Shown here: piece after piece, positions 1 through 64,000 of the stretch
Layout of the letters: each line of letters opens with the position of its first letter
Position numbering within the stretch: the first letter of the stretch is position 1
DNA from: Gammaproteobacteria bacterium
Lineage (GTDB): Bacteria > Pseudomonadota > Gammaproteobacteria > Steroidobacterales > Steroidobacteraceae
Direction of reading: 5' to 3'
Length of the DNA stretch: 64,000 nt
NCBI GenBank assembly: GCA_009926865.1
Contig: RFOD01000001.1
Coordinates: 1 to 64,000, forward strand
Position numbers and translations under genes: made by a program
Notes under the pieces: model-generated
What the model saw: only the letters and a program-made list of their open reading frames with translations
Database searches by the model: none
What the model was told of the DNA's origin: nothing

Positions 1-1
1 C

Positions 2-715
2 TGGATTGAGTTACCAGCCTTGCTACCGGCGAGTTATCGTGCCTCTGTTACGCTCGGTTATCTGCACAGTGCGCTCGGCTTTTTTCTGATCATTCTCTTT
101 GGCTTTGCCGTACTGCTTGCTCTCTGGCAGGCACTTCGATATCGAGTGGGACCGTGGCGATTGCTGCCGGCATTTCCTTGGGCGGCCGTGTCCAACGCCG
201 CAGCAGCGCGTGCAGTAAAAGTCGGTGCGGCGTGGCGTGTGGTTCATATCGTAGGCTTAGCGACCGGTTTAGCATTAGCTGCGTGGATGCCCTATCGAAT
301 CTTTGGCGTCATCCCTTTGACCACCGGCAAGCAAATGGTGGCCACAGGTCCTGCACCGGTGATCGATCCTTACTTGGAGGTGGGTGAGGCGCCGTCACTC
401 ACCGGTCAGACTCAAACGGATTTCATGTGGTGTCGCTTCTGTCACTCGTTCGAGGCGGGTGGACCCCATGCGGTGGGGCCGAACTTACATCGTGTGTTTG
501 GACGTCGGGCGGCCAGTGCCCCAGGCTTTTATTATTCGTCGGCGCTCGTTGAGGCAGGAGAGACAGGATTGATCTGGGACGATGTCATGATTGAACAGTT
601 GATCGCCGATCCTGCGCAGTTTCTGAATGGAGAGCACCGGATGCGCTACAAGGCGATCGAAGATCCAGTGGCGCGCAAGCAGATCGTGGCCGCGTTAAAG
701 GCCGCGACTCGCTAG
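2..715 (+). CDS. Membrane-anchored cytochrome c, 5' end cut by window edge
   Basis: C-terminal part of a cytochrome c-type electron carrier. The frame is open to the left edge, so the true start probably lies outside the window; a TTG at 20 would give 231 residues. In that numbering there are two hydrophobic segments (about 17-37 and 73-91). A periplasmic class I cytochrome c domain follows, with the haem-binding motif CRFCH at 138-142 and a likely axial Met at 208 (HRMRYKAI). The domain resembles small cytochrome c2/c550-like proteins; its redox partner is unknown. It converges on the hydrolase gene with a 49-base gap in which I see no terminator. The haem domain is certain, the membrane topology likely. 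Confidence 0.8.
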   Translation, partial: WIELPALLPASYRASVTLGYLHSALGFFLIILFGFAVLLALWQALRYRVGPWRLLPAFPWAAVSNAAAARAVKVGAAWRVVHIVGLATGLALAAWMPYRIFGVIPLTTGKQMVATGPAPVIDPYLEVGEAPSLTGQTQTDFMWCRFCHSFEAGGPHAVGPNLHRVFGRRAASAPGFYYSSALVEAGETGLIWDDVMIEQLIADPAQFLNGEHRMRYKAIEDPVARKQIVAALKAATR

Positions 716-764
716 GTCATGATCACGCGACCTACCCAGCGCGACGGGTGATGAAGGGATACGC

Positions 765-1748
765 TCAGTCGGTTTTCGATGACTGTTCGAGCCGTCCTCG
801 ACGTAGCACGGCCGAAGTCGGGTCGCTACGGAGTGCTGCTAAGGTTTCTTGGGCGTCTCGGTCCTCGGCCAGCCATGCGCGTAGAGCGAGGGTACTCAAC
901 CAAAGAAAATCCTGTAAATAGTCTTCGGCGTTGGGTGAGCGGGGTAGATCGTCGCGACCCACTCGACCCCCTAGATAGTGATCTGCACCTTCTTGCACTA
1001 ACAGCCAGCGTTCGCGCGAACCCAATAGATCAAAAGGCTCGCGGCGCCACTCGTATCCTGAGAGGCCCGGCATCTGGGCAAGGTCGTCCGTGCCCACGGT
1101 GACCAAGACGGGTACTTTCATTGCGTTGAAATTTTCGTTCGTCAGTAAGCCCGGCATGACACCGGCCGCGCTATGCAGAATCGCCATTTTGATGCGAGGC
1201 TCGTTGATCGCGACGGTCCCTCCTGTTGGATCATTCGACGTCGCACCCGCGAGGGTCTGTGCGACCCAACCTCCGAAAGAGTGGCCGGTTGCGGCGATGC
1301 GAGTCGGGTCAGCACGCTCCATCAGTCGTGCCGCAGTCAAAAGGCGCGGTAATTGATCGATGATGGCCTGCAAATCTGCGACGCGCCAGGCATAAAAACT
1401 AGGGTTCTGGCCACCGCGTACCGTACCGAGCGAAACCGAATCAGCATGGGTCGGTGCGATGACGATAAAACCGGCTTCCGCCCAGGGGCGAAGAATATCG
1501 AGATATAAATCTTTGGAAGAGTAAGCGCCATGCGAGAACAAGACGATGGGTAGGCGCTCACCCGAGGTCGGCGCGATGAGCGCGTAGGGTTGCTCGCGAT
1601 CCGCGACCGTTAGCATGCCTTGTTGCTCAATCAAAGATTCGCCATGATTCGAAGGCCCCTTGCTCGCGTTTCCATCGGACGCGCTCAACGACGAACTCAG
1701 ACCGACAAGGACCGCCAATGCATAGAGTGTGCGGTGCCATGGGCTCAT
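765..1748 (-). CDS. Exported alpha/beta hydrolase (PAF-acetylhydrolase/dienelactone hydrolase-like)
   Basis: Serine hydrolase of the alpha/beta fold, probably acting on esters in the periplasm. From the ATG at 1748 the 327-residue product begins MSPWHRTLYALAVLVG, a good Sec signal ending near ASDG. A frame start 51 bases upstream would bury that signal, so I prefer 1748. The nucleophile elbow is GHSFGG (Ser about 157). The acid is probably Asp 221 or 222 in VGTDDL and the His 257 in GADHYLG. The oxyanion region is LFSHGAYSS. Substrate is not deducible. It lies downstream of the flavoprotein gene on the same strand with a gap of about 107 bases. Confidence 0.72.
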   Translation of the reverse strand: MSPWHRTLYALAVLVGLSSSLSASDGNASKGPSNHGESLIEQQGMLTVADREQPYALIAPTSGERLPIVLFSHGAYSSKDLYLDILRPWAEAGFIVIAPTHADSVSLGTVRGGQNPSFYAWRVADLQAIIDQLPRLLTAARLMERADPTRIAATGHSFGGWVAQTLAGATSNDPTGGTVAINEPRIKMAILHSAAGVMPGLLTNENFNAMKVPVLVTVGTDDLAQMPGLSGYEWRREPFDLLGSRERWLLVQEGADHYLGGRVGRDDLPRSPNAEDYLQDFLWLSTLALRAWLAEDRDAQETLAALRSDPTSAVLRRGRLEQSSKTD

Positions 1749-1855
1749 ACGGGGAGTGCGGCGGGTCGTACCAGAAGCGAGTAGAGTCCAATGAAACATT
1801 TGGGGTGGGTCCCGTTGATAGTGTGAGATTGGGTAGCCTAGTCAGAACCCACGGC

Positions 1856-3259
1856 TCACTCGACCGCACACGCAGCACGGGCCGCGCTGCGGCCGGCAAT
1901 CGCACCTAAAGTGATCGCCATGCACAGGCCCATGGCTGGGAGATACCCGGTGACGTCAGGGCCGGACACCCCACGCGCGGCGCCACCGCCTGCATATAAA
2001 TTCGGTAATCGACGACCATCGGCGCGAACCACGGCCGCCTCATCATTCACCTGCAAACCACCTTGGGTGTGAAATAAAGCCCCTGTGACTTTGACCGCGC
2101 AGAAGGGTGGTTGTAGCGATGCCAGCCCGGAGAAGTCCCGTCCTAATCGATCGGCCGTCGCGTTCTTGCGCGCAGCATCGATGTGGGCGTTTTCGGCTGT
2201 GAGGCTACCGGCTGGTAGTTGGCACAGCGTCTCGAGCTCTGCCCAGCTGGACGCTTCTTTTATCGCGCCAACCTCCACAAGTTGTTGTTGCTCGACCGAG
2301 TGTGCGAGACAGGTGTCATGTCGTTTTCGATCAAAGATTACCCATGCGGTCCCGCCGGGCTGTTCGAGCACTGGCACGCACATCCCGGAAATATTGGCTA
2401 GTTCATGCGTAAATCGCTGCCCTCGGCTATTCACCAAAAATCCGCCTTCGATCATAAGCGGGTGCGGAACCACGACTTGCTGTGGATCAGCGAGCGTACC
2501 AAGGCCCTGATAAGCGCTCATATCGCCTACCGCCGCGCCTAGCTCGAGTCCCCAAAGAATGCCATCACCTTGATTGCCTTCATGGCCAAAATATTGGGCT
2601 CGCGCCATCTCCGGAATATGCTGGGCGACCCATTCGTGATTGCCGCCAAAGCCACAGGTGGCGAGAATCAGTTGCTCGCAACCGAGATCCTCAATGCCGT
2701 CGGGTCGCTCGATCCGAACGCCTACCACCCGATCGGTGGAGTCCGCATACAGCGCGACGACACGCGCTTCAGTCATGATCTCAACGCCCGCGCGCGCGCA
2801 AGCGTTACTAAGCAGGGCCAGTAGTTCTTCCCCATTACGTCCGGGGGGAATGTGTAGACGCGGGTGTGAGTGTCCTAAACCCACCCATTTAAAATCCAAT
2901 AGCAGGGGGACCTGATGCTCACTGCTCAACCAGTCGAGTACCTCGCCCGAGTGTTCGCCGACGAGACGGGTTAACAACGGGTCGGCGCGACCCTCGGTTT
3001 TGTCCATCACATCTGAGATGAATGTATCCACCGAATCATTGATACCCGCGGCTTTTTGGGCGGCGCTATTGACCCCGCATACTGCGCCGAGCGACATTGA
3101 TGTACTTCCCCAGGGTCGCTTGTCACGCTCGAGTACCAAAACTTCTACACCTGCATCGCGTGCCGCGAGCGCTGCGGTGAGGCCGCAGGCTCCGGCGCCA
3201 ATAACCACAACCGGCATGGAAAACTCAAAGCTCGGAATCGCGTCGCGAATAATGGTCAT
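1856..3259 (-). CDS. FAD-dependent oxidoreductase, fumarate reductase/ketosteroid dehydrogenase-like
   Basis: Flavoprotein of the fumarate reductase/succinate dehydrogenase superfamily. An N-terminal Rossmann FAD site reads VVIGAGACGLTAALA, followed by the acidic ribose contact VLERD. The C-terminal FAD signature is LYAGGGAARGVSG with a closing AITLGAIAGR. No signal peptide or covalent flavin motif is seen. Such enzymes reduce or dehydrogenate C=C bonds next to carbonyls, including in steroids and dicarboxylates. The start is ambiguous: I use the ATG at 3259 (MTIIRDAIPSF, 467 residues), because the frame opening at 3319 adds 20 poorly matching residues. It is transcribed divergently from the FAD-linked oxidase gene. 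Confidence 0.72.
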   Translation of the reverse strand: MTIIRDAIPSFEFSMPVVVIGAGACGLTAALAARDAGVEVLVLERDKRPWGSTSMSLGAVCGVNSAAQKAAGINDSVDTFISDVMDKTEGRADPLLTRLVGEHSGEVLDWLSSEHQVPLLLDFKWVGLGHSHPRLHIPPGRNGEELLALLSNACARAGVEIMTEARVVALYADSTDRVVGVRIERPDGIEDLGCEQLILATCGFGGNHEWVAQHIPEMARAQYFGHEGNQGDGILWGLELGAAVGDMSAYQGLGTLADPQQVVVPHPLMIEGGFLVNSRGQRFTHELANISGMCVPVLEQPGGTAWVIFDRKRHDTCLAHSVEQQQLVEVGAIKEASSWAELETLCQLPAGSLTAENAHIDAARKNATADRLGRDFSGLASLQPPFCAVKVTGALFHTQGGLQVNDEAAVVRADGRRLPNLYAGGGAARGVSGPDVTGYLPAMGLCMAITLGAIAGRSAARAACAVE

Positions 3260-3404
3260 GCGTAGAGAATACATGAGCAGACGGCCGGTTCGTGGCCAGG
3301 GCCACCCGTTCCCGCTCATCTAGGCGCACGGCATTTGTCGCCGCTATCGATCTGCTGCGTACAATGTGACGTCGCCGTTTCATTCCTCGGCGTGGGGGTT
3401 CGAT
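3260..3404. promoter_or_regulatory. Divergent promoter region with 6-bp palindrome and TACAAT box
   Basis: The space between the divergent flavoproteins contains an inverted repeat GTGGCC-AG-GGCCAC at 3292-3305. It also has a good rightward -10 box TACAAT at 3360-3365. Only a weak -35 (TTGTCG, 3335-3340, spacer 19) is present. Transcription from this box would begin near 3372. That argues for the downstream gene starting at the ATG at 3405, which has GGGGG at 3394-3398 as ribosome site, rather than at the GTG at 3366, which overlaps the box. Confidence 0.35.
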
Positions 3405-4997
3405 ATGCAGCAGGCCGTTCAGATTCAGCCCGATACGATTGGCGAGGCTCTAGCCGCCTTGACGAAAGTGCTCGGTCGCGAGCGAGTCATCACGAGCGAG
3501 GCTGAGCTTCGATTTTTCTCGCAAGATGTCTATCGATCTGGGTTGCTCCCCGCGGCGGTAATTCGACCTGCGAATACCGAGCAATTAGCGCAGGCTCTAG
3601 AAGCATTAGCACCTTACGGTTTGCCATTAGTGCCCCGGGGCGGGGGCATGTCCTACACCGATGGGTATCTGCCTTCGCAACCGCATTCGATAACTGTCGA
3701 CCTACTCGACATGCATCGCGTGCTTGAGCTCAATGTGGAGGATGGTTACGTCACAGTCGAGTGCGGTGCCACTTGGAAAGGTTTATTTGATGCGCTGGCG
3801 CCACATGGGGTTCGCACGCCGTACTACGGTCCGCTTTCTGGCCTGCGCTCGAGCGTCGGCGGCGCCTTATCGCAAGGCAGTATTTTCTTAGGCTCGGGGC
3901 GTTATGGGCCCGTTGCTGAAAGTGTGATTGGTCTCGATGTGGTGACGGCGAGCGGCGAGGTACTTCGTCTGGGGAGTCACGCCAATCGTAATGGATCGGC
4001 GTTTTTCCGCCAGTTTGGTCCTGACCTGCTGGGGATGTTTCTCTCCGACTGTGGGGCACTCGGGATCAAGACGCGAGCAACCTTTCGCCTAATTCGTCCG
4101 GAGCGCGAAAGTCGCTACCTGTCGTTCAGCTTTCGAGAGGCGCGTGCGCTATTTGCTGCGATGGCGGATGTTGCGCGTGAGAATGTGGTCTCTGAGCAGT
4201 TCGGATTTGACCCAGGCTTGCAAGCCGTGCGAATGAAGCGAAGCAGTTTGCGCGAAGACGCTAAGGCGCTTGGGAAAGTGGTGACCCAGTCGGGAAGCAT
4301 GCTCAAAGGTTTAAAAGAAGGGGCGAAGGTTGTACTCGCAGGGCGTAGCTTTCTCGAGGAGGACTGCTTTTCGATTCACCTTTCGGTGGATGGTCGGGAT
4401 GCGGCCGATGCGGACGCCAAAGCGAAGATCGTACGTGACATCATGAGTCGTGAAGGGGCGGAAGTCGACAACACGGTGCCGAAAGTGATGCGTGCAAATC
4501 CCTTCGCCGAGTTGAATAGTATGTTGGGCCCCTCAGGCGAGCGATGGGTACCAGTGCACGGAACCGTGCCGTTTTCAGATGCGACCGCAACATACGATGC
4601 CTGCGAGGCAGTGTTTGCCCGTAACGCAGATACCATGCAGCGATTCGGTATCGAGCGCGGATATCTTTGTTGCACGGTCGCTTCGAGTGGTACTTTGCTC
4701 GAGCCCGTGTTGTATTGGCCCGACGCGCGACTCGGGTTTCACGAGCGGGTATTGGATGCAAGCTATCTCGCGAAGCTCAAAACCTATCCGGCGAACGAGG
4801 CTGCCGCCGCCGCAGTGGACACACTGCGCGGTGAACTCGCGGATGTGTTTATGCAACGTGGCGCGGTCAGCTTCCAAATCGGGAAGTTTTATCGATTCCA
4901 GCAAGGACTGGAGCCGTCGGCAGCGAAACTTCTCGGCGCACTCAAACAGATGCTGGATCCGGAGCGTCGAATGAATCCAGGGGCTTTGGGCCTGTAG
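3405..4997 (+). CDS. FAD-linked oxidase (FAD_binding_4/GlcD-like)
   Basis: Oxidase or dehydrogenase with a PCMH-type FAD domain, as in glycolate oxidase subunit D, D-lactate dehydrogenase and alkylphenol oxidases. The FAD domain spans about residues 20-230, with VIRPANTEQL, the diphosphate loop PRGGGMSYTDGY and GGALSQGSIFLGSGRYG. The protein ends DPERRMNPGALGL, the usual C-terminus of the family. The ATG at 3405 (530 residues) is preferred because of its G-rich ribosome site and because an upstream GTG falls in a probable -10 box. No Fe-S cysteines of the GlpC/GlcF type are present. It opens the rightward island ahead of the transporter genes. Substrate unknown. Confidence 0.75.
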   Translation: MQQAVQIQPDTIGEALAALTKVLGRERVITSEAELRFFSQDVYRSGLLPAAVIRPANTEQLAQALEALAPYGLPLVPRGGGMSYTDGYLPSQPHSITVDLLDMHRVLELNVEDGYVTVECGATWKGLFDALAPHGVRTPYYGPLSGLRSSVGGALSQGSIFLGSGRYGPVAESVIGLDVVTASGEVLRLGSHANRNGSAFFRQFGPDLLGMFLSDCGALGIKTRATFRLIRPERESRYLSFSFREARALFAAMADVARENVVSEQFGFDPGLQAVRMKRSSLREDAKALGKVVTQSGSMLKGLKEGAKVVLAGRSFLEEDCFSIHLSVDGRDAADADAKAKIVRDIMSREGAEVDNTVPKVMRANPFAELNSMLGPSGERWVPVHGTVPFSDATATYDACEAVFARNADTMQRFGIERGYLCCTVASSGTLLEPVLYWPDARLGFHERVLDASYLAKLKTYPANEAAAAAVDTLRGELADVFMQRGAVSFQIGKFYRFQQGLEPSAAKLLGALKQMLDPERRMNPGALGL

Positions 4998-5011
4998 GCT
5001 TGCAGCGCAGG

Positions 5012-5034
5012 GCTCGAGTTTCCTAGACTCGAGC
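5012..5034 (+). promoter_or_regulatory. 8-bp perfect inverted repeat between oxidase and HapK-like gene
   Basis: GCTCGAGT, a 7-base loop and ACTCGAGC lie 15 bases after the oxidase stop. No T-tract follows, so this is not a standard intrinsic terminator. It could be an mRNA-processing hairpin or an operator for the transporter genes. Confidence 0.35.
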
Positions 5035-5071
5035 GGTTCAGCGATTTAGTCGACCACGGAAGGGGGTACCG

Positions 5072-5377
5072 ATGGCCAAGATTGTCGTGTTATTTAATTT
5101 GAAGGACGGCGTGAGCGTGGCGGACTACGAGAAGTTTGCGCGCGAGACGGACCTGCCCATCGTGAATGCGCTTGCGTCGGTGGATAAATTTGAGGTCCTG
5201 AAAGCGACGGGGCTGCTCGGCGGTGGCGAGTCTCCGTATCGCTATCTAGAGATCCTGGACGTGAACGACTTGAGCCAACTTGGGGCGGATGTCTCGACTG
5301 AGACCATGCAGCAGGTGGCTGCGACCTTTCGCAGCATGGCGGATAACCCACTCTTTATTGTTACGGAAGCGCTGTAA
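5072..5377 (+). CDS. HapK (REDY-like) family small protein
   Basis: A 101-residue protein that begins MAKIVVLFNLKDGVSVADYE and resembles the REDY-like HapK family named from the Hahella prodigiosin locus. The pattern (strand, the ADYEKFARETD helix, a strand around YRYLEILDV, then a helix) fits a small dimeric alpha/beta-barrel. No catalytic residues are obvious. It has a strong ribosome site (GGAAGGGGG) and ends 3 bases before oppB, so it is co-transcribed with the transporter. Its role is unknown; related ferredoxin-like barrels bind small hydrophobic substrates. Confidence 0.62.
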   Translation: MAKIVVLFNLKDGVSVADYEKFARETDLPIVNALASVDKFEVLKATGLLGGGESPYRYLEILDVNDLSQLGADVSTETMQQVAATFRSMADNPLFIVTEAL

Positions 5378-5380
5378 GGC

Positions 5381-6304
5381 ATGCTGTCTTACGCGTTGAG
5401 GCGCATCGCTGGGGTGTTCCCCACGATGTTTATCATCATAACGATATCCTTTTTCGTCATTCGTATGGCGCCCGGCGGGCCATTTGACGATGAACAAACC
5501 TTACCGCCCGAAATCAAGGCCAATCTGGAGGCGGCCTATGGACTTGATAAGCCGTTAACCGAGCAGTACTGGCGCTATCTCGCCGGTCTCGCTGAGGGCG
5601 ACTTTGGGCCGTCCTTCAAGTTCAAGGACTTCACGGTCACCGAGCTGATCGCCCAAGGCTTACCGGTATCGTTACTACTGGGTCTATTTGCGATTCTCTT
5701 GGCGGTGTTGATTGGGGTACCGCTCGGTACCTTGGCGGCACTGCGTCAGAACAGTGCGGTGGATTACGGCATCATGGGTGTCGCGGTCATTGGGATTGCC
5801 TTGCCGAGCTTTGTGATTGGTCCCTTGTTTGCTTTGATCTTCGGATTGTATTTGCGCTGGTTTCCGGTCGCCGGCTGGGAAAGTGGCGATCTGAGTTACT
5901 TGGTGTTGCCGGTCGTCACCCTCGCGCTACCGGTCATCGCATACATCGCGCGATTGACGCGAGGGAGTTTGTTGGAGGTCTTGCGGACCAACTTCGTGCG
6001 CACCGCGCGCGCCAAGGGATTATCGGAACGGCAGGTGATTGTGAGACATGCGCTACGACCCGCTTTGCTACCGGTTGTGAGTTATCTCGGGCCGGCAACG
6101 GCGTTTGTGATCACCGGGTCGCTCGTAGTGGAAACTGTATTTGGCTTGCCGGGCAGCGGACGCTATCTGGTGCAGGGCGCGATCAATCGCGATTACACCT
6201 TGGTGATGGGGATGATCGTCGTCTATGGCGGCTTAACGCTGCTCTTGAATCTCATCTCCGATTTACTTTATGGCTGGCTCGACCCGCGGGTGCGTTATGA
6301 CTGA
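5381..6304 (+). CDS. oppB: ABC transporter permease, OppB/DppB type
   Basis: First inner-membrane permease of an oligopeptide/nickel-type ABC importer. The 307-residue protein begins with the family start MLSYALRRIAGVFPTMFIII, an anchoring helix. A periplasmic segment and five further hydrophobic segments follow. The EAA loop that docks to the ATPase includes RTARAKGLSERQVIVRHALR, and the C-terminus is the usual YGWLDPRVRYD. It begins 3 bases after the HapK-like gene and overlaps oppC by 8 bases, indicating translational coupling. The cargo could be a peptide, a glycoside or another mid-sized molecule, so the gene symbol denotes family only. Confidence 0.88.
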   Translation: MLSYALRRIAGVFPTMFIIITISFFVIRMAPGGPFDDEQTLPPEIKANLEAAYGLDKPLTEQYWRYLAGLAEGDFGPSFKFKDFTVTELIAQGLPVSLLLGLFAILLAVLIGVPLGTLAALRQNSAVDYGIMGVAVIGIALPSFVIGPLFALIFGLYLRWFPVAGWESGDLSYLVLPVVTLALPVIAYIARLTRGSLLEVLRTNFVRTARAKGLSERQVIVRHALRPALLPVVSYLGPATAFVITGSLVVETVFGLPGSGRYLVQGAINRDYTLVMGMIVVYGGLTLLLNLISDLLYGWLDPRVRYD

Positions 6305-7160
6305 GACACCTGTGCGCGGCTTTTGGGGTGATGCGTGGCGACGCTTGCGACAGAATCGAGCGGCCATGACGGCCAGCGTGGTCATCGTGCTGATTTCTTT
6401 GCTGGCTTTTTTTGGTCCCGCTTTCTCGCCACATCCCTACGATGCCATCGATTGGGATTACATGGCGGTTCCACCAGGAGGGGGTAATGATCACTGGTTG
6501 GGTACCGATCGCTTGGGTCGAGACCTCTATGTGCGGACCCTACACGGCGTGCAAATCTCTCTACAGATTGGTCTGCTTGCAACCGTGGTGTCGCTGATCA
6601 TCGGTGTGTTGTGGGGCGCGACGGCGGGCTACCTCGGAGGGAGAATCGACGGTGCGATGATGCGCGTGGTCGATATCATGTATGCACTGCCGTACATCTT
6701 TATAGTGATCATCCTTTCGACCCTATTCGATCGCGGAAATATCTATGTGCTTTTTTTAGCGATCGGAGCGGTCGGCTGGCTCACCATGGCACGTATCGTC
6801 CGCGGACAAACCTTATCTTTGAAACGTAAGGAGTTTATCGAGGCGGCGCTCGCAAGTGGCGTGGGTACATGGGGGATTTTGCTACGTCACATCGTTCCGA
6901 ATGTGATCGGTCCGGTGATTATTTATGCGACGCTGACGATTCCGCAGATGATCTTGTTTGAGAGCTTCCTCTCGTTCCTGGGTCTTGGCGTGCAGGAGCC
7001 TCAGGCAAGTTTAGGTAGCCTGATCAACGAGGGAGCGCAAGAGATGGAATCGGCGGTGTGGATGCTGATTGTGCCCGCGGGCTTTCTGGTCACCCTGCTC
7101 ACGTGTTTCAACTTTCTGGGTGATGGTCTGCGCGACGCGTTAGACCCTCGTGATCGGTAG
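6297..7160 (+). CDS. oppC: ABC transporter permease, OppC/DppC type
   Basis: Second permease of the importer, 287 residues from the ATG at 6297, which overlaps the end of oppB by 8 bases. The N-terminal OppC region (FWGDAWRRLRQNRAAMTAS, then a helix and SPHPYD) is followed by the characteristic HWLGTDRLGRDLYVR. The EAA loop is around FIEAALASGVGTWGILLRH, and the terminus GDGLRDALDPRDR is standard. It pairs with OppB to form the transmembrane channel and is followed after 8 bases by the ATPase gene oppD. Confidence 0.88.
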   Translation: MTETPVRGFWGDAWRRLRQNRAAMTASVVIVLISLLAFFGPAFSPHPYDAIDWDYMAVPPGGGNDHWLGTDRLGRDLYVRTLHGVQISLQIGLLATVVSLIIGVLWGATAGYLGGRIDGAMMRVVDIMYALPYIFIVIILSTLFDRGNIYVLFLAIGAVGWLTMARIVRGQTLSLKRKEFIEAALASGVGTWGILLRHIVPNVIGPVIIYATLTIPQMILFESFLSFLGLGVQEPQASLGSLINEGAQEMESAVWMLIVPAGFLVTLLTCFNFLGDGLRDALDPRDR

Positions 7161-7168
7161 CACGCCTC

Positions 7169-8191
7169 ATGACGGAACAAAGCATGACGGCGAGTGCGGG
7201 TGAAGCGGTGACACGAGAGCACGAAGCGCTACAGATTGACGCGTTGTCTGTGCGTTTTGTCACGCCCGACGGAGAGCTCGCGGCCGTCAATGATTTCTCG
7301 CTGCAACTCAAAGCAGGCGAATGCGTTGGTGTCGTGGGCGAGTCCGGCGCAGGTAAGAGCCAGTCATTCCTGGCGGTGATGGGTTTGCTCGCTGCCAATG
7401 CCAAGGTGGCTGGACACGCGAAACTTGCGGGTCGAGAGCTACTCAACGCCACACCTGAGGAACTTAATACGATTCGCGGCTCGCGCTTGGCAATGATTTT
7501 CCAAGATCCAATGACATCGTTGACGCCGCACATGAAAATCGGCGAGCAAATCATTGAGTCGATCGTTTTGCATGAGGGGAGTTCGCGCGAGGCCGCCCTG
7601 CGTCGGGCGCTTGAGCTTTTAGAAACGGTACAGGTGACAGATGCGGCGAGGCGACTCGATCAGTATCCCCATGAGCTCTCCGGGGGAATGCGCCAGCGCG
7701 TCATGATCGCGATTGCGCTCGCTTGTAATCCAGAAGTATTGATTGCGGATGAGCCGACCACCGCGCTCGATGTGACCATTCAGGCGCAGATTTTGGCGTT
7801 GCTGGCTAAATTAAAACGCGAGCGGGGGATGGCAATGGCGCTCATCACGCATGACTTGGGCGTGGTGGCGGGTATCGCTGATCAGGTCGTCGTGATGTAC
7901 GCCGGGCGTATCGTGGAACGTGGGCCGGTTGCAAAAGTGCTCAAGTCACCACGTCATCCGTATACCCGCGCCTTGTTGGCATCGATGCCGCGAGTGGATG
8001 AGGCCGGGCATGAGCCTTTACAGGCCATCGCGGGACAGCCGCCGAATCCTCGACGCTTGCCAAGCGGATGCGCCTTTCACCCGCGCTGTCAGTTTGCCGA
8101 TGCGCTCTGTCATGAAACACGACCCACGTTGACGGGTGATCAAACAGCGGGGGTGGCCTGTCACCGACCCTTAGAGGGTTTGGCCGTATGA
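7169..8191 (+). CDS. oppD: ABC transporter ATP-binding protein, OppD/DppD type
   Basis: ATPase subunit of the importer. Visible elements are Walker [12 protein letters not shown], the signature LSGGMRQRV, Walker [12 protein letters not shown] and the switch His in LITHDLG. A C-terminal oligopeptide-transporter extension carries clustered cysteines ([17 protein letters not shown]). This is the arrangement that binds a 4Fe-4S cluster in some DppD/OppD proteins. It has 340 residues, normal for the family. It starts 8 bases after oppC, and its stop codon overlaps an abortive ATG that precedes oppF. Confidence 0.88.
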
Positions 8192-8201
8192 GTATTTTCA
8201 T

Positions 8202-9188
8202 ATGAGTATTTTATTGAGCCTACGGGGGCTGAAAGTAGCGTTTCCTGTAGGCGGCAGCTTGTTTCGTGCCGCTAAACCGTTGAAGGCAGTGGACGGCGTT
8301 GACCTTGAGCTATCAGCTGGCGAGGCATTGGGCATCGTGGGCGAGTCGGGCTGCGGCAAGTCCACCCTAGCGCGGGCGATTTTGCAGTTGATCCCGCCAA
8401 CGAGCGGGCAGGTGGTGTGGCTCGGTCGTGATATCTCCGCGGTGTCGGTGAACGCCATGCGCCCCTTGCGCAAGGACATGCAGATTGTGTTTCAAGATCC
8501 GCTCGCGAGTTTGGATCCGCGGATGACGGTGGGTGAGATCGTTGCCGAGCCATTACGCGTGCACGCAGGTGAACTCGATCGAACGCAGCGGCGAGAGCGA
8601 GTGCAGGACATGCTTCAGCGTGTGGGCTTGCCGGCTGATGCCATCAATCGGTATCCCCATGAGTTCAGTGGCGGACAGTGCCAAAGAATTGGGATTGCGC
8701 GAGCAATGATACTGCGACCGCAGCTGCTCGTCTGTGATGAGCCGGTCAGTGCGCTCGATGTGTCGATCCAGGCGCAGATTGTCAACTTGCTCCAGGATCT
8801 CAAGCGTGAGTTCGGCATGAGCATTCTGTTCGTAAGTCATAACTTGGCGGTGGTACGACGACTATGCGATCGCGTTTTGGTCCTGTATCTCGGCAAGCCC
8901 ATGGAGCTCACGTCCACCGAAGAGCTCTACGAGCGGCCGCTACACCCCTACACGCGTGGTCTGATCGCGGCGGTGCCACTTCCCGATCCGGACGTGCAGC
9001 CGAGCCGACTCGGCAGTGTGCTGTCAGGGGAACTTCCGTCGCCATTGTCGCCTCCCTCCGGGTGTGTTTTCAGAACGCGTTGCCCCATTGCGGAGGCTCA
9101 GTGCGCAAGGGCAGTGCCCGAGCTGGACGAAGTCAGGAAAGGTCATCACGTCGCGTGCGTTAAGTGGCAATCGGTGGAGCAAGGCTAA
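8202..9188 (+). CDS. oppF: ABC transporter ATP-binding protein, OppF/DppF type
   Basis: Second ATPase of the importer, 328 residues, with Walker A GESGCGKSTLARAI, signature FSGGQCQRIGIARAM, Walker B LLVCDEPVSALD and switch His in VSHNLAVV. The C-terminal extension has the cysteine pattern GCVFRTRCP, with further Cys in AQC and VAC. A duplicated ATGAGTATTTT occurs at 8188 and 8202. The first ATG reaches a stop after five codons, so only the second can start the protein. The stop TAA abuts the ATG of the next gene directly. Confidence 0.88.
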   Translation: MSILLSLRGLKVAFPVGGSLFRAAKPLKAVDGVDLELSAGEALGIVGESGCGKSTLARAILQLIPPTSGQVVWLGRDISAVSVNAMRPLRKDMQIVFQDPLASLDPRMTVGEIVAEPLRVHAGELDRTQRRERVQDMLQRVGLPADAINRYPHEFSGGQCQRIGIARAMILRPQLLVCDEPVSALDVSIQAQIVNLLQDLKREFGMSILFVSHNLAVVRRLCDRVLVLYLGKPMELTSTEELYERPLHPYTRGLIAAVPLPDPDVQPSRLGSVLSGELPSPLSPPSGCVFRTRCPIAEAQCARAVPELDEVRKGHHVACVKWQSVEQG

Positions 9189-10019
9189 ATGCAAAGACTG
9201 GTCGGTAAGGTTGCACTCGTAACGGGCTCGGGACGACAAGGCGGGCTCGGGGCAGCCATCGCATCGCGCTTAAGCGAGGAAGGCGCGGCCGTGGTCGTCA
9301 CGGATCTACCGACAGGAGATCAGGATATACCGGCGGATCGGGTGGGCTCGGAGAGCGAACTCGAGGCGATTGCCGCAGCGATTCGCGCAAGTGGCGGGCG
9401 TGCGCTGTCACATCCTCTCGATGTGCGTGAGGAAGCGACGGTGATTGCTGCGATCGATTATACTGTCAAAGAATTTGGTGGCCTGGATATCTTGATCAAC
9501 AATGCAGGCATCGGCTTCATGATGGAGCCGCTGGTGGACATGCCTATTGCGCGTTGGCGTACGGTGCTCGATGTTAATTTGACGGGCGCGTTTCTTTGTA
9601 CTCAGCACGCATCACGACAGATGATCGCGCAGGGTCGGGGTGGGCGGATCATCAATATCGCAAGCGTGGCCGCAAAGTCGGGTTCCGTGCACTTAGCCGC
9701 CTACGCGGCCTCCAAGCACGGGATGATTGGGCTAACTCGAAGTGCCGCCATCGAGTTAGGTGCGCACCAAATCACGGTCAATGCGGTGTGCCCCAATCAC
9801 GTCACAACGGGACTCGGTGCAGTGCAGAACAATTATCGCGCGGCACAGCGCGGACAAACGGTGGATGAGTATCTCGCTGAAATGCGCGGACGGATTCCAC
9901 TTGGACGTGTTGGGCTTGCGACCGATACAGCCAAAGCGTGTGCGTTTTTGTGTTCCGAGGAGGCAGCGTACATCACAGGCGAGGCGATGAATGTCTCCGG
10001 TGGCCAGGAGATGCACTAG
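9189..10019 (+). CDS. SDR family NAD(P)-dependent oxidoreductase
   Basis: Short-chain dehydrogenase/reductase, 276 residues. The cofactor loop is VTGSGRQGGLGAAIA, a glycine-rich variant with an inserted Gln-Gly. NNAG follows, and the catalytic pair is in YAASKHG after SVAAKSG. The C-terminal part, ending NVSGGQEMH, is typical of classical SDRs that oxidise secondary alcohols or reduce ketones. There is no intergenic base after oppF, so it belongs to the transporter operon. It probably acts on the imported compound. Substrate cannot be deduced. Confidence 0.8.
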   Translation: MQRLVGKVALVTGSGRQGGLGAAIASRLSEEGAAVVVTDLPTGDQDIPADRVGSESELEAIAAAIRASGGRALSHPLDVREEATVIAAIDYTVKEFGGLDILINNAGIGFMMEPLVDMPIARWRTVLDVNLTGAFLCTQHASRQMIAQGRGGRIINIASVAAKSGSVHLAAYAASKHGMIGLTRSAAIELGAHQITVNAVCPNHVTTGLGAVQNNYRAAQRGQTVDEYLAEMRGRIPLGRVGLATDTAKACAFLCSEEAAYITGEAMNVSGGQEMH

Positions 10020-10020
10020 T

Positions 10021-10040
10021 GGCATCGGTGGGGCGATGCC
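10021..10040 (+). promoter_or_regulatory. Hairpin after the transporter operon
   Basis: GGCATCG, a 6-base loop and CGATGCC form a perfect 7-bp stem one base after the SDR stop. No T-run follows. It marks the likely 3' end or processing point of the opp-SDR message before the receptor gene. Confidence 0.3.
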
Positions 10041-10137
10041 CTGCGCGCACCCAAATTGCGTTGCGTATTAGTCACATTGACATCATCGCAACATGATGAT
10101 TAGAGTCATAGGTGCGCCGCATGGCAGGCGGCACAAT

Positions 10138-10146
10138 TGTTATATA
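10138..10146 (+). promoter_or_regulatory. Extended -10 candidate for the TonB-dependent receptor gene
   Basis: TGT followed by TATATA lies about 43 bases before the receptor ATG, in an AT-rich stretch unlike the surrounding DNA. No convincing -35 is present, as expected for an extended -10 promoter. The leader would end in the ribosome site GGGGGAGG at 10177-10184. Confidence 0.3.
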
Positions 10147-10188
10147 AATATGATTTATACGTTTTTTAACACCTCAGGGGGAGGTTGC

Positions 10189-12741
10189 ATGAAGTCCAAC
10201 TCGACACTCACCGTCAGCGCCGTGGTCGCGGCTTTAATCGGCGGTACAGCGGGTTTCGCGCAGGCCCAAGGCGAAGGCGCTTTGGTCCTCGAAGAAATCA
10301 CGGTCACCGCTCGTAAGACCGAAGAGCGCCTACTCGAGGCGCCAGTATCCATTACTGCATTCTCTGCAGCGGATATCGAGGAGAAAGGGTTACGAGGTCT
10401 GGAGGACATTGCGTCCCTTGCTCCGGGCGTGCAGTACAACGCTCAGGGTGGACAGATTCCAGGGCGCTACAACTCCGCTATTCGTTTCCGTGGAATGAAT
10501 GTGAACTCGAGCAGTCCTTCCCTTCAATTGGGTTCGCTGTTCGTCGATGGTGTGTACGTGCTCGGCGGTACACATTCCATCCCACTAGATGATGTTGAGC
10601 GTATTGAGGTAATCAAGGGCCCGCAATCTGCGGCGTATGGTCGTAGCACCTTCGGTGGCGCCATCAATTACATCACCAAAGCGCCATCTCTCACCGAATG
10701 GTCGACTAAGGCTTCATTGTCGGCTGCCGAATATGAAGATTACGAACTTAGCGCGCGGATTGAGGGTCCAATTATTCAAGATAAGCTCGGGATTAGTGTC
10801 GGAGCGCGCGTTTACGATCGTGGTGGCGTGGAGAAAACTTCCGACGGTGGATCATTAGGCAAAGAAAAGACTACCACCGTCAGTATGTCCATCAATTTTC
10901 AGCCCGTGGACTCCTTCAATCTCAAGCTTCGGGCGTTTAAAGGCGAGGATAACGATGGTCCGGCTAGAGGCGGCCTTGTGAATGGCTTCTCAAACGACAG
11001 CTGCACGGGAAAGACCGTAAATACGCAGGATCCGGCTTTCCCTGTGGCCTCTCCAACGAGGTATGTCTGTGGCGCGGTTCCGGAGATAGGTTCGGCTCTG
11101 AATATCTTTGGTCAGCCTGCAGTCCTCGATCAAGTCACTACATTATTCCCAAGTCTAGCGGCATCAATCGGGCAACCGAACTTTGTGTACGATAACCTAG
11201 CGGTTCGCCCGAATGATTCACGGGTTGATGTCCCCTCTATTGATCGTGTGGGATTGATACGAAAACTAGAACGGTATTCTGCGATCGCAACCTTTGACTT
11301 CGCAGAAGGCTACCAACTTGTCGCCCAAGCGAGCTCGAATAAAGAAGAGGCTAACTGGATCCGCTCCTTTGGTTTAACGCCCAGAGCAGATTGGTGGTCA
11401 AGAGATCCAGTGGATCAAGAGGACGAAAGCTACGAAATTCGCCTGAGCTCACCCCAGGATCAAAATCTGACGTGGTTGGTGGGTGCGAATATTTACGAGC
11501 AGACATTCATTCAGTCTGGCTCGGGTGGTGATGCGGTGTGGTTGTGCTTTAGGCTCTTCGGCGTGCAACCCGCAGGTCCCTGCTCTGGCGTGGCGCTTCT
11601 GTTCCCGAACAGTCTCGCGCAGAACACGGACAAGGTAAAAACTGAGGGTATTTTTGCTTCGGTTAACTATAAATTTTCCGACGCGTTCTCAATCAGTGTC
11701 GAGGGTCGGCAGCAAAAGGACGAGACAATTAAGGCTATCTTGACGTCAACGCCTTCTTCATTGACTCAAGACAAATTCCTACCTCGCGTAATCGCTCGGT
11801 GGACGCCATCAGAGGACACCAACGTCTACGCCAGCTGGGCGAAAGGTCTCTTGTCACCCATTATTAACTCCGAAATTGCACAGGCGACCCCGCGTGAGCT
11901 AGCGCAATACGAGAGCCAGTTTCCCGGTATCTCTGGTGTCGTAGAAGGCGACGAGCTCGACATGTTTGAACTGGGCTGGAAACAGCAGTGGTTAAACGGT
12001 CGCGCTCAAACCAACATCGCGTACTACTGGGGCGACTGGAAAAACATGAAGGGGCGCTCTGTATTTATCATTCAGGAGGACTGTGGTTCGTTTGCTCATG
12101 GTGGCGTATCCGGTGCAACAGCGGCTGCAGGCTGTCCAGATGGCGCGACCGGTTTACCGGCCGTACTGAATGGACAAGCGTATGTGAATTCTCGTAACGC
12201 TAACGTGCCGGGTGATTCAACCCTCAAGGGTATTGAGTTTGAGGGTAGTATCCTTTTGACGGAGAAAGTCTCGCTGCGATCTACATTCACTTGGGCACAT
12301 TCCGAGTACGAGCAATTTATCTTTAATTTCGTGCAACCCATTGCGGGATTCACTGAAATGAAGGGGAATCAAAACGCTCGCTTCCCGGAGTTCAGTGGAA
12401 GTTTATCTGCGAGCTACGAGTCGGATATTGGTGGCACAGATTGGGGCTGGTTTCTCAACTCTGATCTAAACTTCGTTGGCAAAACATACGCTGATGAAAG
12501 TAACCTGAGCTACTGCAAAGACTACACGACCACGAATGTTCGCATTGGTGCGCAACGTGAAGGGCTTCGTGTGGAGGCATTTGTCCGTAATCTCTTTAAT
12601 GAGGACGCGTGGGCAGCGTGTGCTCGTTGGACAGATTTTGATGCGGCACCAGGGCTCGTACAACTCACACAGTACCAAGGGATTGCGGTTACCCCGCTCA
12701 TGCCGCGTCAGACTGGTCTGCGGATGTCCTATAGTTTTTAA
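10189..12741 (+). CDS. TonB-dependent outer-membrane receptor
   Basis: Outer-membrane active importer of about 850 residues. I start at the ATG at 10189 because it has the ribosome site GGGGGAGG and opens a Sec signal (MKSNSTLTVSAVVAALIGG, cleavage near AQA). The frame is open a further 96 bases upstream. The TonB box is EEITVTARK near residue 35. A plug domain (PVSITAFSAADIEEKG, DDVERIEVIKGPQSAAYG, GGAINYITK) and a 22-strand barrel ending in the aromatic RMSYSF follow. It belongs to the broad catabolic receptor group rather than a clear siderophore type. Neighbouring opp genes suggest coupled import across both membranes. Energy probably comes from the tonB-exbBD cluster at 59-62 kb. Confidence 0.9.
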   Translation: MKSNSTLTVSAVVAALIGGTAGFAQAQGEGALVLEEITVTARKTEERLLEAPVSITAFSAADIEEKGLRGLEDIASLAPGVQYNAQGGQIPGRYNSAIRFRGMNVNSSSPSLQLGSLFVDGVYVLGGTHSIPLDDVERIEVIKGPQSAAYGRSTFGGAINYITKAPSLTEWSTKASLSAAEYEDYELSARIEGPIIQDKLGISVGARVYDRGGVEKTSDGGSLGKEKTTTVSMSINFQPVDSFNLKLRAFKGEDNDGPARGGLVNGFSNDSCTGKTVNTQDPAFPVASPTRYVCGAVPEIGSALNIFGQPAVLDQVTTLFPSLAASIGQPNFVYDNLAVRPNDSRVDVPSIDRVGLIRKLERYSAIATFDFAEGYQLVAQASSNKEEANWIRSFGLTPRADWWSRDPVDQEDESYEIRLSSPQDQNLTWLVGANIYEQTFIQSGSGGDAVWLCFRLFGVQPAGPCSGVALLFPNSLAQNTDKVKTEGIFASVNYKFSDAFSISVEGRQQKDETIKAILTSTPSSLTQDKFLPRVIARWTPSEDTNVYASWAKGLLSPIINSEIAQATPRELAQYESQFPGISGVVEGDELDMFELGWKQQWLNGRAQTNIAYYWGDWKNMKGRSVFIIQEDCGSFAHGGVSGATAAAGCPDGATGLPAVLNGQAYVNSRNANVPGDSTLKGIEFEGSILLTEKVSLRSTFTWAHSEYEQFIFNFVQPIAGFTEMKGNQNARFPEFSGSLSASYESDIGGTDWGWFLNSDLNFVGKTYADESNLSYCKDYTTTNVRIGAQREGLRVEAFVRNLFNEDAWAACARWTDFDAAPGLVQLTQYQGIAVTPLMPRQTGLRMSYSF

Positions 12742-12775
12742 ATCGATACTTTAAATACGATTAAAACGATACTGA

Positions 12776-12817
12776 GGGGGAGTTACAGGGTATATCTGTA
12801 ACTCCCTCCTTTTTTTG
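12776..12817 (+). terminator. Intrinsic terminator after the TonB-dependent receptor
   Basis: A 13-bp stem pairs 12776-12788 with 12796-12808, with one G.T wobble and a 7-base loop. It is followed directly by a run of T at 12810-12816. This is a strong rho-independent terminator that isolates the receptor transcript from the GST gene, whose putative ribosome site begins at the end of the T-run. Confidence 0.9.
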
Positions 12818-12828
12818 GAGACGTCATC

Positions 12829-13464
12829 ATCAGACTCCTGTATACCCCGATCAAAGGCTATGTACATACCGTTGAGGCGGTGATTCATTACACGGGACTC
12901 AAGGATCGGATTGAGCCGATTGCGACTAAACCGTTTGATCCTGATACCCCGTTAGCAACCATTAACCCCATCGGCAAGGTCCCCACGCTACAACTCGAAT
13001 CAGGGGAGTATCTGGCGGGTGGCCCGGTCATTTACGAATATTTGGATTCTTTGCATCGTCGCCGGCGCTTGTATCCTGCCAAAGGAGAGGCGCGTTTTCG
13101 TGTATTGCGTCAGGCTTGGATGGCTGATGCGCTCTTTGATACCTTCGTGCTACTCATCATTGAGTCTTGGCATGATCGTGATTCGCAACGTCCGGACTAT
13201 ATTCAGCGCTGCTTTAATAAAGTAGTCGCGATACTCGATCAAATGGATCGCGACATACCAAGCTACGAACGGCTGGACATTGCACAGTTTCGCGGTATCG
13301 GCGCGTTGCAATTCATGAAGTTGAAGATGTCGGCCGTGGGGCGCGACTGCGTGGGTCTTGACCCCACCTTCGATCCATTTGCCGGCCGCGATCATTTGGC
13401 GGGCTGGTATAAATCTTTGGCTCGTAAGAAAATGTTTCGCGAGCCGTTGATCCGCATGGAGTGA
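12829..13464 (+). CDS. Glutathione S-transferase family protein, apparent AUC start
   Basis: Thioredoxin-fold/GST protein. The first standard start codon in frame is GTG at 12880, but the frame continues upstream and encodes the expected first strand and helix (RLLYTPIKGYVHTVEAV). The ribosome-site-like GGAG at 12817-12820 lies 5-8 bases before two in-frame ATC codons at 12826 and 12829, and no ATG, GTG or TTG occurs between the upstream stop at 12799 and 12880. I therefore propose a rare AUC start, a mutated start or a base error. Domain 1 has NPIGKVPTL and the all-helical domain 2 follows. The next gene begins 2 bases after the stop. Confidence 0.72.
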   Translation: MRLLYTPIKGYVHTVEAVIHYTGLKDRIEPIATKPFDPDTPLATINPIGKVPTLQLESGEYLAGGPVIYEYLDSLHRRRRLYPAKGEARFRVLRQAWMADALFDTFVLLIIESWHDRDSQRPDYIQRCFNKVVAILDQMDRDIPSYERLDIAQFRGIGALQFMKLKMSAVGRDCVGLDPTFDPFAGRDHLAGWYKSLARKKMFREPLIRME

Positions 13465-13466
13465 TC

Positions 13467-14228
13467 ATGCCAGTTCCGCACCGCCGCATTCGCGGCAAAC
13501 TGCATTACACCAGCGATAAGCTCGGACGAGAGGGTGTCGAGCGGGGTCGTGAGTATTTTACGATCACCGTGGCGGGTGACGGACGGCGCACACTGCGTGC
13601 GTATACCGAAATCGATGATGCGCCCAACGTCATGCGCGATGTGACCTTAAGTCTCGCGCCGAACTGGCAGCCGGAAGATGCCTTCGTGCGCTTGCAGGTC
13701 GGTGATCGCTTCATGGGCTCGAGTTGGTTTCGATTTACACCGACGATCGCTGAGTGCGAAGGATTTACCGCGGCCGAGGGTCGTATCTCGCAGCGCTGGT
13801 CTTTGACGCAGCCGCTGCAAGGGTTCGGGACGCATCCCATCCAAGCTGACGCCTGGATCACGAGTATGGTGCCCGAGTCCGCGGGAACCGCTGCGGGTGA
13901 GTACGACAATATTTTGATGTGCTCGCTGGATCATCGCGGTGCGACGGGACCGATGATCATGAAGTTCGAGCGAGCGGTAAAACTGCGCTTCGTGGGTCGT
14001 GAGACGATCACTGTGAAGGCAGGTACCTTTGATGCATTACATTACCGTTTTGCAGAAACCACCGACGATGGTAGCGGCGAGACGTGTAATGAGCCCGGTA
14101 AGCACCCGCCTTACGACATGTGGTGCACAGCGGATGGAGATCGGGTGTGTTTGCTCGCCTATGTAACGGGCTACATGATGACGCGCTACGAACTCGTGGA
14201 GTACGAATGCAGCGAGGCTGCAGACTGA
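13467..14228 (+). CDS. Conserved protein of unknown function, beta-rich
   Basis: I do not recognise this 253-residue protein. It is rich in predicted strands (GREYFTITVAGDGRRTLRAY, DAFVRLQVGDRFMGSSW, GRETITVKAGTFDALHYRF). It has several Cys in its C-terminal half and no signal peptide or membrane segment. The middle segment, ending GETITVKAGTF-like, resembles lipid- or ligand-binding beta-barrels of the DUF3108 type, but this is only an impression. It begins 2 bases after the GST gene and overlaps the binding-protein gene by 22 bases, so it is translationally coupled to both. It probably acts on the same substrate. Confidence 0.55.
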   Translation: MPVPHRRIRGKLHYTSDKLGREGVERGREYFTITVAGDGRRTLRAYTEIDDAPNVMRDVTLSLAPNWQPEDAFVRLQVGDRFMGSSWFRFTPTIAECEGFTAAEGRISQRWSLTQPLQGFGTHPIQADAWITSMVPESAGTAAGEYDNILMCSLDHRGATGPMIMKFERAVKLRFVGRETITVKAGTFDALHYRFAETTDDGSGETCNEPGKHPPYDMWCTADGDRVCLLAYVTGYMMTRYELVEYECSEAAD

Positions 14229-15874
14229 CACTGAGACGCCAAGGTGTGCTGCTGGCAGCGCTCGCTGTGCTGAGCGTGCTGTCCGATGTAGCGCCGTTGG
14301 CTCAAGCGAGTGAGCAAGTCATCCGTCGCTCAACGACCGGTGAGCCTCAGTCACTGGATCCGCAGATCTGGACCTATGGTCAGGATGGCAATATTGCGCA
14401 AGACCTTTTTCAGGGCTTAACCACGCTTGATCCAGACGCCAACACCGTGCCGGGGCAAGCCGAGTCCTGGACCGTGTCAAGCGATGGGCGTGAATACCGC
14501 TTTCGTCTACGCGCGGGCTTGAGGTGGTCGGATGGAACGCCCCTGAGCAGTGAAGATTTCCTTTGGTCATTTAGGCGATTATTTGATCCCAGGACGGCAT
14601 CACCTGCCGTGTCGCTGCTTTACGTGATTCGTAACGGGCGACGAGTCAATACAGGTGAACTCCCCGTTAATGCCTTGGGTGTGCGGGCCCCGGATCCTCA
14701 GACCGTCATCATTGAGCTTGAGCATCCCGCTCCCTATTTGTTAGATCTACTCGTGCACCGCGCCTTTCCTGTGCCCCGACACGTAGTGGAGCGATACGGT
14801 CGGGAGTGGACGCGGCCGGAGAACATCGTCTCGAATGGCCCGTTTTTATTAGATGAATGGCGCCCAAGTAGTCATGTGCGCCTGAAGAAGAATCCACGCT
14901 TTCATGCCGCTTCGAGCGTGAAATTAGAGGCTATTTATCACGTTCCAGTTGAGGATCCTTCGCGCGGAGTGGTGCGCTATCGAGCCGGAGAGCTCGATAT
15001 TCTTGTGACACTTCCATCCGAACAACTGAATCAATTACGCAAAGATTTTGGCGCCCAGCTACGACTGCGCGAACAGATTGGTCTCGAATATTTAGCCTTT
15101 AACACTCGCCGTGGGCCCACCGCCGATCCGCGAGTGCGGCGTGCCTTATCGATGGCCATCGACCGAGAGCGTATCGTTGAGCGCATTACGCGCGCGGGTG
15201 AGCCGCCCGCGTATTGTCTAGTCCCCCTTGGGGTCGTCAACTATCCCGCACGAGGCTGTGCGGACTTTGAGCGATGGTCGATGCAAGAACGGCTCCGCCG
15301 CGCCAAAGATTTGCTGCGTGCCGCGGGCTTTGGGGATGGGAATGCTTTAACGCTTCGCTTTCGGGTGAATAACTCTGATACGCAAAAACGCATCGCATTA
15401 GCCGTCAGTGCGATGTGGCAGGCGCTCGGCGTGCGTACCCAAATTATCGGGGCCGACTTGAAGTCGCATCAGCAGGCGCTACAGCAGGGTGATTTTGATG
15501 TCGCGCGCGGTGTATGGTACGCCGAGGATCGCGATGCCCTGTCGTTCCTGCGCTTATTGGACGCACGGTCTCCAAGCCTCAACATTTCGGGCTTTGACGA
15601 TCTCGCCTATCAGCGCTTATTGGATCAGGCGGATGGCAGTGCGGACCTCGCTCAACGGGCAAACTTCATGCAGGCGGCCGAAGCGCTCGCCATGCGTGAG
15701 CAACCGCTCGCTCCCATCCACGTCTACGTGAGTCGTCGTTTGATCTCCCCGCGGGTGAGGGGATGGCAGGACAACGTGCGGGGTCTACATCTGAATCGTT
15801 ATCTCTCGGTGCAATCGACAAGCTCGATCCATTCTCCTGCGGCACCGGAGAGCACGCCCGCGCGTCGACCTTGA
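14207..15874 (+). CDS. oppA: ABC transporter substrate-binding protein, OppA/DppA family
   Basis: Periplasmic binding protein of the importer, 555 residues from the ATG at 14207. It has a basic N-terminus, a hydrophobic Sec signal (GVLLAALAVLSVL) and a likely cleavage after AQASE. Family 5 features include EPQSLDPQIWTYG, the ligand-facing RFRLRAGLRWSDGTPLS, the GPFLLDEW segment and FNTRRGPTADPRVRRALSMA. There is no lipobox. It lies about 5 kb after oppBCDF, separated by the receptor and GST genes. It overlaps the preceding gene by 22 bases, and its 3' end overlaps the convergent VOC gene by 76 bases. OppA-type symbol denotes family; ligand unknown. Confidence 0.85.
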   Translation: MQRGCRLTLRRQGVLLAALAVLSVLSDVAPLAQASEQVIRRSTTGEPQSLDPQIWTYGQDGNIAQDLFQGLTTLDPDANTVPGQAESWTVSSDGREYRFRLRAGLRWSDGTPLSSEDFLWSFRRLFDPRTASPAVSLLYVIRNGRRVNTGELPVNALGVRAPDPQTVIIELEHPAPYLLDLLVHRAFPVPRHVVERYGREWTRPENIVSNGPFLLDEWRPSSHVRLKKNPRFHAASSVKLEAIYHVPVEDPSRGVVRYRAGELDILVTLPSEQLNQLRKDFGAQLRLREQIGLEYLAFNTRRGPTADPRVRRALSMAIDRERIVERITRAGEPPAYCLVPLGVVNYPARGCADFERWSMQERLRRAKDLLRAAGFGDGNALTLRFRVNNSDTQKRIALAVSAMWQALGVRTQIIGADLKSHQQALQQGDFDVARGVWYAEDRDALSFLRLLDARSPSLNISGFDDLAYQRLLDQADGSADLAQRANFMQAAEALAMREQPLAPIHVYVSRRLISPRVRGWQDNVRGLHLNRYLSVQSTSSIHSPAAPESTPARRP

Positions 15875-16707
15875 TAGAGGTCACCGCGCCGAGCGGTGGG
15901 CGCCTGCCGCCACGGTAGCTCACGCCCGCTCGGCAATCGCGAAAAATCCGCGCAGAAGCTCACCATGGCCATCGCCGGTGGGAGATCGCCTGCGCGTTGC
16001 GGGCGCGCGGTGGCTGCCTCGGGATATTCGTCTAGCTCGATGAGAAATCCATCTGAAAAGTTCACGAGGGCGAGACGAGTTTGGTGGTCGGAGGGAAGAT
16101 CGTAGGCTCGTTGCAAGACGCTGACCGTCGTCATATAGGAATCGGTAACCGGTGCACCCAATACATCGCGATAAAACTGCTGCATCGCGACCATCGACGG
16201 TCCGCCGAGTACGACAATAAAACTTCGATCAACGAAACTTTGGGCGGACGTTTTGATAAACGTTCCGCCCCCCGGTGGAATCCGGGTGAAGTAGTTGAGT
16301 TCGCCGGCCGGTCCAATCGCCTGCATGGCGATCACGGCGGGACTCGAAGCGAGCGGCTTCGGCTCGCCAATGATTGCGAAGGGCGCTTCGTCGCGCCGAA
16401 ATTGTGCGGTGAGTGCGACGGGGTCCTCCACTAATATTTCATTGGAGTTCCAGCCATGGCTAAGCATGACCCGGTAACCTTCCGTGGGCGGCCGCTCTAT
16501 GAGGCGTAGGTAGGTCTGAGCGCCGCTCTTTGGCTGCAATATGGCGTAGGGGCTACGGGCGGCGAGGGGGGCTCCCCACGCCTCCGCAAGTTCAGGCTCA
16601 AGCTCCCCCCGATCGACAACTTGATAACTCAGATGGCGTTGATAGGCGTCACTCGCCGTTTCAATGTCGTTGACAACTAGGGTTACAGCCAAAATCGCTG
16701 TCAGCAT
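15799..16707 (-). CDS. Two-domain VOC (glyoxalase/dioxygenase superfamily) protein, copy 1
   Basis: A 302-residue protein with two vicinal-oxygen-chelate-like modules. It is clearly paralogous to the 302-residue product at 53707-54615: both carry AMQA-GPAGE, VDR-FIV-LGG, LPSD, GELPPA and YQGRRAGV-AGEWIEL at matching places. Metal ligands expected of glyoxalases or extradiol dioxygenases are not obvious, so catalytic status is open. It runs against the island and overlaps the oppA 3' end by 76 bases. A 92-base divergent spacer separates it from the YfcG-like GST gene. Confidence 0.65.
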   Translation of the reverse strand: MLTAILAVTLVVNDIETASDAYQRHLSYQVVDRGELEPELAEAWGAPLAARSPYAILQPKSGAQTYLRLIERPPTEGYRVMLSHGWNSNEILVEDPVALTAQFRRDEAPFAIIGEPKPLASSPAVIAMQAIGPAGELNYFTRIPPGGGTFIKTSAQSFVDRSFIVVLGGPSMVAMQQFYRDVLGAPVTDSYMTTVSVLQRAYDLPSDHQTRLALVNFSDGFLIELDEYPEAATARPQRAGDLPPAMAMVSFCADFSRLPSGRELPWRQAPTARRGDLYQGRRAGVLSGAAGEWIELVDCTER

Positions 16708-16799
16708 GACTCGCTCCTCAAGACCCCACCGGGGTGATAGCCTTGAGTGTAGCCTCTCAGTGAGGCAGCGTGTCGTCTGTCATTTGTATTGGGGAAGTT

Positions 16800-17498
16800 G
16801 TGATCGATCTCTATTTTTGGCCTACGCCTAACGGACAGAAAATTCCTATCATGCTCGAGGAATGCGCACTGGAATACTGCGTAAAGCCTGTCAACATGCT
16901 TCGAGGCGAGCAATTTCGCCGAAGCTTCTTGCGCATTAACCCGAACAACAAGATTCCGGCGATTGTGGATCACGATGGACCGGGCGATGCGCCGCTGGCC
17001 GTGTTCGAATCGGGCGCTATTTTGCAGTACCTCGCCGAGAAGACGCGTCGTTTTTTACCGCGCGAGCGACGTGCGCGGTACGTGGTACTGCAGTGGTTAA
17101 ATTTTCAGGTCGCCAATGTGGGGCCGATGTTTGGTCAGTGTGGTCATTTCTTAGGCTATGCGCCACGACGTATTCCCTATGCTATCGATCGGTACCGTAA
17201 CGAGACCCTACGCCTTTACGGCGTAATGGATCGGCGGCTGGCGGAGGTCCCTTATCTCGGCGGTGCTTACTCCATCGCCGATATGGCGACTTGGCCGTGG
17301 GTACGGGTTCGCTGGCTCCACAAAATTGATCTCGACGCCTTTCCCCATGTGGCGCGTTGGTATCGGGATATCGAGGGACGACCTGCGGTACAGCGAGCAC
17401 TCGCGGTACTCGCTAAGCGCGAAAAAATCGGCAGTCCCGATGCCAAGGCCCGAGAGGCGCTGTTTGGCCATACCCAGCTCAAACAGGGCCGCAAATAG
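16800..17498 (+). CDS. YfcG/YghU-like glutathione transferase (disulfide-bond oxidoreductase)
   Basis: Nu-class GST relative. The GTG at 16800 gives MIDLYFWPTPNGQKIPIMLE, matching the start of Escherichia coli YfcG, and follows GGGGA at 16791-16795. A GTG 30 bases earlier would add ten unlikely residues. The active-site Thr-Pro-Asn stretch (PTPNG), NPNNKIPAI and the ESGAILQYLAEK helix are present, then an alpha-helical domain with GPMFGQ and YSIADMATWPW. Family members use two glutathiones to reduce disulfides or peroxides. In this island it could also act on the catabolic substrate. It is 232 residues, slightly longer than YfcG. Confidence 0.8.
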   Translation: MIDLYFWPTPNGQKIPIMLEECALEYCVKPVNMLRGEQFRRSFLRINPNNKIPAIVDHDGPGDAPLAVFESGAILQYLAEKTRRFLPRERRARYVVLQWLNFQVANVGPMFGQCGHFLGYAPRRIPYAIDRYRNETLRLYGVMDRRLAEVPYLGGAYSIADMATWPWVRVRWLHKIDLDAFPHVARWYRDIEGRPAVQRALAVLAKREKIGSPDAKAREALFGHTQLKQGRK

Positions 17499-17609
17499 CT
17501 CGCAGAGTGGTCAGCGAATCGGCTGGCCTTGGAGGGTGCTGCCTGACGACTGCGAAGTGGGTAATATGCGGGAGACGGGTGAGTTGTACGTTTAACCAGA
17601 GGGACTCCC

Positions 17610-17864
17610 ATGAAATTTATCGCTCATAAGCGTAGTGCTGCAGTCGAGCAGTGGCTGCGTAAGGAAATCGCCGAGCAAAAAAAGCGCTATAAGAAAATTG
17701 TCGCTGAGCAAGATGCGCTTTCACCGAAACGCGATAAATGGGTTGCGGAATTTTTGCACCGTATTCAAACGCGTGGCTATCACGTGCACTTCAACCAAAT
17801 GCGCAAGATTGCACCGGAAGAAATTCCAAGTAAGCCAAAGCGCAAGTTCAAGGTTGTTTTTTAA
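17610..17864 (+). CDS. Small basic protein of unknown function
   Basis: I do not recognise this 84-residue, strongly basic and largely helical protein. It opens MKFIAHKRSAAVEQWLRK and has a charged coiled-coil-like stretch (residues 15-45) and a basic C-terminus (SKPKRKFKVVF). The ribosome site AGAGGGA is well placed. It lies 25 bases before the cupin gene, so the two are probably expressed together. The cupin also ends in a basic tail. No homologue family comes to mind. Confidence 0.55.
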   Translation: MKFIAHKRSAAVEQWLRKEIAEQKKRYKKIVAEQDALSPKRDKWVAEFLHRIQTRGYHVHFNQMRKIAPEEIPSKPKRKFKVVF

Positions 17865-17889
17865 CTGATCCTGGTACGGAGTAAGCACC

Positions 17890-18843
17890 ATGGCACGCCC
17901 ACATATTGAGCCCTTCGTCGATCGCGACGTTCCATTCAAAAAAATGACCCTACCGGGATTCCCGAAGGGGATGCAGTACAAGATGCTGTCGATGGATACC
18001 GACGACGGCTCCTGCACGATGACCGTATTGTTTGAGCCCGGCTACAAGCAGCCGCCGGGTATGAGCTACACCGAATACGAACTGTTCATCATGACCGGTT
18101 CGATTAAGATCGGTGAGAAAGTCTGGGGACCTGGAAGCTATGTCTTTGTTCCGGCGGGGGTGGCGCTGGAGGCGCTCAGCTCACCGCGCGGCGCGACGGG
18201 TCTCATTTTCTATAACTACGGTGAACCTTCTTTTGTCGAGTCGCAGTCAGATCACCCGAAGGCTGAGCGGCATCGTTTGGCGATGGTCAACTCCTACGAT
18301 GATATGCAGTGGAGCTCGACTAACTTTTTCCCTGCCACCGCCCCCGGCTGTCTCGTCAAGATTCTGAAGTTTGATGAGCGTACCCAGGGCTTCACGTTCC
18401 TCTACTGCATGACACCGAACTTTTGGCAGGACAACATTTCCTACCACGATTGCTGCGAAGAGGCTTATCACATTTGGGGTACCTCTTGGATGATGCAGTT
18501 TGGTGACCTGCCAACCGGCGGTTACTTCTGGCGTCCGCCGTACATTAACCACGGCGCGTTTGCCTCGAAGCTCGGCATCCTTGCGATCGGGCGTACGGAC
18601 ACTCAGTTGTATAACCACTTCCACTTCAACCCGTGGACCAACATTGAGGAAAACCGTCAGCGTGCGGCGAGCCGTATGCAGCACTGGAAGCCCGATTTGT
18701 ACAAGTGGATCAACACCCACGGGCATAACCATCCGGTCGACTTCGAGCATGATCATGGTCACGCGCACGGCGACATGCCGCACCATCACGGCGACGGTCA
18801 CGTCGAGCACAAGCACGCGAAGAAGCGCCGTCGTAAGCGTTGA
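17890..18843 (+). CDS. Bicupin-like protein with His-rich and polybasic C-terminal tail
   Basis: A 317-residue protein with a cupin-like N-terminal half (PGYKQPPGMSYTEYELFIMTG, then WGPGSYVFVPAGVALE). A second barrel follows (YHDCCEEAYHIWG, FWRPPYINHGAF). It resembles DUF4437-type cupins of unknown function. The second barrel keeps possible metal ligands (Glu and His). The last 45 residues contain repeated His-Asp/His-Gly units and finish KKRRRKR, suggesting metal binding and nucleic-acid or membrane contact. The gene follows the small basic protein gene and ends 75 bases before a strong terminator. Confidence 0.6.
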   Translation: MARPHIEPFVDRDVPFKKMTLPGFPKGMQYKMLSMDTDDGSCTMTVLFEPGYKQPPGMSYTEYELFIMTGSIKIGEKVWGPGSYVFVPAGVALEALSSPRGATGLIFYNYGEPSFVESQSDHPKAERHRLAMVNSYDDMQWSSTNFFPATAPGCLVKILKFDERTQGFTFLYCMTPNFWQDNISYHDCCEEAYHIWGTSWMMQFGDLPTGGYFWRPPYINHGAFASKLGILAIGRTDTQLYNHFHFNPWTNIEENRQRAASRMQHWKPDLYKWINTHGHNHPVDFEHDHGHAHGDMPHHHGDGHVEHKHAKKRRRKR

Positions 18844-18918
18844 GGCGTAACGGTCTCAGTGCCTCGGTCGAGACGGGTGGCGTCTCGCAAGGTCTGAGCC
18901 GAAAATACGAAGACGATT

Positions 18919-18948
18919 TAAAAGAGCCGGTAACACCGGCTCTTTTTT
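18919..18948 (+). terminator. Intrinsic terminator closing the first island
   Basis: An 11-12-bp stem (AAAGAGCCGGT, loop AAC, ACCGGCTCTTT) is followed by a T-run ending at 18948. It is a textbook rho-independent terminator after the cupin gene. The A-tract on the left would let it also work on the opposite strand. Confidence 0.9.
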
Positions 18949-19012
18949 CATTTATCCTTCGCGGGTTGCCGATCACGACGGTGTGTGGCCGTTACCCAGT
19001 TGACCAGAGGTC

Positions 19013-20296
19013 ATGATGCAGAGCAGTCCGATTCGCACGAGCGATAGCCTACGTAATGTTCGTTATGAAATTCGTGGCAACCTCGCACGGCGTGCCCTCG
19101 AGTTATCTCGCAAGGGTTACGAGATCATTTCTTTGAATATTGGTAACCCGGCGTTGTTCGGCTTTCGCACGCCCGAGACCATGCGCCTTGCGATGATCGA
19201 GAACTTCGGCGTGAGCGAGGGCTACTGTCACCAGAAAGGGATTTTCCCTGCCCGAGAAGCGGTGGTGATGCAGCAGCAGGAGCGCGGGGTCCATGGGGTC
19301 ACTGCCGAAGAGGTTTTCATCGGAAATGGCGTGAGTGAACTCATCGATCTGAGTTTGCGGGCGTTACTCAATGAGGGCGATGAGGTCTTAGTGCCGAGTC
19401 CCGACTATCCACTGTGGACCGCGGCGGTGAAGCTTAATCGGGGTGAGCCGATTCATTACCCCTGTAAACCCGAAAATGATTTCGTCCCCGATCCTGAGGA
19501 TATCGCACGACTCATTACGCCACGCACTCGCGCGATCGTTGTGGTGAACCCCAATAACCCCACCGGCGCTGTGTATCCACGGGCGGTACTCGAATCCATC
19601 GTATCGCTCGCTGAACGTCACGGATTGATGCTGTTAAGTGATGAGATCTATGACCACATCACCTATGACGGAGCGGAGTTTGTGCCCTTGGCGACTCTCG
19701 TCGAAGACACCGTGTGCGTGACGATGTCAGGGCTGTCGAAGGTCTATCGCGCCTGCGGTTATCGCGTCGGTTGGGCGGCGGTGTCAGGTAAGCTACGTAT
19801 CGCCCAAGATTTTCTGTCGGCGCTCGAATTATTAGCTTCGCTTCGGCTGTGTAGCAACGTGCCGGGGCAATGGGCGGTCCAAACCGCGCTCGGAGGCTAC
19901 CAAAGTATTCGAGAGCTAACGGCGCCAGGGGGCCGGCTGTACGAATCTCGTCGAGTCATTCTCGAATCCACAGAGGATCATCCTCATTTGCGTCTGGTCG
20001 CACCGCAAGGGGCCCTATACGGATTTATAGGTGTGGAGGGAATCCCTCACTTCGACGATGAGGCGTTTGCGCTCGATTTGCTGGAGCGCAAACATGTACT
20101 GGTCGCGCCCGGGATCAGTTTTAATGTGCCGTATCACAACCACTTCCGTATCACGAATTTGCCGGATGCGGCGACGATGGCGGTGGTATTCAAACGCATG
20201 CACGAGTTACTCGAGGAATATGTCACGGGGACTCCCGCCTCCTTGCAGGCGCAGCGTGCCGAATACGCAAGCTCACTCCAGTCAAAGCTTAGTTAA
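19013..20296 (+). CDS. alaA: PLP-dependent aminotransferase, AlaA-like
   Basis: Fold-type I aminotransferase of about 427 residues, closest in look to the glutamate-pyruvate aminotransferase AlaA. Key features are IRGNLARRALEL, LNIGNPALFGF, NPNNPTGAVY (cofactor pocket), LLSDEIYDH and the PLP lysine in SGLSKVYRACGYRVGW. The terminal Arg for the alpha-carboxylate is in HNHFRITNLP. AlaA makes alanine from pyruvate. The start has two ATG codons, with GAGG just before. It stands alone after a terminator and precedes the DNA repair pair by 29 bases. Confidence 0.82.
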   Translation: MMQSSPIRTSDSLRNVRYEIRGNLARRALELSRKGYEIISLNIGNPALFGFRTPETMRLAMIENFGVSEGYCHQKGIFPAREAVVMQQQERGVHGVTAEEVFIGNGVSELIDLSLRALLNEGDEVLVPSPDYPLWTAAVKLNRGEPIHYPCKPENDFVPDPEDIARLITPRTRAIVVVNPNNPTGAVYPRAVLESIVSLAERHGLMLLSDEIYDHITYDGAEFVPLATLVEDTVCVTMSGLSKVYRACGYRVGWAAVSGKLRIAQDFLSALELLASLRLCSNVPGQWAVQTALGGYQSIRELTAPGGRLYESRRVILESTEDHPHLRLVAPQGALYGFIGVEGIPHFDDEAFALDLLERKHVLVAPGISFNVPYHNHFRITNLPDAATMAVVFKRMHELLEEYVTGTPASLQAQRAEYASSLQSKLS

Positions 20297-20325
20297 TACT
20301 GAGAAAGAATCTCTATTTATCTGAT

Positions 20326-23091
20326 TTGAATAATAAAAAACCTGACATCTCGCTTCCCTATGAGACGCACGATCTGCTCGTCAGCGATCGTTTGGAGGCG
20401 GCTGAGCTCGCGCTGTCCTACGCCCGCGGGCAGCAACGTCAGGGGCTAATGAGTTGGCGCCGGCCCCGTATTGAAACCATTGAAGGCTGGGTTCGTCGCA
20501 TCTTCTCCGAGGCAGCCGAAGAGGGTGACCATGCGATTCGACTGCTGAGCGGCGCTGAGGAGAGCTATCTGTGGGAGCGCGCCACGGAAGCCGTGTTGCA
20601 GTCGGGGTCGACCGAGGTGCCGATGCCGACCGCCGCGCTGGCCGATGGCTTATCGCGCGCCGCGCGACTTGCGAGCGATTGGGGGATTGACCTTGACGCT
20701 CTACCGCCTCTGAGCACCGAGGCCCAGTGGCTGCGACGGGTGGCTCAGGAGGTCGAGCAACAAGCGAGCTCTCTGGGTGCAATCGCCCGACACCAGTGTC
20801 TCGAATGGCTGCATGCGCAGCCCCCAAAATCCAACGCGACGGGCGTTAGCTCGGGTGCGCGTCCGATGTGTCTGCTTACTGGGCCACTGCCGCGCGCAGT
20901 GGCAACTTTAGTCGAGCGGGTTCAAGGCGCGACCGGCCCCGAGGCAACCGCGAGTCACACGGCCACCACCGCCGTCGTCGAAGCTACCGCCGCCACCCCG
21001 ACCGTCGTGATTGCGCCTGATCCAGAAGCGGAGTGGCGTTTAGCGGCAGAGTGGGCTGCTGATCGCGTGCGACGCCAGCCCGAGAGTCGATTGCGAGTGG
21101 TGATCCCCGGCCTTAAGCACCAGGCCGACGCAGTTCAGCGTGTGTTTGAGGAGGTCTTTGCCCCTCGATCGCGGGTAACGGGGAGTGCGCCGGTCGCCTT
21201 CCAAGTCATGGCCTCGGAGCCGCTCGCGCATCACCCCTGGGTGCGCCAATCGCTCGAAAGCTTGTTTGTTCTCTTTGGAAGTATGGTGTCTGCGGAGCGT
21301 CTTGGCCGCTGGTGGCTCGCGCCCTTTTGGGGCCGTACGAGTCTTGCGGTACGCGCGCAGATCGCGCGTAGTTTTCGCCAACGTCCCCTCGATCGGTTCA
21401 CCCGTATGCGCTGGCGTACAGAGGTTGAAGCGAAGCTTGCCATGACACAAGACGCAGCCGCACAGGAATGTTGGAGTCGACTGCGTGGGGTGGATCAGCG
21501 CGTGCGCGAAGAACCGGGGGTGAGTGGGCGCGCGACACCCGGTCAATGGGCGAGTTTATTCAGCGAGGCGCTGCAGCTGCTCCTGCATGGTGCAGAGGCC
21601 GCCTCTCACGGAAATCATCCCGGCTCGGCGGACGATTTCGCGCTACAAGATGCGTGGCGCCGCCTACTCGAAGAGTTTTCAGGACTGGGTCCCGTGCTGG
21701 GTGAGTGCACAGCGGAGGAGGCGGTCGCGCGTTTGCAACGTATAGCGACCCGGCAATTATTTGATCGACCTGTGCGTGACGTCGGTGTCAGGGTGACGGG
21801 CGCCATGGAACCTTCGTACGCAGGGTTCGACGCCATTTGGGTTTGTGGCTTGCGTGCGGAGGTGTGGCCAAGTCCAACGGACATCAACGGCTATCTTCCG
21901 CTTTCAGTCTTGCAATCGGAGGGAGTGACGAGCGCGAGCTCAGAGCGCCAACTTGCCGAGGCATCGCGGCAGTTAGCAGCTTGGCAACACAGTACGAGCG
22001 AGCTGGTACTTTCATGGGCAGTCGCTGAGGATGAGGCGCTTTACTTGCCGAGTCCATTGTTAAAGCCATGGCTACCGCGCTTGAAGCCCTCACCCGATGA
22101 GGGCAAAGCGTGGCTTACGCAGGTGACCACGGCTCCGCAGTCACCGCTACAAAGATATTGGCAACATCGACCTAAGTTAGAGAGCTATGTCTCAACCAGC
22201 GGGCTAGCTTGGCCCGCAGGGCAAAAAGTTCGCGGTGGCGTTTGGGCGCTCGTGGATCAGGCGAATTGTCCGTTTTCCGCTTACGCCCGCCGTCGTTTAC
22301 AAACAGGGGACGTGGAAGCGCCTGCACTCGGTATCGATCAAAGAATGCGTGGCCAGTTGCTCCATGAGGCCTTTCAAGCGCTATGGCATGAGGTTCGCGA
22401 TAGTCAGCGCCTACAATCCCTTGACGACGTGACGCTACTGGGTTTGATTGAGCGAGCGCTAGGAAAGATTTCTTTCGCTGCGTTGCATGAGCAAATTGCC
22501 CCCGAGCTCAGTCGGGGTCTGCAGGGGCGCGAGCGGGAGCGTTTGCGAGCGCTCATGCAGGCAGGACTCGCGCTAGATCGTCAGCGACCACACGCGTTTC
22601 GCGTCTCTTTGAGTGAGGAGCCGGTCACTTTCCAAATAGGTCCTTTGACCTTGGACATGCGCATCGATCGCGTGGATGAGCTTGAGGATGGACGTTGGCT
22701 CGTCATTGACTACAAAAGTGGTCGCGCGACGTCTCTGAAATGGAGTGGCGAAGACTTCGATGCCGTACAGCTGTGGCTCTATGCGTTCGCTCTCGAGCAG
22801 CGACTATCGGCTGCGCTCGCGGGGTTAGCGCATTTTGCCTTACGTAGCGAGCAGGTGGCTTACAAGGGGATGGTTAGCGAGGACTCGCTGCTACCGGGAC
22901 ATAAAGCGGTGGCTTCGTTGTCAGCATTACGCGGAGAAGCCGAGCAAAGAATTCAGCAGTGGGCAGAGGATTTTTCGCAAGGCGCGGCGAGTGTCGCGCC
23001 ACGCTCAAAAGCCTGTCAGCATTGCGAGTTACCGCTACTGTGCCGAAAAGCCGTTTTGCTCGCTCCGATGATCGATGAGGAGGCGCCGTGA
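20326..23091 (+). CDS. AddB-like PD-(D/E)XK nuclease (probable DNA repair protein family)
   Basis: Partner of the helicase-nuclease in an AddAB/RexAB-like double-strand-break resection complex. The 921-residue protein has an inactivated helicase-like N-terminal half without Walker motifs. A C-terminal RecB-type nuclease has a His in LLHEAFQALW, Asp in RIDRVDEL and the Asp-Lys of VIDYKSG. Four cysteines (one in NCPFSAYARRRL, three in ACQHCELPLLC) match the 4Fe-4S staple of AddB nucleases. It starts with TTG, as no better codon lies upstream of the conserved N-terminus. Its stop overlaps the next gene's start in GTGA. It resembles the proteobacterial 'probable DNA repair protein' family more than Bacillus AddB. 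Confidence 0.75.
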   Translation: MNNKKPDISLPYETHDLLVSDRLEAAELALSYARGQQRQGLMSWRRPRIETIEGWVRRIFSEAAEEGDHAIRLLSGAEESYLWERATEAVLQSGSTEVPMPTAALADGLSRAARLASDWGIDLDALPPLSTEAQWLRRVAQEVEQQASSLGAIARHQCLEWLHAQPPKSNATGVSSGARPMCLLTGPLPRAVATLVERVQGATGPEATASHTATTAVVEATAATPTVVIAPDPEAEWRLAAEWAADRVRRQPESRLRVVIPGLKHQADAVQRVFEEVFAPRSRVTGSAPVAFQVMASEPLAHHPWVRQSLESLFVLFGSMVSAERLGRWWLAPFWGRTSLAVRAQIARSFRQRPLDRFTRMRWRTEVEAKLAMTQDAAAQECWSRLRGVDQRVREEPGVSGRATPGQWASLFSEALQLLLHGAEAASHGNHPGSADDFALQDAWRRLLEEFSGLGPVLGECTAEEAVARLQRIATRQLFDRPVRDVGVRVTGAMEPSYAGFDAIWVCGLRAEVWPSPTDINGYLPLSVLQSEGVTSASSERQLAEASRQLAAWQHSTSELVLSWAVAEDEALYLPSPLLKPWLPRLKPSPDEGKAWLTQVTTAPQSPLQRYWQHRPKLESYVSTSGLAWPAGQKVRGGVWALVDQANCPFSAYARRRLQTGDVEAPALGIDQRMRGQLLHEAFQALWHEVRDSQRLQSLDDVTLLGLIERALGKISFAALHEQIAPELSRGLQGRERERLRALMQAGLALDRQRPHAFRVSLSEEPVTFQIGPLTLDMRIDRVDELEDGRWLVIDYKSGRATSLKWSGEDFDAVQLWLYAFALEQRLSAALAGLAHFALRSEQVAYKGMVSEDSLLPGHKAVASLSALRGEAEQRIQQWAEDFSQGAASVAPRSKACQHCELPLLCRKAVLLAPMIDEEAP

Positions 23092-26000
23092 ACGAGCTCG
23101 AACTCGATCGTATCGCGCGCACTCGATCGCTGGATGCGTGTCGATCCATTGCGCTCCAAGCGCCTGCAGGATCGGGGAAAACCACCGTACTGACCCAGCG
23201 CCTGCTAGCGTTGTTAGCGGTCGTCGATCAACCTGAGGCCATACTGGCGGTCACCTTCACACGTAAAGCGGCGGCGGAAATGCGCTCGCGCGTGATCTCG
23301 GCACTCACCATGGTCGCCACGCGCGATCGGGCTGAGTGGGAGGCGACCGCCAACCAAGTTGAACTCATCACCTTAAATTTGGCGTGCCAAGCCCTTGAAC
23401 GGTCTCGCCAGCGTGACTGGAGGGTGATTGAGAACCCAGGACGTCTACGGATTCAAACAATTGATGGACTCAATCATCGGCTTGCGATGAGTATGCCGGT
23501 GAGTGCGCGTGGTCTGGCGGGTTTACGCCTTGCCGATTCGTTGACGCCTCTCTATCGAGAGGCTGCACGGCAGTGTCTCATTGATGCCGAAACCGACCCG
23601 CAGTACGCGGCGGCCTCGCAGCTCGTATTCTCCCGTTTTAATAATGACTGGACGCGTCTCGAGTCTTTGCTGAGTGACATGCTCGCGACACGCGCCACGT
23701 GGCAACAGGCGGTGGCAGGTCATGATGATCAAGAATTATTTCGATCGATGGAATCGACGCTCAATAGGGCGCGTCAGCAGGCGATCGAGTCGCTACAGGC
23801 AAATCTTAGTCAGACGCTGATCAAGGAAGGTCTGGAACTCGCCCGGTACGCAGCCGACACGCTCGGTTTGCCTGCCGTACCTGGACTCGACCCCGACGAC
23901 TTTGGAAATTTACAGACCTTAGCCACTTTTGCGTTGCGTAAGGAGGACACTCCGACCTTACGAAAAAAAATCGACAAAAGACAAGGCTTCCCAACCGATC
24001 AACCGGCGATGAAGGCAAGGGCGGTTGAATGGCTAGACACGCTCTCTGAGCTCGATGTGGTGGAGTCCCTCAATGAAATACGGCTCTTGCCGGCAGCTCA
24101 CAAAGAGGGCTGGGATGAGCCAACCTTCGCCGCTTTGGCACAGCTACTGAGGTTGTCCCTGGCTGAGCTACAGGTGCTGTTTACGGAGCGTGGCGTGGTG
24201 GATCACACCGCCATGGCCACCACCGCGCTCACCGCCTGTGAGGCGAGTGATCTTCTGGCTGAGGAACGTATCGAGCATATTTTAATTGATGAGTTTCAGG
24301 ATACCTCGATCGATCAGTTGTCCTTGCTGCGCGCGCTGACGCTGGATTGGCGCCCAGGCGATGGGCGTAGTTTGTTTTTAGTTGGTGATCCGATGCAGTC
24401 GATTTACCAATTTCGAGACGCGGATGTCGGATTATTTGGTTATACACAGCGGTACGGCGTTGGACGGGTTCAGTTGGAGTCACTACGTCTGACCCAAAAT
24501 TTCCGCTCGATTGATCCAGTCGTGGATTCCATCAATACGACCTTCAGTCAAATATTTCCAAAGACCGAGGACTCTACGCGAGCCGCGGTGCGGTATGTTC
24601 CGTGTGTGGCCGGGCGGTCTGACTCAGTAGAGACCTCGCTCAGTGGGTGGGCGCGCGGAGTCCATTGTCACGCGGTGTCTTCGGCGCCTAGCGAGCAGGC
24701 GGGCGCCATCGGCGCGGAGGCAGCGCGTATCGTGGACATTGTGACTGAGGTCGTACGCGGCGACCCCTCTACCCGGATTGCGGTATTGGTGCCAACGCGG
24801 CGACATGCGCCGGATATTGTGAGTGCGCTTCGCGCCGCAGCCATTGGTGTACGTGGTGTGGATCTCGTGCCGCTTGCGGAAACGCCAGTGGTGCTGGATC
24901 TGATCGCATTGACGCGCGCACTACACGATCCGGCTGATCGGATTGCTTGGCTGGCGCTATTGCGAGGCCCAGCGTGTGGACTTTCCTTAACGGACTTAAC
25001 GATTTGTTTGGAGTCGCTACAGTCCGAGTCAGATTCGAGCGTGATTCCCGAGTGTCTGATCCGGCTGGAGGGTCAGACCTATGAGCAGGGATCGCCGTAT
25101 TCGCGACTTCAAAGATTGTGGCAAGCGATCGCACCAGCGTTAGAGGAGGCAAGCCCGCTCGCTGCGCGTGTCGAGCGTACTTGGCTTCGACTGCAGGGAC
25201 CTTGGTGTTATGACGCGCAATCCACAATCACCGATGCCCGACGCTACCTCGACCATTTGTCGATGCATGAGCGTAGCGGGCAGTGGCGCGGCATCGGTGA
25301 TTTTGATTGGCTACTCAAGGGGCTTTATGCAGCGAGTGACGTCAGTGCGGCAGACGGTCCCAGTGTGGAAATCATGACGATACACCGAGCCAAGGGCTTG
25401 GAATTTGATTGCGTGATTTTACCCTGTCTCGCACAGTCAACCCGCCAGGATGAGCCCGAGCTTTTGAATCTCCTTCGGTGGATTGATAGTGAAGGGCAGG
25501 AGGCGTGGGTCATGTCCCCCATGCGTTCCTCGGCGGAACGCACCAACGAGCCGATTCTTGAGTGGATTAAACACCGTCACCAGCAGCGATCAGCGCACGA
25601 GAGGGTTCGGGTTCTATATGTAGCCGCGACACGGGCAAAACGCGCCCTACATTATGTGGCGACCTTGGAGGTGGATCAGGAGCCGCGCAAGGGTACGGCG
25701 TTACACACTTTGTGGCCAAGCCTTGAGTGCGGATTCAAAGAAAGTCAAAGTAAAACTCGAAAAGAATACCAAGAGGTCAATCCACAACCCGCTGAGCAAG
25801 CTTTCGCTAAGGATGCGCCGTCATTGGGATTCGACCATAGTGCACCAACGCCGATACCCGAGTTACAAAGATTGCCGCTCACGCTATCGGAGTACGCGTG
25901 GCCCGATGAGGTGTACTCGCAGAGTGTGACGAGTCAACTCAGCGTCGTTCCTGATCTAAGCTGGACTTGGGTCGGCGATGCGGCGCGTAAGGCCGGGACC

Positions 26001-26507
26001 GTGGTGCACCGCGAATTGGAGCGGATCGTGCTCAGTGGCAGTGTGCCTGCTGACGTTGAGCGCTATGTCGGTACGCACCACACTCGATGGCGAGCGGCGT
26101 TACATCGGGCAGGGGTGGAGGCGGCGCAGCTTGCGTCCATGACTCAGCGGGTGAGTACTGCGATCAAACGTTGCCTAGAGGATGAGCAAGGTCGCTGGCT
26201 ACTTCGGCGCCGTGAACGGTTTGATGAGGTCGAGTTTGCCGTGAGTGGCTGGGTCGATGGGGCGCTCGTACACGGTGTATTAGACCGCTGTTTCCTGGAT
26301 GAGCTTGGGGTCCGTTGGATCGTTGATTACAAAACCACGACCCATGAGGGCGGTGACCTCGATTTTTTCTTAAGCGAACAGGTTCGACGCTATACGCCAC
26401 AATTGAGACGTTATCGGCAGCTCGTCGCACCGCTCGGACCTGAACCGGTACGAGCTGGGCTTTACTTTCCGTGGCTACAAAGATTTATCGATTTAGGTGA
26501 ACCTTAG
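23088..26507 (+). CDS. AddA-like UvrD/Rep helicase-nuclease
   Basis: ATP-dependent 3'-5' DNA helicase with a C-terminal nuclease, 1139 residues. SF1A motifs in order: APAGSGKTTVL (I), TFTRKAAAEMRSRV (Ia), LIDEFQDTS (II), LVGDPMQSIYQFRDAD (III), LTQNFRS (IV), MTIHRAKGLEFDCVILP (V) and VLYVAATRAKRAL (VI). The nuclease is visible as HGVLDRCFLDELGVRWIVDYKTTTHE split over the catalytic Asp and Lys. It begins with GTG inside the partner's stop. Its 3' end overlaps gspN by 4 bases. It probably processes broken DNA ends for recombination. Confidence 0.82.
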   Translation: MNELELDRIARTRSLDACRSIALQAPAGSGKTTVLTQRLLALLAVVDQPEAILAVTFTRKAAAEMRSRVISALTMVATRDRAEWEATANQVELITLNLACQALERSRQRDWRVIENPGRLRIQTIDGLNHRLAMSMPVSARGLAGLRLADSLTPLYREAARQCLIDAETDPQYAAASQLVFSRFNNDWTRLESLLSDMLATRATWQQAVAGHDDQELFRSMESTLNRARQQAIESLQANLSQTLIKEGLELARYAADTLGLPAVPGLDPDDFGNLQTLATFALRKEDTPTLRKKIDKRQGFPTDQPAMKARAVEWLDTLSELDVVESLNEIRLLPAAHKEGWDEPTFAALAQLLRLSLAELQVLFTERGVVDHTAMATTALTACEASDLLAEERIEHILIDEFQDTSIDQLSLLRALTLDWRPGDGRSLFLVGDPMQSIYQFRDADVGLFGYTQRYGVGRVQLESLRLTQNFRSIDPVVDSINTTFSQIFPKTEDSTRAAVRYVPCVAGRSDSVETSLSGWARGVHCHAVSSAPSEQAGAIGAEAARIVDIVTEVVRGDPSTRIAVLVPTRRHAPDIVSALRAAAIGVRGVDLVPLAETPVVLDLIALTRALHDPADRIAWLALLRGPACGLSLTDLTICLESLQSESDSSVIPECLIRLEGQTYEQGSPYSRLQRLWQAIAPALEEASPLAARVERTWLRLQGPWCYDAQSTITDARRYLDHLSMHERSGQWRGIGDFDWLLKGLYAASDVSAADGPSVEIMTIHRAKGLEFDCVILPCLAQSTRQDEPELLNLLRWIDSEGQEAWVMSPMRSSAERTNEPILEWIKHRHQQRSAHERVRVLYVAATRAKRALHYVATLEVDQEPRKGTALHTLWPSLECGFKESQSKTRKEYQEVNPQPAEQAFAKDAPSLGFDHSAPTPIPELQRLPLTLSEYAWPDEVYSQSVTSQLSVVPDLSWTWVGDAARKAGTVVHRELERIVLSGSVPADVERYVGTHHTRWRAALHRAGVEAAQLASMTQRVSTAIKRCLEDEQGRWLLRRRERFDEVEFAVSGWVDGALVHGVLDRCFLDELGVRWIVDYKTTTHEGGDLDFFLSEQVRRYTPQLRRYRQLVAPLGPEPVRAGLYFPWLQRFIDLGEP

Positions 26508-27349
26508 GGACCTAGGCCTGGAGCTGCGGCACGTCTTTCGATCGTGAGGTCCACTGGGTATGCGCCCGCCGGCGTCATGGGACCAAGTTGGCCCAATAGC
26601 GCTTTCCACTCAGGGCGGGCATCGCGACGAGGCGATAGCGTTCCGCTGAGACGCCATTGCTGACTGTCGTCGGAGTCCAGCACGAGTCGGATTTGTACCG
26701 GTCCCCCGTGATCTTGCAGTATGAAGCCCTCATCGCAGCGCTCGGTCGCTGTCAATTTGAGCAGCCCTAATGGTTCTGGCCAGGCCGGCAATTGAAGGCC
26801 GATGAGCTCGACCGTGCCGCGCGCGCACAAGTCACCACTCGTTGCACCCGGACGATCGTATGGCCAAAATAATTCCACAATATCTGTACGCAAAAAGCCA
26901 CGAGCTTGACGGACTGAGGCAGCTGCTCGCGTCCAATTTGGCGGTAGCAGCATCATCACTTCCTCGATCGGCACCTCAGAACGTACCTGAGAGACCAATA
27001 GACCATCGGATCGCAGGGGGGAGATCCGTGCTTGCAGCCAGCCTTCGCCGCGTTGCCAACCGAGCCGTACTGTAGTGGGTAGAAGCCAGGGTCGTGAACG
27101 CTCAAGCTGCCAGGCTACGCGCCCTAAGTCCCACCCAAGGGGGCCCTGCGACGCATAGAGACGCGCACACCCGCCCGACCATAGCGAGCCAAACCACTGG
27201 CGACATTCGAGAGCGCCGTCGGTAGAGCGTTGCAAGAGCGGAGCCCACCACGGTGCTGGCGCGACGAACACTAAACCCGCCAGCGTTAAACACGCGACCA
27301 GTAAGCCGATGAAGAGGCGACCAAAGATTACGGACTGACCGCTTGCCAC
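26504..27349 (-). CDS. gspN: Type II secretion system protein N
   Basis: Minor inner-membrane component of the type II secretion apparatus, 281 residues. One N-terminal membrane anchor (GRLFIGLLVACLTLAGLVFV) precedes a periplasmic beta-rich domain containing the Trp- and Cys-rich LECRQWFGSLWSGGCARL, typical of GspN. It is the last gene of the leftward gsp run, overlaps gspM by 22 bases and converges with the helicase gene with a 4-base overlap. Its identity rests on both sequence character and position. Confidence 0.8.
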   Translation of the reverse strand: MASGQSVIFGRLFIGLLVACLTLAGLVFVAPAPWWAPLLQRSTDGALECRQWFGSLWSGGCARLYASQGPLGWDLGRVAWQLERSRPWLLPTTVRLGWQRGEGWLQARISPLRSDGLLVSQVRSEVPIEEVMMLLPPNWTRAAASVRQARGFLRTDIVELFWPYDRPGATSGDLCARGTVELIGLQLPAWPEPLGLLKLTATERCDEGFILQDHGGPVQIRLVLDSDDSQQWRLSGTLSPRRDARPEWKALLGQLGPMTPAGAYPVDLTIERRAAAPGLGP

Positions 27350-27762
27350 TCCACGCGCCCTGTCACAAAGCCCGGCGAGTCGGCTTGTTCGAGCCGATAC
27401 TGCGAGATACTGAGCCCGTCGCGTGTCAGTCGTCGGTCAAGCGCAATCACTGCATTCATGGGCGCCGTCTCGAACTCGACGCTCCAAGCGCCATCAAGCG
27501 ACACGAGTTGCGCATCGAGCGCGGACTCTTCAAGTGCTCGCTGCAGTCTGAGACCGACGTCACTCGGTTGTATCGCACTTGGTGCACGAGCCGTTGTCGC
27601 CGTAGCACGCGATTCCATGGCAACCAGTTGCTGTGATAACTCCGTCAGCTGCGCACGACGTACTTGATGGGTCTCCACACGCCAAAGAATGACGTAGAGC
27701 ACTGCTAGGATCCCGATCGCCCATGCACCGAGTCGGAGGGCACGTTGATCGCGCTCGGTCAT
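27328..27762 (-). CDS. gspM: Type II secretion system protein M
   Basis: Inner-membrane platform protein, 144 residues. A short cytoplasmic N-terminus (MTERDQRALRLGAWA), one transmembrane helix near residues 12-28, a coiled-coil linker (QLTELSQQLVAMESRA) and a small ferredoxin-like periplasmic domain form the GspM plan. GspM binds GspL, whose gene overlaps it by 4 bases. Confidence 0.82.
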   Translation of the reverse strand: MTERDQRALRLGAWAIGILAVLYVILWRVETHQVRRAQLTELSQQLVAMESRATATTARAPSAIQPSDVGLRLQRALEESALDAQLVSLDGAWSVEFETAPMNAVIALDRRLTRDGLSISQYRLEQADSPGFVTGRVEWQAVSP

Positions 27763-28973
27763 GGATTGCCCCCCTCGGAGAGTTGGACACGCCAGCCAGT
27801 ATCCTCGCGGCTGATGAGAGGCGGTGATGCGAGCTTGAGGGAGGCTTCGGCGATCAGCTCTTGCGCTAATTCAGGGGGCGGACCTGTGCCGTCGTCCAAG
27901 AAGGTGAGCTCCACTTGCGCCGCCTTCGCATCGATCACCGAAAGCGAGGCCTCTGGCCAATATTTTTGAATCGTGATCGCAGCGTTCAGTCCGCGGCTGA
28001 GAGCAGTCGCCGCCTCGCGATCGGTACTCACGCTGCCGAGAACCTCGCGCCACTCGTCTCTCGTGCTTTGCAAGTTCTGGACGAGTGCATGATCGCGGAG
28101 GCTGAGGGTGACATCGATTGCGAGTAATAGTAGGACTGCCGTCGCCGTCCAGATGATCGGCCAGCGCCACGCGCGCCAATCCAAGCGGCGGCTCGGCGTC
28201 GGTGCAAACGCGCCCTGCAAGAGGTTGACGAGACTCGCCGATCGATCGCGGCCGCTCAGCCACGCCAGCGGATGCGGGTCAGTCGCCTGCCATCGAATCG
28301 CAACGAATCGATCGCCGAGTGGTGCAAGCCGCGGTTCATATTGAGGCCGATCCTCTGCGCGCGCGAGCACCCAGAGCCCAAGCTGATGGACTTGGCTAGA
28401 AGCCCACGCCGACAGCGTCGCATCAAGCTGATCGAGCTCGACCATTTGCCAACGGCCGTCTGGATGACGAAGCCGTGCGACCTCACCCTCGAGCCAGACT
28501 TGAATATCGCCGGGCTTCGCGGGTAAGGCGTCAGACTCGGCGTAGATCGCTCGCGGTGCAGGGACGCCAGAGCTTTCGAATACCGCCAATAGTTGTTGTA
28601 GCCGCGCGCGGCGCAGCACGCGTACCGGTACTTGCCACTGACCATCGGCTTGACGTTCGGGGGTGCCCAGTGCGAAATGCTCATCCTCGACATCGCTCGT
28701 CAAAGATTCCTCGACGGCAAAGGGGACATGCGCTGGCAACTGACTCGCGGATTTGGCAGGCACCGTCGGATGCTGCTCTAGCACCAGATACGCGGGTAGC
28801 CAAATCACGATGTCGAATGGAGCGGTCAATCGCTCAAGGTGCGACCCGAGCGCATCCAAGCGAACCGTTTGCGCGCCGGTCGGTCCGCCGACGCTCGAGT
28901 GCTGCCAGATCTCAAGTTCATCAGCAGCCCAATGATTTGGGCGAATGTGCAAAGTGGTCGACAAGCTAGTCAC
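27759..28973 (-). CDS. gspL: Type II secretion system protein L
   Basis: Inner-membrane platform protein of 404 residues that links the secretion ATPase GspE to the membrane. The cytoplasmic actin-like domain occupies about residues 1-250 (TLHIRPNHWAADELEIWQ, VPFAVEESLTSDVEDEHFAL). A transmembrane helix near 270-287 (WPIIWTATAVLLLLAI) follows, then a ferredoxin-like periplasmic domain. It overlaps both neighbours by 4 bases. GspE itself is not in the window. Confidence 0.85.
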   Translation of the reverse strand: MTSLSTTLHIRPNHWAADELEIWQHSSVGGPTGAQTVRLDALGSHLERLTAPFDIVIWLPAYLVLEQHPTVPAKSASQLPAHVPFAVEESLTSDVEDEHFALGTPERQADGQWQVPVRVLRRARLQQLLAVFESSGVPAPRAIYAESDALPAKPGDIQVWLEGEVARLRHPDGRWQMVELDQLDATLSAWASSQVHQLGLWVLARAEDRPQYEPRLAPLGDRFVAIRWQATDPHPLAWLSGRDRSASLVNLLQGAFAPTPSRRLDWRAWRWPIIWTATAVLLLLAIDVTLSLRDHALVQNLQSTRDEWREVLGSVSTDREAATALSRGLNAAITIQKYWPEASLSVIDAKAAQVELTFLDDGTGPPPELAQELIAEASLKLASPPLISREDTGWRVQLSEGGNP

Positions 28974-29926
28974 TGCATGGATTCTCGGGTCAGGACGCGC
29001 ACCTGCGCGCGAGCGGCGCCGTCGCCATCAAGGCGCAGCACACTGTACAAGGCGAACTCCGCGCTGCCAATCTGCACCCAGGTTTTAAGGCCGAAATAAC
29101 GCGAGGTTTCGCCTAACTTAAGGCTACGTTTCAACGCAAGATACGTATTCGGATCGCGCACACTGTTACGAACGGCCTCTTCGCCAGGGAAACATTGCTC
29201 GGCTTGGGCTTGTTGTAAGCGCTCCGGTTGATTCAACCATTGCTGATCGCCGCTGAGACTATCGAGTACGGCAGCGGTCGCCGTGCACGCGTTCAATCCT
29301 GCATCTAAGGGGAGCGCGGTGATGTGTGGCGCAAGTCTCTGGTAACGCTCCATGCCAAACCCGGGCAAGGACAAGATTTCACTCGGGCTGACCAGCCACT
29401 GGTTACCCGGCCGCGCCGCGGGGCTCGCACTGGCGTGAAAGGCTTCCTCGCCGCCGCCCGGGAGCGGTCGATCATCAGCATCAATCCAGTCGACGAGGCG
29501 AGGCGCCCATTCAGGTTCAATCCCCACCGCTTGTAAGAGACGCTCAAAGAATTGGAGTGCAGTGGGATCAACACTGCCGTCGGGGCTCAGTAGAGCGTTT
29601 AAATTGAATCGCCCCTGAAGGTCCTCGAGCTGCGCCTCCAATATCGCACCTGTAACGGGTTCGATGGGTCCAAGCGGCTGATGCCAGCGTTGGCCTTGGT
29701 GTACCCGTAAGCCCGAGTCCGTCAGCTCATCTTTAATTGCCCAGCTCGACAATGCCTCGGTGGCGCCCAGCAGCTGCCAGGCCTGATCCTGCGCGCTGAC
29801 GGCTTGCTGACGGTGCAGCATAAAACCTGTGCTGACACTGAGGGCGGCAGCGATCGCGGCCATGAGCGCAAGCAAAATGAGTGCGGTGAGTAAGGCGACC
29901 CCCCGTATCGCTCGGCGACCGCTCAT
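28970..29926 (-). CDS. gspK: Type II secretion minor pseudopilin K
   Basis: Tip pseudopilin of the secretion pseudopilus, 318 residues, much larger than the other pseudopilins as is usual for GspK. The prepilin leader ends RG before VALLTALILLAL. Position 5 is Thr instead of the Glu found in other pseudopilins, which is characteristic of the tip subunit. The insert domain includes GRFNLNALL and WIDADDRPLPGGGEE, a calcium-site-like stretch. It overlaps gspJ and gspL by 4 bases each. Confidence 0.88.
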   Translation of the reverse strand: MSGRRAIRGVALLTALILLALMAAIAAALSVSTGFMLHRQQAVSAQDQAWQLLGATEALSSWAIKDELTDSGLRVHQGQRWHQPLGPIEPVTGAILEAQLEDLQGRFNLNALLSPDGSVDPTALQFFERLLQAVGIEPEWAPRLVDWIDADDRPLPGGGEEAFHASASPAARPGNQWLVSPSEILSLPGFGMERYQRLAPHITALPLDAGLNACTATAAVLDSLSGDQQWLNQPERLQQAQAEQCFPGEEAVRNSVRDPNTYLALKRSLKLGETSRYFGLKTWVQIGSAEFALYSVLRLDGDGAARAQVRVLTRESMQ

Positions 29927-30564
29927 CCTGCGAGCTCGATGACACGACGAATTTCGCCATACCGAGCCGTTCGCAAGCGCAACTCAACCGCGCGCGGACG
30001 CTCTCGCAAGCTCGAAACGCCTGTGCCGCTGTTGCCCGTAGCGGCGAGCGGCCAAGTATCGGACCATTGATCGAGAGTTCGATTGTGTCCGAGCGCGCGG
30101 ATCTGCAGCGCTTCGACGCCCTGTAAGATCACCTGCCGACGCCAAGGCGGCGACGCCGATGTTCGATCTAAGATGGGCGAGGAGAGTCGCAGAAGCTGAT
30201 CACCCTCGAGCACATAGCGAACGCGTATCAAGCGGCTGCGCGGCGAACCTAACGTTAATGATTGACCACCGCGAGTCAATGAAACACCGATACTTTGACG
30301 AGGATCAAGTTGCAGTGCCGGCTCCATGCTTCGTCCGAGCTCATCTCTCACGGGTCGAGGCGCCATTTGCGCAAAATCCTGCGTGAGTAGATGCACGGCA
30401 CGTTGCAAATCCGTCAGCGACTGCTGCGCAGTATCGAGGCGATCTCGATGCGCGGCCGCTTGATTGAGCGCGCCGTAGCCCAGCGTCAACATCACTGCCG
30501 AGATGAAGACCGCCACTAATAACTCAAGTAGCGTGAACCCCTGGGAGCGTTGGCCGCCTCTCAT
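29923..30564 (-). CDS. gspJ: Type II secretion minor pseudopilin J
   Basis: Minor pseudopilin of 213 residues. The leader MRGGQRSQG is cleaved before FTLLELLVAVFISAVML, with Glu5 present. The C-terminal domain has the GspJ feature RDELGRSMEPALQL. With GspI and GspK it forms the tip complex that starts pseudopilus assembly. 4-base overlaps on both sides point to a tightly coupled operon. Confidence 0.86.
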   Translation of the reverse strand: MRGGQRSQGFTLLELLVAVFISAVMLTLGYGALNQAAAHRDRLDTAQQSLTDLQRAVHLLTQDFAQMAPRPVRDELGRSMEPALQLDPRQSIGVSLTRGGQSLTLGSPRSRLIRVRYVLEGDQLLRLSSPILDRTSASPPWRRQVILQGVEALQIRALGHNRTLDQWSDTWPLAATGNSGTGVSSLRERPRAVELRLRTARYGEIRRVIELAG

Positions 30565-31019
30565 GAGCCACCGGTCCGTGTGGCGGGTGCATTAACCGTC
30601 GGTGAAGCGCCGCGATCCCACAGTGCGTCGACGGAATCCGCGCGCATCGGCTCGGCGAGTCGAGCACCCGTTACCTCAACGTTCAGCGTGGACGAGTTGC
30701 CCGCTTGAGAGGCCGGCTCAACGCGCACTGTAATCTGAAGAACCTCGGGGATCGCCGTTTCGGCGATAGTTTGACGCCAGCGCCAAGACCGACCGGCCAT
30801 CATCTGCTCGCCACTTCGCTCACCGACACTCAATGATTGGGTATTAAGACGCGTTTCGGCGAGCACATTGAGCGCGACCCACTCGGCGAGACTCCGCTCT
30901 TCGAGCCGAGAAATCGCGCGCGCACCGGTACTGAGTGCGCTCATGATCGCACCTGCACCCAGTGCGACGAGTACGAGCGCAACGAGAACCTCAACTAAAG
31001 TGAAGCCTGCGTGTTTCAT
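30561..31019 (-). CDS. gspI: Type II secretion minor pseudopilin I
   Basis: Minor pseudopilin of 152 residues. A very short leader (MKHAG) precedes FTLVEVLVALVLVALGAG, with Glu5. The stretch LEERSLAEWVALNVLAE is highly typical of GspI. It begins 10 bases after gspH and overlaps gspJ by 4 bases. Confidence 0.87.
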   Translation of the reverse strand: MKHAGFTLVEVLVALVLVALGAGAIMSALSTGARAISRLEERSLAEWVALNVLAETRLNTQSLSVGERSGEQMMAGRSWRWRQTIAETAIPEVLQITVRVEPASQAGNSSTLNVEVTGARLAEPMRADSVDALWDRGASPTVNAPATRTGGS

Positions 31020-31029
31020 CGTCGGACTG

Positions 31030-31641
31030 TCACCTTGTCACTGGGGCGATCAGTTGTAGGGCGGAGTTCGCATCAGGCCGTAATACCCACCCTGCCATCG
31101 AGCCGCTCGGGCGCAGTTTAACTTCAAAGATTGTGAACTCGCCATTGGCGGCCACCCCTAACTGTGGCACGCGTTCGCTTGGCATCCCGTTCGCGACGCT
31201 GTCTCTCGGCGTCGACTCGGAGTCCTCATTGATTAAGGCGACACGACCCTCAATGAATAAATCGATCTCGACGCCTTCAGGCCAGCGGTCGGGGGCTAAC
31301 GTACGATTTCTGAAGGACCGCCATGCCCCAAAGCGCACCGAGTAGGCAAAGAATTCATAGCCGTCTTGGTTTATGTATAGACCCACTGCACGTTGCTCAA
31401 GTTCAGCCAACTCCCGCGCGGCTAAGAGCTTTTGCTGTAATTGCTGAGCTGAGCGTTTAGCGGGATCGTCACCGCCGAGCACGCGCAAGGAGAGGACCGC
31501 CGCTGCGGTCATTAAGCCGATGACGGCGGTCACGACGAGCATTTCAAGGAGCGTGAAGCCAGGCTCACGTCGAGCCAGCACGGGCAAGCGGCGCTTGGCG
31601 GATCGGATGTTAGTCCGCCAGATTCCAGTTGCCGATGTCAT
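31030..31641 (-). CDS. gspH: Type II secretion minor pseudopilin H
   Basis: Minor pseudopilin with the leader RREPG cleaved before FTLLEMLVVTAVIGLMTAA. The start is uncertain. The ATG at 31641 (203 residues) would overlap the end of gspG by 32 bases and give a 28-residue leader. TTG at 31587 or GTG at 31581 would give the usual short leader and start just after the gspG stop, but neither has a ribosome site. The product is otherwise normal for GspH. Confidence 0.8.
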   Translation of the reverse strand: MTSATGIWRTNIRSAKRRLPVLARREPGFTLLEMLVVTAVIGLMTAAAVLSLRVLGGDDPAKRSAQQLQQKLLAARELAELEQRAVGLYINQDGYEFFAYSVRFGAWRSFRNRTLAPDRWPEGVEIDLFIEGRVALINEDSESTPRDSVANGMPSERVPQLGVAANGEFTIFEVKLRPSGSMAGWVLRPDANSALQLIAPVTR

Positions 31642-32029
31642 CACCGCCGCCGGCGTCCTCGACTCCATTCGGCCCCAAAGAAAAAAGATCATAATCGCCG
31701 CCGCGAGTGCCGGGATAACGGTATTGGTACGCTTGACCCCACGGATCGTCCGAGACACGCGCCAGATAGTCACCAGACTGTGAAAGTGCCGCGAGGCCCT
31801 CACCTGACGGTGGGTAGCGGCCTGTATCAAGCCGATAAAGCGTTAACGCGGTCTCGATTGCCTGGATGTCTCCACGCGCTTTAGTTACCCGTGCATCGTC
31901 GACGCGTCCCATCACGCGAGGGACGATGAAGGAGGCGAGCAGCCCAATGATCACGACCACGACCATGATTTCCACCAAGGTGAAGCCATCGTCTGAGCGC
32001 CGGCGGTCGCGATGGCGAGCGTTTGCCAT
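31610..32029 (-). CDS. gspG: Type II secretion major pseudopilin G
   Basis: Major pseudopilin that forms the piston-like pseudopilus. The ATG at 32029 gives the leader MANARHRDRRRSDDG before FTLVEIMVVVVIIGLLASF; an ATG at 32068 would make it 13 residues longer. The GspG core is complete (RVDDARVTKARGDIQAIETAL, YPPSGEGL, DPWGQAYQYRYPG) and ends with the calcium-binding region GGGDDIGNWN. It is the first gene of the run and is divergent from fabD, so gspC, D, E and F must lie elsewhere. Confidence 0.9.
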   Translation of the reverse strand: MANARHRDRRRSDDGFTLVEIMVVVVIIGLLASFIVPRVMGRVDDARVTKARGDIQAIETALTLYRLDTGRYPPSGEGLAALSQSGDYLARVSDDPWGQAYQYRYPGTRGGDYDLFSLGPNGVEDAGGGDDIGNWNLAD

Positions 32030-32110
32030 CGGCCGAGCCAGATTTAGGGTTCGGTAGGTGCGGAACATGTTCGGATCATAGCAAAGCCGTCAGGTCGCAA
32101 CCGTCTGGCA

Positions 32111-32139
32111 AGGGCAGGGGGCGCGAACGGACGTATAAT
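32111..32139 (+). promoter_or_regulatory. Promoter candidate for fabD
   Basis: A consensus -10 TATAAT at 32134-32139 lies 28 bases before the fabD ATG. With a 17-base spacer the -35 would be AGGGCA at 32111-32116, a partial match. It sits in the divergent gspG-fabD space. Confidence 0.55.
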
Positions 32140-32167
32140 CGCGCCCAGTTCATGACGGAGCGATGAC

Positions 32168-33112
32168 ATGTCGGTGGCATTTGTGTTTCCGGGCCAAGGG
32201 TCCCAGTCAGTCGGGATGATGGCCACTTGGGCCGAAACGGCCGTGGTCCGCGAGACCTTTGCCGAAGCGTCGGCCGTGTTGGGCTACGACCTGTGGGCGC
32301 TTGCGGAGCAGGGCCCGAGTGAGCAGCTCGCTTTGACCGAGATTACTCAGCCTTTGATGTTAGTGGCGGGCGTAGCGTGCTGGCGTGCGTGGTCGGCTAC
32401 CACCGAGTTGAAACCCCGCTGGGTCGCCGGTCACAGCTTGGGGGAGTTCACTGCCTTGGTCGCGGCAGGAACGATGGATTTTCGCGAGGCAGTCGACATC
32501 GTCCGGTTTCGCGGCGAGGTGATGCGCGATGCCGTCCCAGCGGGCGAGGGAGGAATGGCTGCCGTGTTAGGCTTAAGTGACGAAGAGGTCATTCAGGCCT
32601 GCGTCCAGGCGGCTCAGGGAGAGATCGTCGAAGCGGTGAACTTTAACGCGCCGAGCCAGGTGGTGATCGCGGGTCATCGCACCGCGCTGCAGCGCGCCGC
32701 TGAGATCGCCAAATCCATGGGCGCGAAGCGCGCATTGATGCTGCCGATTAGTGTGCCGTGTCACAGCAGCTTGATGCAGGGTGCGGCTGAGCAGCTACGC
32801 GAACGCCTCGCTAATGTATTGCTGCGAGTGCCGAGCATCCGTTTCATGAGTTCAGTCGATGCCAAAGAATATCAAGAGCCAGAAAGTATCCGCGATCTTT
32901 TATATCGGCAGCTTGCGAGTCCCGTCCGCTGGGTGAGGACCATGGAGGCGTTGATGGAGACCGAAGTGTCCGTGACCGTTGAATGCGGCCCTGGGAAGGT
33001 ATTAGTGGGATTGCAAAAGCGGATTGATCGTAGCGCCGAACGTATGGTCTACGCGTTGGATGACGCGGCTAGCATGAGTACCGTTGCTCAGACCTTGGCG
33101 ATATCAGCATGA
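32168..33112 (+). CDS. fabD: Malonyl-CoA:ACP transacylase
   Basis: Transfers malonyl from CoA to acyl carrier protein to supply fatty-acid elongation in the cytoplasm. The 314-residue protein has the PGQGSQSVGMM start and the nucleophile Ser90 in GHSLGEF. The malonate-binding Arg is in VRFRGEVMRDA and the partner His in SVPCHSSLM. It leads the fab cluster, is divergent from gspG, and overlaps fabG by 4 bases. rpmF, plsX and fabH, which often precede it, are absent here. Confidence 0.95.
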   Translation: MSVAFVFPGQGSQSVGMMATWAETAVVRETFAEASAVLGYDLWALAEQGPSEQLALTEITQPLMLVAGVACWRAWSATTELKPRWVAGHSLGEFTALVAAGTMDFREAVDIVRFRGEVMRDAVPAGEGGMAAVLGLSDEEVIQACVQAAQGEIVEAVNFNAPSQVVIAGHRTALQRAAEIAKSMGAKRALMLPISVPCHSSLMQGAAEQLRERLANVLLRVPSIRFMSSVDAKEYQEPESIRDLLYRQLASPVRWVRTMEALMETEVSVTVECGPGKVLVGLQKRIDRSAERMVYALDDAASMSTVAQTLAISA

Positions 33113-33852
33113 AATACTTTGATCTCAGCGGTGAGACGGCGCTGGTTACGGGGGCTTCGCGCGGCATTGGCGCAGCCATTGCCGCATCACTCTGTGCCGC
33201 GGGCGCCCAGGTCATCGGCACGGCGACCACCGCCGAGGGAGCGGGTCGAATCAGTGACTCTCTGGCGGGGAAAGGTCGCGGAGCCTTGGTCGATGTGAGT
33301 AGCGCGGCATCGGTCGAGGCGCTTTTCACCGATCTCAGCGCGCGTGAGGAATTACCCAGCATCGTAGTCAATAACGCCGGTATCACGCGCGATGGGCTGC
33401 TCATACGCATGAAGGATAGTGATTGGGATGAGGTCGTCGCGACCGATCTCACGTCGGTGTTTCGCGTCAGCCGGGCGAGCTTGCGACACATGATGAAGCA
33501 GCGCAAAGGTCGCATTATTACGATTACCTCGGTGGTCGGGGCGATGGGTAACGCGGGGCAAACGAACTACGCGGCTGCCAAAGCCGGAGTGATCGGCTTC
33601 ACGAAATCGCTCGCGCGCGAGGTCGGCAGTCGCGGCATCACCGTGAACGCGGTGGCGCCCGGCTTTATCGACACCGATATGACTCGTGCACTTGACGACT
33701 CACAACGAGAGACGCTGCAACAGGGGATCGCGCTCGGGCGACTCGGCTCGAGCGAGGATATCGCCGCGGCCGTGCTCTACTTAGCGTCCTCGGCGGGTTC
33801 CTATGTCACGGGCCAAACCCTGCATGTCAACGGCGGTCTGTGGATGCCGTAA
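33109..33852 (+). CDS. fabG: 3-oxoacyl-ACP reductase
   Basis: NADPH-dependent reduction of 3-ketoacyl-ACP in fatty-acid synthesis. 247 residues with GASRGIGAAIA (cofactor loop), NNAGITRDGLLIRMKDSDWD, catalytic Tyr and Lys in NYAAAKAG, and the closing LHVNGGLWMP. All are typical of FabG rather than catabolic SDRs. It overlaps fabD by 4 bases. A 158-base gap with a possible promoter follows before acpP. Confidence 0.94.
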   Translation: MKYFDLSGETALVTGASRGIGAAIAASLCAAGAQVIGTATTAEGAGRISDSLAGKGRGALVDVSSAASVEALFTDLSAREELPSIVVNNAGITRDGLLIRMKDSDWDEVVATDLTSVFRVSRASLRHMMKQRKGRIITITSVVGAMGNAGQTNYAAAKAGVIGFTKSLAREVGSRGITVNAVAPGFIDTDMTRALDDSQRETLQQGIALGRLGSSEDIAAAVLYLASSAGSYVTGQTLHVNGGLWMP

Positions 33853-33936
33853 GCCCGCGAGATCGCTGAATCATTCCGAAATAGTATTTAAAAACAGAAT
33901 CTTACAAGCTTAGTGGCTTCGGCGATTGGCATCCCC

Positions 33937-33942
33937 TACAAT
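33937..33942 (+). promoter_or_regulatory. -10 candidate for a separate acpP promoter
   Basis: TACAAT in the 158-base fabG-acpP space, about 69 bases before the acpP ATG. No clear -35 precedes it. A separate promoter would fit the high demand for acyl carrier protein. Confidence 0.3.
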
Positions 33943-34010
33943 GCGCGCTTGCAACGATGTTCATATGATCTCGTTGCCACTAATCAGGTCGTCAAGAGGA
34001 CAAAAAACCG

Positions 34011-34250
34011 ATGAGTACTGTTGAACAGCAAGTCAAAGCCATCGTGGCCGAACAGCTTGGGGTGAAGCTGGAGCAAGTCACCAACAATGCTAGTTTCGTC
34101 GATGACCTTGGCGCCGATTCGCTTGACACCGTGGAACTCGTGATGGCGTTGGAAGAGGAATTTGAAACTGAAATTCCTGACGAGGACGCTGAGAAAATCA
34201 CTACCGTCCAACAGGCCATTGATTACGTCGAAGCTCGTCGCAAGGCGTAA
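34011..34250 (+). CDS. acpP: Acyl carrier protein
   Basis: 79-residue acidic carrier that holds growing acyl chains on a phosphopantetheine attached to Ser37 in [20 protein letters not shown]. The four-helix layout and length are standard for AcpP. The ribosome site AGAGGA lies upstream. A GC-rich hairpin follows before fabF. Confidence 0.96.
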
Positions 34251-34265
34251 GAACGGCTACCGGGG

Positions 34266-34286
34266 TCGGGCGAGTATCTCGCCCGA
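34266..34286 (+). terminator. 9-bp hairpin between acpP and fabF (possible attenuator)
   Basis: TCGGGCGAG, loop TAT and CTCGCCCGA form a perfect GC-rich stem, followed by a pyrimidine-rich stretch ending TTTTT about 11 bases later. A leaky terminator or a 3'-end stabiliser here could keep acpP transcripts in excess over fabF. Confidence 0.5.
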
Positions 34287-34319
34287 TTGCCTTCTCATTT
34301 TTCAGCACGTGAGGCGCCC

Positions 34320-35567
34320 GTGAGCAAACGGCGTGTCGTGGTAACTGGTCTCGGTATCGTTTCGCCTCTAGGTAGTGCGATCCCGACCGTTTGGCAAAAT
34401 ATTTTGGCCGGTCGTAGTGGTATCGGTCCAATTACCCGTTTTGACACCGAAGGCTTTGCCACCCGCATCGGCGGGGCGGTGCAGGGCTTCGATGTTGCCG
34501 ACTACCTACCTCCCAAAGAATCGCGTCGCATGGATGAGTTCATCCATTATGGCGTCGCGGCTGGTGTACAAGCGGTGCAGGATGCCGGGATCGACTTCGC
34601 CGGCCTCGATGCCACCCGCTGTGGTGTTATTTGTGGTGCAGGAATCGGCGGGCTGTCGACCATTGAAGCGGAATATGACGCGTTTTTAGCCGCCGGTAGC
34701 CCGAGGAAGATTTCTCCCTTCTTTATCCCGTCCTCCATCATCAACATGATCTCGGGACACCTATCCATTCGTTACGGGCTCAAGGGCCCGAACCTGGCGG
34801 TGGTCACGGCCTGTACCACCTCCACCCATGCGATTGGTCTCGGTCTACGTACCATTCAATATGGGGATGCGGACGTGATGCTCGCGGGCGGTGGGGAGAT
34901 GTCAACCACACGGCTTGGAATCGGCGGCTTTTCCCAAGCCAAAGCCCTGTCGACTCGCAATGAAGATCCGGAGGGAGCGTCGCGGCCCTGGGACCGTGAA
35001 CGCGATGGATTCGTGGCCGCCGATGGCGGTGGCGCATTGATGCTCGAAGAACTGGAGCATGCCAAACGGCGTGGTGCACACATTTACGCCGAGTTAGTTG
35101 GCTTTGGGATGAGCGGCGATGCCTACCACATTACGGCGCCCCCCGCCGATGGCGAGGGCGCACGAGCGGCAATGGCGAACGCGCTGAAGGATGCTCAACT
35201 GTCAGCCGACGCCGTACACTATTTGAATGCGCATGCGACCTCGACATTGCTCGGCGATCGCGCCGAAACCACCGCGATCAAAAATGCCTTTGGTGATCAT
35301 GCTCAGCAATTAGCGGTGAGCTCCACGAAGTCGATGACGGGGCATTTGCTCGGCGCGGCCGGTGTGGTGGAGGCCATATTCTCGATTCTCGCGATTCGCG
35401 ATCAGGTGGCGCCGCCGACCATTAACCTGCATGACCCAGACCCGGAGTGCGATTTGGATTACGTGCCGTTGCAGGCGAGATCTATGCGAATTGATACGGC
35501 CATGTCCAATTCCTTTGGATTTGGTGGCACCAACGGGACTTTGGTGTTTCGTAAATTCATGGATTAA
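34320..35567 (+). CDS. fabF: 3-oxoacyl-ACP synthase II
   Basis: Condensing enzyme that elongates acyl-ACP with malonyl-ACP. From the GTG at 34320, placed 5 bases after GAGG, the protein is 415 residues and begins MSKRRVVVTGLG, the usual FabF start. The catalytic triad is Cys165 in VVTACTTSTHA and the His residues in NAHATSTLLGD and SMTGHLLGAAG. It forms one transcription unit with mltG, tmk and holB downstream (10-base gap, then 4-base overlaps). Confidence 0.94.
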   Translation: MSKRRVVVTGLGIVSPLGSAIPTVWQNILAGRSGIGPITRFDTEGFATRIGGAVQGFDVADYLPPKESRRMDEFIHYGVAAGVQAVQDAGIDFAGLDATRCGVICGAGIGGLSTIEAEYDAFLAAGSPRKISPFFIPSSIINMISGHLSIRYGLKGPNLAVVTACTTSTHAIGLGLRTIQYGDADVMLAGGGEMSTTRLGIGGFSQAKALSTRNEDPEGASRPWDRERDGFVAADGGGALMLEELEHAKRRGAHIYAELVGFGMSGDAYHITAPPADGEGARAAMANALKDAQLSADAVHYLNAHATSTLLGDRAETTAIKNAFGDHAQQLAVSSTKSMTGHLLGAAGVVEAIFSILAIRDQVAPPTINLHDPDPECDLDYVPLQARSMRIDTAMSNSFGFGGTNGTLVFRKFMD

Positions 35568-35577
35568 GGACGGCTGA

Positions 35578-36627
35578 ATGAGCCGACCCGCCCGTCGTGG
35601 AATTTTTGTTGCCATCCTAGGGATCAGCCTCGTTCTCATCGCGGCGATGGCGCTGCTCTGGATCGATCGTAGCGCGCATTCAACCGGGCCACTTGCCCGT
35701 GAAATCATCTTTGAGGTGCAGGCCGGTGAAAGTACGCGCAGCGTGCTACGCCGCTTGCAATCTGAGGGTGCGCTAGGGTCTGCCGTCCGTGCCGAGTGGT
35801 GGTGGCGCTGGCGTCATGGCGCGCTCGAAGTACGCACCGGTCGCTATCGTCTCGCTGAAGGGGTCTCAACGGCCGCTCTGCTCGAACAGTTACAGTATGG
35901 GCGGGTGGTGCTGGAATCGTTGACGATCATTGAAGGCAGCACCTTCGCAGATTTCCGTCGTGCTCTGCGGGATCACCCACATGTCCGTCAGACGTTAAAT
36001 GGCATGAGCGACGCGCAAGTGATGCAGGCGCTTGAGCTCGAAGGTCATCACGAGGGCCGGTTTTTTCCCGATACGTATCGGTTTGCAGCAGGCACAACAG
36101 ATCGCAATATTTTGCGCCTTGGTTATGCCAAGATGCAGCGGCAACTTGCGGCGGCGTGGGAACAGAGGGCGCCGGGGCTACCCCTTAAATCACCCGACGA
36201 GGCGCTGATATTGGCATCCATCGTTGAGAAAGAAACCGGCCTTGCGAGCGAGAGAGCGCAAGTCGCTGGCGTATTCGTCTCGCGCCTGAGACGGGGCATG
36301 CGTCTACAGTCAGATCCAACGATCATCTACGGACTCGGTGAGACTTTTGACGGTGACATTCGTACTCGAGACTTACGCACTGATACGCCCTATAACACCT
36401 ATACCCGTGGTGGCTTACCGCCCACTCCAATTTCTTTACCGGGTGCGGATTCTTTAAACGCGGTGGTACAACCTGAAGAAACCGGAGCGCTATTTTTTGT
36501 CGCGACGGGAACAGGTGATGGATCACATCGATTCTCTCGAACCTATGCAGAACATCGCGAGGCGGTTAAAGCGATGCTAGCGCGTCAACGGGCAGCCCGT
36601 CGTACGGGTGGAGCGCAGACCCCATGA
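35578..36627 (+). CDS. mltG: Endolytic murein transglycosylase
   Basis: Inner-membrane lytic transglycosylase (YceG family) that cuts nascent glycan strands and sets their length. 349 residues: an N-terminal transmembrane helix (about 10-28), a LysM-like domain (FEVQAGESTRSVLRRLQSEG) and the catalytic domain with the Glu of SIVEKET near residue 217. RLQSDPTIIYGLG and YNTYTRGGLPPTPIS follow. Located between fabF and tmk as in many gammaproteobacteria, though pabC is missing. Overlaps tmk by 4 bases. Confidence 0.93.
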   Translation: MSRPARRGIFVAILGISLVLIAAMALLWIDRSAHSTGPLAREIIFEVQAGESTRSVLRRLQSEGALGSAVRAEWWWRWRHGALEVRTGRYRLAEGVSTAALLEQLQYGRVVLESLTIIEGSTFADFRRALRDHPHVRQTLNGMSDAQVMQALELEGHHEGRFFPDTYRFAAGTTDRNILRLGYAKMQRQLAAAWEQRAPGLPLKSPDEALILASIVEKETGLASERAQVAGVFVSRLRRGMRLQSDPTIIYGLGETFDGDIRTRDLRTDTPYNTYTRGGLPPTPISLPGADSLNAVVQPEETGALFFVATGTGDGSHRFSRTYAEHREAVKAMLARQRAARRTGGAQTP

Positions 36628-37286
36628 CAACACGCGGTAAGTTCATTACCTTGGAGGGGATCGAAGGGGCCGGTAAAACAACGGTCGCACGGGCGCTCAA
36701 AGAATCACTCGAGGCGAGGGGTCTGACGGTCGACCTGACCCGAGAGCCCGGCGGCACTCCGTTCGCTGAGCAGTTGCGCGAGCAAATCTTGCATCGCGGC
36801 GAAGAGACGCTCGATGCCACCGCCGAAACGCTACTCATGTTTGCGGCTCGGGCGGTGCACGTGAGCAATCGTATTCGCCCTGCACTGGAGGCTGGGACCT
36901 GGGTGATTTGCGATCGGTTCACGGACGCCACCCGTGCCTACCAAGGTGGGGGGCGAGGGGTTGATCGAGACTGGATCGAAGCGTTGGCGCGCGGCGTTCA
37001 CGGCGACTGCGAGCCCGATCTCACGCTGCTACTCGATCTACCGGTGGAGCAAGGTCTCGAGCGCGCGAGGGCGCGGCGAATCGCCGCAGGACAGGCCATC
37101 GATGATCGGTTTGAAAGTGAATCCAGCGCGTTCTTCGAGCGAGTTCGCGCGGAGTATTTGCGTTTGGCCACTCGAGCCGGTTCAGTGATCGTTCGGATCG
37201 ACGCGACTCGGTCGCCAGAGGCGGTGGCCGATGATGCCTTGCACGCGCTGACAGATCGATTTAGCGCGCCGATAGGGCCGGTATGA
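36624..37286 (+). CDS. tmk: Thymidylate kinase
   Basis: Phosphorylates dTMP to dTDP. 220 residues with P-loop EGIEGAGKTT, the DR(Y/F) motif as CDRFTDATRAYQGGGRG, and the lid region ERARARRIAAGQAIDDRFE. 4-base overlaps with mltG and holB. Confidence 0.95.
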   Translation: MTTRGKFITLEGIEGAGKTTVARALKESLEARGLTVDLTREPGGTPFAEQLREQILHRGEETLDATAETLLMFAARAVHVSNRIRPALEAGTWVICDRFTDATRAYQGGGRGVDRDWIEALARGVHGDCEPDLTLLLDLPVEQGLERARARRIAAGQAIDDRFESESSAFFERVRAEYLRLATRAGSVIVRIDATRSPEAVADDALHALTDRFSAPIGPV

Positions 37287-38236
37287 GCGCATCGGTGGTC
37301 TTACCTTTATCCGACCGCCTGCCGTGGCTAGAGACGGCTCGCGCCTCGCTGGACCAGGCCGTCAGCCAAGACCGATTGCCCCATGCCGTCTTGCTGCAGG
37401 CTAGTGCGGGCTTAGGTGGGGAGTGGCTCGCGAGTTGGTTAGCGGCTCGAATATTTTGTCCGACGGTATGCGGGCAGTGCTTGTCGTGTCGGCGGGTCGC
37501 TGCGCGTGAGCACCCGGATCTGCAATGGCTGACACCGGAGGGCTCGAGTGAAATACGGATCGAGCAGGTTAGAGCGCTAATTGAGCAGTTTTCATTGACT
37601 CGCCACGGGACGGGGCGGAAAGTTGCGATTTTGACGCCGGCCGATCGGCTCAATCGACACGCGGCGAATGCCCTGCTGAAAACCTTAGAAGAGCCAAGTG
37701 GCGATTCTCTGCTCGTACTCGTCACCGCTAAGCCTGCCCGCTTACCCGCCACGATCGCGAGTCGTTGTTTACGCTTGGCGGTGGCACCACCGCCCGTCAG
37801 TGAGATCGTTGAGTGGCTCGACCAAAAACAGTCTTCGGCGGCACCCATTGACTGGGAGTCTGTGCTGAATATTTTGGGTCCTGCACCGTTACTGGCGCTG
37901 GAGGTGGACCACGAAAGAATCATTAGCTTACGAAACGCCGCTGCAGATGTGCTGCGCGCGGCAAAGAGCGGGACCTTAGATCCCCCTGTCATCGCCGAGC
38001 GATGGGGCAAGGACGATTTTCCATGGCATATCACCGCGTTAGAGCGTGAGGTACAGGCCTTACTGAAGCAAAGTACTTTGCAGGCAGAGGCGCCTGCGAG
38101 TCGCTATTGGTCGGAGCTCTTAGAGGAGCTCGCCGAGGCGCGTCGCTGGGAGGAGACGCCCATTAATAAATCTTTGGTCATTCAGCGCCTGCTATGGCGC
38201 TTGTCGGCAGCGAGGTCCAGCCTAGGTCGGGTTTGA
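37283..38236 (+). CDS. holB: DNA polymerase III subunit delta prime
   Basis: Clamp-loader subunit. 317 residues with a degenerate P-loop region (ASAGLGGEWLA, lacking the Gly-Lys-Thr), as expected for the non-ATPase delta prime subunit. The zinc module is CPTVCGQCLSCRR. The sensor segment includes ANALLKTLEEPSGDSLLVLV and the SRC of IASRCLRL. It ends the fab-tmk unit and its last 59 bases overlap the convergent beta-oxidation gene. The usual downstream pilZ/tatD genes are absent. Confidence 0.9.
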   Translation: MSASVVLPLSDRLPWLETARASLDQAVSQDRLPHAVLLQASAGLGGEWLASWLAARIFCPTVCGQCLSCRRVAAREHPDLQWLTPEGSSEIRIEQVRALIEQFSLTRHGTGRKVAILTPADRLNRHAANALLKTLEEPSGDSLLVLVTAKPARLPATIASRCLRLAVAPPPVSEIVEWLDQKQSSAAPIDWESVLNILGPAPLLALEVDHERIISLRNAAADVLRAAKSGTLDPPVIAERWGKDDFPWHITALEREVQALLKQSTLQAEAPASRYWSELLEELAEARRWEETPINKSLVIQRLLWRLSAARSSLGRV

Positions 38237-40241
38237 ACACGGATCCATACCGATTTGCCAAGGTGTCGAGTCGCGTGATGCATTCGTCATAACCGCGCTC
38301 TGCCGCGGCTTGCAAGGGGCCGCCCCTAAAGGGGGCATATCCGGAACCAAAGACGAGTCCCGCATCAATTAAATCAACGTCTTCGACGATGCCTTCACGC
38401 CAACACGCGACCGCTTCATTGGCCATCGCGAGAAGGAGACGGTCAGGTAGATCCGCAGGATATTCCCGAGCCGTTTTGGCGGGTGGCTTGACGACCTTGC
38501 CGTTTTCCCAGCGATAGAGGCCAGCGCCAGTTTTGCGTCCTAATTTCCCTTGTGCAATGAGCGCGTCGAGTTCGCTCATATCGGGGAGCGGACGGCCTAA
38601 GGCCTGCATGACGATGGAGCCCACGTGGCGGCAAACATCAAGCCCCACCATGTCGGCCAGTTCAATCGGCCCCACGGGCATCCCATAGTCGAGCGCAGCT
38701 TGATCAATCACCGCGAACTCCAGGCCTTCCCGCGCCGCTCGCATCGCTTCAAACATGTACGGAACCAGCACTCGGTTCACCAAGAATCCAGGCGCGCTAC
38801 GACAGGGGAGGGGTAATTTACTGATAGCCTGCGTGACGGCGATCGCTTGATTAAGCACCTGCGCCGACGTCTCGCTCGTGTGGATAATTTCCACCAGAGG
38901 CATCAAAGAAACGGGATTGAAGAAATGCAGCCCCACCAATCGGCTGGGATCACGTAGCGCTGTGGCTATCTCCTCAAGTGGGATAGACGAGGTGTTACTC
39001 GCGATAAAAGCCGTGGCCGCGAGCTTGGGTTCGATCGACGAGAGCAGGGCGCGCTTAGCATCTAAATTCTCGACGATCGCTTCGATGATGCACTCGGCCT
39101 CTGCGATCCCGGATCCGCTCGGATCGCTACGCAACCGACCCAGCGCCTGTTCACGTTCAGCGGGGTCGCGAATTTTTTTTTCAAAATACTCTTTCGCTCG
39201 CTGCATGCCGCGAGCAAGACACGCCGAATCGCGATCCTGTAAGGTCACCTGCAGACCTCGTTGCGCACACCATGCGGCGATATCCGCGCCCATCACGCCG
39301 GCGCCAATGACATGGACACGCTGAGCGGGTTGAGTATCGGCGGCGCCCAAAGATTTAAGGCGCTCTTGCAAGAGGAAGAGTCGTACGAGATTCGCAGCCG
39401 TGGGAGTCCCGGCCAGGCGAACGATCGAGTCCACCTCTGCGCGCAACGCTTCGGTGCCCTGCACGCCGAAGTTCGCCCACAAGTCGATCAGCGCATAGGG
39501 GGCAGGGTAGTGTTCGGCACGAACCTTACGCTGAACGCTGGCTAATAATGGCTTTTTAATGAAAGGTCGGAAGGGGCGCGTACTGAACAAGCGATCTAAG
39601 ATTGGTGCCTTGTGTGCGGCAGGCTGGCGACGAATCAGCTCGTGTGCGCTCGTAAGGGCGGCGTCGGCATCGTCACACAAACGATCTATGAGACCGATGT
39701 CTTTGGCCTTTTTTCCTTTAAGTTTACGCCCGGTCAGCATGAGTGGCATGGCTTGTCTGACACCGATACAACGTACGCTACGCACGCTTCCGCCATAGCC
39801 TGGATGAATGCCCAAAAGCACCTCTGGCAAACCGATCGCGAGCTTACGATCCCCGAAGCCCACTCGATAGCGACAGGCGAGTGCTAACTCCAAACCGCCG
39901 CCGAGACAAAAGCCGTGAATGACCGCGACAGTTGGAAACGGCAGCGCCTCGATGAGGTTGAAAACACGATGACCGAGCTCCACCTGTGCACGTACAGCCC
40001 CAGGCTCACGCAAAGAAATGAATTCGCGGATATCCGCGCCCGCTGCAAAGCCACTTGGCTTATTGGATCGAATCACCAGACCTTTGACGGGCTCAGAGCG
40101 CGCTTGGGTGAGGGCGCTTAAGTGCTGCTCAAGCTCAAGCAGAACCGCTCGGGATAAGGTGTTTGCAGAGGCGCCAGGCACCTCTAAGACCAGTTCTACA
40201 ATGCCATTCTCACGGCCCAGTGTCCAAAAGCCTTGACTCAT
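38178..40241 (-). CDS. fadJ: 3-hydroxyacyl-CoA dehydrogenase/enoyl-CoA hydratase (FadB/FadJ type)
   Basis: Multifunctional beta-oxidation alpha subunit. The N-terminal crotonase domain (about 1-190) has FAAGADIREF and FCLGGGLELALACRYRV for the oxyanion hole and LPEVLLGIHPGYGG with a catalytic Glu. The NAD domain begins VHVIGAGVMGADIAAW near 310 and includes GLHFFNPVSLMPLVEI. At 687 residues it is short of FadB but near FadJ size. No thiolase gene is next to it. It overlaps holB by 59 bases and lies 18 bases after the phosphatase-fold gene. fadB versus fadJ is not certain. Confidence 0.85.
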   Translation of the reverse strand: MSQGFWTLGRENGIVELVLEVPGASANTLSRAVLLELEQHLSALTQARSEPVKGLVIRSNKPSGFAAGADIREFISLREPGAVRAQVELGHRVFNLIEALPFPTVAVIHGFCLGGGLELALACRYRVGFGDRKLAIGLPEVLLGIHPGYGGSVRSVRCIGVRQAMPLMLTGRKLKGKKAKDIGLIDRLCDDADAALTSAHELIRRQPAAHKAPILDRLFSTRPFRPFIKKPLLASVQRKVRAEHYPAPYALIDLWANFGVQGTEALRAEVDSIVRLAGTPTAANLVRLFLLQERLKSLGAADTQPAQRVHVIGAGVMGADIAAWCAQRGLQVTLQDRDSACLARGMQRAKEYFEKKIRDPAEREQALGRLRSDPSGSGIAEAECIIEAIVENLDAKRALLSSIEPKLAATAFIASNTSSIPLEEIATALRDPSRLVGLHFFNPVSLMPLVEIIHTSETSAQVLNQAIAVTQAISKLPLPCRSAPGFLVNRVLVPYMFEAMRAAREGLEFAVIDQAALDYGMPVGPIELADMVGLDVCRHVGSIVMQALGRPLPDMSELDALIAQGKLGRKTGAGLYRWENGKVVKPPAKTAREYPADLPDRLLLAMANEAVACWREGIVEDVDLIDAGLVFGSGYAPFRGGPLQAAAERGYDECITRLDTLANRYGSVFKPDLGWTSLPTSAIAGAE

Positions 40242-40259
40242 TAATATCGCCTTTACCGC

Positions 40260-41018
40260 TTAGGCCGCGGTGCTCGCCTTAGCCGCCATGACTTCAAAGT
40301 CACAGATAATCGGCCGATGATCGGAATACCGAATATCTGGGATCTGGAAATCTTTGATCGCAATTTCTTCGCTCGCGAGTACAAAATCGAGCTCAAACTG
40401 AGGTATTCGCGCGGGGAACGAAGCCAGACCCGCGGTGTTCGCGCTGCGTAGTCCGGTTGCGCTCATGAAAAGCGCCAGCTCATTGGTACCGGTAAAGGTA
40501 TTAAAGTCGCCCGCCACAATGACGGGTTTTTCTGAACGCAGAATGAGATCGTGGAGATGCCGTAACTGGTCTTGTCGGTGGCGGTAACGCAACGATAAAT
40601 GCACCAAAAATACGCAGAGATCGTCGAGCTCAATTTCGATAATCAGACGCTTGATACCGGTAGGAAAGTAATGGAAGCGTTCGCCCGTCACACGTGGCGC
40701 AGCTAAAAAGGCGTTACTTTGCTTCCGAATGATAGGGAGTTGTTGATTGATGGATGCTGTCCCGTATTTGCACTCATACGCCGTGTAATGCCCGAGGTGG
40801 CGCGCTAAATACTCGGCCTGATTGATCAGACCACTGCGCACGGAGCCGGTGTCGACCTCAATCAAGCCCACGATGTCGGGATCCTGCGCGCGCAGAAAGC
40901 CAGCGATTTGATCGAGCGTTCGTCGGCTTGAGCGCAAATAGCCTGCGCCCGGCAAAGGCAGATGAAATGCCGGGCCGGTGCCAGTGCCATAGCGAATGTT
41001 GTAGACGACAAGACGCAA
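40260..41018 (-). CDS. Endonuclease/exonuclease/phosphatase family protein
   Basis: DNase I-like fold, 252 residues. Metal and catalytic residues are visible in GLIEVDTGS (Glu), VIVAGDFNTF (Asp, Asn) and the closing SDHRPIICDF (Asp-His). A His occurs in FLVHLSLRYRHRQ. It is cytoplasmic as read, with no signal peptide. Family members cleave nucleic acid or phosphodiester/phospholipid head groups. The substrate here is unknown. It is upstream of and probably co-transcribed with the beta-oxidation gene. Confidence 0.78.
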   Translation of the reverse strand: MRLVVYNIRYGTGTGPAFHLPLPGAGYLRSSRRTLDQIAGFLRAQDPDIVGLIEVDTGSVRSGLINQAEYLARHLGHYTAYECKYGTASINQQLPIIRKQSNAFLAAPRVTGERFHYFPTGIKRLIIEIELDDLCVFLVHLSLRYRHRQDQLRHLHDLILRSEKPVIVAGDFNTFTGTNELALFMSATGLRSANTAGLASFPARIPQFELDFVLASEEIAIKDFQIPDIRYSDHRPIICDFEVMAAKASTAA

Positions 41019-41103
41019 ACGCGAATTCCTTTTGCGAGCGGTGGCCAGTGTACGTCATCTGGAAGGCTTCTCGGTGAACGCGGCCTGACGCCCCATAACT
41101 ACG

Positions 41104-41119
41104 CATAATGTATATTATG
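41104..41119. promoter_or_regulatory. Palindromic operator candidate in a divergent spacer
   Basis: CATAAT-GTAT-ATTATG is a perfect 6-bp inverted repeat in a short AT-rich patch between the phosphatase-fold gene (leftward) and the SDR gene (rightward). It is a plausible site for a TetR- or MarR-type repressor. No such gene is nearby. Confidence 0.4.
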
Positions 41120-41234
41120 TTAAATAACGAATTTGGCGTGATGGGACGACACGAAGCCTCCGTGGTGAGTCCTTACGCTCCTCCCGGCTTCCCACGATGC
41201 CGCTCCGACGCTTGGGCGTCTAGCCTTCATCGCT

Positions 41235-42032
41235 ATGACAATTGGACACGCCGCATTTCGCTTAGATGGTCAGGTTGCCGTGATTACCGGCGCCGCGCGC
41301 GGCATGGGCGCGAGGACGGTTGAGGAATTCGTCGCGCTTGGCGCACGTGTCATCGCGGTGGATGTACTAGATCAGGACGGCCAAGCGCTCTGCCAGCGCT
41401 TGGGTGAGCATGTGATCTTTCGACACCTTGATGTGACCGATGAAGCGGCGTGGCATGACTTTGCGGCCGGAATTAGCGCGCACTGGGGACCGATCGACAC
41501 GCTCGTGAACAATGCAGGGATTCTGCATGTCGCCTCGGCACTGGAGCTCGAGCGTGAGGCCTTCGAGCGGGTCATCGCCGTGAACTTGTACGGTCCGTGG
41601 CTGGGGATTAAGCACCTCGCGCCGGATATGCAACGGCGACGGCGCGGCAGCATTATCAACGTCGCTTCGGCCGCGGCACTCGTGGGCATGAATGGCATCG
41701 CGGCCTATAGCGCAAGTAAATGGGCACTACGAGGGCTTTCCCGAACCGCGGCTATGGAGCTTGGCCCGTCAGGAGTTCGCGTCAATACCGTTTGTCCCGG
41801 CGGTATCGACACCCCGATGGCGAACCCGACTGGGCGACCCCGTGACCAGCTGGATGCCGACTATGCGGGCCAAGCCCTTCCCCGTATTGGTCGACCCGAG
41901 GAGGTCGCCCGCCTCTGCGCGTTTTTGGCCTGTGAGGCGTCAAGTTATCTGTGCGGATCGGAGATCGCTGTCGACGGTGGCATGACCCTCGGGACACGCA
42001 TCGATCACATTTTACGCGACCAACCAAAGTAA
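41235..42032 (+). CDS. SDR family oxidoreductase (3-alpha/20-beta-hydroxysteroid dehydrogenase-like)
   Basis: Classical short-chain dehydrogenase, 265 residues. Cofactor loop ITGAARGMGARTVE, acidic VDVLDQD favouring NAD, NNAGILHVASALE, and catalytic Tyr-Lys in AAYSASKWALRG. NTVCPGGIDTPMA follows. It looks like bacterial hydroxysteroid or secondary-alcohol dehydrogenases. The gene is alone on its strand, with a 216-base upstream spacer holding the palindrome and only 2 bases before the convergent transporter gene. Substrate unknown. Confidence 0.78.
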   Translation: MTIGHAAFRLDGQVAVITGAARGMGARTVEEFVALGARVIAVDVLDQDGQALCQRLGEHVIFRHLDVTDEAAWHDFAAGISAHWGPIDTLVNNAGILHVASALELEREAFERVIAVNLYGPWLGIKHLAPDMQRRRRGSIINVASAAALVGMNGIAAYSASKWALRGLSRTAAMELGPSGVRVNTVCPGGIDTPMANPTGRPRDQLDADYAGQALPRIGRPEEVARLCAFLACEASSYLCGSEIAVDGGMTLGTRIDHILRDQPK

Positions 42033-42034
42033 TC

Positions 42035-43498
42035 TTAGCTGAGGCCTAGCCACGGAATGACCGTCAGTACCAAGACCGTGATCAGGACGGCTCCGATAAC
42101 ATCAAAGATCAGACCCGTGCGGATCATCCCAGCAATAGGCACTTGACCCGTCGAGTACACGAGCGCGTTTGAAGATGTCGCAGCAGGATTCGCAAAGCCG
42201 AGATTAGCGGCCATCGCTGCAGCCAGCGCGGCGATGACCGGATCATACCCTGCACCCAATGCGAGACTCGCGGCGATCGGCATAAAGATGGTTGCCGTGG
42301 CGACGTTGCTCGCGGCCTCGGTTATCAAGGCGCACATTAAGGCGATCGCTAAAATCATTGACCACACGGGGAGCCCGCTCACCGCCTCGAGCGCAGTCCC
42401 GAGCCATGCACTGAGCCCCGATTTGACCACCGCATCGGCGAGTGCCAGACCTCCACCGAGTAACAGAATGAGGTACCAAGGGGCGCGACGCGCCTCCCCC
42501 CAATCTAATAGTGGAATACTTTGGCCCTGAGCATCACGTTGACCGGACGGAAGAATACACACCAATAAAGCACCGGCCACCGCGATCCCCGCGTCAGTAA
42601 TTTTTGGAAATGCGGTCTGTAACACCGGTTGAAAAACCCAAGCCGCGGCCACTACACCGACGACTGCCAAGACTCGCCATTCGGGACCAGTGAGTGGCCC
42701 TGGGTCACCCAGGGCATCCCGAATCCGCTCTCGCGAGAGACTGGGTAGGTCAAATCGCAACGTCCATCGGGTCAAGACCCACCAACAAGCCGGGATTCCG
42801 AGCAACATAAATGGCACGCCGTAGGCCATCCAGTGCGCAAAGCTGATCTGTACATCAAAGGTACGATCAAGCACCCCTACCGCGATGGAATTAACTGGTG
42901 TCCCGATCGGGGTCGCAAAGCCTCCAATATTGGAGGCGAGCGAGACCGATAAGATCATCGCTGCGGCAAATTGTGCTTCGTTACGATTGCGATAGCGGGT
43001 CACACCTGCCGCATCCGCCTCCCCCGTCGTGACAACCGCTGCAAGGGTCGCCATCGCGATTGGTAGCATCATGACTGTAGTCGCCGAATTGTTAACAAAG
43101 AGCGACACCAATGCTGTCACATACATGACGCCGAGTAATAATGTCGCAGGCTGCGGGCTGATACGCGCGACGACGTAGACCGCAACCCGCCGATGCAAAT
43201 TCCATTTCTCAAAGGCGAGTCCGACCAATGAACCGCCGAGGATCAAAAATAACACCGGCGACATATATTGACTCGCTACACTTTGCGCAGAGCCGACATC
43301 GAGTAGCGGCAGGGCCAAAAACGGCAGGCTGCCCGTCAGCGTGACCGGGACGGCCTCGGTAAACCACCAGCACGCGATCAACAAGGTCAACGCGGCAACC
43401 CGCCAGCCCGCCTCAGAGAGCCCCTCTGGTGCAGGCGACAGCATCACCAAAGAAAAAAGGCAGAGACCCAACCAAAAACCCACTCGTTGCAGCATCAT
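42035..43498 (-). CDS. SLC13/DASS family sodium:carboxylate symporter
   Basis: Inner-membrane transporter of the divalent anion:Na+ symporter family, 487 residues with 11-12 hydrophobic segments. The two repeated substrate/sodium motifs are visible: SNIGGFATPIGTPVNS in the first half and the pair ITEAASNVATATIF / NPAATSSNALVYSTG in the second. Such carriers take up dicarboxylates, sulfate or related acids. It is the last gene of the leftward hydantoinase operon, 14 bases after the molybdenum enzyme gene. It could supply or export an acidic substrate or product of the pathway. Confidence 0.85.
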   Translation of the reverse strand: MMLQRVGFWLGLCLFSLVMLSPAPEGLSEAGWRVAALTLLIACWWFTEAVPVTLTGSLPFLALPLLDVGSAQSVASQYMSPVLFLILGGSLVGLAFEKWNLHRRVAVYVVARISPQPATLLLGVMYVTALVSLFVNNSATTVMMLPIAMATLAAVVTTGEADAAGVTRYRNRNEAQFAAAMILSVSLASNIGGFATPIGTPVNSIAVGVLDRTFDVQISFAHWMAYGVPFMLLGIPACWWVLTRWTLRFDLPSLSRERIRDALGDPGPLTGPEWRVLAVVGVVAAAWVFQPVLQTAFPKITDAGIAVAGALLVCILPSGQRDAQGQSIPLLDWGEARRAPWYLILLLGGGLALADAVVKSGLSAWLGTALEAVSGLPVWSMILAIALMCALITEAASNVATATIFMPIAASLALGAGYDPVIAALAAAMAANLGFANPAATSSNALVYSTGQVPIAGMIRTGLIFDVIGAVLITVLVLTVIPWLGLS

Positions 43499-43512
43499 GG
43501 AGGAAACCGAGC

Positions 43513-45675
43513 TTAGGCTAGAACGCCAAAGCTAAACCCTGATTCAATGATGGGTAGCCGCCGCGGTCGCTCGCCACAAGCCGCTTGGATCGCGCTCGCG
43601 AGCGCAGGCGCCACACCCGGTACGCTCGCTTCGCCTGCCCCGCCGCTCGCTGCATCGCTTTCGAGCAAGATCACCTCAATAGGCGGTATTTCGTTTAAAC
43701 GCAGGATCGGTGCATCATGAAAATTACTTTCGATCGCCGCGCCCTGCGCAAAGCGGATCTGACCGTGGATGGCGGCCGACAAGCCCCATACGATGCCGCC
43801 TGAGACCTGCGCCTCCACGTTGTGTGGGTCAATGATTTGGCCACAATCAAAAATGGTGACGCGCTTGTTGTCATCTACACTGACCTCGATCACTTCAGCA
43901 CAATAAGAGTCGTATCCCAGTGAAAGGGCGATGCCTCGCCCGCGACCCTTAGGGAGCGGCTCGCCCCAGTTCGCGGCCTCTGCCGCCTTGCGTAACACGC
44001 GCACCGCGCGAGGATCACCATCGGCTAACTGCAAACGCAAGGCCAAAGGGTCCTGCCCTGTGGCGTACGCGACATCATCGATCGCGCTCTCTGAGAAAAA
44101 TCCGTTCTGTGACTGGGAGACCGAACGCCACGTACCAACGGGAATGGGCTCGGGTGTTTCAACGTAGTCAACATATTGATTATCGAACGCGTAGTTTTCA
44201 TTGATCAGCATTCCGACAACAAACGGGTCTGCGCGCCCAGGAATCGGGCGTCGTCCTTGGTATCGCCACATACTGATCCCAGTCGTTCGACTGTGCATAC
44301 CCAGGATTTGACCCTTCGCATCAACCCCAACGCGGGTTCGCACCATATGCGCGGGGCGGAACCGATCGTGTCGCGTATCTTCCTCGCGCGACCACGTGAG
44401 CTTGATGGGCACCCCGGGGCGATATTTCGCGATCTCAGCAGCTTGGCGAACAAAGTCATTTTCCCATTTGCGACCAAAGCCGCCGCCCAAAAACGTGACG
44501 TGTAGGCGCACCTGCTCACGGGGCCGACCCGTGACCTCGGCGATGGCATCGCGGGCTCGATCTGGCTGCTGTGTCGGCGCCCAGACCTCAACCTCATCCT
44601 CACGCACGATGGCGGTCGCGCAAAGGGGCTCCAAGGCGGCATGCGCCAAAAATGGTACTTCATAGGTCCACGAGAATTGACGCTCCGCCGCTTCAATCGC
44701 GCGAAACGTCGTATCACGATCAAAGCGACCCTCCGCCGCCCGACGCCCCGCTTGCGCGGAGCCATCGTCGTCGAGAGCTTGAACCATGCGCGCACGGATC
44801 CCAATAGAGTCCAGCGTCGACACGTCACTGATATCGAACTCTACGTCCAGCGCGTTGGCGGCCTGTCTTGCCTGCCAGCTGTTCTTCGCGAGTACGGCAA
44901 CGCCGTCTTGTACGGCAAAGACATCCACGACCCCTGGTAGGTTGAGTGCCGATTGGGGGGAAAATCGAACCTGTTTTGAGATGACCTGTGGCGCGCGACG
45001 CAGCGCGGCATGCAACATACCTGGCAGCTTAACGTCGATCCCAAAGATCGCCGAGCCGTCGACTTTGGGTCCTGTATCTTTACGCGGCAATGATCGCCCA
45101 ATTAGAGTGAATTCTTTGGGGTCTTTCAGACGTGGCGATTCGGGAACAGGGCGCTTCGCAGCGTCCCCTGCTAAGGCTGCGAAATGGAGTGAGCGTCCCG
45201 TTGGCGCGTGCGTGACCACGGAGGCCGAGACACGACACTCTTCAGAGTTGACGGACCAGCGCTCTGCAGCCGTCGCGATGAGCATCTCTCGCGCCGCGGC
45301 ACCAAGCCGACGCAGTAAGTCATAGTAGATCTTGATCGATTCGCTACTGGCCGTGCGGTGGCGACGCGTGATCGGATTGATGTATGCATCATCGGCCATG
45401 GCGAGGCGAATCTGCACTTGCGCCCAATCTGCGCCCAATTCGTCGGCCAATATTTTGCTCAGGCCATCATGAACACCCTGCCCCATTTCAGATTGGGGGC
45501 AGGTAATGAACACACCGACATCGTTAATTTCAAGGTAGGCGTTAAAGACCCCGTCAGTGGCGTGATGAGGGGTCTCTCCGCCCCTATGAGCGAATGCCCA
45601 AGGCGACGTCTGTAACGCAATCGCGAGCCCGCCTGCAGCACCGACTCCTGCGCGTAAAAAATATCGTCGATCCAT
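43513..45675 (-). CDS. Molybdenum hydroxylase large subunit (IorB-like), Tat-exported
   Basis: Xanthine dehydrogenase-family molybdopterin-binding subunit, 720 residues, of the isoquinoline 1-oxidoreductase beta-subunit type. The N-terminus has a twin-arginine signal (DRRYFLRAGVGAAGGLAIAL). The Mo-cofactor regions include TCPQSEMGQGVHDGL, FLGGGFGRKWENDF and the catalytic-Glu motif GGAGEASVPG near the end. Such enzymes hydroxylate N-heteroaromatics or oxidise aldehydes. The 2Fe-2S small subunit and maturation genes normally beside it are absent in this window. It lies between the amidase gene (16 bases) and the transporter gene (14 bases). Confidence 0.83.
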   Translation of the reverse strand: MDRRYFLRAGVGAAGGLAIALQTSPWAFAHRGGETPHHATDGVFNAYLEINDVGVFITCPQSEMGQGVHDGLSKILADELGADWAQVQIRLAMADDAYINPITRRHRTASSESIKIYYDLLRRLGAAAREMLIATAAERWSVNSEECRVSASVVTHAPTGRSLHFAALAGDAAKRPVPESPRLKDPKEFTLIGRSLPRKDTGPKVDGSAIFGIDVKLPGMLHAALRRAPQVISKQVRFSPQSALNLPGVVDVFAVQDGVAVLAKNSWQARQAANALDVEFDISDVSTLDSIGIRARMVQALDDDGSAQAGRRAAEGRFDRDTTFRAIEAAERQFSWTYEVPFLAHAALEPLCATAIVREDEVEVWAPTQQPDRARDAIAEVTGRPREQVRLHVTFLGGGFGRKWENDFVRQAAEIAKYRPGVPIKLTWSREEDTRHDRFRPAHMVRTRVGVDAKGQILGMHSRTTGISMWRYQGRRPIPGRADPFVVGMLINENYAFDNQYVDYVETPEPIPVGTWRSVSQSQNGFFSESAIDDVAYATGQDPLALRLQLADGDPRAVRVLRKAAEAANWGEPLPKGRGRGIALSLGYDSYCAEVIEVSVDDNKRVTIFDCGQIIDPHNVEAQVSGGIVWGLSAAIHGQIRFAQGAAIESNFHDAPILRLNEIPPIEVILLESDAASGGAGEASVPGVAPALASAIQAACGERPRRLPIIESGFSFGVLA

Positions 45676-45691
45676 CGCCTATCGTCCTCGC

Positions 45692-46309
45692 TTATTGGCT
45701 ACCCCGAATCCAATTCTCGAGCTCTGTACGTTGCCGGACGTCAGCGTAACGGCGTCCCACATCGCGCAGGGTATCATCATGTGGTCCTTGTTCGGCGTCA
45801 CCACAACAGTCCGCCGCCACTTGCACCTTAAACCCATAGGAAAACGCATCCACAATCGTGGCTCGCACGCAACCGCTTGTAGTGCACCCGGCCACGACGA
45901 CGGTATCAACATTCTCCCGAACTAAAAATGTAATCAGTGGTGTCTGAAAAAACATCGATGGTGCATTCTTGCAGTAAGTGAAGTCACTGGCATGATGGAT
46001 TTTGGGATCCATCTGCGTGCACTCATGGCCATAAAAGAATTCTTTGCGCACGGCATCTACTTTCCACAATGGCATGTCTTTTTGACTGCAGTACGCCGTG
46101 TAGCAGGCTGCGACCGGAAGACCCTTCGAACGCGCCACCTCGAGCAGGCCCGCCGTCTGATCACGCGCCGCATGCAAGCGAGGTAACCCCCCCAGTGCGA
46201 ATCGTGGGTCGGTAAAGGCAAGCTGCCAATCCACGACTAACACGGCGGCCTTGCGACCAAACCCCACTTCGCCCGTCGAATATCCCACATCCACATATCG
46301 ATCTGTCAT
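45692..46309 (-). CDS. Isochorismatase-fold cysteine hydrolase 1 (N-carbamoylsarcosine amidase-like)
   Basis: 205-residue amidase of the isochorismatase/N-carbamoylsarcosine amidohydrolase fold. The triad is Asp27 in VLVVDWQ, Lys114 in TYCKNAPS and Cys147 in GCTTSGCVRA, with the cis-peptide stretch before the Cys. TADCCGDAEQGPH-like ADCCGDAEQGPH follows, typical of carbamoylsarcosine amidases. It is related to, but divergent from, the 213-residue enzyme at 53076. A terminator lies 27 bases before its start, so it is partly uncoupled from hyuB. Confidence 0.8.
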   Translation of the reverse strand: MTDRYVDVGYSTGEVGFGRKAAVLVVDWQLAFTDPRFALGGLPRLHAARDQTAGLLEVARSKGLPVAACYTAYCSQKDMPLWKVDAVRKEFFYGHECTQMDPKIHHASDFTYCKNAPSMFFQTPLITFLVRENVDTVVVAGCTTSGCVRATIVDAFSYGFKVQVAADCCGDAEQGPHDDTLRDVGRRYADVRQRTELENWIRGSQ

Positions 46310-46335
46310 GGCCTGTCCTTTAACAAAAAATGCTT

Positions 46336-46371
46336 AAAAAAAAGTCCCCGATCCGCGAGGAACGGGGACTT
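46336..46371 (-). terminator. Intrinsic terminator after hyuB
   Basis: On the leftward strand a 9-bp perfect stem (46363-46371 with 46342-46350, 12-base loop) is followed by an uninterrupted T-run to 46336. It sits between hyuB and the amidase gene, only 27 bases before the amidase start, so downstream genes need read-through or a promoter inside the hairpin region. Confidence 0.88.
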
Positions 46372-46422
46372 CGATCAGCAACTTCAGCGCCGGTTCGTCC
46401 CGCGCTGTCGCCGCGGCAGCCC

Positions 46423-48339
46423 TTAGGCTGCCTTGGCGCCTTTCTTCTTGGCCATGGCTTCTGCAGCCACCTTCGCCCACTTCGTGAAGCGTGGCTGCAT
46501 CGGCGGCTCAAAGCCAGTTTCGGCTTTACAGCGAGACTTGAGCTCTTCGATTGACTCGAAGCCGCGGTCAAAGATTTTCTTCTTGCCGCGTTTGCTCGCC
46601 ATGCTCTTACGCAGGCTCGCTGTGGCCGCTTCATCGATATTACCGTCGGCATCCACCACGACGCCGTAGCGACGTGCGCCCTCGACCGAGACGAGACCCG
46701 CTACCACATCGAAGGCCACCAGACTGGCATCGCGCTCGAGTGGGTCACCCCAGCCGCCGCCGCCCCAGGTGTCGGCAATCAATAGATCGCCTGCTTCGAC
46801 CTTCACATGATCGATTTTCGACGGGAGCAGTTCCTCGGTACCGTCCGCACGCTGCAGGAGCTTACGGCTACGAGCGCCCGGCTCACCGCCATTGGCGCCC
46901 CACGGGTAAGTGAGCCAACGATCATCGTGGATGGAGATTTCACCGGGCTCCAAGAAGCGATAGCCGATTCGCAGGCCATTACCGCCGCGATGCTTACCGG
47001 CGCCACCGGTATCCACGATGGTTTCGTAGATATCGATCCGCAGCGGGAAGTAGCTCTCAAGGAATTCGTTCGGGACGTTGGTGAACGACGGCCACAGCGA
47101 ATGACCATCGGGACCGTCGCCGAAGGGTTTGCCTGGGATTCCACCGAACGTGATCTGGTAAAGCTGATACCACTCGCCATTCTTGTCGTAACCCGAGTAC
47201 ATGAAGTGCGGGCTGTCCGAGAAGCCAGCGCCACACATGAAATCGGGGTTACCCTGACCCAACAAGCCCGCTAGGATGTCAAAGATACGACCCAAAGCGT
47301 GGGTACGGCACGAGAGCGCCGCCGGCTTCAGCGGCTTCAGTAGCGTTCCAGGCGGGATACGGACTTCCATGAGGTCATAGAAGCCGTCGTTAAAGAGGAT
47401 CTGCGGGTCAAACACCATGATCATGTAGATGCCCGCGAACATCTTGAACATTTCTTCGTTCAACAAGAAGTTAATCGAAGAAATCGACTGGGGATCGGTG
47501 CCCTGAAAATCAAAGATGCACTTGTCGCCTTCACGCCACATGCTGCACTTGATACGGTACGGACCCATGTTGAGGCCGTCATCGCAAATGTAATCTTCGA
47601 AGTGCTGCTTCGTTTCCGGCACGTTTTGGCGAATCAAGGCCCGCATCGCACGCTTATTACGATCGAGCATCGCATCCATGGCGGAGTAGAACACGTCGTC
47701 GCCAAAACGCTCGGCAATCTCGATACAACGCGTGGATGCAGTACGCAGCGCCGCGGTGATGGCGTTGAAGTCCGACAGGTTCCAGTGCGGCAGACGGCAG
47801 TTGTGCAGGACCACTCGCAAGACGTCTTCATTGAGCTGACCGCCTTTGAAGATCTTGACGGGTGGCACCACGATGCCATCTTCATAGATCGTCGTCCCAT
47901 CGGTCGGCAAGGAACCGGGCACCTTACCGCCTACGTCGGTCATATGGCCGAACATGGCGGTCCAAGCAATGATTCGACCATCGCGATAGACGGGCATCAA
48001 CATCAACCAGTCATTGGCGTGACTGATGGCGCCATTGACCGAGTACGGATCGGACGTCAAAAAGATATCGCCCTCTTCGACCGTGCCGTCATAGCCTTGC
48101 ATGAAGCCCCAGATGAAGGAGCCGAACTGCCCGACGACCATTTTGCCGTCGGTGTTGGCGATCATCGGGAACTCGTCGTGCTGTTCGCGAATGCCGGGTG
48201 ACATCGCGGTTCTAAACAACACCGTGTCCATTTCATAGCGCGCATTACGCAGCGCGCTCTCAATGATATCGATTGTGACGGTGTCCACCTTCGTCTTTTT
48301 GAAGGCCTTCTTATTGCGCTGAACGATTGTTGCAGGCAT
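46423..48339 (-). CDS. hyuB: Hydantoinase/oxoprolinase B-type subunit
   Basis: Beta subunit of an ATP-dependent cyclic-amide hydrolase (N-methylhydantoinase B, 5-oxoprolinase) or of an acetone-carboxylase-like enzyme. 638 residues. Family signatures are GIREQHDEFPM, LTSDPYSVNGAISHANDW, GGAGKHRGGNGLRIGYRF and DTWGGGGWGDPLERD. The C-terminus ends in a short basic stretch (KKKGAKAA). The ribosome site AAGGAAA is clear. It follows hyuA after 41 bases. The substrate could be a hydantoin, lactam or other cyclic amide. Confidence 0.85.
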   Translation of the reverse strand: MPATIVQRNKKAFKKTKVDTVTIDIIESALRNARYEMDTVLFRTAMSPGIREQHDEFPMIANTDGKMVVGQFGSFIWGFMQGYDGTVEEGDIFLTSDPYSVNGAISHANDWLMLMPVYRDGRIIAWTAMFGHMTDVGGKVPGSLPTDGTTIYEDGIVVPPVKIFKGGQLNEDVLRVVLHNCRLPHWNLSDFNAITAALRTASTRCIEIAERFGDDVFYSAMDAMLDRNKRAMRALIRQNVPETKQHFEDYICDDGLNMGPYRIKCSMWREGDKCIFDFQGTDPQSISSINFLLNEEMFKMFAGIYMIMVFDPQILFNDGFYDLMEVRIPPGTLLKPLKPAALSCRTHALGRIFDILAGLLGQGNPDFMCGAGFSDSPHFMYSGYDKNGEWYQLYQITFGGIPGKPFGDGPDGHSLWPSFTNVPNEFLESYFPLRIDIYETIVDTGGAGKHRGGNGLRIGYRFLEPGEISIHDDRWLTYPWGANGGEPGARSRKLLQRADGTEELLPSKIDHVKVEAGDLLIADTWGGGGWGDPLERDASLVAFDVVAGLVSVEGARRYGVVVDADGNIDEAATASLRKSMASKRGKKKIFDRGFESIEELKSRCKAETGFEPPMQPRFTKWAKVAAEAMAKKKGAKAA

Positions 48340-48380
48340 GGGAATTTCCTTTAGTTAAATACGTGTTAGGTCAGCGTGAT

Positions 48381-50585
48381 TTACTTGCGGGCCTTCTTGG
48401 CCTTTTTGCCTTTGGCGGGCTTAGCTACTTTGGCTTTGCTCGCTTTGGCCTTCGCAGCCGGCTTCGCCTTTTTCGCAGCAGGCTTTTTGGCCGCTGATTT
48501 TTTTGGCGTTGGTTTTTTGCTCGCTGGCTTGTAGTTATCGGGGTAAATCAACAGGCAGCTCGAACCATCCACCACTGCCGTATGTTTTGGCAGTACCACC
48601 GTGGTCGAGTCCATTTCCATCACGATGGCAGGACCGGCAACCTTGTTGCCCGTCTTGAGTTTCGCGCGGTCATAGACGATGGCCGTGACATCTTTGCCAT
48701 CCATGAAACACTTCTGCTTGCCAACGGCAGCCGCCTTGGGATCGCTTCCGCCCTTGGCGAGGGGTGGGCGCTTGATCTTGATGCCCTGCCCTTGCACCGT
48801 GGCACGCAGGGTCACGACTTCGTGCTCGAGCGGCAGGGCAAACGTGAAGAGCCGCTTGTGCTCTTCATCAAACTGATCGGAGATCGCTTTGAGCCCTTTC
48901 GCCTGCAAATCTTTGAGGCTGAGTTCAACCGTCAAACGCAGACCCTGCCCATGGTAGCGCAGGTCAACCTGATAGCTGGTGCGGATCTCAGCCTTCGGCA
49001 CGCCCTCTTCGATCAATGCCTTCGCAGCGTCTTTGGCCAATTCCTTAAGAATCTTCTCCACTTCCTTCGCACTGGTGTCGGAGAACTTCGCTACGAATGT
49101 GCGAGCGCGCTCATCGCGAACGGCCGTCGTCGCATCGCCCAAGGCACACAATACGCCGGGACCCGGCGGGATGATCGATGGCCATGAGCCAAGCAGCTTG
49201 GACAGTGCATTCGCATGAATCGGGCCAGCGCCACCAAAAGCGATGAGTGCATAGTCGCGCGGGTCGTAGCCCTGCTCGACCGACACTAGGCGCAAGGCAC
49301 CTACCATGTTTTCATTGACAATGTTGTAGATGCCCAGTGCCGCCGCTTTGGTCGTTAAACCCAGTGCGTCACCGACTTTCTTGACGGCTGCGTGGGACAG
49401 ATCACGCTTGAGTTCCATGTCGCCGCCGAGCTTCTGCATCTCTGGCAAGTAACCAAGAACGATATTGGCGTCTGCCACCGTAGGCTCCGTGCCGCCGCGA
49501 TCATACGCAGCAGGACCCGGATCGGCGCCCGCTGATTGGGGACCGACACGCAGTGCTTTGGTCAGTTCGGGTACGTGGGCGATCGAGCCACCGCCCGCAC
49601 CGACGGTACGAATATCTACCGAAGAGGCGCGCACGATCACGTCACCCACTGTGGTTTCACGACGCAGCCGAGGCTCACCGCCTTGGATTAACGCCACGTC
49701 CGTCGAAGTGCCGCCCACGTCAACCGTGAGCAGATTCGGGAAACCTGCCTGCATGGCGACCCATACGGCGCCCGTCACGCCTCCGGCCGGCCCTGACATC
49801 AACAGGTTGACCGGGTATTCAGCGGCCGAGCTCGCTGACGCCAAACCGCCATCCGAGCGAAGAATATGCAGCTTCACGTCTTCGGCGATGTGCGCCAACT
49901 TATCTTTTAAGTTTTTGACGTACCGATCCACGCGTGGGCGCACGTAGGAGTTCGCAACCGTCGTGACGGTGCGCTCGTACTCCTGCATTTCTGGCACTAC
50001 ATCCGAAGAGACAGACACCGGCGTATCCGGGAGCTCTTCCTGGGCGATTTCGCGAACGCGATGCTCATGCGCAGGATTCGCAAATGAGTTGATCAAAGAA
50101 ACCGTCAAAGCTTCGATGTTCTGCTCTTTGAGTTTACGCAAGCTCTTGCGCAGGGCTTTCTCGTCCAGCGCTTTGACGATCTCGCCCTTGGCGCTCACGC
50201 GCTCAACCGCTTCGATCGTGCACGCGAGCGGCGCCATCGGCAAAGACTTGTTGTAGATGATCCAGCCGCCAAGCCCCCCTGGAACGTAGGAGCGTGCGAT
50301 CTGCAGCACCTGCCGATACCCCTGAGTCGTGACGAGCCCCACTCGCGCACCGGTACCGGTCAAGACCGTATTGGTCGCCACGGTCGTGCCGTGCATCACG
50401 TGTTCGATTGCAGTCGGGTCGATGCCCGCGCGCTCACAGACTTTGGTGATGCCATTTAAAACGCCGATCGACTGATCGGCAGGCGTTGAGGGCACTTTGG
50501 CAGACCATGTCTGGCCAGACTTTTCATGAACGAGCAGCAGGTCGGTAAACGTGCCGCCAACATCTACACCCAAGCGATATGACAT
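48381..50585 (-). CDS. hyuA: Hydantoinase/oxoprolinase A-type subunit with Lys/Ala-rich tail
   Basis: ATP-binding alpha subunit pairing with HyuB, 734 residues. Actin-like ATPase motifs include GVDVGGTFTDLLLVHE, MHGTTVATNTVL, LMSGPAGGVTGA, VDVGGTSTDVALI and FGGAGPIHANAL. The enzyme part ends near residue 685 (VVDGSSCLLIYPDNY). The final 49 residues are almost only Lys, Ala and Pro in AKKPAAKK-like units, an unusual histone-H1-like extension. AGGGGG gives a strong ribosome site, and a terminator hairpin lies 25 bases upstream. The gene is downstream of the lyase on the same strand. Confidence 0.86.
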   Translation of the reverse strand: MSYRLGVDVGGTFTDLLLVHEKSGQTWSAKVPSTPADQSIGVLNGITKVCERAGIDPTAIEHVMHGTTVATNTVLTGTGARVGLVTTQGYRQVLQIARSYVPGGLGGWIIYNKSLPMAPLACTIEAVERVSAKGEIVKALDEKALRKSLRKLKEQNIEALTVSLINSFANPAHEHRVREIAQEELPDTPVSVSSDVVPEMQEYERTVTTVANSYVRPRVDRYVKNLKDKLAHIAEDVKLHILRSDGGLASASSAAEYPVNLLMSGPAGGVTGAVWVAMQAGFPNLLTVDVGGTSTDVALIQGGEPRLRRETTVGDVIVRASSVDIRTVGAGGGSIAHVPELTKALRVGPQSAGADPGPAAYDRGGTEPTVADANIVLGYLPEMQKLGGDMELKRDLSHAAVKKVGDALGLTTKAAALGIYNIVNENMVGALRLVSVEQGYDPRDYALIAFGGAGPIHANALSKLLGSWPSIIPPGPGVLCALGDATTAVRDERARTFVAKFSDTSAKEVEKILKELAKDAAKALIEEGVPKAEIRTSYQVDLRYHGQGLRLTVELSLKDLQAKGLKAISDQFDEEHKRLFTFALPLEHEVVTLRATVQGQGIKIKRPPLAKGGSDPKAAAVGKQKCFMDGKDVTAIVYDRAKLKTGNKVAGPAIVMEMDSTTVVLPKHTAVVDGSSCLLIYPDNYKPASKKPTPKKSAAKKPAAKKAKPAAKAKASKAKVAKPAKGKKAKKARK

Positions 50586-50609
50586 GCGCCCCCCTATGGG
50601 CTCTTGTTC

Positions 50610-50641
50610 AAAAAAACACGATCGCAGTGCGACTGCGATCG
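50610..50641 (-). terminator. Intrinsic terminator between lyase gene and hyuA
   Basis: A perfect 10-bp stem (CGATCGCAGT, loop of 3, ACTGCGATCG, 50619-50641) is followed on the leftward strand by a T-run (50611-50616). It lies 12 bases after the lyase stop and 25 bases before the hyuA start. This would sharply reduce or condition transcription into hyuA. Confidence 0.9.
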
Positions 50642-50652
50642 AACCAAAAAAA

Positions 50653-51564
50653 TTAAGCCGCGAGTTGCGCTGGCGGGAAGTTACCCGCCTTTAGCAGCAT
50701 CGCAGGTAGTGTACGTCCCAGCTTCTGCTGCAACCATTCACTCACCGCCAGTAGAGCGGGTAAATCTACCCCAGTCTCGACGCCCGCCCGACCCAGCATA
50801 TACACCAGATCCTCGGTGGGGATATTACCCGTCGCCGCCGGCGCGAACGGACAGCCGCCGATTCCGCCCACGCTACAATCTAGCGCATTTACACCGGCTT
50901 GGACGGCAGCATAAGCGTTGGCGAGCCCTGTGTTACGGGTATTGTGGAAGTGGGCCCGCAGGCGGACACCCGGCAAACGCTGTCGAGCCCCTTCGATAAT
51001 TTCACTCACTTGCCACGGCACGCCGACCCCGACCGTGTCGGCAAAGGAGATTTCATGTGGCTCACCCTCGGCGACCCGCTCGGCCACTTCAAGCACCCGG
51101 GCCACGGAGATCTCGCCCTCGAATGGGCACCCAAAAGCGGTCGCGACCGTGACCTGCGCGCGAACCCCCGCTTCCCGTGCCGCGCGTGCGATGTCGAGCC
51201 ATGCAGCGATCGACTCGTCGGTCCCGACACCTTGGTTACGACGATTAAATGTGTCGCTACTCACGACTGCCATACCGACTTCATTACAGCCTGCGGCCAC
51301 CGCACGCTCAAAGCCTTTGCGGTTGAGCACCAAGCCGATGTAGTGCACGTCTTGGCGTTTTCGCAGTCCCGCCAAAACCGCTTCAGCATCGGCCATCTGC
51401 GGAACTTTTTTCGGATTCACAAAGCTCGTGATTTCAAGACGCCGCAAACCCGCATCGATCAATTGCTCGATCAGTCGAATTTTATCTTCGGTGGGAAATA
51501 CCCCTGGCTCACTCTGCAATCCATCACGAGGGCCCACTTCAACAATTTCGACAGTTCGCGACAT
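50653..51564 (-). CDS. HMG-CoA lyase-like enzyme
   Basis: DRE-TIM metallolyase, 303 residues from the ATG at 51564, which follows GAGG; an ATG 27 bases earlier has no such site. Catalytic features are EVGPRDGLQ (Arg, Asp), ISFADTVGVG, the metal His pair in AHFHNTRNTG and the mobile Cys loop GGIGGCPFAPAATGN. True 3-hydroxy-3-methylglutaryl-CoA lyases usually have HCHDTYG, so this belongs to a variant group and may cleave another 3-hydroxyacyl-CoA. It leads the leftward operon, divergent from a CaiB-type CoA-transferase that could provide its thioester. Confidence 0.8.
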   Translation of the reverse strand: MSRTVEIVEVGPRDGLQSEPGVFPTEDKIRLIEQLIDAGLRRLEITSFVNPKKVPQMADAEAVLAGLRKRQDVHYIGLVLNRKGFERAVAAGCNEVGMAVVSSDTFNRRNQGVGTDESIAAWLDIARAAREAGVRAQVTVATAFGCPFEGEISVARVLEVAERVAEGEPHEISFADTVGVGVPWQVSEIIEGARQRLPGVRLRAHFHNTRNTGLANAYAAVQAGVNALDCSVGGIGGCPFAPAATGNIPTEDLVYMLGRAGVETGVDLPALLAVSEWLQQKLGRTLPAMLLKAGNFPPAQLAA

Positions 51565-51848
51565 GCTGACCTCAGTGTCATTCGACAACATACTTGCATG
51601 CTAAGGCATGCGCAAAACGAGACCGCCGATTCTAGCAACATCGCCGGACGAGGCAACGCGTGAGCCCATAAGGAAACGACCGCTGCGTGTACTGCGTGAT
51701 GGGTGCCGCGCTCGCACGCGCATCGGCTATTCTTGACCGGCGCGCTCGTGCTCGGTACAAGAGCCGGCCGCTGAGCGATGACCTCGGCGCCTTGCGCAAC
51801 CACTTTACATAACGTTTAACCACTGACGATACATTCACGAGGATACCC
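51565..51848. promoter_or_regulatory. Divergent promoter region of the hydantoinase island
   Basis: This 284-base space separates the leftward and rightward halves of the island. It contains a perfect palindrome GCATGC-TAAG-GCATGC at 51596-51611, flanked by TT and CAA that extend the symmetry loosely, close to the lyase start. On the rightward side TTTACA at 51804-51809 is a possible -35 but lacks a good -10. No open frame here looks coding. Confidence 0.4.
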
Positions 51849-53063
51849 ATGGCTGCCGATCCCAGTTTTAAACGCGGACCCCTTTCCGACCTGCGCGTCA
51901 TCGAGCTCGGCACCTTGCTCGCGGGCCCCTTTTGCGGACAGCTGTTAGGCGATATGGGCGCCGAGGTCATTAAGATCGAGCCGCCTGGACAGGGTGACCC
52001 TCTACGTGTGTGGGGCCGACAAAAGGCGGGCGAACCGTCGCTATGGTGGCCCGTTGTCGCGCGTAATAAAAAGGCGATTACGTTGAACATGCGTGAAGCT
52101 GAAGGTCAGAGTATTCTCAAGGAGTTAGTGAAGGAAGCTGATTTTTTACTTGAGAATTTTCGCCCTGGCACGATGGAAAAATGGGGTTGCGGATATGAGG
52201 AGCTCAGCAAGATCAATCCGCGCTTGATCATGATCCGTGTGTCGGGGTACGGACAAACAGGCCCGTATTCGCATCGTGCTGGCTTCGGCGCGATTGGCGA
52301 GGCCATGGGTGGACTACGTTATGTGGTGGGTGACCCCTCCACCCCACCCTCACGCATGGGGATCAGCATTGGCGATGAGCTGGCAGCAACCTTCGCTTGT
52401 CTCGGCGCCTTAGGAGCACTCCACTACCGCGAAAAGACGGGGCGTGGTCAGGTTGTCGATTCGGCGATCTACGAAGCCGTCCTCACCATGATGGAATCGG
52501 TCGTCACGGAATACGACAAGACCGGTCATATTCGCGAGCGTACGGGCGCGATTTTGCCCAACGTCGCCCCCTCGAATGTGTACAAAACAGATGACGGCTT
52601 GGTGCTGATCGCTGCGAACCAGGACACCGTGTTCGGGCGGCTTTGTGACGCGATGGGGCAAAAGGAATGGCCCAAAGATCCGCGCTTTGTGAATCACCAA
52701 GCGCGCGGCAGCAACCAACAGCTACTCGATGGACTCATCGAAGCATGGACTAAAACACTTTCCACGAAAGAGGTTTTAGCGTTAATGGATGAATACGGCG
52801 TACCGGCAGGCCAAATCTATCGCGCCCCAGAAATGTTGGAGGATCCGCACTTTAAAGCGCGCGAGGCGATTGTCGAGACGGATCACCCCTATTTCGGAAA
52901 ACTACGCATGCAGAATACGGCACCGAAGTTTTCTGAGACACCGGGCGGGATTCATAGCTCAGCGCCCACCGAGCTCGGCGAGCACAACGATGAGGTGTAT
53001 AGCCGACTGCTTGGCTACACCGCCGAGCGGCTGGCGGCCTTGCGCGACGCTAAAATCATCTAA
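51849..53063 (+). CDS. CaiB/BaiF family CoA-transferase
   Basis: Family III CoA-transferase, 404 residues, moving CoA between carboxylic acids through a mixed anhydride on Asp176 (GISIGDELAA). Other signatures are LRVIELGTLLAGPFCGQ near the N-terminus, GAEVIKIEPPGQGDPLR, LENFRPGTMEKWG, RVSGYGQTGPY and YGVPAGQIY. It probably activates a carboxylic acid in the island pathway, for instance for the divergently encoded lyase. 12 bases precede the amidase gene. Confidence 0.88.
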   Translation: MAADPSFKRGPLSDLRVIELGTLLAGPFCGQLLGDMGAEVIKIEPPGQGDPLRVWGRQKAGEPSLWWPVVARNKKAITLNMREAEGQSILKELVKEADFLLENFRPGTMEKWGCGYEELSKINPRLIMIRVSGYGQTGPYSHRAGFGAIGEAMGGLRYVVGDPSTPPSRMGISIGDELAATFACLGALGALHYREKTGRGQVVDSAIYEAVLTMMESVVTEYDKTGHIRERTGAILPNVAPSNVYKTDDGLVLIAANQDTVFGRLCDAMGQKEWPKDPRFVNHQARGSNQQLLDGLIEAWTKTLSTKEVLALMDEYGVPAGQIYRAPEMLEDPHFKAREAIVETDHPYFGKLRMQNTAPKFSETPGGIHSSAPTELGEHNDEVYSRLLGYTAERLAALRDAKII

Positions 53064-53075
53064 GAGGTCGCTACG

Positions 53076-53717
53076 ATGTCCGAGTCCTTGCAACAGAACT
53101 ATGAGCGAGGCGGCTTCAATAAGTCGCTGCAGCCGGGCTCCCGTCCCGCCCTGCTGATCATCGATTTCGTCGAAGCCTACCTCAACCCGGCTTCACCACT
53201 GTATGCCGGTGTGGAGCAGGCTCGTGATGATGCCGTGCGGCTATTGCAGGCCTCTCGCGCGGCGCGCATCCCGATCATTCATACCAACGTCGTCTATCAG
53301 CCAGGCGGTCGTGACGGCGGGGTGTTTTTCCGCAAAGTTCCCGCGCTGAGCTGTTTCGAAGCCGGCGCCCACCCCGACTGGGCGGCCTTCGCCAAGGGTT
53401 TGGAGCCCCTCGCGGGCGAAACCATCATTTCCAAGCAGTATGCCAGTGCCTTCTTTGGTACCTCGCTTGCTCCAACGCTGACGGCTTTAGGGATCGATAC
53501 CGTGCTGATTGCGGGTCTCTCGACCAGTGGGTGTATACGCGCGAGCGCGGTCGATTGCTGCCAGCACGGCTTCATACCCATTGTGGTTCGCGAAGCGGTA
53601 GGAGATCGGGCCGCAGGACCACATGAGTCGAACTTATTTGATCTACAAGCCAAATATGCCGAGGTCATGTCACTGACTACCGTTTTGGGTTACTTAGGGG
53701 GCGTGCGTGAGTCATAA
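53076..53717 (+). CDS. Isochorismatase-fold cysteine hydrolase 2
   Basis: 213-residue enzyme with triad Asp30 (LLIIDF), Lys120 (IISKQYASAF) and Cys153 (GLSTSGCIRASAVD). The fit to N-carbamoylsarcosine amidase-like hydrolases is strong, including REAVGDRAAGPHE. It is the second such enzyme in the island. Copy 1 is on the other arm. Its stop overlaps the GTG start of the VOC gene by 11 bases, so the two are translationally coupled. Probable role: removal of a carbamoyl or amide nitrogen from a ring-opened intermediate. Confidence 0.82.
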   Translation: MSESLQQNYERGGFNKSLQPGSRPALLIIDFVEAYLNPASPLYAGVEQARDDAVRLLQASRAARIPIIHTNVVYQPGGRDGGVFFRKVPALSCFEAGAHPDWAAFAKGLEPLAGETIISKQYASAFFGTSLAPTLTALGIDTVLIAGLSTSGCIRASAVDCCQHGFIPIVVREAVGDRAAGPHESNLFDLQAKYAEVMSLTTVLGYLGGVRES

Positions 53718-54615
53718 CACTTCGACGATTGGACCGATTCGTTGCGTCACCATCGCCTGCGCGGATGTGCAGACGATGATCGACACCTATCATTTGTTTT
53801 TAGGCTATCAGCTTGTGGAGCACGGCAAGCTCACGCCGGCTCACGCTCAAATCTGGGGACTCCCAAACATGGGCGGTCGCCGTTACGCGTTGATGTTGCC
53901 GGGTGGCGAAGGTATTACCGCCATCCGATTCGTGGAGAGTAAGGCGCCAACGGGCTATGTCGCTTTCAAACACATGGGCTGGAATGCCGCCGAGTTTATG
54001 GTGCAAGATACCGACGGTATCGCTGCGAAGCTCGAGCACTCACCGTTCAAAATTATTGGGCCGCCCGCCGATTTGTCCTTTTCCGACAAAATTCGCGCCA
54101 TGCAGGCACTTGGGCCAGCCGGTGAATCAATTTATCTGACTTCCTTCAAAGAAAAATTACCTGAGTTTGACACCCCAGACCCGAAGCATTACGTCGATCG
54201 TGTGTTCATCGTCATTTTGGGCGGCGAGTCCTGCGCGCAGATCAACGATTTTTATCACCAACATTTTTCCGTTCCGAAGGCGCCGGTGGTGCCCGGCGTC
54301 ATCAGCGTGATCTCGAACGCGCATGGGCTGCCGTCGGATACGCCCCACGAACTTGCAGCACTCGCGCTTAAGGGCCAGTCGTTCATTGAAGCCGATCACA
54401 TGCCCGCAGGGACCCTACCCCGCGTCGCACTGGAGGGCGAGTTGCCCCCTGCGATTTCCATGATCAGCTTTGAAGTTGATCGCTTACCCGAGTCTGAATA
54501 TCTTCGATGGCTCGCGCCGCCCGCCGTGCTCACAGGCGAGCCATACCAGGGACGTCGCGCTGGTGTTTGTCTCGGCAGCGCTGGCGAGTGGATTGAGCTA
54601 ATCGAGCGCAGCTAA
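53707..54615 (+). CDS. Two-domain VOC protein, copy 2
   Basis: 302 residues, the same length as its paralogue at 15799-16707, with shared motifs AMQALGPAGE, VDRVFIVILGG, GLPSDTP, GELPPAISMISF and EPYQGRRAGV. Two glyoxalase-like modules can be drawn around residues 5-130 and 150-290. Few metal-ligand His/Glu positions are conserved between the copies. GTG start at 53707 inside the amidase gene. Function unknown; possibly a lyase, isomerase or binding protein for a pathway intermediate. Confidence 0.68.
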   Translation: MSHNTSTIGPIRCVTIACADVQTMIDTYHLFLGYQLVEHGKLTPAHAQIWGLPNMGGRRYALMLPGGEGITAIRFVESKAPTGYVAFKHMGWNAAEFMVQDTDGIAAKLEHSPFKIIGPPADLSFSDKIRAMQALGPAGESIYLTSFKEKLPEFDTPDPKHYVDRVFIVILGGESCAQINDFYHQHFSVPKAPVVPGVISVISNAHGLPSDTPHELAALALKGQSFIEADHMPAGTLPRVALEGELPPAISMISFEVDRLPESEYLRWLAPPAVLTGEPYQGRRAGVCLGSAGEWIELIERS

Positions 54616-54646
54616 AGCTGCAGCGACGACGAGGACGAGTACAAAG

Positions 54647-55003
54647 ATGACTGATCCGACTCACTCCACCCGCATCGAACCTCCCCGGCTACCCAAGGGT
54701 CACCGCCCCCAAATCTTTGATGATCAGGGTGTGGATCAGTTGCATGCGGCTTATGTCACGCTTGCGACTGAACTTGCGGTCGCTTTTGAGCGCATTGATA
54801 CGCTGGAGCGTCTACTGATCCAGAGAGTTGGATTGACGGCTGATGACATTCAGTCGGCAGCTGCCGATCCCTCGCAGGCCGCGCAACGAATGGCTCGTCA
54901 AACCGAATTGGCAGAGCGCTTGCTTAAACCCTTTAAAGACTTCCGCGAGCATCACATTGCCAGCGGTCCAGGTGGCATTGCCGACTCGACTAAGGATGCT
55001 TAA
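54647..55003 (+). CDS. Small helical protein, paralogue of 56395-56859
   Basis: I do not recognise this 118-residue family. It begins with a disordered Pro-rich part, then LPKGHRPQIFDD, followed by long amphipathic helices (LATELAVAFERIDTLERLLIQR, written here in two parts: LATELAVAFERI and DTLERLLIQR) and LTADDI. The same order of motifs is found in the 154-residue protein beyond the methyltransferase gene. The helices suggest an oligomerising or scaffold protein. It starts 31 bases after the VOC gene. Confidence 0.6.
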   Translation: MTDPTHSTRIEPPRLPKGHRPQIFDDQGVDQLHAAYVTLATELAVAFERIDTLERLLIQRVGLTADDIQSAAADPSQAAQRMARQTELAERLLKPFKDFREHHIASGPGGIADSTKDA

Positions 55004-55158
55004 GCGGGGCGGTTTCAACCACCATTCGGACACACCCGCGAAGCTGCGTTGCTGGCTGTTAAGCACTCGTTAGGATGGTGGTACCCCTTCCCCGGTCGGG
55101 TGCGACGACAGCGCGCTGATGGGTCCTTGCTGGGTCTATTCTCACTGAGTGGAGATCG

Positions 55159-56382
55159 ATGATGAGCCCCTTTCAACAACATTCGATGCTTCCCGATACA
55201 GTTCATGACGAGCAAGCTCGACAAGATTTTGTCGCTGCCTTTAGAGGACATCTTTCCGGGCAACTGATGCCCGGCACCTATCAAGTGTATAGCAAACGGG
55301 TGGAGCCCCGGTTTACGCGTGAGAAGGGCCGCGTACCTGCTGATGAACACGAAGTTCGCGCACTGATGACGCAGGACTCGTTTTATCAATTTTGGAGTGC
55401 AATGCAGCGACGAAGTCAGGAACTACTGTGGGAGGCGGTGATCGACCCCGTCGAACGAGAGTTGCCTTCACTGATCGAGCGCGCCAAGCGCCCTCCCAAG
55501 CGAGGTCAGTCCGCAGGTAGCCTGCGTTTGAACCCTGACTTGGTTGTCCCTCGCTATCACACCGCGGCAGATATCCATCTGCAACCCGGTGGCTATCACA
55601 GTGATTTTACGCGCGACGATGTCGCTGCCGGTGCGGTGTATGACAAAGGGATCAACCTCTACATGGGAGGCGCACTGGGTCCCCAAAATAATCTAATGGG
55701 AGATACGCTGCTGGCCTACCTGCGGGAGTATCACCCGACGTTCAAGCCCAAAAGAATTCTCGATATGGGCTGTGCCATCGGCAACAGCACTGTTGTATGG
55801 GCGAAGGCCTTTCCTGACGTCGAGGTCCATGGTATCGATGTCGGCGCTCCTGTCTTGCGCTACGCACACGGCCGTGCCCAAGCATTGGGCGCTAAGGTTC
55901 ACTTTAGTCAACAGAATGCTGAAGCGACGGATTTTGAGAGCGGTAGTTTTGATCTTGTATTGAGTCACATCGTTTTGCACGAAACCTCAAAGTCTGCGTT
56001 GGTACGTATTCTCGCCGAGTGTCGACGATTATTGCGACCGGGTGGCTTGATGCTGCATTTGGAAATTCCGCGCGGTCGTACCGCTATGGAAAAATTCATG
56101 CATAACTGGGAGAGCTATAACAACAACGAAACCTTCTCTCGGTACATGACCGACCTGGATCTGGCCGCTGAATCACGTAAAGCGGGTTTTCAGTCGAACG
56201 AGGTCACGGTCAGCGAATTTGCGCCGAAACTGAACGTTTCGCAGATGAACTATGCCGAGCACTTCTTTTGGAAAATTTTAGCAGGCACCAACTTGTCCCA
56301 GTTGAAATTGAATCGCGAATCTCGGTCTAAATCAAAAAGTGCTAAGCGCGCGAACTCACGCCGTCGCAACAAGTCGTCCTAA
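55159..56382 (+). CDS. Class I SAM-dependent methyltransferase with long N-terminal domain and basic tail
   Basis: 407 residues. The Rossmann methyltransferase core begins near residue 198 with motif I ILDMGCAIGNST and acidic VHGIDVG. VLSHIVLHETS and LLRPGGLMLHLEIP follow. About 195 residues precede it, an unusually long region of unknown fold (YQVYSKRVEPRF, NLYMGGALGPQNNLMGD). The last 20 or so residues are Lys/Arg/Ser-rich. Start is ATGATG after GTGGAG. It lies between the two small paralogous proteins, so all three probably work together. Methyl acceptor unknown. Confidence 0.72.
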   Translation: MMSPFQQHSMLPDTVHDEQARQDFVAAFRGHLSGQLMPGTYQVYSKRVEPRFTREKGRVPADEHEVRALMTQDSFYQFWSAMQRRSQELLWEAVIDPVERELPSLIERAKRPPKRGQSAGSLRLNPDLVVPRYHTAADIHLQPGGYHSDFTRDDVAAGAVYDKGINLYMGGALGPQNNLMGDTLLAYLREYHPTFKPKRILDMGCAIGNSTVVWAKAFPDVEVHGIDVGAPVLRYAHGRAQALGAKVHFSQQNAEATDFESGSFDLVLSHIVLHETSKSALVRILAECRRLLRPGGLMLHLEIPRGRTAMEKFMHNWESYNNNETFSRYMTDLDLAAESRKAGFQSNEVTVSEFAPKLNVSQMNYAEHFFWKILAGTNLSQLKLNRESRSKSKSAKRANSRRRNKSS

Positions 56383-56394
56383 GGAGAATTCATC

Positions 56395-56859
56395 ATGGCT
56401 CGACCCCGCACAGCGCGCACTACGCATGCCAGGAAAGGTGCCAAACGCTCCCGGAAGGTCAGTACAAAGGCTCGGTCCAAGAACGCCGCGGCGACTGCGG
56501 GGACAGCGGCACCTTCACCCGCTCGCCTACCTCGCATTGCTAAAGGTAAAAAACCCCAGTACTTCACCGACCCAGCGACCGATAAGTTATTGTGGATGAC
56601 GCTGACCCTGATGGAAGAATTGTCCGTCACCCGTGACCGCCTGGATACCGTCGAGCGGCTACTCGCAAAGCGCCGGGTGCTAACACTCAAAGATATCGAG
56701 ACCTGGAAACCAGACGATCGTGCAGCAACTGAGCGTGCAACACGGCGCGCGGCTTACGTGGATCGGATGATGCGCGCAATTCACCGTGAGCTCGAAGAAC
56801 TCACCCGCGGCGATATGCCCGCCACCGAGGCCGAGGTCATCGCCGCGGTAGAGTCTTAG
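56395..56859 (+). CDS. Small helical protein with basic N-terminus, paralogue of 54647-55003
   Basis: 154 residues. The first 40 are Arg/Lys/Ala-rich and disordered. Then come RIAKGKKPQYFTD, helices with EELSVTRDRLDTVERLLAKR and LTLKDIE, matching the 118-residue protein in order and spacing. The final 40 residues are acidic-basic helical (ELEELTRGDMPATEAEV). It starts 12 bases after the methyltransferase stop and ends 12 bases from the convergent TPR gene. Function unknown. Confidence 0.6.
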   Translation: MARPRTARTTHARKGAKRSRKVSTKARSKNAAATAGTAAPSPARLPRIAKGKKPQYFTDPATDKLLWMTLTLMEELSVTRDRLDTVERLLAKRRVLTLKDIETWKPDDRAATERATRRAAYVDRMMRAIHRELEELTRGDMPATEAEVIAAVES

Positions 56860-56871
56860 CGCAAACGCGAC

Positions 56872-58104
56872 TTAGCGCGCTGCGATCTTCCAAAGACGCG
56901 CCAGGAGCTCGAGCGTCACATTGCCCTTGACCGCATCAAACGCCTCTACAGCAGCGGCTTTGTTGCCGGACCGTAGTTGAGCGATCCCCAACGCGAGATG
57001 GGCATCGGGTACGTTACGCACATTGCCCTTGGCAAGACCTCGCTCAATCGCTTCAATCGCCTTCGCCGGCTCACCGTAGCTGAGGAAGGCTTGGCCAATG
57101 CGGACATCCACCTGACCGTTCTTGCCTGCCGCCGACTGTGCGGCTTGCTTTTCTACCTCAACGCGGTCCGTCTTCGCCTGGGTGGTAGCAGTCGCTAACA
57201 AGCGATCGCTTAATTCTTTGGCCCGTGCGTCTGTGAACATGGATTTGGCGACACCCGCTTCGAGCACACTTTGCGCCTCACCTGGCAGACCGCGCTCCAA
57301 GGCGAGCTGAGCCATCTCGGTGTACTCCTCCGCGCGACGCATACCGTCGCGATCGAAGGCCAGACGCAGCACATCAATCGTCTGCGACTCATCGGCCTGA
57401 CGGAACACGAGCAAAATCAGATTCGGCCACGTCTCCGCCCGTGGGTGATAGGTGGCTTGCTTCTCCAGGGCCTGCAACGCACAGGCATCATCTTGCAATT
57501 TGATGCAGGAGCTCAGATAGAGCTGAACCCCAATCTCAGGTGGACTCGCATTTTGACTCTCAAGGTACGCGATCCAACCCTGGACAAAATCACGCGTCGA
57601 GGCGAAATCCTCAAGCAGATAAAACGCCTGCGCGGCTAGCGTATAGGTGTTCTCATCGCGCTCACCGAGCTCGATGGCCTTTTTGCCGAAGGCCGCCGCC
57701 TTCGCGTAATTCTTGAGGTTGTAGTTGACCTGCATCAATTGTTTGTGACGCAGGTTAATCAGCGCGGGATCCAAAAAACCACTGTCAAGCGCCGCCTCGT
57801 AGGCCGTCGCCGCCGTGGCTAGATCATCCATTCTTGCAGCGCAAAACCCGAGCAGCTCGTTGATGGCAAAGATATCGTACGGACCTTTATCTTCGACCGC
57901 GTCGGCTTTTCGCAGATCCGTGACACAGTCAGCCCACTTCTCCTTCTCCAGCGCTTTCTGCGCCGAGCGGACTGGGCTTGCGACTTTCTTGGTGAGAGAT
58001 GGCTTATCCTGCGCAGGCTTATCCTGCGCCCTTGCGATCGACCCTACCGACAATAACGAGGCCACCGCCACGGTTAACGCCCACTGCAAAAATGTCCGCT
58101 TCAT
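56872..58104 (-). CDS. Exported TPR protein 1
   Basis: 410 residues with a Sec signal (FLQWALTVAVASLLSVGSIARA). Tetratricopeptide-like helical repeats run along the mature protein (AVEDKGPYDIFAINELLGFCA, YTEMAQLALERGLPGEAQSVL, AFLSYGEPAKAIEAIERGL). It is paralogous to the next gene and sits at the end of a tonB-exbB-exbD-exbD unit, a common arrangement. Probably a periplasmic partner of the TonB-ExbBD energy system. 25 bases separate the two TPR genes. Confidence 0.75.
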   Translation of the reverse strand: MKRTFLQWALTVAVASLLSVGSIARAQDKPAQDKPSLTKKVASPVRSAQKALEKEKWADCVTDLRKADAVEDKGPYDIFAINELLGFCAARMDDLATAATAYEAALDSGFLDPALINLRHKQLMQVNYNLKNYAKAAAFGKKAIELGERDENTYTLAAQAFYLLEDFASTRDFVQGWIAYLESQNASPPEIGVQLYLSSCIKLQDDACALQALEKQATYHPRAETWPNLILLVFRQADESQTIDVLRLAFDRDGMRRAEEYTEMAQLALERGLPGEAQSVLEAGVAKSMFTDARAKELSDRLLATATTQAKTDRVEVEKQAAQSAAGKNGQVDVRIGQAFLSYGEPAKAIEAIERGLAKGNVRNVPDAHLALGIAQLRSGNKAAAVEAFDAVKGNVTLELLARLWKIAAR

Positions 58105-58129
58105 CGATGTTTAACCCCCAAAAGCCGCC

Positions 58130-59341
58130 TTAGCGCGCACGCAATGCCCAAAGCTTACCAATACGCTCAAGGTCGCCATCCCCTTTAATCGCCGAAAATG
58201 CACGACGCGCCTCGGGCTTATTACCCGCCTTCAGTAGCGCCATGCCCAGCGCGAGCTGCGCTTCGGGCGCGCTGGTGAGCGAGCCCTTCTTGATGCCCGC
58301 CTGGATAGCCGCAACCGCCTTCTCGGCCTGTCCGTAGCTGAGGAAGGCTTGACCGACGGTCACCTGCGCATCGCCCGTGGCGCCAGCCGCCGCGTCACGC
58401 TCGGCCTTCGCCAAGCCCGCCCTCTGCTGGGTCGCACGTTCTTTGGCTGTCTGAAGAAGTCGAGTATTGCGATCAATATCGCGCTTTTCGGTGAACAGCT
58501 TCTGCGCAAACGCCTTCTCCAAGGCCGCCTGGGCCTCACCTGGCAACCCTCGCTCCAGGGCGAGCTGCGCCATCTCAGTGTAATCGTCAGCACGAGTCAG
58601 GGCGCCCACCTCACTGGCGAGACGAAATGCATTGAACTGCACCACCTCAGAGCGGCTGCGGAACAGAGACTGCATCAGGTTTTGCCAGGACTCAGGGTTC
58701 GGGTAATAAGTCACGAGCTTCTCAAAGCCCTCGGTCTGGCAGGCCGCATCCTTTAAATTGATACAGGACGTCAGGTAGATCTGAATCGCGTTCTCGCGAG
58801 GACGCTGGCCACGGCGCTCTTGGCTTCGCATCCAATTACGCACGAAATCACGTGCGGAGGTGTAATCCTTTTGCACGTAGTAGGACTGTGCAACAAGCAG
58901 ATAGATGTCGTTGTCGGCCGAGCCCTGTTCAATCGCACGCTGCCCAAACTCTACGGCTTTGGCGTAGTTACGGGCGTTGTAATACAGCTGGATGATGGAT
59001 TTCGTGCGGCTTGGAATCTGTGATGGGTCAACGAACTGCGAGGCTAGGTTCGTCTCAAACGCGGCTACAGCCGTCGAGAAATCATTAGACCTCAATGCAC
59101 AAAAGCCACGTAACTCATTGATAACATACGAGTCATAGCTGTTTCGACCTGGGGCCGCTTCAGCCTGGCGAAGCTTGCTTAGACAGTCCGCCCACTTACC
59201 GGACTTGCTCGCCGCTTGCGCGTCTTGCAGCAGCTTTCCGGCCGCCGCGCTGACCTGTGCCTTGGCTTGAGCTTGCGCCTCGGAAAATGCCCCACACGCG
59301 AGAACCGCAAGGGCGCAGTAAAGTGCAACAGACTTACTCAT
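58130..59341 (-). CDS. Exported TPR protein 2
   Basis: 403 residues from the ATG at 59341, chosen because it follows GAGAGGAAA and opens a signal peptide (MSKSVALYCALAVLACGAF). The mature part repeats the plan of its neighbour: DSYVINELRGFCALR, YTEMAQLALERGLPGEAQAAL and AFLSYGQAEKAVAAI. The pair probably arose by tandem duplication. A terminator-like hairpin separates it from exbD upstream. Confidence 0.76.
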   Translation of the reverse strand: MSKSVALYCALAVLACGAFSEAQAQAKAQVSAAAGKLLQDAQAASKSGKWADCLSKLRQAEAAPGRNSYDSYVINELRGFCALRSNDFSTAVAAFETNLASQFVDPSQIPSRTKSIIQLYYNARNYAKAVEFGQRAIEQGSADNDIYLLVAQSYYVQKDYTSARDFVRNWMRSQERRGQRPRENAIQIYLTSCINLKDAACQTEGFEKLVTYYPNPESWQNLMQSLFRSRSEVVQFNAFRLASEVGALTRADDYTEMAQLALERGLPGEAQAALEKAFAQKLFTEKRDIDRNTRLLQTAKERATQQRAGLAKAERDAAAGATGDAQVTVGQAFLSYGQAEKAVAAIQAGIKKGSLTSAPEAQLALGMALLKAGNKPEARRAFSAIKGDGDLERIGKLWALRAR

Positions 59342-59373
59342 GACTTTCCTCTCAACCTCTAGGGCTAAAGCCC

Positions 59374-59412
59374 ATAAAGAAAATCGCCGCACCCTCGCGG
59401 GGATACGGCGAT
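59374..59412 (-). terminator. Terminator-like hairpin between exbD and the TPR genes
   Basis: On the leftward strand ATCGCCG (59406-59412) pairs with CGGCGAT (59383-59389), with additional inner G-C pairs, followed by the T-rich ATTTTCTTT. The TPR start is at 59341. It could partly reduce TPR expression relative to exbD. Confidence 0.6.
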
Positions 59413-59450
59413 GTCCATGTTCACTTTGAATCAGAAGACGCTACGAGCCA

Positions 59451-59873
59451 TCAGTCCTGAAACTCGGCAACGTTCACAAAGCCGATTTTGACCATACGAT
59501 TTCGTTGTGCCGAGGCCAAAACGCGCGCCACCACATCGTACTTCGCACGCTTGTCGGGGCGCATATGTAACTCGGGCTGTGGGTCCTTCTGCGATTCCAC
59601 ACGGAAGTACCGCTCGAGCTGATCCATGCTCTCCACCACAGATCCGTTCCAAACGATCGTGCCGTCAAAGTCGATCTCGATATCGATGACTTCCGGTTGC
59701 ACGGGGGGCGGCGGTGCATCGGTCGGCCGTGGCATGTCGAGCTTCACGGCGTGCGTCATCACTGGAATCGTGATAATGAACATGATCAACAACACGAGCA
59801 TCACGTCGATCAACGGGGTCGTATTGATGTCACACATGCCCTCGCCGTCGTCGCCACCTACACTCATTCCCAT
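59451..59873 (-). CDS. exbD: ExbD biopolymer transport protein 1
   Basis: 140 residues from the ATG at 59873, after AGGAG. Short cytoplasmic N-terminus (MGMSVGGDDGEG), the conserved INTTPLIDVMLVLLIMF helix with the proton-carrying Asp, then a periplasmic domain with RPDKRAKYDVVARVLASAQR. It uses the proton gradient with ExbB to energise TonB. 16 bases separate it from the second exbD. Confidence 0.88.
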   Translation of the reverse strand: MGMSVGGDDGEGMCDINTTPLIDVMLVLLIMFIITIPVMTHAVKLDMPRPTDAPPPPVQPEVIDIEIDFDGTIVWNGSVVESMDQLERYFRVESQKDPQPELHMRPDKRAKYDVVARVLASAQRNRMVKIGFVNVAEFQD

Positions 59874-59889
59874 GGTGCTGCTCCTACTC

Positions 59890-60326
59890 TCAACGGGTGC
59901 CGCGAATACCGCGGTCCGGCTCAGTGATAAATCCAACCTTCACGATGCCGCCTCGCTGGATCGCGTACATCACTCGACCCACATCTTCGTAGCGTGCGTT
60001 GCCATCGCCACGGATATGAATTTCAGGCTGAGGCGTCTTCACAGCCTCTGCCGAGATACGCTCCAGAAGCGTTTCTCTGTCGGGAACTAGCTCGTTATTC
60101 CAGTACACGTTTCCGGATGAGTCCACCGCGATGGTGATGTTCTCGGGCGTGGTCTGCGTCGGGATATTGGCCGCCTTTGGTAGCGTTACTTTAACCGTCT
60201 TCGTGATCACAGGAATCGTGATCAAAAAGATAATCAGCAACACCAACATGACGTCCACCAACGGGGTGGTGTTGATCGTTACATGGGGGCTTCGTCATCG
60301 CCACCCGAACCGACATTCATGCCCAT
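59890..60326 (-). CDS. exbD: ExbD biopolymer transport protein 2, apparent frameshift near the N-terminus
   Basis: The intact-looking start is the ATG at 60326 after AGAGGG, giving MGMNVGSGGDDEAPM and then a stop at 60279-60281. The conserved continuation (TINTTPLVDVMLVLLIIF and the full periplasmic domain to 59890) is in another frame. One extra C in the C5 run at 60285-60289, or a -1 slip there, would join them as APHVTINTTPL. Without it, only a GTG at 60261 in frame could start, losing the INTTPL segment. It is a genuine shift, a slippage site or a base error. Confidence 0.75.
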
Positions 60327-60354
60327 CTTGGACCCTCTGGGAGCGGTGCCAGGA

Positions 60355-60377
60355 GGAGAGCCTGATTAAGGCTCTCC
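60355..60377 (-). promoter_or_regulatory. Hairpin between exbB and exbD
   Basis: GGAGAGCC, a 7-base loop and GGCTCTCC form a perfect 8-bp stem in the 107-base space after exbB. No T-run follows on the leftward strand, so an mRNA stability or processing element is more likely than a terminator. Confidence 0.4.
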
Positions 60378-60433
60378 CCGTGACAACCTGTACTCAAGTT
60401 CAATCGCAATAGTTCAACAATCGCGGCTCAGAA

Positions 60434-61159
60434 TTACTTCTTCGCTGCGGGAGCGGCGGCGGCCGGCGCAGGCTGCTCAACGCGAGCACCACTGACGATC
60501 GCCGAGTGCAGGTCGGACACAAAGGCGCTCAAAGTCTCTTGAACTTCTTTGTTACGACGACCCAACCAGTTGAATCCCCACACGGCAGGCACCGCGACCG
60601 CAAGGCCGATGGCGGTCATGATCAGCGCCTCGCCCACCGGGCCGGCCACCTTGTCGATGCTCGCCTGACCGGATACACCGATCGCCACCAGCGCGTGGTA
60701 GATACCCCACACCGTGCCAAAGAGACCGACGAACGGGGCCGTGGAGCCAACCGTCGCGAGGAACGGCAGGCCATCCGACAGGCCCAACGAGACCTGATCT
60801 AAGCTACGGCCCGCAGACATTCGAATCCAAGAAGAGAGATCCATGCGATCAGCTAAACGGCCGGCATGGTGCTCCTTGGCGCGAAGGACATCCTCCGCCA
60901 CCGCGCGATAGAGATCCGTCTTCGGCAGCTTAGCGACGCCTTCGCCAAGCGACCCCGCTGACCAAATCTTCTTTTCGGCTTCTTTGCCGGCCGCAATCAG
61001 TTTTCGTTGGTCGACGTACTTCATCAGAATGACGTACCACGAGAAGAGCGACATCAACGCCATGATGATCAGCGTTCCCTTGGCGACAAAGTCACCTTGT
61101 TCCCAAAGGGCCGTCAGGCCATACGGGTTCTCAACAACGGCAGTAGCTTCGTTTTCCAT
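60434..61159 (-). CDS. exbB: ExbB proton channel protein (MotA/TolQ/ExbB family)
   Basis: 241 residues with three transmembrane helices (near 29-46, 130-155 and 175-195). The central features are FLATVGSTAPFVGLFGTVWGIYHAL and VAGPVGEALIMTAIGLAVAVPAVWGFN, characteristic of ExbB/TolQ. With ExbD it forms the proton-driven motor that powers TonB. It follows tonB by 21 bases. The C-terminus is an Ala/Pro-rich tail. Confidence 0.92.
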   Translation of the reverse strand: MENEATAVVENPYGLTALWEQGDFVAKGTLIIMALMSLFSWYVILMKYVDQRKLIAAGKEAEKKIWSAGSLGEGVAKLPKTDLYRAVAEDVLRAKEHHAGRLADRMDLSSWIRMSAGRSLDQVSLGLSDGLPFLATVGSTAPFVGLFGTVWGIYHALVAIGVSGQASIDKVAGPVGEALIMTAIGLAVAVPAVWGFNWLGRRNKEVQETLSAFVSDLHSAIVSGARVEQPAPAAAAPAAKK

Positions 61160-61180
61160 GATTTCCTCGAACGATTGAAC

Positions 61181-61798
61181 TTACTTGATTTCGAACTTGA
61201 CGCGGAAAGAGACACAGGACTCCGACTGGGCCTGGCCATCAGATGTTCCGGGCGCGTAGCGACCCGCTTTGGCCAGCCGCACGGCGCCCGCATCCAAACG
61301 GCTGTAACCTGATGAAGTCACGACAGTAGGATCGCCAATCAGCCGACCCTTATCGTCCACACACGATCGCACCACGACGGCGCCTTGCTCCTCGGCACGC
61401 TTGGAGGCGGCTGGGTAATAATCCTCACTCGATGGCATCCGCCGAATCTTTGCGGCGATCACCACCTTGGGTGGCGGCGGCGCGACCACACGCGGCACGG
61501 GCTTATCGGTGACGTTACTGATGGAAGTTGTACTTTGCTGCACGGGGATGTCGATGACGACGTCCGGCGGTGGGACCTGCACCGGCGGCCGTTCCATCTG
61601 CGGCGGCGGCGGCGGCGGTGGCCGGTCCTCTTGCTGAATCTCTTCGATCATGTCGGTCACGATCGGCGGCGCAACAACTTGGACCACTTTTCGAGCCAAG
61701 CCCGACACCAAGGCGTAGACCAACAAGAGATGGAAGCCAATGATGACTGCAAGAATCATCATACGACGTGAATTATTTTGCTGTACGTAGACGGCCAT
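61181..61798 (-). CDS. tonB: TonB energy-transducing protein
   Basis: 205 residues from the ATG at 61798, which follows GAGAGA; a TTG seven codons earlier is less likely. One N-terminal helix (RRMMILAVIIGFHLLLVYAL), a Pro-rich periplasmic spacer with a run of prolines (RPPPPPPPQMERPP), and a C-terminal TonB domain with SEDYYPAASKRAEEQGAVVV and FRVKFEIK. It transmits ExbBD energy to outer-membrane receptors, possibly including the one at 10.2-12.7 kb. First gene of its unit. Confidence 0.9.
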   Translation of the reverse strand: MAVYVQQNNSRRMMILAVIIGFHLLLVYALVSGLARKVVQVVAPPIVTDMIEEIQQEDRPPPPPPPQMERPPVQVPPPDVVIDIPVQQSTTSISNVTDKPVPRVVAPPPPKVVIAAKIRRMPSSEDYYPAASKRAEEQGAVVVRSCVDDKGRLIGDPTVVTSSGYSRLDAGAVRLAKAGRYAPGTSDGQAQSESCVSFRVKFEIK

Positions 61799-62152
61799 GT
61801 TCTCTCGTGGTCTCTCCAACCCGTTGTAACGTCACCGCGACAAAGCTAACCCGCCGCGCATGACAATCGCAACCATCACTTCGACGACGATGCGAAGTCG
61901 TCACCGAAGACCATTCCGCTGCAGAACCATCCCGCGACAACGCCACGGGTATCATCCAGCTAAGCGACTAGGAACGAGGGCCGTGCATTTCCCTGTTGCG
62001 AGTCGTGAAACGACTCACCGCAGTCCTTTGCGAATCCCCCAATCCAGCTCCAACTGTAACCTCCCCCAAATGTACTGACAACCCATGCGCCGCACTCGGT
62101 ATCGGTCACTTGAAAACTCCCCCACAATGTGCCAAGCCACTCCGCGTGAAAT
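61799..62152. other. 354-base space without a convincing gene
   Basis: This should hold the promoter of the leftward tonB unit and the 3' end of the ilvD transcript. I see only a weak stem (GACGAC/GTCGTC near 61884-61903) and no strong promoter boxes or terminator. A leftward frame from 62166 encodes a Trp/Gly/Cys-rich peptide with no recognisable features and I do not call it. Confidence 0.5.
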
Positions 62153-63844
62153 TCACTCGCCTTCATCTGTGACGGCACCCGTCGATGCACTTGACACCGC
62201 GCGCGCGTACTTGGCGAGCACACCGCGTGTCGCATAGGGTTTTGGCGCTCTCCAGGCTGCGCGACGTCGCTTCCACTCAGACGCCGTCAAACTCACTTCA
62301 ATACGACGTTTGACCGCATCAATGGTAATGGCATCACCATTTTTGATGAGCGCGATCGGGCCACCCACCGCCGCCTCAGGTGCAATATGCCCCACCACAA
62401 AACCATGGCTGCCGCCCGAGAAACGACCATCGGTGATGAGCGCGACCTTATCACCGAGGCCGCGCCCCATGATGGCGCCTGTGGGGCTCAACATTTCGCG
62501 CATCCCCGGCCCACCGCGCGGACCTTCGTAACGAATCACGACGACATCGCCCGCTTTAACTTTGCCAGCAAGTATGGCTTGTGTTGCGGCCTCTTCACCA
62601 TTGAATACTTTGGCCTTACCCCGGAAGGATAAACCTTCTTTCCCCGAAATCTTTGCGACCGCTCCCTCAGGTGCGAGCGAACCGTATAGCACCACAAGGT
62701 GACTGTCGGCTTTGATCGGATTAGCAAAACTACGAACAATGTCTTGGCCGCTTGGATAATCTTTGACCTTCGCGAGATTCTGTGCAAGTGTCCGGCCCGT
62801 GACAGTCAGGCAGTCACCGTGCAACATCCCACGTTGCAACATTCGGCGCATCAAGGGCTGAATGCCTCCAATCTCAATGAGCTCTGACATGGCATAGCGA
62901 CCGCTCGGACGCAAATCTGCGAGTACGGGTATTCGTTTCCCTATACGGGTGAAGTCATCCAAGCTTAGCTTGACTTCTGCTGCTTGCGCGATGGCAAGCA
63001 AATGCAGCACGGCATTTGTCGAGCCACCCAGGGCGATCGTCACCGCAATCGCATTCTCAAACGCCTTTCGAGTCAGGATATCGCGCGGCGTAATACCTGC
63101 TTTGACAAGCTTCACCACCGCAGCGCCCGCGAGCTCACAGTCATCCTGCTTTGCAGAGCTAATGGCATCTTGCGCCGAGCTTCCGGGCAAGGACAGCCCG
63201 AGCGCTTCGATCGCTGAGGCCATGGTGTTGGCGGTGTACATGCCCCCGCAGCTTCCGGGACCTGGAATCGCGGTTCGTTCCACCTCTTTCAATTCGCGAT
63301 CGCTAACCGTGCCAGCAGCATGGCCACCGACTGCTTCAAATACCGACACAATATCGCGACGCTTCGCACCGGGGCGAATGGTGCCGCCGTAGACAAACAC
63401 CGCGGGTCGATTAAGCCGTGCAATCGCCATCGCACAACCGGGCATATTTTTGTCACAGCCACCCACCGCGACCACGCCATCGAAGCCTTCAGCGCCGACC
63501 ACCGTCTCGATGGAGTCGGCGATCACTTCCCTTGAGACGAGCGAATAGCGCATACCGGGCGAGCCCATCGAGATACCATCAGAGACCGTAATGGTGTTGA
63601 ACACGACCGCTTTGCCACCGGCCTGATCGGCGCCTGCCGCAGCGCGCCGAGCGAGATCATCAATATGCATGTTGCAGGGGGTCAGCGTCGCCCAGGTCGA
63701 AGCGATGCCGATCTGCGGACGCTTGAAGTCAGCATCCGTAAAGCCAACGGCGCGTAACATCGCTCGAGAGGGCGTTTGCTTGACGCCATCCACCACCAAG
63801 CGTGACCAACGCCTTGGATCCGCTTTCGCCCTCGTTTTACTCAT
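62153..63844 (-). CDS. ilvD: Dihydroxy-acid dehydratase
   Basis: Iron-sulfur dehydratase of branched-chain amino-acid synthesis, converting 2,3-dihydroxy-isovalerate and -methylvalerate to their keto acids. 563 residues, normal length. Cluster and active-site motifs are [20 protein letters not shown] and [33 protein letters not shown] lies in the C-terminal domain. It follows the aminopeptidase gene by only 7 bases and so may share its transcript. Confidence 0.94.
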
Positions 63845-63851
63845 TACGATC

Positions 63852-64000
63852 TTAACTCCCGTGCCTCATCAAAAATTGTCGTATTAGTTCAACCGCGAGC
63901 CGCATACACTGCGCCTCCGCGCCGATCGGTCGACCGGCTCGCTCCCGGGCATTCCATCCATAGAGATCAAAGTGCGCCCATTTACGTCCACGCGAAATAA
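63852..64000 (-). CDS. C-terminus of an M17 leucyl aminopeptidase, cut by window edge
   Basis: The last 48 codons of a leftward gene. The translated end contains [26 protein letters not shown] and a helix ending FLMRHGS before TAA at 63852-63854. The WAHFD-YxWN then GRP-GGEAQ pattern is diagnostic of the C-terminal end of the cytosol aminopeptidase (M17) family. The metal-binding core lies outside the window. The spacing to ilvD is 7 bases. Confidence 0.75.

Follow-up and report, generated by a model that had tools for sequence, protein, structure and literature searches.

A conserved ring-opening, amidase, CoA-transferase and lyase gene set in a gammaproteobacterial island, a probable cassette for degradation of a small cyclic amide-type compound

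The window, the whole 64,000-nucleotide stretch of DNA that was analysed, contained twelve open reading frames between positions 42035 and 56859, arranged six per strand around a 257-base spacer (Table 1). The sequence-only reading had described a divergent 12-gene island here, and every frame was found where that reading placed it, with families assigned by Pfam and NCBIfam. The host of the island is a lake bacterium.

Table 1. Features of the island, in order along the window
Feature	Position	Strand	Basis
DASS/SLC13 sodium-coupled anion carrier (accessory)	42035..43498	-	TIGR00785 203.4 bits, cut-off 198.6
IorB-like molybdenum hydroxylase large subunit, MoCoBD (accessory)	43513..45675	-	PF02738/PF20256
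Ami1, isochorismatase-type amidase	45692..46309	-	PF00857
HyuB, metal-dependent hydrolysing subunit (core)	46423..48339	-	PF02538, 467.9 bits
HyuA, ATP-dependent activating subunit (core)	48381..50585	-	PF01968/PF05378/PF19278
HMGL-family C-C lyase (core)	50653..51591	-	NF004283 HMG-CoA lyase subfamily 326.9 bits, cut-off 246
Divergent promoter spacer	51592..51848	.	Between HMGL and CaiB starts
CaiB, family III CoA-transferase (core)	51849..53063	+	PF02515 422.7 bits, profile 1-366 of 366
Ami2, isochorismatase-type amidase closest to N-carbamoylsarcosine amidohydrolase (core)	53076..53717	+	PF00857; 26st 155.7 bits
Two-module glyoxalase-fold (VOC) protein	53707..54615	+	AlphaFold and Foldseek
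sm1, small protein of an unnamed multi-copy family	54647..55003	+	Same family as sm2; no Pfam hit at E<=1
SAM methyltransferase (MT) with N-terminal helical domain	55159..56382	+	PF13649 etc.; AlphaFold pLDDT 86.8
sm2, small partner of the methyltransferase	56395..56859	+	One of 15 family copies in the genome

The plus strand of the spacer carried a sigma-70-like pair, TTGACC (51733-51738) and TACAAG (51756-51761), separated by 17 bases. The pair was kept in 9 of the 11 genus spacers in the alignment, the window's own among them, and its GTACAA part in all 11. A stricter promoter scan of the spacer did not call this pair and found one promoter-like site on the minus strand at 51656-51629 (1 found versus a mean of 0.1 in shuffles).

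The closest solved chain to HyuA was N-methylhydantoinase (7hk5, 467 bits). HyuA contained the motifs DVGGTFTDL at residue 8, DVGGTSTDV at 289, and GADPGP at 353, in agreement with the hydantoinase/oxoprolinase hydrolases; the family motifs in the excerpt of PMC8453981 are DxGGTFTD and DxGGT for phosphate and GxxPGP for adenosine. The metal tetrad of HyuB, composed of D55, H107, D110, and H132, was invariant (12/12) and aligned with the metal site of CapB, which likewise agrees with a hydrolase of this family.

Both amidases retained the Asp-Lys-Cys catalytic triad of isochorismatase-type (N-carbamoylsarcosine/RutB-like) amidases. Residues Asp27, Lys114, and Cys147 of Ami1 were invariant in 33 of 33 sequences (at least 57% identity), and residues Asp30, Lys120, and Cys153 of Ami2 in 50 of 50 (at least 52% identity). 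The amidases scored 21-35 bits against the RutB and biuret amidohydrolase NCBIfam equivalogs, below the cut-offs of 370-378. The Ami1 gene was found in all 14 genus loci reaching that far.

The catalytic residues of HMGL, R22, D23, E53, D185, H214, H216, C247, and N256, aligned with the human enzyme and were invariant in all 52 sequences compared (at least 56% identity). By these residues and the subfamily cut-off, HMGL belongs with the HMG-CoA lyase family and is a predicted beta-hydroxyacyl-CoA lyase. The genome encodes a second HMGL, 41% identical to that of the island. CaiB is a predicted family III CoA-transferase, judging from its full-length family match, and its orthologs near HyuAB were 57-89% identical. 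The nearest solved relatives of CaiB appear to act on several different acids, as read from their molecule names.

The arrangement HMGL-HyuA-HyuB on one arm and CaiB-Ami2 on the other recurred through the genus and the order. Plasmids of Acidiphilium, Novosphingobium, and Geobacillus carried all five of these enzymes together, and the core was also present on contigs of named Gammaproteobacteria and some Alphaproteobacteria; the named carriers include Novosphingobium capsulatum HAMBI_0103, Geobacillus sp. Y412MC52, and Acidiphilium multivorum JZ-6. Linkage was counted by tblastn (E<=1e-5) wherever the sequence on each side of HyuB extended for at least 6 kb, and more distant HyuAB paralogs of related genomes served as controls; 37 of the 80 ortholog loci and 7 of the 23 controls were excluded for short flanks. 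HMGL-family and CaiB-family genes both lay within 6 kb of HyuB at 27 of the 43 ortholog loci versus 0 of the 16 control loci, and HMGL, CaiB, and an amidase were all within this distance at 16 of 43. These counts are not independent because related Proteobacteria supplied most of the 80 ortholog loci. The sequence-only reading had named a neighbourhood analysis as the test that could refute joint conservation of the two arms, and the recurrence of the arrangement through the genus and the order left that claim standing.

The composition varied between loci. Only 24 of the 43 ortholog loci counted had an amidase within 6 kb of HyuB. CaiB was missing at five ortholog loci (L117, L118, L123, L126, and L131), and in Sphingomonas JE1 neither CaiB nor HMGL lay within 10 kb of HyuAB; therefore, not every member runs all steps. 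Some alphaproteobacterial loci had a methylisocitrate-lyase-like protein, that is, a different C-C lyase, near HyuAB and an amidase. Further ring-opening enzymes were added at other loci: an allantoinase/dihydropyrimidinase-like amidohydrolase at L194 and, by eye and clustering, at L077 and L134, and a RutA-like monooxygenase at L098. A LeuCD-type hydratase was located about 2.7 kb after HMGL on the Geobacillus plasmid, past an IS701 transposase, and loci L194-L196 had another set of lyase, CoA-transferase, and LeuCD genes 6.5-7.7 kb after HyuB.

The island is probably a catabolic cassette with a five-enzyme core for a small cyclic amide-type compound such as a ureide, an imide, or a lactam. 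HyuAB would activate and hydrolyse the ring at the expense of ATP, and one or both amidases would release nitrogen from the amide or carbamoyl group thus exposed. CaiB would then transfer CoA to the carboxylic acid so formed, and the HMGL-type lyase would split a beta-hydroxyacyl-CoA in a retro-Claisen reaction to give acetyl-CoA and a keto acid. Within the genus, the carrier and the VOC protein may assist. The earlier proposal of one functional unit thus held in part: the hydantoinase, amidase, CoA-transferase, and lyase were conserved together across taxa, whereas a hydroxylating first step and a contribution of the methyltransferase and small proteins were not upheld.

The comparison with creatinine degradation drawn by the sequence-only reading was apt, since the closest solved structures of HyuA and HyuB and of Ami2 were N-methylhydantoinase and N-carbamoylsarcosine amidohydrolase, the two enzymes of the branch from N-methylhydantoin to sarcosine. 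Unlike in that branch, HyuA and HyuB of the island are separate chains and are accompanied by a CoA-transferase and a C-C lyase, which would act afterwards. Neither a creatinine deaminase nor a sarcosine enzyme was among the annotated neighbours listed at the Acidiphilium, Novosphingobium, and Geobacillus plasmid loci. The caprolactamase CapAB of Pseudomonas jessenii is also a two-subunit ATP-dependent ring hydrolase with the same ATP motifs and metal tetrad; however, HyuAB scored 546.4 and 198.3 bits against the NCBIfam equivalogs of CapAB (cut-off 1000 each) and has a CoA-transferase and a lyase as neighbours. In the nicotinate (Nic) and pyrimidine (Rut) routes, an isochorismatase-fold amidase acts after ring opening. 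The island shares such amidases, and some related loci hold RutA-like or distantly RutD-like proteins, but its ring opening would be carried out by the ATP-dependent HyuAB, and no RutA- or RutD-like gene was found by Pfam or NCBIfam among its twelve genes. In the itaconate and citramalate C5-dicarboxylate routes, as described in the excerpt of PMC6689899, a CoA transfer is followed at a later step by the splitting of a beta-hydroxyacyl-CoA into acetyl-CoA and a keto acid. The island similarly pairs a CoA-transferase with a predicted lyase for such thioesters, but compared with that excerpt its lyase is HMGL-type rather than CLYBL/malyl-CoA-lyase-like, and the ring-opening and amidase genes are additional.

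No paper on this gene set was found in the searches made of open-licence PubMed Central papers, among the titles listed. That Gammaproteobacteria, some Alphaproteobacteria, and a Geobacillus plasmid all keep the five enzymes together suggests a common environmental compound, the breakdown of which has no named route in those searches. Each of the enzyme types is well understood on its own, which should allow the substrate to be identified by direct assay.

One candidate class is the alkyl-substituted cyclic imides, for example maleimides; alkyl maleimides derive from chlorophyll and haem. HyuAB would open the imide, an amidase would yield an alkylmaleate, a LeuCD-type hydratase, encoded past the IS element on the Geobacillus plasmid, several kb away at L194-L196, and elsewhere in the genome of the window, would convert it to an alkylmalate, and CaiB and the HMGL-type lyase would split this to yield a keto acid plus acetyl-CoA or acyl-CoA. 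A LeuC-like gene was present in 71 of 98 genomes with HyuB versus 10 of 98 without (Fisher p about 1e-19). However, the sm family, most of whose copies in the window's own genome lie away from the island, was associated equally strongly (60 of 98 versus 6 of 98), so that the association of the LeuC-like gene owes much to shared ancestry; co-presence was dropped as evidence and physical linkage alone was kept. An undescribed pathway of this kind is a speculative and unlikely reading. If it were true, plasmids would account for part of its spread among bacteria from aquatic and soil habitats and among thermophiles.

Instead of acting in the proposed cassette, CaiB and HMGL could form an independent hydroxymethylglutarate or citramalate unit that merely lies beside an unrelated nitrogen-scavenging hydantoinase. 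CaiB resembled SUGCT (222 bits), and HMGL exceeded the HMG-CoA lyase subfamily cut-off. In addition, an HMGL/CaiB pair need not accompany HyuAB: the genome has another one at C1:96.5-102.0 kb, alongside LeuCD-like genes and an acyl-CoA dehydrogenase, and the 20-kb stretch around it gave no HyuAB match. However, the pair remained near HyuAB in Gammaproteobacteria, Alphaproteobacteria, and Bacillota alike, in various gene orders, and was never seen at the 16 paralogous loci, which makes this explanation unlikely.

It is very unlikely that HyuAB is an acetone- or acetophenone-type carboxylase which would turn a ketone into a beta-keto acid for activation and cleavage by CaiB and HMGL, with the amidases serving otherwise. 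Acetophenone is degraded through carboxylation to benzoylacetate according to the excerpt of PMC5214803, and the family holds both activities. The acetophenone carboxylase subunits matched HyuA and HyuB with 322 and 139 bits, but hydrolases were clearly ahead for both, with 467 and 396 bits for HyuA and 235 and 208 bits for HyuB, and the carboxylase reading was dropped on these scores. HyuA (345.1 bits, ApcC) and HyuB (137 bits, ApcD) fell below the NCBIfam cut-offs of 1500 each for acetophenone carboxylase. Amidases recurred within 6 kb of HyuB (24 of 43 ortholog loci versus 0 of 16 controls), and no third carboxylase subunit was among the annotated neighbours listed at the Acidiphilium, Novosphingobium, and Geobacillus loci.

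The molybdenum protein is an accessory and optional part of the island. Its closest solved chain was the large subunit of an aldehyde dehydrogenase (8gy3_C, 174 bits), and it kept the GGGFGR motif and a C-terminal GE motif, presumably functional. At 10 of the 13 genus loci reaching that far, the gene shared the direction of the operon; it was missing from the other 3 and from all 10 ortholog loci outside the genus (of 14) that extended at least 3 kb past HyuB. The protein was mostly 55-67% identical within the genus and thus evolves faster than HyuA, for which 16 of 17 genus loci gave 82-90% identity and the remaining one, a partial match, 75%. The molybdenum protein is apparently Tat-exported, and its Tat-like RR start would place it in the periplasm, away from HyuAB. 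No [2Fe-2S] subunit gene adjoined it, which does not fit an IorAB-type enzyme, and Fer2_2 had only two matches genome-wide, on contigs C8 and C61 (assembly 96.87% complete). Hydroxylation of an N-heterocycle by this protein before ring opening by HyuAB, as the sequence-only reading had proposed, is accordingly very unlikely, even with an unpaired IorA-like Fe-S protein encoded at C61.

Pairing of the orphan IorB with this orphan IorA was not adopted, as their co-occurrence across genus genomes was only partial. IorA (at least 74% identity, full length) was missing from six genomes having IorB (at least 55%, full length), or eight when partial IorB matches were counted, and was present in two without island-type IorB, or four counting partial IorA matches. 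The carrier gene was found in 11 of 12 genus loci reaching that far.

The VOC gene was present in all 13 genus loci reaching that far. Its product matched no family at E<=0.001 (Glyoxalase/VOC was below cut-off, E 0.0098), and its model (pLDDT 95.8) was best matched by maize glyoxalase I (6bnz, TM 0.66/0.71). Although the fold was clear, no reaction was assigned because no histidine was invariant among 27 homologs. Foldseek related MT to many methyltransferases, none specific, with a best TM to the query of about 0.42 among the 50 matches listed. Six of 12 genus loci had the sm1 gene, and neither small protein matched a Pfam or NCBIfam family. The methyltransferase and small proteins had been counted as pathway parts, but MT and sm2 are one copy of a two-gene module repeated through the genome and separate from the catabolic core: 11 of the 13 sm copies outside the window adjoined, or sat one gene from, a methyltransferase paralog.

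The 12 open reading frames claimed by the sequence-only reading were all present, with a 257-base spacer separating six that run leftward from six that run rightward. Family searches agreed with most of the proposed names, including a DASS carrier (SLC13), a MoCoBD protein (IorB-like), two isochorismatase-type amidases (Ami1 and Ami2), the hydantoinase subunits HyuB and HyuA, an HMG-CoA-lyase-like protein (HMGL), a family III CoA-transferase (CaiB), and a methyltransferase (MT). The VOC name failed the family cut-off, with Glyoxalase as its sole match (E 0.0098), and was recovered by the predicted structure, a two-module glyoxalase fold (pLDDT 95.8) that matched 6bnz with TM values of 0.66/0.71. 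The small proteins sm1 and sm2 were related to one another and gave no family in a Pfam search. The host genome comprised 2.3 Mb in 103 contigs. The closest named loci were from metagenome assemblies, whose isolate names suggest a lake origin.

Positions of the island and related features in the window and on host contigs C1 and C61
Feature	Position	Strand	Observation
Island, 12 genes	42035–56859		
HyuA	48381–50585	−	Lysine/alanine/proline-rich C-terminal tail
sm1	54647–55003	+	
MT	55159–56382	+	Lysine/alanine/proline-rich C-terminal tail
sm2	56395–56859	+	Lysine/alanine/proline-rich N-terminal tail
Two tandem TPR proteins	56872–59392	−	Mutually related; adjoin the island in many genus loci
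MotA/ExbB-like gene	60434–61159		Beyond the TPR proteins
Further LeuC	C1:68 kb		
Second set	C1:96492–101983 (L150:12492–17983)		LeuCD-like hydratase, HMGL, CaiB, acyl-CoA dehydrogenase; ~40 kb from the island
IorB-like gene fragment	C1:112828–113442		Two internal stop codons; probably a remnant
IorA-like [2Fe-2S] protein gene	C61:3572–4069 (L155)		Unpaired

Neighbourhoods of about 10 kb either side of HyuA orthologs were compared where contigs allowed. The loci compared were the top-scoring HyuA matches, not drawn at random. Presence was counted over those whose contig reached the gene, and a gene cut off by a contig end was scored as present. Within the genus (17 loci), HMGL was found in 15/15, CaiB in 14/14, Ami2 in 13/13, VOC in 13/13, and Ami1 in 14/14, and the outer genes SLC13 in 11/12, IorB in 10/13, MT in 10/12, sm2 in 10/12, and sm1 in 6/12. 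Beyond the genus (14 loci, L045–L057 and L059), the counts were 14/14 for HMGL, 12/13 for CaiB, 9/12 for Ami2, and 6/12 for VOC; IorB and SLC13 were found in none of the 10 such loci extending at least 3 kb past HyuB. Therefore, HMGL-HyuA-HyuB and the divergent CaiB-Ami2 formed the core, and the outer genes were additions. The proposed single unit was supported for this core, whose two arms were conserved together, but weakened for the IorB-like protein, the methyltransferase, and the small proteins. Of 196 genomes from the order, 98 carried a HyuB ortholog (E ≤ 1e-180).

A HyuB scan covered one genome per species. Among the best 80 relatives, 43 had at least 6 kb on either side, and within 6 kb of these HyuB genes an HMGL-family gene was found at 32 loci, a CaiB-family gene at 30, an amidase gene at 24, and a VOC gene at 21; HMGL and CaiB occurred together at 27 loci, and with an amidase at 16. 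The control, 16 loci of more distant HyuAB paralogs in related genomes (HyuA 30–39% identical, range over 23 control loci), gave 0 for HMGL, CaiB, amidase, VOC, and each combination counted. Five plasmid regions were examined among 916 matching records. By database names, the Acidiphilium multivorum JZ-6 plasmid carried GntR, HMGL, CoA transferase, HyuA, HyuB, and isochorismatase; the Novosphingobium capsulatum plasmid, GntR, HMGL, HyuA, HyuB, CoA transferase, and 'N-carbamoylsarcosine amidohydrolase'; and the Geobacillus sp. Y412MC52 plasmid, isochorismatase, HyuA, HyuB, CoA transferase, HMGL, an IS701 transposase, leuC, and leuD. Identities of plasmid proteins to those of the window were 50–66% for HyuB, 57–67% for CaiB, 43–54% for HMGL, and 44–60% for Ami2. 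Novosphingobium PP1Y had the full set except the amidase, of which none was detected, and Sphingomonas JE1 lacked both CaiB and HMGL while carrying HyuAB, MT, and the small protein.

The gene set was conserved, its fold families were recognizable, and the active sites of HyuAB, both amidases, and HMGL were intact. HyuA was closest to N-methylhydantoinase (467 bits), followed by caprolactamase (6yra; 396) and acetophenone carboxylase (322), and HyuB followed the same order (235, 208, and 139 bits). The ATP motifs and metal tetrad described for caprolactamase (PMC8453981) were also found in the island HyuA/HyuB, and the HyuB tetrad was kept in 12/12 orthologs. The nearest relative of Ami2 was N-carbamoylsarcosine amidohydrolase, which for Ami1 came next after the isochorismatase-family hydrolases 4l07 and 4l08; Asp, Lys, and Cys were invariant in 33/33 Ami1 and 50/50 Ami2 sequences. 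HMGL scored above the HMG-CoA lyase subfamily cut-off, with catalytic residues kept in 52/52. Its motif is HFHNTRN, whereas that of human HMGL is HCHDTYG, and the acyl group may therefore differ. CaiB was a family III enzyme that reached no equivalog cut-off. Many relatives were without the tails seen in the island proteins, and similar long tails were present in others, such as HyuA of locus L089 (808 aa) and HyuB of L098.

In one family of 10 loci of the order, CaiB lay upstream of HyuA and HyuB in the nine whose contig reached it. A GntR-type gene followed HyuB in L194, L198, and L199, the three loci read by eye, and in L194 the next gene encoded a cyclic amidohydrolase whose closest match was allantoinase (229 bits, below the cut-off of 358), ahead of dihydropyrimidinase at 196 bits. 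Ami2 and HMGL followed in six loci (L197–L202); L194–L196 instead had a second HMGL, CaiB, and LeuCD-like set 6.5–7.7 kb after HyuB, of which the host genome has its own copy on C1. The host ortholog of the L194 amidohydrolase, on contig C18, was 57 and 66% identical in two segments. On C18 (L207), the allantoinase/dihydropyrimidinase-like gene lay near GntR-, IclR-, UbiD-like, MT, and maleate-isomerase-like genes (by eye). Halieaceae and Luminiphilus loci combined HyuAB with a different CaiB, amidase, alpha/beta hydrolase, and HpaB- and TauD-like genes (by eye), and L098 of this group encoded a monooxygenase resembling RutA (373.8 bits against a cut-off of 498). Some alphaproteobacterial loci had instead a protein resembling methylisocitrate lyase (L120; 276.8 bits against a cut-off of 354) or one of the PrpD family (L137). 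What these loci share is hydrolysis of a ring or amide and then a C–C lyase. L120, L134, L137, and other alphaproteobacterial loci, with HyuAB, amidase, YrdC-like (by eye), methylisocitrate-lyase-like, and PrpD-family proteins, are possibly a CoA-free variant of the same logic.

In the proposed route, a cyclic ureide, imide, or lactam would first be opened at the expense of ATP; removal of an amide or carbamoyl group, CoA transfer, and a retro-Claisen step yielding acetyl-CoA and a keto acid would follow. The N-methylhydantoinase, N-carbamoylsarcosine amidohydrolase, and allantoinase-type evidence would fit a ureide ring and the LeuCD evidence an imide; these two are slightly favoured over a lactam. 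Every core enzyme family is already known; their combination as a conserved module had no match in the open-licence PubMed Central literature searched.

The methyltransferase and small proteins are outside the core. They belonged to a two-gene module of a SAM methyltransferase with an N-terminal part of ~190 residues and a small protein of ~100 residues from an unnamed family. The small-protein family had 15 copies in the host genome and was present, at up to 19 copies, in 66 of the 196 genomes from the order. Of the 13 host copies outside the window (L156–L168), 11 had a methyltransferase homolog, 10 adjacent and one across a transporter-like gene; L159 and L161 had none neighbouring.

The IorB-like protein is also outside the core. 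It resembled the aldehyde dehydrogenase large subunit 8gy3_C and started with a Tat-like RR motif in the window (RRYFL); the relatives listed also began with an RR pair. No Fe-S partner lay beside its gene at the island locus, and the host genome contained further IorB-like genes but only two IorA-like genes. The IorA-like protein on C61 could serve one of the several host IorB-like proteins.
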